NCBI GenBank assembly: GCA_949130485.1
Contig: OX422187.1
Location: 7,514,205-7,578,204 of the forward strand
DNA length: 64,000 nucleotides
Source: Agelas oroides
Taxonomy: Eukaryota; Porifera; Demospongiae; Agelasida; Agelasidae
Direction of reading: 5' to 3'
Part shown: one piece after another, positions 1 through 64,000 of the stretch
How positions within the stretch are numbered: the first letter of the stretch is position 1
Layout: each line of letters begins with the position of its first letter
Position numbers and translations under genes: made by a program
The notes under the pieces: generated by a model
What the model was told of the DNA's origin: nothing
Seen by the model: the letters and a program-made list of their open reading frames with translations, nothing else
Database searches by the model: none

Positions 1-141
1 CATAAATTGGTAATAGTATGTTTTGTTCTTCTAAAGTATAATAGGGTAATAAACAGTGTGGTGTTGAGGCAAGGGTTTACTCGAAACGGGGGCTTTCTTG
101 TTTCATGGTGTTCTTTCAGTATTGTTGGATCCGGTCTCTCT

Positions 142-344
142 TCAGTAAGGAAAGGAGATATATACAGTTGGTAAAAGTATGTGCCTGGCATGATCTCTCT
201 CGCTCTGATTTCTAAGCCTTTTGTTCCTTTGTTCCGCTGTTTCTGCAGCATGTCGGGCTTTGTCTTTTTCGTTCTGCACCGTCGCCAATCTTCTTGCTCC
301 TGCGCTGATTTGAGGGCTCTTTTCGAACTGCTCTTGGTATCCAT
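142..344 (-). pseudogene. Helitron-like Arg/Glu-rich N-terminal fragment, frameshifted
   Basis: An ATG at 344 on the minus strand starts MDTKSSSKRALKSAQEQE. A one-base shift near 300 then brings in KARHAAETAEQRNKRLRNQS followed by ERDHARH, before a stop near 142. The repeated (R/K)xxAAETAEQRxxRL wording is known from the start of Helitron-like replicase/helicase proteins of invertebrates and also occurs at 17480-17824. The need for a frameshift, and the lack of any Rep or helicase domain, make this a broken fragment. The assignment to Helitron is inferred. Confidence 0.5.
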
Positions 345-2759
345 GTTCAACAAAACTTGTAGCCTAAAACACTAAGGGTAAAACTCTGGATTAGGACTCA
401 GAAGTAGGACTCTAGAGTAGAGTACCATAGGGTACATCTTTATACAATTTACTTTGACCACGTGCTCTTTTTGATATTTCGTCCACACATGAACTCGGCG
501 TGTGCAATGTTTCGAGTTAAAAGAGTATTAACCTGCATTTATGGTGTGACAGATATGATACATCTCGCTCAGGCTTCCCTGAGTACATGGTGCAGTTTGT
601 ACTTGTGTATGCCACTATGGGTAATCACTGTTCTACAATGCGTGTGATCCTCATCTGTTTTTAGGTTTTCAGCATTTGCACCGGACTGAAACAGTTGATC
701 AGTGCTGTAGATGAATGTGGTATATCTATGGATTTGGAATTGTAAGTTGGATAGTTAAGGGCAGCAATTAGTAACTAAGCTCCAACCTTAGCTGTTGAAA
801 ATTGTAGCTACCACTTGTGTGCATCGGTTATCCTCCGATTGTATTTGTTAAATTTTGCAAGTAGTTATCTTCAGTTAAGTAAATATGCTGTAGACAAAAG
901 AACAGTGTGTAGCTAAGGCTCTAAATGAAACGTACAATAGCACATAAGTAATGCTGCTGTGTTCAGAATGTTTTTCTGTATGTATGTTCACAGTACAACT
1001 TCCCTGCAAGTCAGAAGGCTTCTTCACAAAATTGGGCACCTTCAGAAAATCACCTGTCTTTTAATTAAGCATATGGCTTTTTTGTGAAGTAATGGAATGC
1101 TTCTTCCAAAGAGACAGAAGGCCTCATACATACACACATACTTTTGCAAGAATGAACACGAAAGTTTCTGGACTTTTGCCTTGGTCTACTGAATCTTCAT
1201 TTAACTTAAGATCTGCATTCGTAGTGCAGTTGCAGAATTGTCATGTACCTTACCTAAGAATTGGTGCAATCCTCTGAGATATATCTTAGTTTCAATCACA
1301 ATAACTTAGTGGGTGGGGTTTCAACACGACTAGTAAAAATAAATAAATGTGGTGAAATTTTCCCAATACTTCACTATCATCCTGGCAAGTTTTTTCACTA
1401 TATGGCATGCAAATTTTTTTGATGCATGCTTTTTTGGAGTTAGTCTCTGCACGAAGTCTATACTTGCAAAGTGTGCATGCATGTGTGAGTGGAGTCATTT
1501 GATAAAACTTGACCTTGAGATAAACGTTAAAGTGATTTTCAAGTAGCTAAGCGTTCTGAGTTGTTGAATGCATTGCTCCAACAGCTACTGTAAAGCGTGT
1601 TTTTTTTTTGTGTTTCTTTTATTGTGGGGCAAAATTTTTGAGGCAAGCAAGTTTTAACCCGTGAAATTTAATCTGTTCCTGTCAACATTGTACTCCCCAA
1701 GCAGATCATGCAGAAGCACATGAGTATAAAGCCAACAAATAGGTATACCAGTGATGTGTCGAATGCCCGCTCGAGAGTTTGTTTTACGGACCTCGCTTCT
1801 TCTTTCCACCTTCCTCGAGTTGTGCAGTTTGGGCACACTCTGTTGGCGGCACGGACAGCAGCTGCTCAGGTGCGTTAAGGCGTGACTAAATGGCTTTACG
1901 TAATGCGGAGAAGATTACGGAAGTGTATTATTGATCCGCGGAAACTAGCCATCGATGTAGCTAAGTTCAGTGCCTGTTTCTGCCATCAAAGTATCGACCA
2001 TCCAGTGTGTAAGTCGCTAGTTGGCACCTACGATGGAGGGTATTTCAGTATAGAAAAGAACAGTCTTCGCCTACAATTGAGTCGCGGAGCCAGCACTATA
2101 AAGCGTTAACTTCGGTGCTGGCCTTCGTGAAAGTGACGCTTACCCGGAGCAGTTCCACACCGAAAAATCCAAGTTTACTGCATTGGTTGGTTTCACTGTC
2201 GTATGTTCTTACAGAATCTCCCTGGGGAACACGAAGGATGAAGATTTGAAAGAGCTATGACGTGATTTGTCATCGAAAAATGCAAATTTATTGAATCAGT
2301 GAGACACAAACTCTTGTATTTTCCCTACAGGTAGAAATTTCTGGAACCCCAGTGGGATCTAGTTACTACTGTTGTTGCTCTTGGCTGTAGCAAAAGTAGA
2401 GGCCCCAGCACTAGTGGGAACTGCTCCGGGTTTTGCAATCTTTCCGACGACATATTTGTTCTTCACTTAGGAGAAGGATGTGGGCGTGGTCAAAAATGAC
2501 GTCATAATTAGATACAGTTTGATGGCAAGTAAGCTCTCACCAAGTATCAAGATCATAGTATGAATCCAGTGTGATTTACACTGCCTCACAGTTTAAGTAC
2601 AGTAGTCATGCCATGCACCTGAGTGGCTGGACCGAGGAAGACAGTGGCCCTCCGGATTTGCTTGAGGAATAGCTTGAAAATACTGCAGCACCAACATGTC
2701 AGAAAACTACAAGAATGCACATGGATCTCACGCCTAGATGATTTATACGTACACATACT

Positions 2760-2870
2760 TTTCACGGGCTATGTTTTCGTGGATCCTACTTGATCACGAA
2801 AAACACGAAAATTATCTACCACCCCCCCTCCCCCCCCCCCACGAAAAATACCCCACTATACGGTAGTTTG
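2760..2870. repeat. Solo right-hand terminus of a TACCGTATAG-type MITE
   Basis: The stretch ends in acgaaaaataccccactata then cggta. Reverse-complemented, this starts TACCGTATAGTGGGGTATTT, close to the ends of the element at 47013-47607. No matching left end was found upstream, so it is probably a truncated copy. Confidence 0.4.
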
Positions 2871-3780
2871 TAAAATGCAGGTTTAGTACATGGCAAATTA
2901 GAGGTGCATACTGTGTAATAGAGGCTTTAGAATGCCGACAGATTGTATTATTTTCTTTCTGCCCTTGCTTGTGCTGCAAGTGTAGCATAGCTCACAAGTC
3001 AACTTGCCGTTTAGTGCAAATAGTAGACTGTGCAAAAATATTATTAGGTGCAAACAATATAGCTAGAGTGTGTAGAGCAAGCAAGTGTGCCTACATACAT
3101 ACAGAACAGAACATATGATGTATGATGAAGTATGGTGTGAGCTACAGGAGACAGAAAAGTGCATAATGTACAGGAAATATAAAGGTGACAGCGAAACATG
3201 GGATGGCAAGCTACAGCTGTTAATGCTACTGTGAAGCCTTTCTTCTCTGCTTAATTCTCACTGTCTTTGCTCCTCTCTGTGAATTGGTACGTGAATGTGG
3301 CATGTCAAAATGACACATTGTTTGATCCATGTTGATGATGTTTCGTGGAGCAATGTCTTTGTATTCTGCACTGTGATGACTGCTCTTCAAAAAGAGTGCA
3401 GCTTTGTGGCATAGTCAGTAGGAACTGACTGAGAGGCATGGATTCCACATCAAAGTCCAACCTCAAATTGTTGCTTCTATCATGCTAGCCATCCAGGGCT
3501 TGCTCACCCTTGATCTCTACAAGCTGTTACCTTCAGCATCTCATTGGTTACAACCCCCCTCTGATCGATCTTTCCTCCTGTAGGTATTCACACAGTTTCA
3601 TATCAAGATCTTGCGATAGGGGCTTTCTACCACATCCAATCTTGCACTTCTTTGCATTTATTGTTCTCAAGTAGCTTGCCATAGTTCTTGTCCCATTCTT
3701 GCACTCTCTTCCTGTCCACATTGAACTGTATTGCTTGGCTGAGGGAAACCAACAGCCATATTTAGATACATTGCGTTTCC

Positions 3781-4172
3781 CTCAGCCATAGGCGTGCACA
3801 GCAGTGGAGGGTTGGGGGGGAGAAGCATGCACAAAATTTATGATGTGCGGCACCACCACTCAGAGTAGAAGCTGAACGTCCACTTGACGAAGGGACTGAG
3901 TGGGTTGTTGGTTGTTTGACGGAATTGGTGGACTCCTGGGCTGTTGCTCCTTTGACTGAATCAATGGACTCCTGGGCTGCTGGTCCTTCGACTGGATGAG
4001 TGGACTTCTCTCTATCTTGAGTTACAAAGAATGTCTGATCTACGTACCTAGCTAGCTAGCTGTGGCCGTGTAGATAGTAGCATGGCGCCCACCCCGCAAC
4101 CAGGCCAGACGGGCGGTTTGGGGGGGCGTACGCCCCCCTCCACCCCCCCGTAGTACCGCCACTGCCCTCAGC
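3781..4172. repeat. Probable nonautonomous insertion flanked by a 12-bp direct repeat
   Basis: ccctcagccata occurs at about 3778-3789 and, with one change (ccctcagccatt), at about 4165-4176. The enclosed DNA starts near cagtggagggttggggggg and ends in gtaccgccactg, recalling the CAGTGGCGG ends of the hAT-like MITEs at 36.6 and 42.3 kb. Boundaries are uncertain because the CAGTGG motif does not abut the direct repeat exactly. Confidence 0.35.
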
Positions 4173-4447
4173 CATTATACAACAAGAACCTTGAACTCAA
4201 CTGTGTAGAAGTGCAGAATTTTGAGAGGCATGGTCAACTCTGGAAGTGATTTTGGCTGACAGTAACACTTCAGCTTATTATTATAGCACCAGTTCTCACT
4301 TCGTGGTGAAAAAGGATCACTTTGAGTTGGATCATTCAGGGTTGGACTAATTAGATTCATTTATTAAGTGATCCTAGGTGCATGTAAATTTATTAAAGCT
4401 GTAACTATGTTAGCTGTGAGCACATTATGTTCAGACTTACTAAGATC

Positions 4448-4750
4448 ATGACAGCAAGATCTTTCAGAGTTGAGAGTACAGTTTGTGGATACCATGTTTA
4501 CCAGGACATATGGACTCCAACTATTGCAGAAGAGCTACAAATGGCAAGAGAGCTATGTAGACAATGACCACAATATATTTGCTGTGTCAGGAATTGTAGG
4601 CCATATGCCTAGAGAAATATCAAGAGTCATCTGGTATTTCTTGGAGGGGAACAACACAATCACACCTGTAATAAACCACGATTCTCTACTGTTCCTGGGA
4701 GCAGTGTCGAGGTGCTGCATATCTTCATATTTAGGCCCCAATTTGTTGAT
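4448..4750 (+). pseudogene. Broken HIRAN-domain ORF
   Basis: From ATG 4448 one frame reads MTARSFRVESTVCGYHVYQD then IWTPTIAEELQ and stops. A second frame continues NIFAVSGIVGHMPREISRVI then WYFL, and a third has VEVLHIFIFR. These are three successive pieces of the same domain that is intact at 40056-40418: RIESTV-GHHVY, then FAV-VGHVPREISRV-WYFL, then VPCVYIFR. HIRAN domains in HLTF/Rad5 bind 3' DNA ends. At least two frameshifts make this copy nonfunctional. No terminal inverted repeats were found around it. Confidence 0.75.
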
Positions 4751-5432
4751 TTTTTTTTTGTTCTCATCAGGTGCTTTACACAATGTAGGTGGGCGGGTAT
4801 TACCATTTCATAGCCAACATATTTCTCACCAAATAACCCTGACAAACATGATGCAGGGAAGATCACCGCTTGCTATACGCCATTGTAGAAGGACTCGTTT
4901 GGATGCTGTGCAGTAGACAGACATGCTTGTTATTGCTGTGTTCATCGCTATGCTTATCCGGTTCGTTCGTATGTTGGTAGTATGCGAAAGTAAAAATGAA
5001 TGTGATAAACTCTACTGCAGAAATTTATGTGGGTGGCTGATCAGAAAGTAATAATCAACGAATTAGGGCCTTACTGGCAACCAACACACATAGACAAGCT
5101 TATAAAGACTTTTTTCAAGCGGTGAACTTATTATTTCAATTACTGTACCTTTTAAACAAAGTTTTCTTAACTCAGATAAATGTAGCATTCCTCGAAACTT
5201 GTTTTGTTGGACCACAAAGCAAGTAGTTGTGAACCAGCCGAATTTTTCTTCATTTGTGGTGGGAAGAGTGGGCACCAGAAATAAAGAAAAATATGGCTGA
5301 CCAGTGAGACTAGCTAAAGGGTGGGCATTCATTTGAGTAAACATTGACCATATACAGGAAAATGTAGGGAGTAGGTGGTCTTACGAAATTATACGGTAAT
5401 ATTATTTCACTATTTTCTTTCTGCCACTGCAG

Positions 5433-5712
5433 TTTTACATTTGGAGATTATTGGTATCTCATATCTGGAGCTTTGGATATGTTTGCTCATCTTTGTAAAT
5501 ACACTGAAGGAAAAAATGTTGCTGTCATTTCTTTGGTTGCGACGCTGCTGCTAAAAGGACTAAATCAGGCCTATCCTACAAATGAATTCAAAGGTTTTGT
5601 GGATACATATCTTCCTGTTGTACAAACTGATCTTAGAGGATGGTTGCAAAGCAAGAATGTTATTGGCAGTAATAAGTTTGGAGGAAAGGGCAGTGCTAGT
5701 GACGAGATTATG
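5433..5712 (+). CDS. RNF213: RNF213-like exon 1 of window
   Basis: The acceptor is tttctttctgccactgcag and the donor gtatgt. The first base completes a split codon, so an earlier coding exon must exist. It reads FTFGDYWYLISGALDMFAHL and onward to SASDEIM, residues 1-93 of the window peptide, in the N-terminal stalk region. No convincing preceding exon was found in 1-5400. Confidence 0.82.
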
Positions 5713-8700
5713 GTATGTCCAGTATACATTACTACATTTTAAATACTGTTTTGTGTTCTTTTGCTCTTTTTTGGGGGGGGAAGGGGTGAACTAAACTATT
5801 TATCTGCTACTCTTTACTAAATTTGGGGGGAAATATGAGTAGTCATTCCAAAAATTCAGAGTCTTAGTGTATTGCTGTTTTCCAAGGCTGATTCTATTTA
5901 AGATGACTGGGACAATTTGGACTGAGTAGGTAAGGCTAGTTAAGGATGTGCAAGTTGTACAGCATAATGGTTACTTCTCTGCCAACTATGACTATAGAAC
6001 ATGTTTTTATATAGTACTGTATTTTCTAATTATCTGCAAGTAATCACTTTTATAAACCGTCCTGATTGTACACGAGTACATAATCACTGCACAAACATTT
6101 GCTGTAAATGTTTCCTGAAATCGGATTTTGAATCTGCTGTTAGGAACTTGAAAGCAATAGTAAAGTCATAGACTACATGACTAACTATGGAACGGCTGTT
6201 GAGTTGGATTTAGCCAGATCTAAGATTGTTTTCTCTCTGCACTTTCATCACTGTTATAAAAGACACAATCTTAAACCAGCTGTTACTGTTTAGTGGAGTG
6301 ATTACACAACAATTTTTGTTTGTCTGCTCAGATATGGAATAACTTGTTGGCATTGGAATGTCCCAAGTCACTTGAAAGTCAGTGGCAGACCCACCTTGTT
6401 ACTCTGATGACAACACGTGTTGAAAGGGTAACCATTTTAATCTCTTTTTTTTTTGTTCTAGTGCATGGCTGACCACCTACATGGTTTAATAATGTGATCT
6501 TAATCTGCAGCTTGACCCCAAAACACAACTCAGACTTATTTCTTCACGTGACATGGATTATATCAACCCTAAGATTATGGATGTCCTTACATCTTCGGTA
6601 TTGAAGGAGATCAACAAGGGAACTCTTAAGGTAAAACTTATATGATGGGTCTGTGTATATGCAACTGTCTTTTCACAATATTCTTGTAACACATCCTGCA
6701 GGATCCAGCTCTGCAATCCAAATACTTATTTCTGGACTACAAGAAGATGCCAAGGGCTGGAGAAATACTTGGTGCTATCCTTGAGCAACAATACCCCACA
6801 TATAATTTGGTTACATTGCAGTCACTACTGGACTGGGGGGTTTGGCCACAATATTTCAAACTCTATGGTTGGTAACAATGAGTAGTGCCATATAGTAATA
6901 CAATTTGAGGGCTGAATTTTTCTATGAACAAACATTTTGTGGGAAATATGAGGTTTGATGGGATTTCTATGCCCGCTCCCTAATGCAAAGTGATGGCGAG
7001 TGAGTTTAGTGTTGATGCAATTGCACATGGATATCACATTTACAAAGACATGTCAAATGCTACTGTTGACAAAGGGCTACCTTGCAAGAGAGTTTGGGCA
7101 ACATCATGGCATAGTGGCCATCACCATTAGTTAGGGTCATACAATGAATATATGCTTCTCACTTCTACACTAGCTAAAACTATTGATGATGATGATGGTA
7201 TATAGTGTAACAGGGAGCCAGAAGATCTGGTAATTTGACTGTATCTTGTCCATGCTACTGAAATTAATATGAAATTTAGGTAGGTATCTGTCAAATGAAA
7301 CTTTGACATTTGATCAACAACCTGCACAAGTGGCTCAATATTTGTGTGAGTAGAAGTTTTCTAGTCTGAACAAATTGTGAAATTTTACCCATTCAAATTT
7401 TGCTCATCTTACAGTATGTTTGTTTTGGTAACATCAGCAGTAATTTCTACTGAAATACGTGTAGGTGCATTAAGACATTAATTATACATAATGTGAATAA
7501 GTTTGCTAAAATGTATGTGGAAGCTGTTGATTGAGAATGGCCCATTTCCTGCATCAAAAGACAAAAAATGTTATTTCTGTACAATTATGGACCCCCTTTT
7601 AGATGTAGTTTGAAACCACAGAACTGTCCAAATTAGTAGGAGGTGGTTGCTTGCATGGGAATGGGCACTTGCTCAGGCAACGTGGTATATGTAGTATCTT
7701 GTTTAGCATCAAGCAAAGCAAGAAGCAAAATGCAAAGAAAGCCCTAATTGATAAAAAGGTATTGTAGAAATTGAATAAGAAGTTACAAAGTCTGTCTTTG
7801 TGGTCTTAAGAGCAAAGAAATCCACAATCGGACTTCTGGGTTTGTAAGTGTTCTGCTCACCTGTTGCTAAAATAGTAAATAATTTTGAAAACATTTCCTA
7901 CAGAAGAGTGTTCATCACTATAATTATTTTTGTTTTATAGTCAGCAGTGAGGAGGTTGCAGTTCAATTGCCACAACTCAGTCACAGGCTTATTGAAGAAG
8001 CTCTGAGAGTTTTCTCTGATTTCTGCAATGATATCATTAGTGGAGAAGTTCTTCTTCATCAGATAAAGTCTACACAAGGAAAAACTGAGTGTATCGAGGA
8101 ATGCTACAAATCAGGACATGAGCAGATTCTTCATAAATTTCCAGACTATCTAGAGTTAATGTCAGCACTGAAGTTACGATGGTTGGAGTATGATGCCTAC
8201 ACTGAACGCACAATCAAACTTGATCATTTGGCTCGACTTTGTACTAAAGTTGCTCCAGGTAAATTATGTGTGAAGTGTACTGTCAATATTGCATACAAGG
8301 AGTCCAGCATGAGTAAGCACCACACTGATATGTGGGCTGTATGATTCATCTCATGCACAAGTTTACAGCAGAATGATTGCTATGACATTCTTTGTGCTTG
8401 TGTGTTATTCAGAATCAGTGTACTTGTAGGGGTAGAAAATGGCAGAATTTGACAACATCACAGTCCCTAAGAACAATACTATGAAACATGTGGGCAATGA
8501 TGGAAGTAGCAGTAATGAGTAGAATATCAGGACTAAAAAGCGTTGGAAATCACTGAACAACAGGAAGCCCCTGAAAAATGTGGAACTATGGAATAGTAAA
8601 ATAACCGAACATTGGAAAATCAAATGTAATTCCAAGTACACATAAATTATGCAGTGTTCAAGCCATACCCCTTTGCCAAGACCAGTCTCTATATCTTAGA

Positions 8701-11700
8701 TACTGTTGTGAGGTAAAGATTCATCCTTGTGGGTATTTGCTAGTGAACTAGGCTCCATTCTTGCATACCTACGTAAGTCATCAAGCTTTTAGGATGACAA
8801 AGTAACATCATCCAATATGATGGAAGTAGCAGTAATTGGCTAGCTAAATAACTTTGTATCAAAGCTTCCACTGGTTGCCTGCACTCCAAGATTGGTAGCT
8901 ACTCTTGTATTAAGGCACTTGACAATTTTAACACAAGAAGGTCAGCAGTAGTGGATTGGTGATACCTTTGCTCACTATTTTTGCAGAATCAGAATCATTT
9001 TGCTAGCTAGGATTTGTAGCCTGTAACAGCTTTCGCTCTGTGGACTCTCTGCAGCAATCATATGTAGTGCATATGCTGGATGTAGTCTAAAGCTCAGTGA
9101 AGGGGTGTGGCCTGCAAGGCATACACAAGACATATTCTGCTCATGTGTATTCTAGTAATTTTACTTCATTGTTCCAGTGTTCCGTTATTTGGTCATTTCA
9201 TGATAGCAACATCACAGATCAAAGTTCTTACAAAGATTTTGTGTGTTCACACAAAATTTTTTGCAATTGATTGGCTTTGTTTTACATACAGGAGCTGCAA
9301 AGAAGCTTCTACAAGATCTTCAAGAGGACAATTCCAATGTTTCCTTGTGTCGTTTGTGTAAGGCTCATGTCTTCAAAGGTGATGATGTCACAAAGTTGGA
9401 ATTTTTCTGCTTTGATTTGGGTGAAGATGCTGAAGAAATGCTTGATCAATTTCATGTCATGATGAAAAAGGTGAAACCAAACCTCATTTGTAAACTTTGG
9501 GACACTGCTGTTGAGGATCAATATAGAACATTAACTTCAGGAAAAAATTCACCAGATGTTACATTTAGAGAGGTGTACATTCGTATCTGGAGGCCAAGCT
9601 ACCAAGAATGTGAGAACACAATTGAGCAGTTGTCGACTCTACAGCTTCCTCTTCACAAAGTGAAAGAATACTTTTTTTCCTACAGTGTCCAGAGAAAATT
9701 AGAAGAAGAGCTTAATAAACTGTGCAATGCCATAAATATCTGCCAAAAATCAAGCAGTCAAGCTTTCATAAAAACTCCATGGATCCGGGATGCTTCATCT
9801 ACAATTTTTACGTACAAACAACTGTGTCAGTATGGTGGAGCTGCAGAAACATTTCTGAAGCTAAGGGACACGCTAGGTCTGACTGGTGACTTTGCTGTTG
9901 TTGAAACACTATCGAAAGCTGTAAGTACTAAACTATTTCGTTTTCTTCTTTAACAAATTCAGCCTTTAAAGTTTGAAGTTGAAGTAGGACTTGGCCTTAA
10001 TTTGCATCTCAGTAATCTTAGCATCCACCTAACTCTGGGCTACTCAGTATGTTTGGCGTGCCTTTCAGTGTGCACAGTCTTGGAATTTAGTCTTTCTGCA
10101 GCTATGAGACACAGAAGGTCAAAGTCGGGACTTTGCTGTTGTTGAAGCACTGTTAAAGTATTATGCAAACATTTTTCTAACTAGACAGATGCTACATCAT
10201 TGTTGGGCAAGTCTAACTGAGCAGCAAACTTCTTTACAAAACTGACTGCTCACACATAGCAGAGAACTTCCACTAGCATAATTGAGTGTGTAGGTTGAAT
10301 AGCTGCATAGTAGCTATAGCATCCATGATGACCTACCTCTGCTTTCTCCAGTCTAGGACAACTATCCACTACTGATTCAACAGTACTAATGATGGCTATT
10401 TATGCTAGAATTGGTACATGCAGTTATTCCCCATGCATTTGGTAGTGGAATGCATGAAATTAGTGAACAATTTAAAGTATGGCCCGAATAGGTTAGTAAC
10501 TTCGCTTTTGGGGTCTGTGCACTTGTACAGCTCTGGCTCGGTTACAAACTTTGTCTAGGTTCCATCTTGTATGCCTCTGAAATTTAGCACTGTCTTGTAT
10601 ACAAACACTGATACAATTTTTGTTGTTGTTGTTATTAACTAATGCAGGGCTTTTTAGAGCACAAAGTTTGCCCTGAAGCAGTATTTACTGCATTAAATTT
10701 CTTGCTTTCAGATATCCACAGAGCTTGATGATGAAGCACTCCTTGAAAGCATTGATGAGTCATCCTCGGAGACTAGCGATGTTCTGAAGGATATTGCTGA
10801 CAATCCCAAGCACAAATTGTGTCTCGATGCATTCTGTAGAAGTTATGAACTTGTGAAATGGATCAGGGTGGAAACACGAAGTAAGCTGCAAAAACCAACA
10901 CTATACTTAGCTACCTTACATCACAACCACAAGGTAGTTTTCAAGTATCAAAAATAGTACACCTCTATAAAATTATTAAGTCATGCCTTAATGTACCTGA
11001 GTAGTTGATCAGGTCTGGGTTGTAAGACTAAGAGGTGAGGTGAATATACCACAACAATCCCAAAGAGGGCATGTGCCAGTATGGTTATTCACAGCCTCAT
11101 ACCCAGGCCACATGGGAGGAGGGAAAAGTGGCCTGGTATCCACTGTTTGTGCATGCGCAAAAAACCCCATAATTTCATGGGGTATCGTTTACGAACCATT
11201 AATCTTTACCGTATAGCTCCGAAGCATGTCTGTCTCGAGCTTATCCCGCGAACATGGCAGGTAAAAGCGAGGACTTTGATAAAGCAGTCAAGTTCGCTCT
11301 TTAATGTGTTGGAGAGATTTGGCGTTGAAAGCAGACCAGCTGGATGCGATCAAATGTATCTACGATGGTAAAGACGTATTCCTGTGGCTACCCACGGGAT
11401 TTGGGAAGTCCAACTGCTATGAGACTCTGCCGTTTCTTTTCAACTACAAGCACAGTGACGGTGGAACCGGCGGTGGTTGTAGCGTAGTCTTTGTCGTGTC
11501 ACCCCTTGTGTCTCTGATAATGGAAGCCATCGCCGTGTAAACACAGCTGCCACACTGCAAACCGTATATCTAGTTTGGTTATTTCTCCGCATAACAACCA
11601 CGTGTAACTTGTCCATAATCGGACTTGTTCGCAGAAGATTTCTGGAATCGTTTGCGCATGCGCAAACAGTGGATACCAGGCCACTTTTCCCTCCTCCCAC

Positions 11701-14700
11701 GTGGCCTGGGTACGAGGCTAGGTTATTCATCATACTGACAGTGCTACCGTGACGGTGGGGCACCGGGGCCTCGTGCCCCTGGGCCCAATGTTTCAGATGT
11801 ATGCCAAGCCCATGATGGAAGTGCCAAGCTCATGATGCAAGTGGACCATAGCTACGTATGTCTGTTAGTAGCGGAGTTGGGCCTCTATTAGTCTACAAAT
11901 AAAAGCAAACTTAACGCAGTTGGACTCGTCAACACCAACTACAAGCCAATGTCATGTTATAGTGTTGTGCCCAGGTCTTGATTAGGACCATTTCTTTGGT
12001 ACAATGATGACAGAAGGCTGCGATAGGTACACACATTTCAGTTACGAAGAATCTGCGCTAAGTGGTATTAAATCCATCTTCATATTCTTGTGTACTGAAT
12101 CAAAATTCTGCTTGTCAAAAAAAGCAATTTGCAAGGGCATGCTGGAGATTCCCTAGTTACTGTGTGTACTAAGTTTGTGTATGACCTTAGTATTTTTGTA
12201 ATGGGTTTATCATACCTGCCCTGTTGAGTCTGATACCATTTCAATTTGAGCCACAAACTGCAGTCAGCTACAGCTACAGTGTTGCACACCTATTGCTGAA
12301 TTGAAGCTCAACGCTTGGATTGTAATAATACTAGAATCCTAGTATGTAAGTGCCCAATTAGCAATGTGGTCAATGCTAAATTTGGTGACCAGCTGTAGCA
12401 CTGACCACAAGGATACAACAAATTTGTGGTCCTGAATCAATGTGCATTTGATCCACCCAGACAACATGACACAAGGGTCAGAGTCCACAGAATTGTTGCA
12501 TAGGTGTAGGAAAAATTTTGATTGGGAGTGGGGAGTTGGGGTCGAGCACAGAATGTGAGACGGAGAGATGTGGGCAACGGGAAAACACAAAAATACGGGA
12601 ATGGAAATAAGAACGGGAACAGAAACGAGAACGGGGACGGAAATGGGAATGGAAAGAGCCAAAAGATGTGGCGAGCCTGACCCAGTCCCGTGGCCATACT
12701 GTCGCCGCGAGTCTCAGATATGCATGAACTAGTACCACATTGGGTACATTCTTCAATCCATAAACTTATAAACTAGGTAAGGGGCCCTAATTTGGGACAC
12801 TTTTTCAGCTCTTTGCTTGCCAATTAACAGCATGTCGCTAGGTAAGTAGCACAATAGACCTGTACGTATACTTCAGGCATCGTACTTTTTGCATTCCAAG
12901 TTGTCCAAAGTCTGCAGGATACCCGGAGCGACTTTGTTCACATGTTCACATAGCAAAATTTTGGGGGAGGGGGGGTGTGTGCCTAATTCGGGACCGTGAC
13001 TTCCGTAAATTGACTGATTCCACACAGGACTGCCTGTTCTGAGGTCCAGAGGGGTTTAAAAACGTTTTCTAGCGAAGCAGTCAAGTATATAAATGTGTAT
13101 AAAATAACTTCCTCGAATCCAGTGAGATGGGTTAAATTATGCATCAGTGTACATGTTGAAGCCCCAAAGCCTGCTGAGGAAGCAACTGACAATACCGTAC
13201 AATGATTTTCTGCACTCCTTCACCAATTACTGCACTGACAGCAGGTCTACCTGCTCCAAATTTAGCATACTTTTTAGCTATATGCGGCGCCAATAGACAG
13301 TAGTATTGGGTATGCCAAACCACTCTGCTGCCAACCTACTTGCTTTACAAAGCTTTCTGGGACACTGCTGCTCTTTGCTGTTTCGCCTGTACTTGACTCG
13401 ACAGCCTTGGTTACTATTTCACCGGCTAGATATGAATATTTGTGCGAAAAGCCCTCCAAATTGTTTAACACGGGTAGTAGACTCTAATAGGTGGAGCCAG
13501 CATTCCGAAAATCGATGCGAAGCTGCTGTAGGAGATACTCTATACTTGTACTAAACATTGTTCGACTACAGTTGAGAGCTGCCTGGAAAAATGGTGAGAA
13601 ATAATTTGGAAGTGTCCCGAATTAGGACCCCTGTTCCGAATTAGGGCCCGTTACCTACTTACCAGGGAGATATGGCCGCTTTGACATTGTGGGACCACGA
13701 GTAGTTGTGTATCGACTAAGTAGTGGATGTGGAACTTGTACTGTTGGACACAGCAAGGACATGCAAAAGACTTGGCAGGGAGGTGTACATTATGCCGGCA
13801 TCATAATTAGTAGCCTTGAGCAAATGAGCATATTTCTTAAAACCCGGAGCATAATACGTAAAATTTAGAGCATAATTGGGCGAGCGTGAGCGAGCCCCAC
13901 ACTTGTGAGTTTTTCATCGAATATTATTATTATTATTATTACTAGGGGAATGTAGAACATTGTGGGGCGAGCGTGAGCAAGCCAGCACACAGCTACTCTG
14001 TTTGTTGCAGTCAAGGGGCTGCTCACTCCTTGAAATCTCGTATGCTTCTGGTTGAAATCTTTGGAAATCTTGACTGAAATCTCGAAATCTTCGCCGAAAT
14101 CTGAAATCTGAAATCTCATAACTCTCCGTAATCTTGTAATCTAAGTCAGCGTACGTCCGTTTTTGGTGATCGCGTTATTACTACACGAGCTAGTTTCGTG
14201 CCCCGCCCGCGTGCGCCTCGGTGGGGTCTGGGGCCGGGGACGAGACTAGACTAACATGCAAGCAGCCAAAAATGAGTGAACTGCTATTGAGGCCAGACAC
14301 TGAGTGTTGAGAGCTAAGCGAACATTATGTGTGATTGATGCGATGAGTGACAAAGATAGATACTGTCTATCTGTAGTAACGACATACTGCTTGTACATAT
14401 AGACTATGTAAATACCTATGTTGTAAGTTCCTTGTACATTGTCTGTGGTCAATCTGCATGCATGCATGTAAATGCCTATGACCTGCTTGTACATTGTGTC
14501 TGTATCGCCCATACACGAAATCTAGTGTTTTGATGAATGTATACGTTCCTGCCACTGTGTCAATCTGCATGTATGCAGTAAATAATCACATCATCCTGAA
14601 ATTCTGAATCAGTATGTCAAAATCTGCACTGGAATCTGGAAATCTTGCAAAAATCTTCATTGAAATCTGGAAATCTTGTTCGTTGAAATCTGGAAATCTT

Positions 14701-17700
14701 ACGTGAAATCTTGAAATCTTCATGAAATCTTGAAATCTTTCTGGAAATCCGGAAATCTTACATGAAATCTTGAAATCTCCATGAAATCTTGAAATCTTTC
14801 CAGAAATCCGGAAATCTTCAGCGAAATCCCAAGATTTCGAAATCTCGTACAGAATTTTTTCAGTGATCAACCCCTCGGTTGCAGTTATAGGCTAAGTCAG
14901 AACACAGTCTGGCATGCATAGTCCTTCAGGACTTGAGGCATCTTTGAGAAAGAGTAGCCACACATCAGCTATGGAGCAACGTCTCTGCCGCCTACTGTGT
15001 TCGGTAAGCTGCATGAGCCTTTCTACACACTGACTGTTAGCCCTTGTACACTTACTGAGTAGGTGTTACACTCCAGCTGCCTATCCCGAATGTCGCCGCC
15101 AAAACACAACTGCCATCTCTCGTACAATAGGTGTGCACGTTCCGGGTGAAATTTTTTTTTGGACGAGGTTCGAGAACTTAGTCGCAGAACGACGGAAAAT
15201 TAATGACAGGGTTGTACCCATTCTGGTAGCTGTACTTAATTGGAATGACGTAATATGCCTGTCAAGATCCGAGAAAGTCGCTGAGTTTGCCCGGTGTGTT
15301 GTTCCTTGACGTCTGAAGTTGACAAGACTGTCAAAAGTCATGATTTACCCACACAAAGTGAGAGGTTGAACTTTTCTATCGTACCGCTTTCAAGGCCTGC
15401 TGATAATTTACTTACTAAATACAGCACTGAAATGTTGGGTCTGTTGCCTTTGGCTTCCATCCAACTATCTGGCATGCACTATTTTGTATGGCATAGCTAC
15501 CATTTGGCGTCAATACTTGATTTTAGCATTGTCATTTTACTCTGCGATCTGAACTCTTGGAATCAACTGTTTTCTAAGCATCAATAATCAGGAAAGATTG
15601 ACCAGTCTGTAGTGTTAAACATCATGGGTTAAAGAGACTTTGAATGTTAAGTAAATGTTTATGAGGTTTGATGTTGCTGGTGGATCACACATTACGATGA
15701 AGAACCAAATCATTCAAGTCATCACAGTGTGTAAGAGAGGAACCTAATAGCAGAAGTATCACAATTGCACAGCAAATGTTAGTTTTGATCAGCAGAATTA
15801 ACATATTTCTAGAAATTGATATGGCATTTTCATTGGCTAAATTCATCATGTCACAAACATAAATGAGATGAGAATTTAAGAGCCATTTCATATTACCGAA
15901 TGACGTCATTCAGCTGACCAATGCAACTGCTTCTGTAAGATTGTGATAGCTCTGCTTTTATGTTCCCTGTTTACATGCTGCAACTTTTGGTAGGAATTGT
16001 TTGGTAAACGAAGTTGGTTGATGTTTTAACCTACAGTATGATGTACAAAATAGTGCATGCCAGTTGCTCTATGAGGGAACGCAAAGCAACACACCCAACA
16101 GTCTCACAGTAGTAATAGTATCATTTTGGCAGCCAGAATTTAGATAGGAAAGTTGTATTTTAAATGTCTCTAAGTCTAACCTCGTCTAATCTCTCACTTT
16201 GTGTGGATGAATCATGACTTTTGACCCACCTTGAGATGGGCAAAGAACAACACACTGGGTATTCACACGCAGCCAGCGACTTTTTCTGATCTTCACAGGC
16301 ATATTACCTACCAGAATGGGTACAACCCTGTCATTAACTTTCCATCATTTTGTACGAAAATGTTACTTACACTCTGCATGCGGCTGTCGCGCTAAATTAC
16401 AGCATCAAGAATATACGGAACGACGTACGACAGAAAATAATAATAATTGGGGCGAGCGTGAGCGAGCCCCTCTCTAGTGAGTTCTATTGCAATTTTTCAT
16501 ATATTACTAGGAGAATGTAGAACATTGTGGGGTGAGCGTGAGCAAGCAATACATTATATCAAAGGCTTTTCAGTCAAGTGTCAGATCACAGCACATAGGT
16601 GGCGTAGCATGTAGCTGAACAAAGCTTGTCACTCTACTCTCTACAAAAGTGCTTAACAGCTTAGAGAAGATGGTTACAGAGACTAGCTTGTCATGGGGTG
16701 GTACCATACAATGCAGCCATTAGTGCATCTACTCTGGCTAACTGTAGGCTAAGTCCTAAAACACAGCCTGGCTTGTCGCGCATAGTCCTTACTTGAGGCA
16801 TCTTAGAGATATAGCAGATGGGGTTCGCCATCCATCAGCCATGGATAGAAGGAGGGTCTCTGCCGCTTTCTGCTTTAAACCTCTCTACACAACTGTTTAC
16901 ATACAGTAGATGTATACTCAAACTGCTCACGCTCGATCCAGCTACCTATCCTGGATGTCGCTGCAAACACAACTTCTATATAGGCTATCCTTTGTTCAAT
17001 AAGTGCGCACGCTCCGGCTGCAATTCCTGGCTGTCTTCATAAGCGTCATCTTTCAAAGTCACCTTGGAGCTAACTGGCTGCTAAGTTGTTACGAAAATCT
17101 TATTAAGGTCCGCATGCGGCCCGCGGCTATCGCGTTAAATTACAGCGTCAAGAATATACGGAACGACGTATGTCGATTCAACTCACTAGTGTGGGGCTCG
17201 CTCACGCTCGCCCAATTACTAGGGGAATGTAGAACATTGTGGGGCGAGCGTGAGCGAGCAAGTCAGTGGGTTGGCAAGTTAACGCTTCACCAGTGTATTA
17301 CCAGCATGCGTGACAAGGTTTCTCACTCTCTCACGGTCTGTTTTATTATCATCAATGAAGGAATACCTGGAATACCTTGCCAATTATATGGAGAGGTACC
17401 ACACATTGGAACCATTCGTCTTGCCTAAGCAGCTACTCACACTGGGTTCTAATGTTTACACACTAAAAGGCAGAGACAGCTACTGCTGACCTCTGTCTTC
17501 TGTGAACACACTCGCGAGGCTCACTTGGTCGAGACGGGCCTCTCTCTGGTCCGAAGTCTCATGGGTCAATCTCCTTTGCCTCGTGAGGCTCACTTGCTCG
17601 ATCCGGGCCTCTCTCTGGTCTGGAGTTTCCGACGCTGATCGCTCTCTCCTCTGATCCAAGATCCTCTCCCGCTCGGCAGCAGACCACGAAGCACGACGAG

Positions 17701-20700
17701 CTCTATCCCTTACTCTCCGTCTCGCTAACCGTGTCTCCCTTTGTTGAGCGCTTTCAGCAGCGCGACGGTCCCTATCGCGTTGGTTTCTACGCCTCAGCCT
17801 TTCTCTTCTTTCATCGCGTTCCATAATTGAGTCGTACCTAAAGCGTTTTCCTGACTTTAAAAATGTAGCTAGCTAGCTGTATCAAACATGTGGGAATATT
17901 GCATCACGCACAAATAGGGCAGAATGTATATACGGAATCCGCACGTACCAAACAAACATATATATATATAGACAATTTTCCGTTTTCACCACAAGTGTGG
18001 GGGTCGCTGCGCTCGCCCCAATGGACAACTTTACTGTAAGCAAAAGAATGTTGATGAAATGTAATTGCTACATGACGTCACATCCGGAGTACGTACGCTG
18101 CTGCTCTGGAGTACTTTTTCAATGAAGTCTGTACTCAACATTGGTGAGTTCGAAATTCGCGCTCTGGCTAGCTCTACCGTATTTTCTAATAAAACGATTG
18201 CAAATCAGTTAAGCGCACGTGTCTAACCCTTTTTGTGAATGAACGAAGGTGCTATCTTGCTTTGTTGTGGAGAACCTGCTGGTTGAAGTTGGCTTACGGC
18301 ATCGCGCATTATCGGTACGTATTTACTTACCTGCCACCTGAACTCACCGCTCAAAGATATAGTTCAGCTTCCAATGATGCCTGCAGACCACGGCAGCGTG
18401 CTACAAGACAGCGTGCCAAGTGTAAGTTGTGGGTCATTTCGTACATCAGCGTTGGAAAAATGCCGGCTGCAGACGCGATGATGATCCTTGATGACAGTCC
18501 TGAAGGCCTAGCGCTTCAATCCATCACTACCATTTAGCTTCGTCTTGAGGAAAGCGGTGCATAGACCGTGACTCTCTTGTCTTCCGCTCGAGTATTCCCG
18601 CAAACAACGCACGTACCTCCGGGCATAATGGCAGCACCACAACTTCACAACCGAGCAAGATAGCACCTTTGTTCTTTCACAACAAGGATTAGACACGTGC
18701 ACTTAACTGATTTGCAATCGTTTTAAAACGGTACAGCTAGCCAGCGCGCGAATTTCGAACTCAGATGTACTCCGGATGTGACGTCACGTACAATTACAAA
18801 TAATTGAATACCTGAAGTCTTAAAATAAAGTGGTCTATTACTAGGGGAATGCAGTGCATTGTGGGGCGAGCATGAGGGAGTTGTATGGTGAATTAGTGTT
18901 CCATAGCGCTACCTTTTCCCACTTGCATACATCTCACATAACAATAGTCTCATTCCCAGGTCTTCCCCACCTCCAACTGTAGCCTAGGTGAAGAACACCT
19001 GGGGAAGAGGCTATGTAGGATATCAAATGTATGCTGGTGTTTGTGGAGCAATATAACTTGGGTATGTACTAATCTTGGGTTCATTGTACACACTCTGTGT
19101 CATTACTGTGAAATGGTAGCTACTGCTGCAGGCAACAAGGTCTCAAAGCATTTGGAGGTGGCTTGAACGGTTGCAAGTTGAGGATGAGGGTTCAACATCT
19201 TTGTACGAACAAATATATTCCGTTGGTTTCCTGTGTTTCCAACTTATTCACATCTTGGCACTGTCTCCTCAAGTCACAGTCTTTGCTTTGATATTTGCTG
19301 AGCACATACAGCTGTGGAATCAGGATTCTCTCAGCTTTAGTATGGGGTGTGGAGTCAGGTTGGTGCCAGGGCCGTAGGAAGCGGTCCGGCCAGTCAGGCC
19401 ATGGCCGGGCCACTTTTTTAGTCGTTTTTTAATTAAATGCAGGTAGCGTGCGATAATCTGCAATGGTGTCGCCATCTCTGCCATCCCTTCCTGAGGTTGA
19501 CGAAAGGCCGAACCAACCAATGCATTTCAAGTTTCCAAAGTGTCAGTTTGGACAAACTAAAGTTGTGAATCGCTCGTTTCAGTACTAGTGGTTCGAGAAG
19601 TGGCGTTGGATTCACTACGATGAGTCTCGTGACCTGGCATTTTGCCACACGTGCGTTATGGCGATGAAGACAGGAAAGATGAAAAGCGTTGGAAACGTTG
19701 ACTCAGCGTTCGTTTTCCGTAGGTATAGTAACTGGAAAGCTCTGAGGAGAGTAAAAACATACCTGCGAACAACAATGAACCAAGCTTGTCTCAACAGCTC
19801 AATGACTCTCCACATACACAAGGACAAGACTGACAACTTACCGCTAGATACCTGTGTAAATGACTTCGTGGCTGGCAATGAGCACAGGCTTACATTGTTT
19901 GGAACTTTCTAAATTCAGAGAACACTGCTGTCTACATTAGCTTATGTGTTTTTTGTATTGCAGTGTCTATAACTGGAACCGCTGACGATTTTTAGTCAGT
20001 AAAATCAGTTGGTGCATCTGATTGAAGTTTAGAAGCAGTTTTGCCTCAAAGCAATCTAGGAGGGTGGGGGTGGGGGGGGACGTGCATGCATATGCTTCGT
20101 GCACTAACAATCTTTCCCGTGGGAGCCTGACCATTCAAATATTGCTTCCTACGGCCCTGGGTGCGGACTACACTGTCAGCCCTTTTCCAGAGTACAATTA
20201 CTGGAGCTGTGGTATGGGGTTTTAGAAGCTGTTCTGTAGCTGTTGCTCACTAGGGTTATTTGGTCGAGTCACGCGGACCTCTCCGGTTCGGATCCTCACA
20301 AGCTAATCGCTCTGTCTTTAATACACTGAGCACTCCCCGTTGGCGGCAGTGTCACACAGCACGTTAATAATCAGTCTCCGTCTTGCTAGTTGTGCCTCCA
20401 TTTCCTCACCGTTTTCAAGTCCCTGTTACGTTGGTTCCCACTGTTCAGCCTTTCTGTCCTGCTAGTCTTGTCTCTTGAGCAACAGTGGTCAACATGCAAT
20501 GTGGAAATATTGCATCATAGGGCAGGATGTATATATACGGAATATGCACGTACCAAACATATATATATATTTGTATCATGGGAAGCCATAAGATGAAAGG
20601 CATTAAGGGTAATATTACCTGAAGAGCCCAATTTGGAGGGAAATATAAGCCAATTAGGAGGGAAATATTGATATTTCCCTCCCTGAGCCTGAGGTACAAA

Positions 20701-23700
20701 ATCACTATAATTCACAAACACAAGCAGTATGCAGTAGCTACCAAAACAGTCAGTCAGTATTCCACATTGCCTACCACAGTTTGCCTTCCGCTTGAAATGC
20801 AACTCCTTTACGGTCGACAAACTTTGAAACACCCCTTCTTCTGTTGCAGAATATGCGGGATGGCATGTACGTCACTCAACACCGACCCTTTGTGATCGGG
20901 AGAAACTTCAGACCACCGAAGCGCATAGTTCTGGGAAGATAGGGCTGTCCAATGTGTTTTCTGATCGCAGTGAAGATCCTGAAAGCCAGTAGTTGAGCCT
21001 CTACAGTCGGGATTTTACGTGAGATATTGCAGTGACTATCGCAAATCAAAGCAGCCCCAATTCTTGAACCCCTCCATTCTGCAAACAGTGCGAATGCCCA
21101 AGCACTGCTTCAGTGTAATCGGCACTGCTTCAGTGTAATCGGCACTGAACATTTCGAAAGAACTGTCGTATTTTCATTGCTAGGGGGCTTCAATGGAGTC
21201 CCAGAAGCTCGTAATGTCTTGACCTTTTGTTCTGCGGCTAAAAGTCAGCAGAATCGGGATATACGTTCTCTTTTCAGCCACAAAATCTAGCTACGTGAAC
21301 TATACGTACACAGCTTAGCTACTATCAAATTTCCAATTAGTAGTCATTTACGTCATAGTGTTGCTTAGAAACACTTAGCAACCATGATACAAGCATATTA
21401 GAACATGCCTACTGGCGGGCTTTTATCGATGAATACACTCAGCACTATTCAATAATCCCTCGGGCTCCGCCCTCGGGATTATTGAATAGTGCTTCGTGTA
21501 TTCCCGATAAAGCCCCAGTAGGCATGTTCTAACTATAACATATATTTAACTCTGGTCGCCCCTAAGGTAGTGGGTTGACCACTCTAGTGCTCGTTAGCAC
21601 ACTAACCTTTGGCGGGAGCCGGGCCGGCGTACGCGCAACTGCTGGTCACGTGTGTATCCCTGCATGCGATTCCCAGATGTGATATTATGTTCTATGCGAG
21701 CATGCATATCGCTGGGCGCCTGGGCAGTATAGTGTAGCATGCATGCAGCTGCATCAGTCACGTGACTCTGATCCTTGGCGTGTGTTTTTGGGGGGAATCC
21801 CGACCGAGGACGCCTGGGATCCGAGTGCCAGCCCAGCCATCACATCTGGCTAGATGGAGAAATTACAGAGTTAACCCCGTGCAGAGTGGTTGAAGGGGAG
21901 GATGGAGGGTAGACAACCAGGCGACGCTGGCAACAACAGTCACGACTGTTCTGGTCACTTCCGTCGAGCACGTGCTCATTCGTGCCACTGCCCATGCCCT
22001 ATGCACTAACAGGTAGGTGGGGCTCCTTGCCCTCTGTTCAGGCTAAGATGCGGAAGTTTCATGCAGAGATTGCTGCATTGGAAATGCAGAAATGTACTAC
22101 ATGCTCGGAGCGGTTCCCAGGCCTTCAGCTTCGCTCACACTCTACTGCACGCACTTGCGCATCCATCGCATTCGAGCTCATGCTCGCCCCCACAATGCTG
22201 TGCATTCACCTAGTTGGGGCGAGCGCAGCGAGCCCCACTCTTGTGGTGAAAACGGATTTATTTATGTAATTATATGTTTATATGGTACGTGCGTATTCCG
22301 TATATATACATCCTGCCTCATTTGTGCGCGATGCAATATTTCCACATTGCAAGTTAGTTCATGTAACCACTGTTGCTCAAGGGACAAGACTAGCAGGACA
22401 GAAAGGCTGAACAGTGGGGACCAACGTCACAGGGACTTGAAAAAGGCGAGGAAAGGAGGCACGACTAGCAAGACGGAAGCTGATTATTAACGTGCTGCGT
22501 GACACTGCCGCCAACCGGGAGTGTTCTGTGTAAGACAGAGTGATTAGCTTGAGGACCCGAACCAGAGAGGTCTGTGTGACTTGACCGAACAACCCTCGTT
22601 AGCAACAGCTACAGAAGAGCTTCTAAAACCCCATACCACAACTCCAGTAATTGTGCTCTGGAAAAGGGCTGGCAATAGTCTACACCACCCTGACTCTATA
22701 CCCATACCTGAGAGAATTCTGATCCCATGCACAGCTGTATGGTCTCAGCAAATATCCGTGCACTATACACCGTGAATTGAGGAGACAGTGCATGCCAAGA
22801 TGTGAATAAGTTGGAGGCACAGGAAAACAACGGAATATACTTGTTCGTATCAAGATGTTGAACCCTCATCCTTGCAACTCTTCAAGCCACCTCCAAATGT
22901 TTTGAGACCTTGTTGCATGCAGCATTTCACAGTAATGACACAGAGAGTGTACAACGAACCCAAGATTAGCACAACACAAGTTATATTGCCCCACAAACAC
23001 CGGGATACATTTGATATCCTATATAGCCTGTTCCCCAGGTGTTCTCCTGTAGTTTTACAAGCTACAGTTGGAGGTGGGGAAGTCCTGGGAATGAGACATA
23101 TATGCAAGTGGGAAAAGGTAGTGTATATGGAACGCTACTGCACCATATAACTCCCTCACGCTCGCCCCACAATGCACTGCATTCCCCTGGTATATATATA
23201 TATATGAAATTGCAATAGAACTCACTAGTGTGGGGCTCGCTCACGCTCGCCCCAATTATCTGTCGTACGTTGTTCCGTATGTTTTTGACGCTGTAATTTA
23301 ACGCGATAGCCGCGGGCTGCGTGCGGACCGTAAGTAAGATTTTCGTACAACTTGGCAGCCAGCTTAGGCAGCTAGCAACTAAGGCTAGCTCCAGGGTGAG
23401 CTTGAATGGCGATACTTATGAAAGATAGCCAGGAAGGACAGTTGGAGCTTGCGTACCTGTTTTACAGTAGCGACATCGGAATAGGCAGCTGGAGCGTGAG
23501 TACCTACCGTATGTCTATGTGTAGCATACAAGTGCTAGACAGACTGAACACAGAAGGCGGCATGCAGAGACCCTGCTTCACGGCTGATGCATGGCTACCC
23601 CCATCTGCGGTTTCTCTAAGATGCCTCAAGTAAGGACTACGCAATACAAGCCAGGCTGTGTTTAGACATAGCCTAGAGTTAGCCAGACTGAGTAGCTGCT

Positions 23701-26700
23701 TATAGGTAGAACAAATTCAGCTATCCCATTTAACAAATGTACCTGCTACGGATGATTTTCCAGTGTCTGTCCCAGAGGGTATTGACACACTAGTATACCT
23801 CTTGTAAATTTTCCTTAATCCTCAATAAGGTACTGAATGTCTGTCCTAGAGCATTTCCATTTTGTCTAACATCATTTTGTCTAAAAAAATGGACACTTGT
23901 CCCAGCCAAAATTTTTGTACCAGGGTAGGCAAATAGTACGTAATCTAGAGGGGATACCCTTATGGTACAGCCCATTATAATTATGGTACCACCCCACAAC
24001 AAGCTCCGCAACCATGACAGTTTTCTCTAAGCTGTTACGCACGCACTTGTGCAGACAGTAGAGTGATAAACCTTGTTTAGCTACATGCCACAGCCTGTGT
24101 GCTGTGACCTGATACTTCAATGCCGCTTGCTCACGCTCGCCCCACAATGTTCTACATTCGCCTAGTAAAATGATTTTACGAACAGGCTACACATGCTCTT
24201 GCAGGCTACACATGCTTAGTCACTAGTTGCTGACTTGACTACAACGAGTTCCACCTCAGCCAATGGCAAATCCAGTGATCAACAGCTTGTATCTATGTCC
24301 ACTGAGTCTGAGTTTTGCAGGAGTTTGTCACTTACTCACGTAAGCCACACCCTCTGCAAAAGGTGTGCTTGCGTGACTATTTGTTGCTGTCGCCATCGAC
24401 ATTCAGATGTCTGTATTTTGCACAATTCTATTGTATATTGAAGAAAGAGCAATATTTCGTGAGAATAATTTCAGCATAATCTTTTAGGCATAATAAGCTA
24501 AGAATTTAGGAATCGTGGAATAGCATGATTGGACAATTTTGAACATAGTGTACATGTGCTTAATGAGCCCAAACAGTTAGGATTGTACACCTCTGAACAT
24601 TTAAACTGAATTGCATTTTGTAATACATTGACTTAGGCTGACTCATCCGTCACCTGACAAACATTTACGTCAGCATACAAGCCTGTAATACATATCAAAC
24701 ATCACGGTCTTTAAGCAAGAAACATCAATCTCTCATTGTGTATTACTACACTATTGAAATGCAATAGCTATCAATTTTGCTCTGACTGGAACTGAACAAT
24801 GTTTGGTGATTATTATGTGTTCTTGGTTTCTATGATTGGACACAGTAAGGACTAAGTACAATAAAGGAATTTAAGAGATATGATCGCTCAAAATCACCAA
24901 TGCGTACAGAACCATGAAACATGGTTTACTTCAAGGACTCCCTGTTCCAATTGCGATGGGTATGTCACTATGCTTGAACATGTCTTTATAAACCTCCATC
25001 TTTGCTGTATCCAATGGTACAAGTTTTGTGTCTGTAGAGGGAAGGGTTCAAGAGATACAGTCACACAAATTTACCCGTGTGCATCAAAATCATGAAAAAA
25101 TTTTTTTTTCACGGGCTCACAGCTCCAAATCTGATGGGGATGTTTACACACCCTTATAAACTTCAATCTTTGCTGCATCCAACGGTTCGAGTCACATGTC
25201 CATAGGTGGTAGGGTTCAGGAGATATGATTGGACAAAGCTACCCAAAACCACAAAACATGGTTAACTTCATGGGCTTATAGCTCCAAATCTAATGCCCAT
25301 CATGTGAGGATTTTCAGAAAGCACAGAAACAGATCATTAATCTGGTGCAAGTCCGGTCTTGATAGCACCCTGCGTTCATGCGCTATGGGCGCTTGAATCT
25401 CACCAATTTCAGAGGCTTGAAGCTGGACCCGGCTTTTACAGCGTTATCACACACCGACGGGAGCAGTAACAGCGGTCTCGACGGCTGTGTGGACCCATGA
25501 CCACCTGAAATACACATATCTTGAAGGATAGGTCGTTCGCATGAACACAGCTTGGAACAGATGGTGCCAAAATCTACCGTCTGGCACAGCTCTTTCGTTG
25601 TACGACAACCGCATAACTCCGATTATCATAACGGATATCACCGGAAGACGTAACGTACGTATACAAAATCCGTATACCTGCACTACCTCCTCTGACTATC
25701 TATGGTAGCAGTCAGGTAGACAGCCGCACTACTGGCTAGTCTTGCAGAGCCAGACTCTTACACGAAGGGCGGGTTTAGTCTCATGTGGCCACACCCTGTT
25801 CCGCAAGAGAGGGAAGGGGTCTGGTAACGTTCGCTGCAGCTGCTTGTTGCACAGGAATTTCATTTACTCGCACTGTGCTAGCGATAAGGCCGCATAATTA
25901 TCTCGAGAAGACAAAGCAGCTGCTTGTGGTTTCTCAGTTGATTTCCACCTTGTAATTTCCTATTGAAGTTGTGATAGCAGCACTCATGTGACAGAATGCT
26001 GCGCTGTGATTGGTCACGCACTGTACAGAGCGTCGCAACAAACTGCTGTAAAAGACCCCTTCCCTCTCTTGCGGAATGGGGTGTGGCCACGTGGGACTAG
26101 GGCGGGTTAAGGATAGGAGACTAACTACTAGCATACGACATTGTAGTCATTTGTCCTGCTTGTTGGCACTCTACACAAGAACTTCAGCCAGAAGTGAGAG
26201 CGCAGCATGCTCCGGCTGACCACGCCAGACTAGCTCTCACTCAATCTCTTGACTCTGAGCAGCCACGCTTGTTTCATTGTCTTGTACATAGAAGTAGCTC
26301 AGGGAGACCTATGTTATAGAGTACTGGGAATTAAGACCAAAGGGAGGACTGTGTTAAGTGGCCTGTATCTCACGAGATAGGAGCTGGTTTGGGGGGAATG
26401 TTCAAAGGGCAGCTAGGATTCTGAAGTGGCATGTTCTCCTTTCCCCCACCCCAAGCTATCAAGCGTGGTATGAACTAGTGCTATGAATATGTTCTTGTCA
26501 AAGTAGTAGACAATTTATTGGGTCCAAAAATTGGCTCAAAAGCGATCTCAGAGCATCTAGAATTTTCTGGGAGAGAAACATGCCCTAATACCCCTCTGGC
26601 TGCTGTATGGTTGTAGTCATGTGCCCCCCCAATTTCAAGTGTCTTCCATCACCTATGACCGAAGCACATAGTGACACAAACTAATTATTACCTCGATCCC

Positions 26701-29700
26701 CACTCACGATTTAATCACTCACGATGTAATCACTCCACTCTCAGGTGTACACTTCTTGTGAACATGTTATAGCTATTACTACATTAATTTTGTAGCAAAT
26801 TTTGTCATTTGACCACCTTTCTAGCCAGTGCTGTGTATGTTTATATATGTTTTAGTAAGACTAATTTTGTAGCAATTACTATCTTTATAGACTTTTGACA
26901 TTTTTTTATCCCAATGCAGATGTTGGACAACTGCAAAATTTTGTGCAGGTTGCACTTGCAACGTCTGGAGAGGGAGATATGATACGAGATTTGCTCTCGC
27001 AGCTTCACACAGTTGGCAGTGCTTATGCATCACTCATTTATGATCTTCCAAAAGATGCATCTTGTCAAGCTTTAGTAGGCAGGTGTAAAGGACTGTGGGG
27101 GGACTTGGACAAGCATCCTAATTTGAGTCAGATAATTGTGAGTTAGAAATACAATGTAGTATCATTATCTGTGAACCCTCATTTTATTCATTTTGTGCTT
27201 TTCCATGTAGGATAGTTGCAACAAATGCCTAGGAGAGTTCCAGCGTATTAAAGAAGCTTTGGGAGATGTGGAGAGAAATGCTTTCAAGCTTATGGAAGCA
27301 ATAAATGCTAGTGGTGTGTATAAGATTGCATCCCGTGAAGGAAAAATACTTCATTGCATTGAGGATGCCATTGAACTGAGGGTACAGGGTGGTGTAAAAA
27401 ACCTTGACAAGCTCCGTGATTTACATAGTAAACTGGTACTCATTAGTGGCACTGCAACAAAGCCCGTAGGAAAGAAGTTTTTGGAGGTATGCTCATTAAC
27501 CTTACTAAGTTAATCATAGGTATCGTTCAACTTCAAACAGTATGTTTTCTTTGTAGGTGCTTCACCTGGTACAAGTGATTGCAGAAAAACTAGTTTTGTT
27601 ACAGCAAGCAGGAAATATCAAATATATTGGATTTGAAATGAAATTTAGCTGTGCTTGTGTTGAAGCCACAGACCTTGAGGACTACATAGATATGATGGAA
27701 AGGGACTTGAATACTTGGCTGCATCAAGTTGAGAGAAGTCGGAAAAAGTATTATCATTTAAACTACTTTACTGCAGAGCAACTTGTTTTGCTTCGAAAAG
27801 AGCTTGGGAGTGTCAGAACAAATCCAAAGTTATCAGTAAACCCTCAGTTGCATTGTTTGTTACAGAGTGTATGCTTGTTGCCAACACTTGAAATCATCAG
27901 ACATGCATTAGAGATAACAGAAGGTGAACAATCCCTCTCACTTAAAACTAAAACTGATCAAAGTTGTAAAGAATCCATCATTAGTACTACATTGAAGTAT
28001 GAATCTTTGTCTGAGAAGCAGAAGGAGATCTACAAGGAGCTAAAGGAGCAAGACTTTCAGGATAAGTTGATTCTTGATGCACTTGCTGAAGTTGAAGAGG
28101 ATGAAGAAGAAGCTAGAGATTGGTGTTTTGTCCATGAGGCAGAGTACAAAGATATGGAAACAAATATACCAAAACCTCAAAGCACCAAGATGATTGACAA
28201 AAATCATCCTCAAGTGCAAGAGCTTATGCACAGTTATGATTACCCTGTTGAGATTGCCATTGAGGCTGTTCAAAAGGCTGGTGAAGATTTTGAACGTGCA
28301 ATGGATATAGCAGTACTTCTCATACCTGGTGGAGGTAGTAATCATGATCCACTTGTTGAAAGCTGTCTTGCTACTACAAGGGAGAACTGGTAATCAATGT
28401 AGAATATATTGTATGTAAATACTGAGGTTTTCATGTGAAGAGCTTCACGTTTTTGAGTGGAAAAGTGGGAAAATGTGGCGATTGTATACAGACAAAGTTA
28501 TAAAAGTAAACATAATATACCAAAGTTGCATTTCTACATCTTTTTCACACTATATATGCATTTAAGTAGCATGCACCAGCAAATCTTTCTATAGTGAGTT
28601 GTTGTGTCTGACTAGTCAGAAACAACAAACTCCTGTGACAAGTGGAAGTCTTTTTTATTTAAACACAGTATAGGTGTAGGTGTATAGGGCTTTATGAAAT
28701 TGCTATGCATGGTAATCAAGAAGTCCAGTCCAAAAATACCAGTCCAGAATATATATAGTGTCCAATTTTATATCACAGATACGTATGTGACAATGATGTA
28801 GAAATTTTACTTCATATCATTGATATCATATCATCCCTATCTTGTTTATGTACATTATGGCTATTTCCACCATTTCGATTGTGTTCTTTCTTATTGAAAC
28901 AATTGTGTTTAGTAGTGAGTTGCCTTATTCTAATTGAAGTGGATAAAAGCACTGTGGTAATCCATGTACCATAATTAGATATCTGAATTTGGAAGGAAGC
29001 AACATTTTCTTCTTGAATCCAGTGAACTACTTACAATGTGCTGACTGTATTTAGATTGATCATATTTGTGTTACCAGAAATGTTATGGCTATGCATTAAG
29101 GCCAGTTGGTTTCTCACTCCCACCACCAACAAAAGATTCATCTTGAATGTGAAAATCTTGCTGTTGATGCAGGGGTTTACCATCAAGATACGTGGGCACT
29201 CCACTTACAGTTAGCTATACCAGTGAAACAGATAGAAAGTATTTGGGACTTGAAGAACTTGGTGAATTCATGAAAGAACTATCTTTCCAGGCTGCAGAAC
29301 AAGAAATGAAAGGTCAGTTTCTGTAGTAGTGCATTTCTATTCATTGGCACTGTTGCATATTGTGATTTAAACTGGATACCTCCCTAGAGTTGATATAACT
29401 GTTATTGTGTAGCACATGTATGTAGTAAAGCCAGTTGATCATTTACTTTTATGTACAATGTGCAGCTGACATCAATAGTTGAAAGTTGATGACAGCTATA
29501 GGTATGAATAGAAATTAAGAGAGTTCTATGCCAGCAGAAAGGGTGGTACAGTGAGAGGTGTTTGGGTGCCACCTAAAGTGTGACAGTACATGGCAACTTT
29601 TGTGGTTTGCTGTACGTAGAAAGCCTTCAGTTGGCACTGCATGAGTAGGCAATTTCTCTTCTTTGCACTAGTAACTTAGAAATCAATTTTCTCACCTTAT

Positions 29701-32700
29701 AGGGGCCTAGATTTTTGGCAATGAAGACAGTTTTTAATTTGAACAGATGGTCACTGGCCTAGAACGTTGGACTTTTAGAAAGCTTGTTAATGAGTGGGTG
29801 TGGTTAGAGTCACAACTCTGCACAGGATGGCTATAGGTGCACTTGTGCATGTGGAGAGAAATATGTGTTAAAATTGTGTCTAAAGATTAACATTTGGCAG
29901 ATATGTATCATACCCCATTATTGCAGTCAGCAGGATTTATCATAATGACATCATTTGGTACAAGAAAATATGTTCTGCGCTAGCAGAAAGAGTGGAGTTG
30001 GTGCAGGTGGGCGAGCACAGGATGCCGTGCCCATGGCAGCTGTTGTGGCTGGCTGTAGAAAGGCCTTGGTTGGGCCATTTTTAGTCACAAAACTTCTCTC
30101 ATCTCATAGTGCTCTATTTCTGGCACTGTAGGTGGTTTTCAGCCTGGGCAGACATTTAAAAAGCTTGCCAGTGGGATACAGAATCTGTGCAGAATGGATG
30201 AAAGTACATTTTGCTCAAGTTTTCAGTGGTAGCTCCCAGCGAAAGTCAAAATACAGCGGTGTTCAAGGTACCAGAGGGCTGAACGTAACTTGTAGAGAGC
30301 ATAATTTAGTGGTTAATTAAGACAAAGGTCATCTATAATCATGATGCATGGTGTGGTTTATTGACGAGAGTCTGGCTATATACGCTAGCCTATCTGCGTT
30401 GCATAGAGTCTGCACGCTTAGGTATGGGCTTATTGCACTGCAGGACATTCTCATGTGTGAATGGAATGTTTGCTGAGTAATGTTGCCAGCTTCTTTAGAC
30501 CTTTGGTAGACGTCTTTCACATAGCCTGCTTGGTGTTTTTAACCCATTACACTCGATAGTGGTAAAATGCCCCCATGAATTAGTTGTCATATTAACCCTG
30601 ATAGTGGCCAAATGTGCCTGCACTTACGTAGCTTCCACTACTTATTGTGATAACTGTGTGTTTTTGGAATTAGAGTTAGTTGTTACGTGCAACTGAAATT
30701 GAAATGAAGCCATAATTATCTGCGGCATCCAATAGGCCATGCAAAGTTAATAACTGGAATCTACTCCAAGGAGATTAGCAAGACTACATGCAGCACACAG
30801 CTTTTTATTTTTAAAAAATCAAAATGACATCTTAGTTATTTTGTTAACAAAAAAATAGCTAAGTATTATGAGCTATCACAATGAACATCAGCTGCTGCCA
30901 GGCAGTAAGAGTGTGACTACTACTTCTGAAAGCCACTGCTCTTTTCTTGATGGATAAGTACAAAGTACTTCTGCGTTACAATGCATCACCTATTGTGACA
31001 AAATGATTTGTTGAAACTTTCTCTTTCTCAATGTCCCCACCTTGCACATGGGCTGAAGCTAAGCCACAAAAAGCTCTGCGTCTACATCCACAAATCCCCT
31101 CCTTCATGCCTGTGACCTTCAGTTTCTTTGGCTAGCCCTCATGCTAGTGTCAGTTTGCACATGCATATGGGACAGATTTAGATCTACAAGGGTATGGGCA
31201 GGGACCAGAAACCAGCTATTAACTTTGTATGGCCATAGGGACTTTTCACATGAATTGCATTCAATGATTGCCAGCCAACTGTTGTGTACTTAGTTATGCT
31301 ACAGTGCAGCTTATATCGTACACACTACTTGTTCTGTCAAGTTTGTAATATCTAATTGTGTCAGCGACACTTGAAATGCACCTTCACTGCAACTGTTAAC
31401 CAACTTTTGCTCTGTATTATTGGTAATTTTCAAGTAGATAGCAAGTGCCTGTGTTTCCACCATTGTAGCTGGCTTGATAACAGTTGTATGTGCTGTGTCA
31501 GTAAAGGAGAAAGCATTTCAGCCATGCAGTTACATTTGGTATGAGTTCTTGAATCAGTTAGTTTGAGCTGTGAGTCAACAAGTTCGCTTATGTATTAGGC
31601 CATCAGGCACGTACACTGATGCAGTTATTTTGTCTCCAGAATCTTCTAATAAACCAGGAAATAATCGAAATACTCATTAGTAGTTTCTGTCTTGAGAAGT
31701 AATGAAGTATACAGATGTCTCTCTCTTGGAAGGTAATAGTAATCTGTACTGCTACAGGAGAGCTACCACAAAAGAGAAGAGGGAAAAAGTTTGCTCTGAA
31801 TCCAGGGACTCACAACCTCATAATTATCAAGCGAGGTAATTTTAACTTTAGCACAATATGTGTGAGCTTTATGTGCAGTATGTGAGTCAGTATCTGTGCA
31901 CATACATTTGTGCTTGCATAATTTTTTTGCACATGTAAAACCAACTTAGCTTGTGACTTGCTTATCTGCTGCAATAGACATTGTCAATATCCATAACAAT
32001 AGTAGCATTACGGATGTTGTGTGGCTATAGCAGACCAGTATCCCCTGCCATTTAATGTGGTGGTAGGATACAGAAAGCTTATCATTGTCATACTATTTGT
32101 ACCTAGAGCTAATATGGAAAGCAGTGCTCTCCCTTTACATTGGCGATTATACATTACCACTTCCCACCTCTGAAGAAGTACTTGTTTGTACTACTACAAC
32201 AACTGCTGAGGAGGTATGAAATTTGTAAAACACTGAATAGCAAGTTATATGGAATACCAGTAAGTACTTGCTTGATTGTTTGTGATGCCATGTAATTTTC
32301 TGGATACGCATATTCTTTAGCATTGACAAAGCTACATACCATCCCAGATATTTCCATTGTTTATGAAATGGATTATTTACATTTGGAAAGGGAACACTAT
32401 ATAGTATGTCACTCAGTAATCAGGATGTTACTGACATTTTGTAACATCCTGATTACTGAGTAAACTTGTTTGGTCGCATTCTGCATACAGGTGACTCTTC
32501 TGTGGCACAGAGCTGTCAATGACCCAGGAAAGAAACGTGTATTTTGCCTGGTGCATCCAGAGAAGCTATCATACCAAGCCTGTGATGAAGCCCTTAGAAA
32601 GCTTGATGTCATCACACAAGGATGTCAAGGTTTGTTGTTCTTTTTTTTTTTTTGTATTTTAGTTCAAGTGGTAACCACACTCCAAGTAAAAAGAAACACC

Positions 32701-35700
32701 AAATAGAATGCAGGTGGACATTCCAGCTTGTCCCGCTCATAACAAAGTTTTAAGCATAGACATAGGCCTGTTGTGTGAAAGTTAAGGTTCTGATAAACTA
32801 GTTGGAAACCTATGAAATGTATGTAGTCACCAATTGTTTATATCAGCAGCTATTAAGTTGACATAATAACAATAATCAGACCACCGTATGAATAATTTTG
32901 TTTGATGTGATGAGGTAACTAAATCTTATACGTAATTCCCAGTAACAGGTGTCTAAGTTGCATGTTACTAAGACCTAACTTAGACACCTACTACTCTAAG
33001 ACCTAACTTAGACACCTACTACTCTAATTAGCAAGAAAAGTTTTTGCATCTTTTCAGATTTGCGAGCCTAGTCTACTGCATCTTCACAATGATGGGCCGT
33101 AAATCCACTTTCATTTGCAGGCCCCGCAGACCCTTCAAAGTTAGCATGAGCTGTACGCTCCTGCTGCTGTGAAGCCTGTAATCTTTTGCGACTTTCGTGT
33201 ACAAGGCTAGACTTTCGGGAGCTTCAACTGTCCGCTCAGTCTCCTACTGCTGTGTATAGTAATTGTTTTTCAGCTGTCTGTTCCGCCTTGTACTGCTATG
33301 AAACCTGGGATAGTAACTCTTCGCAGCTATTATCCAACAATTGAGTGTTCATCTGCTTCTGGACTCACTTCGAAACACTCTTGAGCAAATGGACCATTGA
33401 ATTCGTCGCCTGACAAAGCCACTTGGGTGGCGGTTGTCGCAAAGTAGTTGGGGATATTATGTCCTTCCGTGTATCCATCCTCTCGCTCTCTTTCAAACTC
33501 GGTCTAAGCCAGTTAGTGATCAATGTGAGTTTCTACAAGATTTTGAAACCCTTGTGGTCGGGACGAGAATTGTGCAATAGCAACATTGGCTCTGCCTCGG
33601 TTGCTATTGCGCAATTCTCGCCCCTCCCACTCGGGTTTCTACAATCTCATAGTGACTTGCATTAGGTCACTAACCTACACATATCCCTTGTGGGAGCTAC
33701 ATACGTATGAATGCGTGTCCCTAAACTCATGAATGATGTTTGAGGCTTTGTTGTATTTTGAAGGTAGATTGCTCATCTTTGAGCCAAATATAAGGCAAAG
33801 AAAGCGTTTTTTCGGTGTTTCAGATAGCTCACTGTATTTTACAGGGCAGCACTTAAATCTCAAAAATTTGATTTGAATTGAAATTACACGCTCATCAAAG
33901 CGCATTTCTTATGCTCGAAGCAGATCTGTTCTTGTAGTGTTGTGTTGTGGCTAACTGCTGGATCACTGATTCAGTAATTTGGTGCAAAAGTGTCGTGTTG
34001 TGGCTAACTGCTGGATCGCTGATTCAAATGCATTGAGGCATTTTAAGCAGCCCCCTTTCATTTCTTTCATGTACTGTTGGACTGTGACTAAATTGTTTGA
34101 GATTAATATCACGTACTGTAACGTACTGTCGTTAATGGAAATAGTTATCAGTTGGTGCAATCTGTTTTGAAGATAGGTTATGCGCTAGCAGAAAGGGTGG
34201 GATAGTAAGTGGGTGCACCCCTCTGGGTGACAGTGCATGGCGGCTGTTGCAGCTGGCTGTAGAAAAGCCCTGGTCCGCACCGGGTGGGCCATTTGTCTGC
34301 TTTCTTGCACAAACGGGAGTGGAAAACGCTCCTTTCACCTTACATGGACTCCATTTCTAGCATTTTAGGCAGCTTTTAGTCCGGAGGCTCTGACTATTGA
34401 ATGCTCGCTAATCAGTGGGTGTGGCTAAGGTCATGAACCCACAAAGAATGTGCTTTGACTCAAGTTTCCAGTGCTAGCTCCAAGCAGAAATGGAAATACA
34501 GACCAAGGAAGGTATCCATAGCCTAATAAAGACTTCCAGTAAATAGCCTACGGCGGTTAAAGAGTTAAGAACTTTGGAAGTAACCTCTTGTAGCATAACT
34601 AAAGTTAGAGGAAATGTAAATTGCTGTCATTTTTCCCTTCCCTTCTAGATGATTTCAGTCTTTATGCCTATATACAATGTTTGGAGCTAGCAATGTAGAT
34701 GGTTAGTTGAAATGTCCAACATTGAACATATGAAAAATGCCTATTTTAAAACCCTTAGCTACTAATGATGAGTGTGCTCATCATTCGATTTTGGCTGTGT
34801 TATCAGTTGGCTCACTTCATTTTGAAGATAGGTTTTGTGCTAGTAAAAAAGGTGGGATAGGGGGAGGTGGGTGGGCTTAGGCATGGGGTGTTATGCACAT
34901 GGTAGCTGTCTTGGCTGGCTGTACTGTCTGTAGAAAGGCCTTGGTTGACACTGGCTGGGTCATTTCTCTCCTTTTTAGCACAAACAGATGTAGAAACCAC
35001 TCCTCTACTATTGTATGGGCTCCATTTTTGGGCTCAAATTTGTATATGTACAATTTATCAAAAGACATGGCTAACCAGTAGTTTGTATAAGGTAGACCTC
35101 ATGCCTCAACTAAACTGTTTCACTTGTATGTGATGAATTTCTCCCTCTTTATATAGATTATCGACTTGTAATTGTTTGTGCGATTGGAGAGCAAGAAAAA
35201 ACGCACATAACTTCCCGTTTGAGCTCCTACCAGCGTAAAATAGATCCTTTACCATCTGACCAGGACATTGCAGACTACCTGAGAAGCCATTATAAATCTT
35301 GTTTTTCCAGGATTCCCATGTCATCACAACCTTCTTCGAGTGATAGGTATGTGAATCTGACAATGAATTTATATACTGTGTTTCTTTGATGAAGTATATC
35401 ACATGTGGCACCCTTAACACTTTCACACTGTCACTAGGAACAAGTAGGTTTTACTCTCAAATCACTTAAATGAGTTGAGAATAAAGTCCATTGGAAAAGC
35501 AGGTACTCACTATTTATCAATGTACCATATTTTGGTAGCTTCACTGAGTGTTAGCTGACAGTTTCATTGAGGTAGGTTTCACTGTAGCTGAGATGAGAAC
35601 AAGTAGTGCACAAGATGTAAGGTAAAAATTAAATTCTCACAAACCAAAACTACAGTACTTCCCAATTGTTTGTTCTGAGTGTGAAAATTACATACGTAAG

Positions 35701-38700
35701 TGTGAATATTTAAGTACTACAGAAAAGGCGGGACCACTCCCCACCTAAAGCTTGCTTTGAGTAGTCCAGCTCTTGGTTTGTATTCACAGTCTCTATGTTA
35801 ATAAGTAGCTACAGATTTGGGGGTGGGCCTCAATGGGTGGAGTTATCATAATATTAACTAGGGGGGTGGGTGAACCAACATATGGACTCTTGCTGTGTTG
35901 TCTCATCCTAGTGGGGCATCTGATAGGCTTGCTGTTTGGTGATACGTAGGTGTTGGGATGTGTGGTCCCTGTGCCTGAAGATTATTTTGCTGGATATTCA
36001 TGTCTGTACTGTGGCTACTTTCTCGCAGTGAATATACTAGTTTTTTTGAGTGTGTGTGAGATGCGGTCGACAGGCTCCAAATGGGAGCATGCTTTTCTTT
36101 AGTAATGGCCACATGCTTATCCTAGTAACGACATGTTTATGCTGGTTATGGTGTGTGCTTTGCTGTAGTATCGGTATCCTTAGGGTATAGTCGGTTCCGT
36201 AAGGCTGAGCTGGGGCTACTGTTATCTGTCTGAGGCTCACTCACAAACTTTGGAAGTGATCCATTTCTTAAATCTGCCCACAAATTCTATATAACACTTT
36301 GAGCCTGGAAATTATTTAGGCCAGGCAAACTTCATTATTTGTTTCTTGTCCCCACTCACATGCTTCTGCCACACCCACCTACTGCTTCCTTATTCACAAC
36401 ACCTTGTGCAGTTTAGCTCATTTGTGCTGTTGCTCATCAATTTGGCCACGTCGAGTGCACATTTCGTGGATAGCAAAACCAAGATTGTCTTTTTCAGGTG
36501 GTAGCTCACACTGGGTTTGTAGTAGATGAAGCAATTTCCCGCCCTAGCTGTTCCCGAGAAATAATGAAATAATGAATAATAACTTCCGCCCACTTCTTTT
36601 CTATCTGGAAGTGCAGTGGCGGATTCAGGGGGGGTAAGGGGGGTGCAAATGCACCCCCATTTGGCTGCTAGTAGTGTATTTTTGCGTACATAACTGCACG
36701 AGTCCATCAAATGATTATTCAGCAGTGGCATGCAGCAACAACAACCAGGCACAGTTACACACTCACATATCAGTTCCTTACTGATCTCTAGACGTTTGAC
36801 TAGGCCTAGAGTTGCTTCGAGATATTCAGTTCGGACTTCCAGCTATTTTAAACAACTCACTAGCTAGGCTACCAGTCAGTACTCAATACTTCAATACTCA
36901 GGTCAGACAATAATTACGTGTGTCATGAATGCATTCACGTGACCAGAAGTGGGCGTGGCAACCCAAAAAGTTTCGGGTGCGCTTCACGCGCCAGTGGCTG
37001 AACCCCCCTTTCTAAATTTCTAAATCTGCCACTGAAGTGGGTGAGAAACTAATAATCAAGTTTGCTTGGCCTTATATATGTCACCATTTACCAATTTGGA
37101 TAATTATCAGTCAAAGTCCTTAGCAAGCCTTGGGGGGTTCTAATGGCCTGATTTGCATAGATAGCAGGCCTGCCAACTCGCACGGTTTTACCGTGAGTCT
37201 CACGATTTCAGTGCAAGTCTCACGGTCTCATGGCCACACAAGCTAATCTCACTGGTACGTAGTCCACTTTGTTGTGTGAGTCAAAATGCGGTGCGAGTGA
37301 CGCCGATTTCTTACCTCAACGAACAAAAATGCGGCTTGGTGTTGGAAACGGTCACCGAATTTTGCTTACTGCGGAAGAGGGCTGCATGTTCATGACACTA
37401 AACTGTGCGTACACAAGTTGTGCAAGCGACACAGGCTAGTATGATGCGGTTTCTGAATTGGAATCATCAATCTTCCTGCAGTGGGTGTGGCTTGCGAGCA
37501 ATTCTATTGTAGCCACACCCACCAGACAACCCAGTGTCAAGGTTTTTGGAGTAGCTAGATTGGCAGGCCTGAGATAGTGTGTAACTAGTTTATCTAAATA
37601 GCTGATCACTGCAAAGGTAAGCAATTTACTTGTTTGAAGCCAATCACTGCAGCTATACATCATACCATAGATTGGGAAATGTTCATGGTAAAATTTTCAA
37701 TTTTTGCATTAACAATATTTTGTCGCTTGACGGTTCCGCTATGTGGCGCATATAAGTATTTTGATTTTTTGCACGTGTTTAATTTTCATCGCTCCGGTGC
37801 CCCAACGAAAATATTTTAACGGTGTAAATGTCCCAATCTACGGTAGCTTACCAGTACTAGTAGTTTGAAACGGTGTCGATTTTTGTACAGTTCTGACAGA
37901 CTTGGCCGATTTCCAAGTTATCTGAAGGTAGTAGTCCTGCCTTATGTGAAATCTGAAAGCCATTTGCTCCTTCAATTCAAGAAATAGTTTTGCATTTTGC
38001 ACCTGTTGGCACAATTTACAATTGATCACTAACTAGCACCACCCCTTTCTGCCTTTCCCAGGAGTGATGCTAGTGGAAAGGTATGGCCTACACATATTAT
38101 TATTATTAAACAGGCAGGGATTTATCCTGAAATCTCGCTGGCTTTGCTATTTACTAAACAGGCTCTCCCACACTGGCACATTGCACTATGCATATCAGGC
38201 CTGTAGGCAGGGGGGTCGAGGGGGTTCGAGCGAACCCCCTTTTTAACCTTCAAAAGATTTTATACAATACCTAGCTATACATTTTAAATATCCTACCGTT
38301 TGTAAGCAGTTCACTAGCCTCATTGCCACTGAGAATCAGCGCTGTCCAAACAAGTTTGAGCACCACTTTTGTTCATGGAGGACCGGGGGTGAATGTGGAA
38401 CGAGCGCATATAAAGCGGTAACGCCGCTGAGGTGAAAGGACGCGCGCAAATACGTGCGTAAATAAATCGCCATTTCAGGTGGTGGAGAGTTCACCAGTTA
38501 GCCTTCTGTTGAGTTACCGCCAACTATGAGCAGCAACTGAACAGCCTGGAGTCATACCGTTTTTTTTTTTTTTAAGATGCGTGGTCAAAATGGCCTCAGA
38601 AGCAATCTCAGAGCGTCAAAATTTCAAAAATTTCCTGGGGGAGCATGCCCCCAGACCCCCAAGTCTTGCATGGTTGTGAAGTTATGCATGCATACTGGCA

Positions 38701-41700
38701 TGCACACATCCAGGTAACCCCCCTTCTGAAAATCCTGGCTACAGGCCTGCATGTACAGCCCATATACCAATATGTTAGCACCTTGTTGTAAAAGTTGATA
38801 GCTGAAAATGGTGCAAGTACATAAGGGACCTCTTAGATTTCACATTTGCTGCATTACCAGGCACTGTTGGGATAATTATACATGCAAAAGTAAGAGTGCT
38901 CTAATGTGTTGTCTCAATAGCAGACAGAAGCCACTTTTCCTCCGAGACACCCCACCAGGATGAGACAACACAGCAACAGTCCGTACGTTGGTTCGCCCAT
39001 CCTCCTAGTTAAGACTCCATCTATTGATCCCCACTTTGTTTAGCTATTTGTATATTCATAAACCATGTGAATACCAACCGAGAGTTAGACTCCTCAAAGC
39101 AATCCTGAGGCTTGTTGTTCGGCGGTAGGTATTCCTATACTGAAGATTCTTTCCCTGGACATTCGGGACTGTACTGTGGCACCTTTCTCGTGATGAGTAT
39201 GCTAGTTTGTCGTCAATACTTGGCAGCCACTTAGGTCTGAAGCTGAGACATTCAGTACACCAGTGGTTGTCCGGTGCTCATAGCTCAGTGATCAGAGCAC
39301 TGGCTCGCACTATATCATCAAACCTGTGTCTATTTACAGCTGATAGTCTAAAGCATTCAAGAAACAATTTACTTAAAATTTGAAGTACGTAGTTACAAGT
39401 CAAAAGCACACCCAAATAGACTCACAAAACCTATGTATACAGCCTTAGCTTCACATTCAGTACAGTTACTTAAGTAAAAAGGCTGCTGTCAACAAACAGT
39501 AAATATTATTGCCACTTGTGTAGCACAAAGTGGAAGTATGCAGTTAACTGTACAATTGCCACACTGAGGCAGACCTCCCAACTAAGATAAAACTGATTTT
39601 CAAAGTAAGCCACTGGGTAGTGCACACACAGAAAGCGTTGAGCTTATCGAGTGAATAGTTGTGCACTTTGTAACGCTCACTACACAAAGTATGGCAGTTC
39701 ACTTTTGGACTCGATAGTGCAAGGGAAGGTGCCTTGGACAGCCTGACAGCAGCAAATCCCATCATAATCATTACAACAGTGTTGTCTTCACCTCACATAC
39801 AGCAACATTTCATATACCGTAGTGTCCCGCTAATACGCCCCCTTCGAAAATACGCCCCCCCCCCCCTCTTTTCCGCCAAAGTTCCTGCACAGGGTAGTTT
39901 GACTCGTTATAACGCCCCCCGGTGAGCGTCTTCTGGAACATCAAAACTACACGTGCTTACTATACGTTGCAAGTGCGTTCAGTAAGACTATAGTAGTCGG
40001 TGAATCTTTTGTAAGTTTTGTGGCTTTTAGAAAAGCCGGTTAGATGTTCCAAGTTTTAAGCTGCTAGTTTAGCAAACAGGTTTATCAGTCTGTCAAGGTG
40101 TTTTTGTTTCCCTCTGAAGATGTACACGCACGGAACCACGAGTCCTTTCCCATCAACTTCAGAACGTCTTCTGTTACCATTGACGATGCAAGTCATCTCG
40201 CTGCTACTCTTGTGCAAGAAATACCAGCAGACTCTGGAAATTTCCCGTGGTACATGACCGACAGTGTTGCCGTTCTTGAGGACAGCTACAGCGAAGTCGT
40301 CGTGAATGTTATTGACCTCGTGTTGAACTGGCAGCTCTTCTCCGATGTAGGGAGACCACGCAGCTTTGTAAACGTGATGTCCGCGAACAGTACTCTCGAT
40401 CCTGAAAGTCGTCGCCATAGTTAGTTGGAAGTGTCCTATTGCGTACATAGCACTTGCGTAAAATCTTTTGGGGGGGGGCTTATAGTCGAGACTAATTGCA
40501 TCCTCGAATATAGGCCCCCCCCCCACTTTAGGCGGGATGTAGTGTACAAAATGGGGGGGCGTATTAACGGGACACTACGGTAACTACATAACGGAATGTT
40601 AACTCGGGTTAATGCAGGCCAGACCAGCATATGCAAGCAGACAACAACATGCTCCTGCACACTGCCCCTAGGCAGGGTGCTCAGTGCTGTGCTGCAGGTG
40701 CCCACATGCAATCAAATCAGCTGAGGATCACCATAGAAAGTAGTGGCAAATGGTGCAGCCAGCGCTGTAACAGCCTCAGTAGTCAGTTACTTTGACTGAG
40801 CAGTCAGTTTTTGTTACGATCGCAATGAGCAGGAAAGAGTCGCTGGCGTCCATCCATGTGCTGTGCTAGGAGGTTATACACCTTTGCCTTGCCAATGTCA
40901 AACTCTCATGCAAGGGTTTGAAGGATGCGATGGCCCGGCAGCTACACCAGCACCTTAATGCTCAATCAACCCCCACCCCGACTGCCCAGCACCGGTCCCG
41001 CTCAGCAAACCAACGGGCACCGTCAACACCAAAAACCCCTGCCTCTACGGCCGCTCACCAACACCAAGGATCGGCACCCACTATGACAAGTCAGCAGCCT
41101 TCCAGCCGGCCATTAACTAGGAGCATCAAGCACCAACTAGAGGGATGGCTCACTACCACCCCTCACAGCAGGCATTTGTTCGCAACCCCATCACCCAGCG
41201 GTGGTACAAGCATGGTCAAGCGTTGCTTTGGGCAACCCTCTGCCTATCCGGTTTCTAAGAGGTAGTGAATTCACAACCCCTAGCCAGGGGACCTTCAATC
41301 CAGCAATCCATGCCACTCCAGCAGATGTTTCATATCCACCTTCCACATTAAACAATCAAAGACAGATCAGCACGCCTTTGGTCACACAGTCTCTCTGGTA
41401 GCCACAGGAGGCAAACAGTGCCCAGTGCGATTCATATGGCATAATCTCACTCATTACTTGGCAGGACCATAGCAGTCCCTCTTCATCCGTTGCAACAGCA
41501 AGCCACTCACCTTTCAAGATCTTCACCATGACCTTTGCGTACTCATCAAGCATATTGGGCTCCCCCTTGAAGAATACAACACTCACAGCCTACGGATTGG
41601 AGCTGCAACAACAGCTGCGGCTGCAGGGATCTCGGGTGAGACCATCAAACAACTCTGGACAGTGGCACAGCAAGGCATACAGATCGTACATACGACCGAA

Positions 41701-44700
41701 GGGACACCTCACTTCCATTACCTCCCCCTGGCTCAACACAGGACTGGTTCTCCATGAAAATGTGGTTGGTTGAGTTAATATGCCTACATGCACAATACCG
41801 TTGTGTACTAGGTCATGCCAACATGTCATTCACCATTGGTTGTCAGTTGTGTATACCTATTTAAATTTGATGATCCTCATAGTTAACATAAAGCAATTGG
41901 CCTATTTGGGGGTAAACTTGGGCAGTACCCTTGTGGGGCCTGATCCCAATTAGCCCAATGCAGGCCAGCACCAGCGTCCTCGTCCTGTTGAGCTAGGGAG
42001 TCAGCACTCTTGAGACCCACTGGTATGCCAGCCTGACCCCTATCAATGGCCAAGCAATCAAGTCTGGTAGCTTAATAACGATGTGCACACAATCAGCGGA
42101 AAAATACCGTAGCATGTTTGATTATTGACAAATTTGGTCTCTTCATTTGGAACACTGTAGAAGCCTACGAATGCATGACGTCACAAAAGTTAAAAGTCCG
42201 TACTGAAGTGACAGTGAGTGGTAAGGTGGTGTATCACCACTTTCCTATACTTGTTGGTAAATGAAGTTTTATTCATGTGTTAGGTGCATCATGGCACTAA
42301 CCAATATGCACTCTGTTTCTTTAAGAACATGGTGATTATATGACTGCAGTGGCGGATCTAGAGGGGGGTTCCATGGGTTCCATGGAACCCCCCTTTTGAA
42401 GGGCTGCCTTCGCGTATACTTAGTAAGTCTGCGCAAATGTAACTACATCGTACATACACTACTGCCCAGACTGGAGATACACAGAAGCCACACTGAAGGT
42501 TCACAGTAGCCAATAACAAACACAATGACTACACTTGGCGGTAGGTCGTCCAGCTCTTGCTATTTCACCCCAAAACGGCACCAGAAACGACCTCAGAAGG
42601 TCTGAAATCAAAAAATTTTCTGGTGGGGGGGGGGGGGTGGGGGGGGTGGGGGCATGCCCCCAGACCTCGCCTAGCGGCCACGCTTCGCATGTTTTATTAC
42701 GCTTTGCCAAGCATAGCAACCAAGTGCACACTGGAAACCCCATTTTCAAAATCCTAGATCCGCCACTGGACTGTGATCTTGAAGGATAATTTACTGTTCT
42801 AATATCTACATCACACCAGATTATCAATGTCATTTTGAAAACTTAACTGCAGCCTTAATTTTTCTTTGTAGGGATTTGCTTAAATGTTTGCAGTCTTGCG
42901 TACGTGTTGTGATCTCAACTCGCCCTGGAATGGGAAAATCCCTCTATGTCAAAAGAATTGCTGAGAAAATGTCTTCCTTGTGTGGTGATAATACTGAGAA
43001 TTCCCAGTGTGTGTGCATCTCTGTGAATGGGCCAGAAGCTACTCCTGATGAAATTGTAGAGTTCCTACTCCCACACTACCAGGTCCCATCAGCTTCATTT
43101 GCACAGACACTTCATTTTGACATTGCCCACTCGGTATGTTGGATTATCGGTATTGCAGTTTCATTAGAGTTAGTAATGTAAAGTGCCACCTTGAAAAAAT
43201 TTATTTGCTAAAAGGCATTGCTAGTGTACAAAATATGCTAGCTGCAAATTGCTTTTCTCTTTAAGTGATAACAGAACTCCAAGTAAAAACAAAACAGTGA
43301 ATTTAAATGCACATGAAGAGCCCACCTTAACAAATCATTAAGCAGAGCCACTGCAGAGCTACTGCTTCCAGATGGCAAGTAAGCAACAAGAGAACAACAC
43401 TGACTAAGGGGAAGGCCATGAATGTGAAGAGTGCTAGGCAAGTGGTTCACTTCACAGAATATAAACTGTGTGCCAACTGATGATTTAGCCATCTTTGATC
43501 ATGATTTGCCCATACTTTTACAAACAACAACTGTTAAGTGCTAACACTTTACTATGGCAGCACTGAAGGTAATACTGTAGTCTACCAGCATGCTAGCAAC
43601 CACACACGGATTTGCATTAGCTTAGGTAAAACTGTACACTAAAGTTTGAAGCTTACTCATCTTAGGCTGAGTGAGAAAAGTCCCAAATGCATCAAGTCGA
43701 GGGGGCATAAAAAGAAAACAAACTTAATAATTTTGCAAGACCCTGAAGGATCTGAAGTAAAATTGGAATTCCACTAGTGGCAGGGTAAACATATGACAAT
43801 GTATTTAGCCTCGGTGTAATGAGATTTCATGTAAGTTCAAAGATTAAAAATATAAACAGGTTGCATCTTGCGCCTTCTTTGGCCTTAAATCTTGCTAATA
43901 AGAAAAATAAGGGTACTACCTGCTCAAATATACCGTAGTCTTGCGAAAGAGCGCCCACTCATGAAAGAGCACCCACGCCCTACTATTGGCCCAATTTCCT
44001 GTATAGGGTCAAAATGAGCACCCACCCTGGAATGAGCTTTGCGTGGAGTTTGAGAAGCGCAGCCTCAAGCGCTATGCATATCTGAGGTAAGAAACTTCGT
44101 GTAATACTTCACCAAAGGTTACTACAAGGCATCTTTGTGTAGACGGAGGTAGCTAATGCGGTGTGCACCGCAAGCTACACCATGCTCACAGTGACATGGT
44201 CCCATTCAGAGTGTTGTGTGCCATCAGGACTCGACTCCGAAGCTGCTGGTGGTTCCGTTGTACGTTATTATTTGTCCAATTATTTGCTTTGAGTGCATTG
44301 AGTCGCTGTGAACCTGACATGGGCGCTCTTTCGTGATTAAACGTGGAAACACTGAAAAGAGCGCCCACCCCCCTCTTTGGCAGACTTGTAAGGTGCTCCG
44401 CCATGGGTGCTCTTTCATGAGACTACGATATATAATATATACCCCAATATACTCATATGTAAATATGTATGTACATAAAGAGGGTCGTTGCTACTATAAC
44501 TAACTCTGTGTGTCTCGTTGTGACAACGATATATCTTAGTGGGTGTATGTGTGTGTGTGGGAGGGGGGTGGGGGGGGGGGGGGGGAATAAATATCCTCCA
44601 TTGAAAAAAAAGCGACAGGATTATTATATGTTACCTTGCCACTAGTGAAATTCCAATATTCAGATCCTTCGGATTCTTGCAAAATTATTAATTCCACATT

Positions 44701-47700
44701 GTGGCAAGGCTGCACATATGACAATGTATTGTTAAGAAGGTACCGTAGATCTGGAAATTTTCGTGTTGTAAAATTTTTGTGGTTTATTTTTTCATGTAAA
44801 AATATTTTTGTGGTCTAGGATACCCATGAAAATTTTTTAATGGTATTAAATCAATTCCACGTTCCCAGGTTTAATGATTTGGAATGAGACTACGTAAGCC
44901 TAGAAAACATGAAGTATGAACAGCTTGGTGCATTCGTGGCTACCACACAGCTGTTAGTGAATACTCGGGTGTGAAGGATAACCAACGAATGCTGTGGGTG
45001 CATATTGTGGCATTAAAGACAGACGATTTATCGGACACTGCGAAAGTTTTCACACGTTTGCCATGAGTCTCCTGCGGGTATGTATCGAAGAGGCTGTCTC
45101 GCGCGAAATAACTAGCTAGCTGTGTTGTTAAACCGTGTGTACATAAATGTGCTGTGTTGAAACCGTGTGTATGAAATTTGCTGACCGGAATGATTATCCG
45201 TTGTCCAATATATTTAGTGTTTTTTATTTTTTTGGTTTACGCAAACCACGAATATATTTTTACAATGAAAATTCCAGATCTATGGTGTAATCAATGCGTG
45301 AATGTGTTTAAGACTTGAGTACAACTTGAGAGAAATCATTTGTAATCTGCTTATGGTAGAACCTCTAAAAGTTAAACCTTCTTGCCCATTGGCACATGCA
45401 ACTGATCTGGGCAGCAATATATCTAGCTAAGAACTATGTGGTAGTACCAGAGGGCATTCAATACCAAGTCCAGCTGATAACAGGACTGTGTGGTAGTTAG
45501 TGCCAGAGGGCATTCAATACCAAGTCCAGATCCAGGGCTAACAATGCCTGGGAGTGCAATATCACTGGGTAAAATATTGGCCAGCATAAACCTTACTGAT
45601 AGCAGTCTTGTAAGTTGTAGCTTTTCAACTGATATTTATTATGTTGCCAAACTTAAGGTTATATTGAAGATCTGTCATACAAAGTGTTCCTATACTCCTG
45701 GAAATACAGTCTGTCATATAGGGGGTCCCCATGTTCATTAAGGGATTCCCATATTAATGTGAATATAGTCTGCTATACAGAGGGTTCCCATACTCTTGGG
45801 AATACAGTTTTTCATACACGCGGTCCCCATTTTTACTAAGGGATCTCCATACTCATGTCAATATGGGGTGCCATAAGCGGGTCCAGACCTCTCGAGGTCA
45901 GCAGCCTCATTTGATCGAGTCAGATTTCATTTCATAGTGTGTGAGATTTGTCGAAAATGAGTGAGACTCTGTCAATCACCCATTCTGGACACTCATAACC
46001 CGTCATGGTTGCTGTTGACATTTGGTCTGCACACTGGGTATAAAGCCTAAGCGTTTATTGTTGCTGTAGCATTACAGTTATGAATGCATCTTCCTGTGAC
46101 TTGTGTGTATTTGTAAGCATGCAGTTTGGGTGGCCAGCCGCTGCACTGTCATGAACACACTTTAAGTGCTGCAATCAGCAGCTTATGAAGACTAACATTA
46201 GGGATGTAACTTCAGTCCATAATAATGAAATTTTGTCATAAAAGGAGCTGCACTAAGGTACTCTAACTTTAAACTAGGTGAATGCAGGACACTGTGGGAG
46301 CGAGTGTGAACGAAGGGTAGACTGCACATATACATATTTATTTTTCCACAAACATGTTAACATGTTTTTGTTGTTACTACATCAATGTTGACAGTTTACA
46401 TACCACTATTATTGCATAAACAAACACACCACATTAAACAATGCGATAAACAACATTGCCTCAATCCACTGTTTTTAGAAAAGGTTGTAGTTTCTCACAC
46501 GTTAAGTTTCGACAAAATGAAATCATTGTGACCTTGGCAAGGTTGAATTCTGCATTTAACGTACACAAGAGGTGATACAGACAATTTTCCAGGCCTTTTC
46601 ATTGAGTTTTCCCCATTTAGCATCCTGCATAGCGGTATGTACATAAAGGACCAAATAACCAGGCAGAATTGATTACAACTGACAGTGGGCGGACTAATGA
46701 ATGCTATTTCATAAAGGTATAAAGGGTCTTCATCTGCCACCTCAGCCGCTAAAAGTAGTAGATCATTTATCACTCGACGTGACTTGATCTGTATTCATGT
46801 CCCCTCCTCCAAGACACACACAGTTTCAATTCCAATTGTAGTCCTTCCATGAGTCAGACCTACATAGTTCACCACCAGTGACAATCCAATGCTATATAGC
46901 CCAGACTAAGGACAAAAGTGGTTACAGCAAGCCCAAAAAGCTTACACATGGCAGCCATTCAATCCTCGTAAACTGTGGTTTTATTCCGCATAAATTTGTG
47001 TTATGAAGAATTTCCCGTATAGCGGGTTATTTCCTTGGGGTGCTAATTTTCGTTATTTTCGTGGTTAACCCTGGTGTCGTGAAATTTTCCACCTACATAA
47101 TTTTCCACCCACACTGCAGCTCTGTCCTACACGTGCTAACGTTCGGCCCGGGCGACGTTTTTTATAGCTCTTTTTCTCTACTTGTGCCCTTGTTGACAGT
47201 GCCCTTGATCCGTAGGGTCCCCTTTCTCAAGCTGTCCTGCGTGTGGTGATGGAGGAAGTGAACAGAGAAGTGAACAGGGCAGAAGCACGACCAAAAAACG
47301 GGGCCAGTACCTCTCGTTCAGGTATGCGAGCACCAACGGACTTTGTGCTTTTTAGACGTGGTAGCCTCCCACCCAAGACTCGACACTGAAGCGCTCCATC
47401 TTTCCTCTAGTCTTGTGTAGCCAGACTCTTTTCGGCAAGAGTCTGGCTACGCATTCCTCGTTGAAACCGCATCGTGTGTACCGAGTTCAAAGTTTACATT
47501 ACGTTATATGCAAGCCATGAAATTTAAAACCACAAAATTTAATTCTGAGGGCCTCTTCCAGCTTTTCATGAAAATTTCCACCCACGAAAATAACCCGCTA
47601 TACGGTATTTGAGGCCAATTTAACCATTCTGAGTAATAGTTTAATATACACTTAGTTAAGCATACATTGTAACTACCAAGATTTTGTTACACATCCAAAC

Positions 47701-50700
47701 TACTCCCAACTCGACTACTCAAACAAGGGTACATACACCAAAACTTGGTGGGAGTGCTAGAGATGTCTGAACATAGCTTGGCAAACTTACCACACTTAGC
47801 TTGGCATGTTTTCACATGCACAGCTGTTAAGCATACACACATCTGCCTCATATTTGTTATGCAAACATGGCATTTCAGCCTCATATTTATATAATATCTT
47901 GTTTTTGCGATTGACTCTGTTGCATGGGCATGTGCATGCACATGCACATCATGATGATTATCATTGAGAATTTTTGGAAATAAGAAGGACAGGTGCATGA
48001 GAAATCATAACTTTGAGATGCTACTACCCACAATTGGATATGACCAGCCACCGGGCTGACTGCCTTTCTTGTGTGAGGTAGCAGTCCCTAACTCCCGGTC
48101 TGCCCAGTGTAGCTGATGAGTTCTATCACAAAACACACTTACACACACAACCATGATATGCATACTCAATCCCTTGCATGTGCAATTCCAGAATATATAG
48201 CTACATAATGCAAACTAAGACTGCCACTTTGGAAGGTACAGAAACAGAGACAATGTGTGGAGAAATGCGAATTCTATTGAGTGCCCATGTAAGCAGTGAG
48301 GCAATAACTGACTTGCTAAATTGTGTCCACACTCCAGGGCTGATACCTGTGAATATGTGTACATTAGTGTTTATGACATGCTGTCTCTAATCGTAGGTGA
48401 TACCCAGTATTGATTCACTGCTGTTCAACATCCTTGTTCTTGGAGTTCTTTCCGATAGTCATGGTCGAGTGTGGAGACGGCAACAGTCTCAAATATGTGT
48501 TGTTGAGTGCACTCTAACACACCTTAAAGAAATTGACAAGGATACTAACACATGGTACCTCAAAATGCATAAGGTATGTAGTGAAATTTCTTACTGAGAT
48601 ATATAATAATCAGAAATCTGCAGAGAGGCTAAGATAGGTTTTATGTAGTAAAGTAGTGATGTAATCATGGAGATAACATTATTTGATCATAATTTGATGT
48701 GTATATGTATATCAGATATTATTACCACACAAACACTATTAGAACATGCTCAAAGGAAAGTATTTGCAACATTAATGTGTGTATCACTATCATTTTTCAT
48801 AGGATGAAAACACAACTGTACGAAGCACATATGCATTTCTCTCTCTGATGCCTGTTACTCACTGTGTTAGCCCTAGGAAGGTTTTGGAGTACTACACAAC
48901 TGGAGAGCTTGGTTAGTCTGTCATCTTGCTTTAATGATTGTGTGTATTGCATGTGATTAACAGTCTCCAAATGTTGCAAGAACAAGGAACAAATAATGGT
49001 ATAATTTCATAGTTGATCTAAATATTTTCTGATCTGGCTTATTTAGCCCACACATGCATGAAGCAGGTTAAACAATCAGTTTTATCCATCTGTCTGTCAG
49101 TTTTCCAATGTAAATTTCGAAATCTGTGGGTTAAACAGCTGCTTTACCTAGCAGTGACATTACAACTAATCAATGTATGTGTACCTAACTGACAAAAGTT
49201 GTTCAATCCCTTGCATTTCCAGCTCTTTCTTATTCAGCATTGATACCATTCACCATTTTATATAGTCAAAACGCATGATCCAATCTAGCACAAGAAATTC
49301 AATTCTGGGAATTTATGGCCGATCCAACTTAGTGCAAGCAGCCACTAATTAATTTTGGGTTGATCCAATGTAGCGCAATACCAGGAATGAAGCCTCTCAG
49401 TCGGCCCAGTCAGTTTATTTTGTGACAACAAAGAGTGTCAAGAACAATTTCCAGGAAAAAGAGCTATCCCATAAATGTTCTACTTTGGCGTTTGTAAGAC
49501 TTTTTGTTGCCAGGGCTGCTACTGTCTACCAGCTACTTCTGGAGAACTGAAGGCCAGGAACTCTGCATTTCTGTTTGACCCCAAAAATTTTCGTGTTTGA
49601 ATCCATTGCAGCACATGATCTAATCTAATGCAAGAAATTCAATTCCTAGAATTTATGGGTGGATCTAACTTAACGCATGGCCACTCATAATTTGCATGCA
49701 TTTTATTCGAATAATACGGTACATGGAGTCTGGCATGAGCCATTGAACTGTAGCAGCTTTATGTGTAGAAGTGAGTGCCAGGTGGCAGCAAATAAATAGC
49801 GGAAGCAACTGTATTGTTGTGTAGGTGAAATTCCCTTCTGAAGTTCTGAGTGTATTTTTTTTTCTCTGCAGTACCTCATGGAGAAGTTCTGATGGATGAT
49901 GCAATCTGCAAAGGAAAGGAACTTCAGCAATGTTACCAGTACCTTAGAAGGGTTGAGTGTGGTATCTCCTTGGCTAGGTTTCATGCTAATCCTAGCAAAC
50001 CAGAAGGATCACCCAAGGACTGCCTTCCAATTCTAATGAGGTATTTTATGGAATCTGCTGTTGCTTGCTTGTTTTACTTAATGCATGCAATATCAGCTGC
50101 TGCTGTTGTACAAATCAGTTGCACCTGGAGTCTCATGCACTGTGCCTGTAGTTACTCATGCAATAAGTTGACCTGTATCTGTAACAAATATGACAAAACT
50201 GCAGATATGTCAAACACAAGAATTTGCAGGCTCTCATGTGGAGAATAGAAAAGCAAGCCTAGTACACACTACCTGTCACACATGCTGAAGTTTCCATGGT
50301 GACCATGTATTACTTCACTACACTCTGATTTTAGATTATATGCTGCAGTGTTACGCATTTTGGCGGGTTTGATTGTAATAGTCTATATTGTCTCATTTGA
50401 AGCAATCAGTAAACTTTAAAGAGATAAATTTATACATTGTAGTATTTAGTTGGAATTGGAGAATGTGAAAATGATTTCCATGAGCAAAGAACGAAGTACT
50501 TAGTCATTGTCAAAAGAGAGTGGTCAGTTGCAAGCATCTTTCTGACAATAGAAATTGACTGACTTTTGGAGCTAGTATAGTGGGAAATTATGGGAGGAAA
50601 TAATGTCCATATGCATATTGCATGTGTACTGGGCTGTATTTTCTCTGCATGCCCACACGAGAGCCTAGAACAAGGTCACCACTAGAAATAATTTTTTATT

Positions 50701-53700
50701 GGAAAACACCTTCACCATTTGCTATTCACTATGAAATCTGAAACTAGTGAAGTATACTTGGGTAGTTCAGTGTAGAATACCCCTGACTAAGATCTGCTTC
50801 TATGAATTGCAGTACCTACTTGGCAGTTATCATACTCATTCCCATTATGGTAAAAGTGAAAATTTGAAACTGTTTACCAGAAAAATGAAAAAAAGTTGCA
50901 GAAACCTTGGATATAAATAGTTGGGTATATGCTAAATTGACCACATTCCTAATTTAGTCATGTGGCTGAATGCAGGAGTATATCTCAACAACTGTTGTCG
51001 TTCACAGTACACTTCAAAAATATCATTTATGGTAGCAAGGATAGGCCCATTTGAGCATGCATGTATGATTAAGGAATGTATGTACTAATAAAATCTCACT
51101 TGGCAAGATGATACATTATATGACTGGGAATATTTTTATATTGGTACCTACTAATTTTAACTACCCACTGACTACAATTAGCCACTACTTCAGTTTAATG
51201 GGCAACTTACTTTCTTGCTAAGTGGGATTTAGAAACAAACTAATGAGGTAAGCTAAGCAATGTTGTCTACCAAATAGACAGAAATGGTTTTTGAAATGGG
51301 TCAAAGGTGGGAAGATTGCCACGCTGACATCATGTGACCTTTCTTTAGGTCTCCTGCTCATGCAGTTCACGTTTCAGCTGTAGCTACGATTGATGTATGT
51401 ACGTCTTCCAAAGTAGCAGAACAAGTGCTCCAGAACCATAGCATCTCAACTGTGGACAGTTTGGCTGACGTTTACACACCGTAAAATCGAGTGTATGGAC
51501 AAAAAAAAATAACATTTTTACGTAGCTTGACAATTGGCAATTGAAATATTGAACCAGACAGGCCTCAATCCTGCTGAGTAGGCCTGGTACATGACTCAAA
51601 ACTGACTGAAGACTGCTTTTTTGCTAAACCAAAGCATCTTCCATCATAAGTATCAACAGGCTACTAACATGACACTTTGAATAGTAGAAATAGACACCAC
51701 ACTCTACTAGCACGCTTGCAACCATTAACAGAACAATGATGCATTTTTAGGCATAATTTAACTTTCCATAGTATTTATTCTGAAGATTGTTGCTCAAAAG
51801 TTAAGTAAACCATAGACACCTGCTGATAAGCCTCCAGTGTGTAGTTAAATGCCCTCCCTTTTCCGTGTACTTAAGGCCTGAGTCAAGCTATTTGTGATGA
51901 AAATTGATATTATTTATTGCCAGATTTTATTTTTCACTCTCACACCAACCAAATACCTCTTCTCAGACTTTTAAGATCAAATATTATAAACAACTATACA
52001 TCAGTGCAATACAGGCAGTACAACTGCACAAGAATAAAATTAATATGTTAAAGAAAAGTGGCAGAGTGAAAAATAACAGGTGTAGAAAAAGTAAAATATG
52101 GAGGGAAATGACATTTATTGATGAAATGGGAGTCCAGCTGGAAGTGCACTTGGTTGTAACTCGAAGGCCTGGTTTACCACTGTGAGGTGAGTAGCAAATA
52201 TCAGCACCAACTGGAATGAATGTGCAGACAGCATTGTGAATGAGAGGTCTCAGCAGAACTAGAATCTGAAGATGGCAGACTTTTATGAACATGTAGTGGA
52301 GCTTTCAATCTGAGCAGGTGTGCTGGCACTTTAAGCTATCTCCTCTTTCCTATTACAGGGGTCCAATGTTTCTTTTCATGACAGATGAATTTCACACCAT
52401 AAGCATCGTCTATCTTTTCATGTTCAACAGCTGTACATGCATTGAGGTCAACAGTTTGCTCTACTGATTTCCACGTAGTCACTGTTGTCAACTAGCGTCG
52501 GGGAACGCCTTGAGGTATTGCCACTATCATTATCATAATGCCCCCCATTCCAATCAACATCCAGCTTCACTGGCAAAATGTCAGCCTGCTGACCACAGTG
52601 ATAGTTGGACTTCCAGACTCCTGCTTGGCAGTGCTACTGGTAGGGTTGGAAGCAGGTCACTGGTGTTGGTAGTTGTACATTACTCTCTCTTCATCCTCTC
52701 CTTTTTTGCTTCCTCCTACAACCAGCATGCCTGCCGCTCTTGGTCCCATTTTGTGTACACTGCCAGCACTGCCCATCGAAAGTCCATGTTGTTACAACTG
52801 TAGACAGATAGACATAAGGACCCCAGTCTTTGCTAAGTCTGCGTCCAAGTCATCAACAACACAGATGCAAGTTTTTCATGCCTTCCTCTATTTTCTACAT
52901 ATGTCCTAAATCTACCATTGTGGAAGGAAACCAGCATTTGAAATTGATGATGATCGGTTGTGGATTGGAATATTGAAGCATTGTGTTGATGCAGGAATCT
53001 GTTGATTGAGAAAGGAAATAAACTTATCCAATTATCATATTTGGTTGTCCTGACTTTGTAAACATCTGCCACAACCACATAGTACTTACTTGTGCAAAAT
53101 CATCTCTGTGTATGAGTGTCTGAATTTGCCTGATATCTGAAGCTTGTACATTTGTTCTATTGCAGAAAAGGGGGGGGGGAAGGGGGGCATAGTGCATACA
53201 GAAGATGTACAACAACTTGGTAGCCATCAGTATAATAACGAGTTTTCTATTGAGCTGTTGTTAGTTAATTAGAACAATTGCTGCTTTCTTCATTATATGT
53301 TGTAGAATGTGATTGTTTTGCCAAATGACCATGTGTTAAAGTTTTGTCTGCAAGTTACCTCAAGCCTGGCTATGGGACAAGTTGCACACAGACACAGAGC
53401 TTTGAGATGAACTTGTGCCTATGTATATATATATATACAAGACTTTAAAAACATTAAAAATGTAAAAAGATGTAGGGATGGCATGCCAAAAAGTATGCAA
53501 ACAAGGTAGGAATAATTCATGAAAGCAAAGGTCAACATATTGGCAATGCCCCATCTTTTTCACACTACAGCTGATGGAATGCTGCTAGATCCTATTAGCC
53601 TTGTTCCTGAGCCAACGTGGGAGAAGTGGCCTGGGGACGAGGTTAAAACCATGCCATGTACTTTAATTAACGACACTATCATAAGTCTGCAATCTACTCC

Positions 53701-56700
53701 AACTCACTGCTTAAGTTGTTGAAGTGGTTCCGTATAACATAATGCTACCAAGAAGATCATACTAGCCTCGTTCCCAGGCCATGTGGGAGAAGGAAGTGGC
53801 CTGAGAACGAGGCTACAGGCATGAACTGCCAGTAAAGGTTGTGAACTTGTGGTACATTTTAGGAAGACCCCCCATGCTCTGTCTAACTGTAGTGTGAAAA
53901 AGATGTAGGGATGGGGCTTGTTTGCATACTTTTTGGCATGCCATCCCTACATCTTTTTACACTTTTAATGTTTTTTAAGTCTTGTTTCTGTACTTTTTTG
54001 ATGTTAATCTCAGTTACAGTTAGACCTAAGCCTAAAATATTTCAAGTGTAACCGCAACACCAGAACTTTTGAAACGGCGTTGACAGTTTAGTAGTGGTTC
54101 CAGGCATGAAATAATTATAGCCAGCTAGAACCTGATGAAGGGCCACCCACTCTCCGTACCAAACTTTGTGAAACCAATTCCATGATTCAGTTGTCAACCA
54201 CATGACGACTGACCAGCTGCACCACAGAAAACTATCATACTGACAACTGACCATCCTAGCTTTACAGTTCACTAAAGCTGTGAGTAGGCTGTTTTTAGTG
54301 TAGCTACAAGTAGGCAGCTGAGTGCAGCGCTTTACCTATGTGGTGTTCATAAGCCTTGCCCAATGCCGCGGGGGGAAAAGACCGTGCCAGCCGTGCATAC
54401 TGCCCGCTGGCGATTTCGCTTGTGTACTAGTCTTGCTTCCAGACCAATGACCGTGGTCTTTGGTCTGGGAACGAGAATTCATGTGCGCGTGCGTGCAAAA
54501 TTAAAAAATGGCGTCCTAAGCAATGGACAGCAGCCTCAGTGTTGTGAATGGCTTTTGTTGGCCAGGGTGAATTTGAAGCTATGAAGACGCTGAGTGGTCG
54601 TAGAACTCCGCGCTGTGATAAGCATCAGTTTCGTGCTAAAATGACGGTGAGCACTTAAACCATTTTCGAGATATCATTGTTGAAAGATTGAAGGCTGAAC
54701 GAAGAAAGAAAGAAAGAAGAATACGAAAAATGGCACTTTCGCTACCGCACACTGTTGCGTTTGGCTGTCTTCCGCGACGCTTTTGGGCAACTATATGAGT
54801 CTTGCTGATCACAAAGGCACTCAAAGAAGAAGCCTGGGTGCTTAAATAAGCTTTTAGCGCATTTGTGGTGAAGTTATACGGCTTTTGCTTAAGTATTGCT
54901 TATATTGCGCGTCAGCGCCATCCCTACATAGATAGAGAGTCTACAGACTATCTGATATGGGGCAACTGAAACGAAATTCCAGTGAATGATGAGGCAAGCC
55001 TGAGCTCTTGCAATCTAGACAGACCCCACCTAACATTTCAGTTAAACAGACCCAGCCCAGTTTTTCAGCTAGACATACCCAGCCCAGTTTTTCAGCTAGA
55101 CAGACCCGACCCAGTTTTTCAGCTAGACAGACCTGACCCAATTGTTCATCTAGGTTCTCATATCAAATCGTGAAGTGAGCAGGGGAATCTCTGCTATCTG
55201 TTGGTTTGAGCAGCCCAGTTTTTACTATTTTGAATCCTGAGGGTGAAGCAGTGAGCCATTTAGCTATGGTACACTAGTACTTAACTCTCAGGTCACTGGG
55301 GGTGCAGTTTAAACTTGTTTATAATTCAGAACTAATAAAACTTGGGGGTAGCTTGAGTTTTATTTTATGAATAACCTACAAACCACCACGGCAAGAAAAA
55401 TATTTGTAGTAGACTACTCGTAAGCTCCTGATTTTATAGACCATAGTATATTTAGAGACTATAGTTACAGATGCTACTGGAAATGAGGACATGACAAATA
55501 GAAGTTTTAGATCTGCTATTTCATCAAAAAATTATTCCGCAGGTACATGAAAACAAATGTTACTCCATCCTGGTCAGAATTCTGGAATTTCATCAAATTC
55601 CTGAGCTTTCAGCTTCAAGACTGCGAAATGAGCTACTATACTGATCCTGATATCATGGATGATGGTTCACTGTCTGGTTTTAAAGAGTTCATTGTGAAAT
55701 TTATGATCCAGATGTCCAAGGTAAATGCATACATGATGCAGATATACCGCATAATTTCCTACTTTGACCCGATTATCTTACTATATACTTCAGGAATTTA
55801 CATCTCCTTCTTTGAAAAAAGCTTGGGAAGCTGAAGCTGAGGAAGAATCAGAAGATGATATCATAGCAAAGTACAACTTCATTGATGAACAAAGATGGAA
55901 CACAAGGTTGGTGTGCTTGAGTATGGGCACCTGTGACTTGTCTTAAGCTTTAACAAGGGAACACAATTTCTCCCAGTGTTACCATATATAGTACTTTGTG
56001 TGTTTTTAATTTATGCATCCCCCTTTCCAGAAAGCAATGGCAATTTAATGACAGAAGTAATGTTTAATTTTTTGTCAAATATTTGTAGACTTAATATTGC
56101 GATCCTGCAGTACTCACATTACTTTTATCTGGGCATGGTCCTGCGAGTGAGGTTTCATTTCAACCCTACTATTAGAGTTGTAGGTTGCAGTAGCTAGCTG
56201 TCCAGAGAGGAACAACTATAATGGAGCTAAGTCACCCCTGGTCAGTTACTACTACTTGAACGGTTAAGGCATCCTTAACTTTGTTACTTGTAACACGGAA
56301 GTACGTGAAGATATGAGTTTATGGAAATTGAATGGCTGCCGAATGTAGGATTCTTTGCTTTGTCATCATTATTCTGACCGTTAGTCTTTTCTGTATAGCT
56401 TTGTTTTAGCACTGGTTGTGAAATAGGTATGTCTGAATTTCAGAAGAGATATCACTGAGACCGAGAGCTGTGTGTTTCTGCAAGCAGGACAGAAGTAAAG
56501 CTCAAGTCATTTCAAGCGACAATGACTGATTGTGATTGTCTTTGGCAGTTTATGTGAAACATTAGCCATCCTTAGCATAAAGATCTCAGGCCATTTCTGT
56601 GTACAATATCAAATGTCACAAAAAAAGTTTTCTGAACGAAAACAAGTGCATGTAGGGATGGAACCCTCAAAAACCAACCAAAGTAGATGGGAATGACACC

Positions 56701-59700
56701 ACAATACTTTCACACCATCCCTACATTTTGTGCCATTTTACCAACTATGCCTTTTGTTTGTTATTGGTGTGCATAGGAGGGTTGTTGAAGCCAGTGGGAT
56801 GGGTAGTGCTGCATGGGCGTGTAGTGCATGTTGATGTGCATGGAGAAGTCATGCTGTGGGTGGCTGCAACTTGATTGCTACTGAGCATGGCAGATGTGGT
56901 GAGTGCAATACTCGGTGAATTATGCTGTTCTTTCGCGTTGGAATCATTGTCATAGCTTCAGCTGTTATCGTGCTATCCTGGTGGAAGGTAGGGGAAAGAA
57001 GAAGTCAGAAGATAGAAGATTTGCCCTTTTTAGCGACTTACTGGTCTGGTACTTTAGCGATGCTTTCCAGCAAAGTCCTGTTACTCATGAAAGCACTTGA
57101 TAATGACTGATATGGCTCACAGAAGCGTAATAACTAATCTAACACAGACATTTCGAATGTATCGTTTGTGCACTTTTAATGTGGCCGCCATTTTTTCGGA
57201 GCAATCCCTACATATGGTGTACTACCGTACACCATGATATCCAGGTGGCATTTTTGTCCTTAATTCCGTACCCCGACGATGTGGACAGTATGAAAGTTAG
57301 GGACCAGCTGAATATGCCCCATTTTTACATATTTACTGCTATGTAGCAGCCCTACAGTAGAATATCATTTCATGCCAGCTGGTTTCTGTTAGACCAAGAC
57401 CTATAGTAATACTGGCTACAGTCTTGGATATTAGGCTACAGCTTCAGTTGCGCATTTAAGTGATTTTATTGCAAGTACTAGCTTGTTTATAACAACTAGC
57501 TGCCATTAATTAGTTGCCATGACAAAATTGTTTTCATTTTCCACATTGTTAAGCATTGTTGTCATTGTTGGTACAAACCCCACGTTCATACTGCCATGGG
57601 TTCATGAGAAATGAACAGTTAGCATATATGCATAGGCTGCCTTAACTGTTCTGAGTTTCTGGCAGTAAGTTACAATCGAATTGATGCTGAAGACACCAGG
57701 ACTTGAAGCCATAGCTACACGTAGCAGCAGTGGGTGCCAACATTCAAGCATTTGTGCATGGCTCTGTGGATTGAGAGTTGATTGCAGTAGGCTCATTCAT
57801 AAGTGCACATCAGTCAACTAGTCTTGCTAACGTTTACATCATCAAATCTGTGGCATTGCTGCCACAACCTGAAAAATAACATGTATTCTCGCCTCGCATC
57901 ATATTACAATAAAACTTTATAACTTGCTCTTTTATGCTGGCTGGAGGTCTTGGTATGACTGACATCTTCATCTGAAGGAAAGTTGTGGCACCTCACTAAC
58001 TTGCTTGCCCAGCATAGACAGATATGCATGTAGCAGCTGTTGTCCTTTATGAGGGTAACTACGTATGTACCTGTCAGAGTTGTTGATTAGCCTTTCAGTT
58101 TCTTGTTTGGTTACTGGCTCTCTAATTAAACCTTACACACAATTGTTCTTGTAATTAATCTCCTATTTATTTGTACGCTGCCTGTTTTCTGGAGCATTTG
58201 CAATCATATGAAAGTTGAACTGTTTTATATGTTGTATGAATTTGTAATAATACAGTTTATATATTTTTGTTTTACAGCAATCATCCCTACCTGTTCTTCA
58301 ACCAAGGCCATCACACCATGACATTCCTTGGTTTCTCAATATCACCTGATGGTGATCTGATTGATCATGAAACCAAGGAGATTATTGAAAGAGGTCTTAT
58401 GTCCAAAACTCTGTTTACTGACCTCCAAGCATATGGTGCTCTGTCCAGTGAAGAATATGATGAACAAAACAAGTATGTCCTTAGCATTAGAATCACTTTC
58501 TCTACCACTTATCCTCAAGCACAAAATTTTCACTCACAGATATTAATTTACGCATACTTAACCATGTGTATGAATGTATTTGACATGCATTGTTGTCTGC
58601 CTGAAAAAGCCCAAAATACAAAGTATTGCAGCCAATTTTGATTTGTGAGGGAAAGAAGAGGAGTGTATCACCACCATGAGCTGGTATATAGTGATGTACA
58701 TGCCAGTGTATATTGAGACCTGCTGTCTAGACTTCTGGGATAAAAATTTCTTTTGTTACCACCTAAATGTTTATCCTTCTCTCTAACTTGGGGCGAGTGT
58801 AAAACCTAGCCTTATTCCCAGGGTCCCCAGTTTTTACCTTCCATTCACGTTCACAATAATACACACGAGGTGGATGTAAGGGGGGAGGTGTCGATATTCA
58901 AATTTCAAATATGTATGAACTAAGCTTGAAAGTGAGTTTCTTACCAGTCAAGACGAGTAGTTTTGACCACGCTAGCGTCTGGAGTCCAGAACTGTGCTAG
59001 AGTGCTTGATGATCCAGTGCGTTGTTTTAGGAGTTTGGCCCCTCCCCCTACATCCACCTTGTGTCCACCTGACATCATTCACGTGATGAATGGAGACCAA
59101 GCCTTCCCTGTTTTTGGGCGTTCTTTCACTTCCGTGTATTATTGTGAAGGCAAACAAAGGTAAAGACTGCATTCACATGAAAGCAAAAACCTTTATCTGT
59201 ATTTTGACTGGATTGATTGACTAGATTGTGGACTGGATTTTCAGATTTTCATGATTTGTGTATAACTTTTGCAGTGGTAACCACACCACAACTGAAAAGA
59301 AGATACAGTTAGATGGAAAATTAATGGGAGCATGTCCTGTGCATGCTATGAGTATTGAATGTTGAACTTCTGTATTACAGGTTTGAGTTGTAATTCACAA
59401 CACTATAGCCTCAGCAACAGACCACAACTTAGCACTTTTGGTCCATAGTCATGTGTTTTAATTACTTGGCCACAAATACTTAAAAAATGAGCATGCTAAT
59501 GGTTTGTTACAAATGGAACATGTAAAAAGCTAGATTGTCCACCTGTTTTTGTTCACATCTTAGCTACTGCTTGAAAATTAAAAAAATTAATACAAAACTG
59601 AGTCTAAGGGTCCAGTCCATAAAACCAGAGTCCAGGATTTACAACTGACTTCCAAATTATTATGAAGCTCTGTGTAGGCAGGAAAAATTTGATTTAGAGA

Positions 59701-61035: not shown

Positions 61036-61444
61036 GTATGCCTATTGTCTGTAACATACTTTTGAATGTTGCAGATGTAATTTCAAATATAAATTAGGAC
61101 ATTCTATAGGGATACTGTAACCCTGCATGCATATTATATTCCTGTAATTCCTGACAAGACCTGGGCAGGCTGAACTGAAGTAAAACGTTGGAGCAACCTA
61201 ATTTAGCTCTCCTTTGCCACAGTTGCTCCAGTCTTTACAGCTTGGTTAGGTGATGGTTCCTGTGTTCATACCTGTGATTGTCCAACCAATTCTAAAGGAC
61301 AGAACCAAGATCTCAGAAAATTATAGAGGAACTTTGATAGCCTCCTACTTCAGTACCTCACTGAGTAGTGTATTAAGGAATTTATTCGGTGTACAATTAC
61401 TGGAAGAAAAATGTACTCTGGCAATCTACCTCACAGATTTAGTT

Positions 61445-61640
61445 TGGGTTTAAGCCTGGTCTTTTCACGACAATGAGTACTGGCCAAGGGCTTTCCATTT
61501 CTGACACTGTAGGGAGTTTACAGTCTGGACAAGTTAGATAATCAGTAGGTGTGGTTAAAGTTATGAATCTGCGTAAACTTGCTGAAACTTTGAAAAATTA
61601 GATTGGAGCAGAAGTTGAAATAGAGTATGTTAAGGTCGAC
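61445..61640 (+). repeat. Interspersed repeat family B, copy 5 (right half)
   Basis: ccatttctgacactgtaggg, agtttacagtctggac and taatcagtaggtgtggttaa correspond in order to phrases of the 34180-34510 copy. The left half is absent. Confidence 0.5.
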
Positions 61641-61884
61641 CCATAGGCTAAAAGAGAATAAATAAGTTGGTTAAGTATTTCATCTAGCACATAGCACAAG
61701 TGGCTCTAGAGCACAACCATAAAAAGGACATACGTACAAGAATTAACAAGTTACAGAAGAATTAACAAGTTACATTAGCATCAGTAGAAGTTGTGTGTCG
61801 AGTGGGGGAGCACCAACACCGCTGGCACATCGATGTTCAAAATTTCACACATACATAAAGTGTGAAGTTAAAACATAAAGGGAG

Positions 61885-62048
61885 ATGGGGATGGGGCATT
61901 TATGGCTTAGATGGATGGGGCATTTTATGGCTTAAATGGGTGGGGCGTTTATGGCTTAAATGGGTGGGGCATTTTATGGCTTAAATGGGTGGGGCATTTT
62001 ATGGCTTAAATGGGTGTGGCATTTATGGCTCAAATGGATGGGGCGGTT
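61885..62048. repeat. Tandem repeat, unit about 25 bp, 6 copies
   Basis: The unit is tgggtggggcattttatggc then ttaaa, varying as ggggcatttatggctt. The last copies change to ggtgtggcatttatggctc. Confidence 0.85.
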
Positions 62049-62162
62049 AGTTACTGTTTTTGGGAGATATGCTCAAAAAAAATACTGGTCTTCAGGGGAG
62101 TACCCTTTCCGGTCCTCGCATGACCACGGGTTTCGGTCCCTTTGAACTCCCGACCCATGGCC

Positions 62163-62705
62163 TACTACAGAAAGGGCGGGACCACTCCCCGCCTAAGGTT
62201 TGCTTTGAGGAGCCCAGCTTTTGGTTGGCACATAGTGCTATGGGCATTCACAGCGCTATAAATATTCAAATTACTAAACAAATTGGGGGTGGGGCTTAAT
62301 GGTGGAGTTATCATATTAACTTATAATAACTAGGGGGATGGGCGAACGGTTAACGTACGGTACGGGATTCTGGCTCGCTATCGTGTCGTCTTGGTGGAAC
62401 GTCTGGGAGGCTTGTTCTTCGCTGGTAGGCGCTCCTGTACCGAAGATAATTCGGGTCTGTACTGCGGCGACCATCTCACGGTGAGTATTATTAGTTGTTT
62501 TGTGTGTGATACTCGGTCGACGGGCTTTAAATGGGAGCGTGCTTCTCTTAGTAACGGCGTACCTATCCTAGTAACGGCATTGTTACGCTAGTTATGGCGT
62601 GTGCTTTACTATAGTAACGGTACGCCTAGGGGTGTAGTCGGTTCCATAAGGCTGAGCTAGGGCTAGGGCTGGGTTGGGGCTGCTCTGTGTTATCTGCGAG
62701 GCTCA
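62163..62705 (+). repeat. Interspersed repeat family A, copy 2
   Basis: Matches 35720-36250 along its length (acagaaagggcgggaccact to tagtcggttccataaggctg, then gaggctcactcac). It is GC-richer and less decayed than copy 1, and its end runs straight into the tandem array at 62697. Confidence 0.7.
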
Positions 62706-63036
62706 CTCACAGTGTGAAGCTCATTCACATTAAAAATTACGAGTGTGAGGCTCACTCACACTTGAGTTACTACTGTGAGGCTCACTCACAGTTACGCTAT
62801 GGGTGTGAAGCTCATTCACACTTGAGTTACTACTGTGAAGCTCACTCACCGTTATGTTACGAGTGTGAAGCTCATTCACATTTTTAAATTATGAGTGTGA
62901 AGCTCATTCACACTTCAGTTACATGTACTACTGTGAGGCTCATTCACCGTTACGAGTGTGAAGCTCATTCACACTTGAGTTACTACTGTTACGCTATGGG
63001 TGTGAAGCTCATTCGCATTTCAAATTACGAGTGTAA
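62697..63036. repeat. Palindromic tandem array, unit about 30 bp, 11 copies
   Basis: Each unit has the near-palindrome tgtgaagctcattcacac followed by ttgagttactac or ttacgctatggg-type spacers. Two spacer types tend to alternate. Units vary from about 25 to 44 bases. Confidence 0.88.
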
Positions 63037-63037
63037 G

Positions 63038-63089
63038 TGTGTTAGGATAAGGGCTTTATACTTTATACACATGTATCTATGTGGAGATG
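63038..63089. repeat. 52-bp exact direct repeat, left copy
   Basis: Identical to 63448-63499 over 52 bases, beginning tgtgttaggataagggcttt and ending ctatgtggagatg. The two copies lie 410 bases apart, so a recent duplication or insertion event is likely. Confidence 0.85.
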
Positions 63090-63447
63090 GATAAAGACGG
63101 GGTCTTTTTGACTACAGCTGTCCTTCCTCTCGCAATTAAATACACTGTGGTAGCTAGGTGGAGATTCCCTGCGGACGGGGTTGCGGGCCTGGGTGGGTTG
63201 ACTGTACAAGCACATTGCCTGAGCGGATACTCTCACTATCCACCACCTCAGCCTCCGGCTCAATTATCTCTTCACCAAGGGGGTATCCTATGGTTAACTT
63301 TGGAAAATGGGAATGGGGCTGGGGGTTGTAAAGATGTATTCGACTAAGCTGTGGAAGGCTTGCTTGTGACCTAGTTACAACAGTAAGCTCAGATACTAAA
63401 ACCTCTCTGTGTGCATGCTGTAGGTTTCTCTACGGGCTGGGTCAGGC

Positions 63448-63499
63448 TGTGTTAGGATAAGGGCTTTATACTTTATACACATGTATCTATGTGGAGATG
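63448..63499. repeat. 52-bp exact direct repeat, right copy
   Basis: Right partner of 63038-63089, with no differences seen. It overlaps the start of the open frame at 63489. Confidence 0.85.
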
Positions 63500-63968
63500 T
63501 ACTCAACGCACAAACACCGGACAAGTACCAGCATGTAGCCAAGAGCCTGTAGATTCTACTGATGCTAATATGGCGGAGACTTCAACTTGTTTGGAGACAA
63601 CACAGCAAGAAACGCCAAATTTCACCGTCCGATTATTGATCGAATCGGACTGGTCCATGTTCAGCTGCGCCCCTGAGTGTTCAAAGCAGCTACCGCTACC
63701 AAAATATATTGCAATTGGGGAGGTCTTGGGGCATCATATCGATGCTAAAATCTCTCCAAAAGCAGCTTCAGAGAAGGCACAAACAACAGTGTCTGAAAAT
63801 AGATATACTTCTCCGAATATTGATGTTTTTCGGACGGCCATTTTATCGCTTCTAGTGCCAACAGGAAACAATGAGCGGGCGTCATTTTTGGTACACCAGG
63901 TACCGCGTACCTCCGCTACAGCCTTGCGGTATCGCCGAATGTTTACGCAGTTTTCCCTCAGCGTTTGA
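63489..63968 (+). CDS. Unrecognised ORF, 159 aa
   Basis: Open from ATG 63489 (inside the 52-bp direct repeat); a second plausible start is the Met of MAETSTCLETTQQETPNFTV at about 63570. It continues RLLIESDWSMFSCAPECSKQ and ends RYRRMFTQFSLSV. I see no signal peptide, membrane segment or known motif. The composition is less AT-rich than the surrounding intron. It might be a captured exon or part of a mobile element, or it might be chance. Confidence 0.25.
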   Translation: MWRCTQRTNTGQVPACSQEPVDSTDANMAETSTCLETTQQETPNFTVRLLIESDWSMFSCAPECSKQLPLPKYIAIGEVLGHHIDAKISPKAASEKAQTTVSENRYTSPNIDVFRTAILSLLVPTGNNERASFLVHQVPRTSATALRYRRMFTQFSLSV

Positions 63969-64000
63969 GTGTCCGAATATACCTGTCGTCCGATGATTGC

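Follow-up and report, generated by a model that had tools for sequence, protein, structure and literature searches.

Pack-type elements are gene-capturing DNA transposons in which non-autonomous ends surround a host-type gene. MITEs and other non-autonomous members of the IS630-Tc1-mariner (ITm) group are short and TA-flanked, with short terminal inverted repeats (TIRs) and no transposase; MITEs are also non-coding and present in many copies. Among autonomous ITm families, Sailor (DD82E) is reported from bacteria and from one sponge species, the latter with a 4.1-kb copy; its TIRs usually start with GT or CC, the target duplication is mostly TATA and the transposase is of DD78-111E type (PMC8533490). 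Pogo elements duplicate TA and have TIRs of at most 40 bp in most families (PMC7386202). The HIRAN domain, for its part, is described from the remodelers HLTF and Rad5. In HLTF, the R71E substitution prevents binding of 3'-OH ends (PMC11366124) and N90A-N91A disrupts HIRAN function (PMC11237066), whereas the HIRAN domain of Rad5, in which two of the ten contact residues of HLTF are conserved, binds single-stranded DNA with no 3'-end preference (PMC7804152), so 3'-end binding is not to be assumed for a distant HIRAN. Isolated HLTF HIRAN (residues 1-180) inhibits the removal of Cas9 from cut DNA by HLTF and the ensuing resection, and the NANA mutant inhibits both far more weakly (PMC11237066). 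Stand-alone HIRAN proteins of bacteria and a HIRAN protein of a fish iridovirus are also reported (PMC6563503), and a paper on MORC ATPases suggests that the domain might derive from bacterial restriction-modification systems and comparable mobile elements (PMC2292703).

Positions 39815-40582 of the window, the whole 64-kb stretch of DNA analysed here, constitute a real 768-bp element with a real HIRAN gene, known from one copy. Its terminal arms are 28 nt long and 96% complementary (27 of 28 positions paired), and both read TA followed by CCGTAGTGTCCCG[C/T]TAATACGCCCCC. The left arm (39815-39842, plus strand), TA with a 26-bp TIR, pairs with the right arm (40555-40582, minus strand), a 26-bp TIR with TA, and the 26-mer is unique to the element within the window. 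A search for the 26-base end that tolerates up to three mismatches locates it at two sites in the 64-kb window, both in the element itself; the highest count in 100 dinucleotide shuffles of the window was 0. TA flanks the element on both sides. Outside it the flanks are unlike, with TATA running up to the left border and TAAC at the right, which excludes a target duplication longer than TA and leaves at most a TA duplication. The same difference means that TA alone could also belong to the repeat, which counts against a TA-target reading. The other long frames within or overlapping the element (40068-40421 and 39674-39922 on the plus strand, 40439-40711 on the minus strand) have no Pfam match at E <= 1, so the element is at most a non-autonomous member of a transposon group. 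The inverted-repeat element that the initial annotation had placed here, with its lack of a transposase and a stand-alone HIRAN protein as its sole gene, is thus borne out by the ends, the domain match described below and the frames just listed.

The HIRAN frame lies at 40056-40418 on the minus strand (120 codons plus stop) and starts MATTF; an in-frame upstream ATG would extend it to 40448 (130 codons), and the reading frame is open for 172 codons, from 40059 to 40574. When the element was shuffled by mononucleotides, 24 of 1000 sequences contained an ATG frame of at least 120 codons, so length is weak evidence and the case for HIRAN rests on homology. The translation matches Pfam HIRAN (PF08797) over profile positions 21-82 of 96 with E=1.1e-6 and a score of 28.8 bits (cut-off 24.7), and the best five PDB sequences are HLTF HIRAN chains (E 0.009-0.012), confirming the annotated open 120-codon minus-strand frame as a HIRAN gene. 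Both searches place the same domain in this frame as in HLTF and Rad5, but the SNF2 and RING parts of those remodelers are absent, the 768-bp element carrying HIRAN only. In lacking catalytic domains the frame resembles the stand-alone HIRAN proteins of bacteria, phages and the fish iridovirus, which differ in lying outside transposon TIRs. Weak profile matches were obtained to PADLOC PDC-M03B (E=3.1e-6) and phrog_8026 (E=0.0013); the PADLOC and PHROGs profiles are mostly longer, and only their C-terminal part is matched. An AlphaFold model computed from a 4-row alignment had a mean pLDDT of 37.2 and is too poor for use. The motifs AATAAA, ATTAAA, TATAAA and TATATA are absent from the coding strand of the element. 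A proposed tie between G tracts and the G4 activity of HLTF was dropped, because that activity is reported to need the ATPase and not HIRAN (PMC11366124).

Searches for protein relatives confirmed none in the viral_contigs collection, where one stretch matched the pattern, or in genome_contigs, where 103 stretches did. A pair of degenerate DNA patterns covering conserved parts of HIRAN matched 3 and 13 stretches, respectively, in viral_contigs. The three were judged chance matches (best tblastn 10 residues, E=0.008; surrounding frames unlike HIRAN), and for the 13, tblastn returned nothing at E <= 1.

Just inward of the ends, a TIR-like motif (roughly TCGnnnATAnGCCCCC) recurs four more times. 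The left two point in the same direction: one at 39843-39860 (plus strand) and a looser one at 39901-39920 (plus strand), which is 81% complementary to the right end and was recognized by eye, the regular expression having missed it. The right two, at 40474-40492 (minus strand) and 40502-40520 (plus strand), are an inverted pair and form the opposite arms of a hairpin at 40470-40523 with 21-nt arms, 90% complementary, and a 12-nt spacer. The regular expression for the motif has five matches in the window, all five of them within the element, where it picks out both ends and three of the inner copies. Folded as single-stranded DNA, 40464-40530 reaches -21 kcal/mol (z -5.84), with none of 200 shuffles equally stable; for the minus strand of the complete right end, z is -3.23 (1 of 200 shuffles), and the left end shows no structure (z 0.85; 167 of 200 shuffles). 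We infer that the inner copies are putative transposase-binding sites.

Possible relatives of the ends came from scanning genome_contigs (257 billion bases, both strands) for TAGTGTCCCGNTAATACG, a pattern with 17 specified bases. Six stretches matched, where about 30 chance matches are expected by our own estimate, so a match to TAGTGTCCCGNTAATACG alone means little. Four of the six (L002-L005, OX638355.1) are copies of one IS630-type insertion sequence (IS) in a single Terriglobia MAG, which thus has at least four near-identical copies. They share blocks of roughly 1155 bp that are 99.3-100% identical, and the IS codes for a DDE_3-domain protein of 362 aa (E=1.5e-23). The exact string GTGTAGTGTCCC retrieves seven ends in the four loci, every one preceded by TA, and misses the eighth. 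The window ends begin CCGTAGTGTCCC after TA, and a 10-base core occupies positions 3-12 both there and in the Terriglobia IS. The TIR of the element has GTAGTGTCCCGTTAATACG in common with one IS end, at the same register relative to TA, the right end being identical at 19 of 19 bases and the left end at 18 of 19. In the other two stretches (L001 and L006) there is no TA in the corresponding register. The IS also differs from the element in being autonomous, about 1.15 kb long and starting with GT, whereas the element starts with CC. The register shared with an IS630-type end offers good but not conclusive support for placing the element, judged from its ends, in the TA-target IS630-Tc1-mariner group.

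Within that group the element shares the CC start of the TIR with Sailor, but its left flank reads TATA and its right flank TAAC, which is not the TATA duplication of Sailor, and no Sailor-type transposase was seen. TA and the TIR length fit pogo, although the element itself carries no transposase. In being short and TA-flanked, with short TIRs and no transposase, it resembles MITEs and other non-autonomous ITm elements, but it carries an intact protein-coding frame; it is 768 bp long and has one copy in the 64 kb. The TIR patterns had no match in viral_contigs; searches turned up no autonomous element bearing these ends in viral_contigs and, in genome_contigs, only the Terriglobia IS, both being non-animal collections. 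In the literature, the string GTAGTGTCCC retrieved no transposon paper by title among the matches listed.

HIRAN sequences occur at three places in the window, and one of the three is inside these ends. The decayed copy at 4.4 kb, which the initial annotation had noticed, is real: it spans 4454-4676 on the plus strand in two frames separated by a gap (tblastn E=1.9e-14; phmmer against six-frame segments 4.4e-8 and 1.9e-7 for the two frames), is frameshifted and lacks the element ends. A weak N-terminal piece of another decayed copy lies at 6993-7088 on the plus strand (tblastn E=0.015; phmmer E=0.052), again without the ends. A profile of all copies revealed no fourth in the window (next E=0.26); as the profile was built from the copies themselves, the good scores of the relics against it are not independent. 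In eight comparisons searching for the element ends around both relics, the score was equalled by 16%-99% of the random window stretches, of which up to 100 were used. No inverted pair was found enclosing the 4.4-kb relic, and a 14-nt, 86% inverted pair around the 7-kb relic was taken as chance. The relics may have lost their ends with age, so the lack of ends is no proof of capture.

The intact frame and the relic at 4.4 kb diverge in a codon-dependent pattern. Over 74 aligned codons, positions 1, 2 and 3 are identical in 48, 56 and 30 (Fisher p=4e-5, positions 1+2 versus 3), with dN 0.35 and a dS that was not computable and is read as saturated. Against the 7-kb relic, 19, 18 and 13 of 32 codons are identical at the three positions (p=0.13 in the same test), with dN 0.60 and dS 2.3. 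The pattern against the 4.4-kb relic shows protein-level selection on the HIRAN family at some past time. The signal, as read from these alignments, belongs to the past of the family and is not tied to the element interior. Of the selection or recent activity that had been proposed from the open frame beside a decayed copy, the family-level part is therefore upheld (48/56/30, p=4e-5), whereas selection inside the element is not.

The surroundings resemble an animal-type gene. On the plus strand, frames at 9207-9950 (E 1.4e-4), 27557-28390 (a weak match upstream of the element, E=0.054; best RNF213 chain E=0.037), 42876-43181 (downstream of the element, E=1.7e-5) and 55511-55831 (E 7.3e-11) match residues 905-1013, 1312-1352, 1618-1698 and 1842-1894, respectively, of the PDB RNF213 chain 9jw1. 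The match positions rise along the window on both sides of the element, which suggests that one RNF213-like gene seems to cross the window from 9207 to 55831 and that it hosts the element in antisense orientation between two exons, in what looks like an intron. Both HIRAN relics are upstream of the first RNF213-matching frame tested (9207-9950). The exons of the RNF213-like gene are widely spaced and its introns are repeat-rich. The window has a G+C content of 42% and is depleted in CpG, at 0.48 of expectation.

We consider it somewhat probable that the element is a non-autonomous, TA-target ITm cut-and-paste transposon moved in trans, with HIRAN as captured cargo. It would have inserted antisense into an intron of the RNF213-like gene. 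A transposase encoded elsewhere would move it by binding the 26-bp ends and perhaps the inner TIR-like motifs, and the HIRAN frame would most likely have been captured from a dispersed family of stand-alone HIRAN genes of the host and carried as cargo. That the frame is still intact may reflect a recent capture or insertion, or a protein that is still selected; the protein, if made, should bind single-stranded DNA, possibly 3' ends, by analogy with other HIRAN domains. Several results argue for this reading: the ends are near-perfect and unique in the window, the TIR-like motifs cluster inside them, 19 bases stand in register with an IS630-type end of which seven copies are preceded by TA, HIRAN passes the Pfam cut-off, and HIRAN elsewhere in the window lacks these ends, as expected if the gene family exists independently. 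The intronic placement is supported by the rising order of the RNF213 matches. The reading is weakened by the single copy, with no second pair of ends in the window, and by the fact that no animal transposase was seen together with such ends, and the ITm assignment by the number of chance matches expected and the two stretches with no TA in register. What sets the element apart from Pack-type elements is its cargo, one small, intact frame that encodes a DNA-binding domain.

A different role for the protein, which we regard as unlikely, is that of an accessory gene that aids transposition, HIRAN capping the free 3' ends of the cut element or donor site and keeping host HLTF and resection off until joining. 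The roles in transposition, excision-site repair or fork-directed insertion that the initial annotation proposed gain no direct support from these results. The frame is intact and both other HIRAN copies in the window are broken, and the HIRAN family bears the trace of past protein-level selection; that trace, however, is not linked to the element, and no second HIRAN-bearing element is known. The residues also divide. In the alignment from the PDB search, with HLTF numbering counted by hand, an NN equivalent to the N90/N91 pair is present, but R71 is not kept, an Ala being aligned with it and a Lys lying one residue earlier. The inhibition of Cas9 removal and resection by isolated HLTF HIRAN, reduced when N90/N91 are mutated (PMC11237066), suggests by analogy that a transposon-encoded, stand-alone HIRAN could do likewise at transposase-cut ends, whereas the requirement for R71 in 3'-OH binding (PMC11366124) and the indifference of Rad5 HIRAN to 3' ends (PMC7804152) argue against a cap. 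The broader proposition suggested by the same analogy, that an animal cut-and-paste transposon family encodes a stand-alone HIRAN helper that caps cut 3' ends in competition with host HLTF, is very doubtful.

Ends and gene may instead be a composite, HIRAN having entered a resident TIR element separately, for example as a retrocopy or with another element, or being flanked by end fragments by chance, with the unit as a whole never having moved. The scatter of HIRAN copies away from these ends and the single, uninterrupted HIRAN frame speak for such an origin, but ends, TAs and inner motifs form one unit, 27 of 28 positions paired, and chance is not expected to bring two ends of this kind together; we hold a composite to be quite improbable. 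Most improbable, in our estimate, is that the element is an internal deletion of a larger autonomous ITm transposon (Sailor-like, pogo-like or other) that encoded both transposase and HIRAN, the latter being left over: TA and short TIRs suit the group, the TIR starts with CC and the bacterial IS with GT, the two usual starts of Sailor TIRs, a 4.1-kb Sailor is present in one sponge species (PMC8533490) and the Tc1/mariner-group elements TBE and Tec bear extra frames (PMC7325037), but no Pfam transposase remnant is found, the right flank is TAAC and not the TATA of Sailor, and the non-animal collections viral_contigs and, bacterial IS aside, genome_contigs yielded no autonomous partner with these ends.

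Within the literature searched, the HIRAN-carrying element is undescribed. Judged by titles and the beginnings of abstracts, that literature contained no eukaryotic transposon encoding HIRAN, and it included nothing on HIRAN in sponge transposable elements or in connection with Amphimedon. A repeated occurrence of HIRAN within ends of this type would mean that a DNA transposon exploits the module by which host fork remodelers recognize 3' ends, and would open a direct route to learning how transposon ends, once cut, are shielded or passed on to repair. If the capture is a one-off, it would still show how a DNA-binding domain may be spread by transposon cargo, and it would bear on the scatter of decayed stand-alone HIRAN copies in the window.

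The window holds other repeats and domain matches. About 0.9 kb from the element, a plus-strand frame at 41473-41754 has a weak Phage_integrase match below the Pfam cut-off (E=0.014) and looks like a tyrosine-recombinase relic. Another element-like inverted repeat, with ends CCGTATAGCGGGTTATTT, lies at 47020-47600, and two 69-bp inverted repeats at 53437-53505 and 53917-53985, 97% identical and about 0.4 kb apart, probably delimit another short transposon. STPR repeats occupy 17483-17872 on the minus strand (Pfam STPRs, E=3.6e-11), and a DEAD-helicase match (E=5e-7) is present at 11283-11537 on the plus strand.
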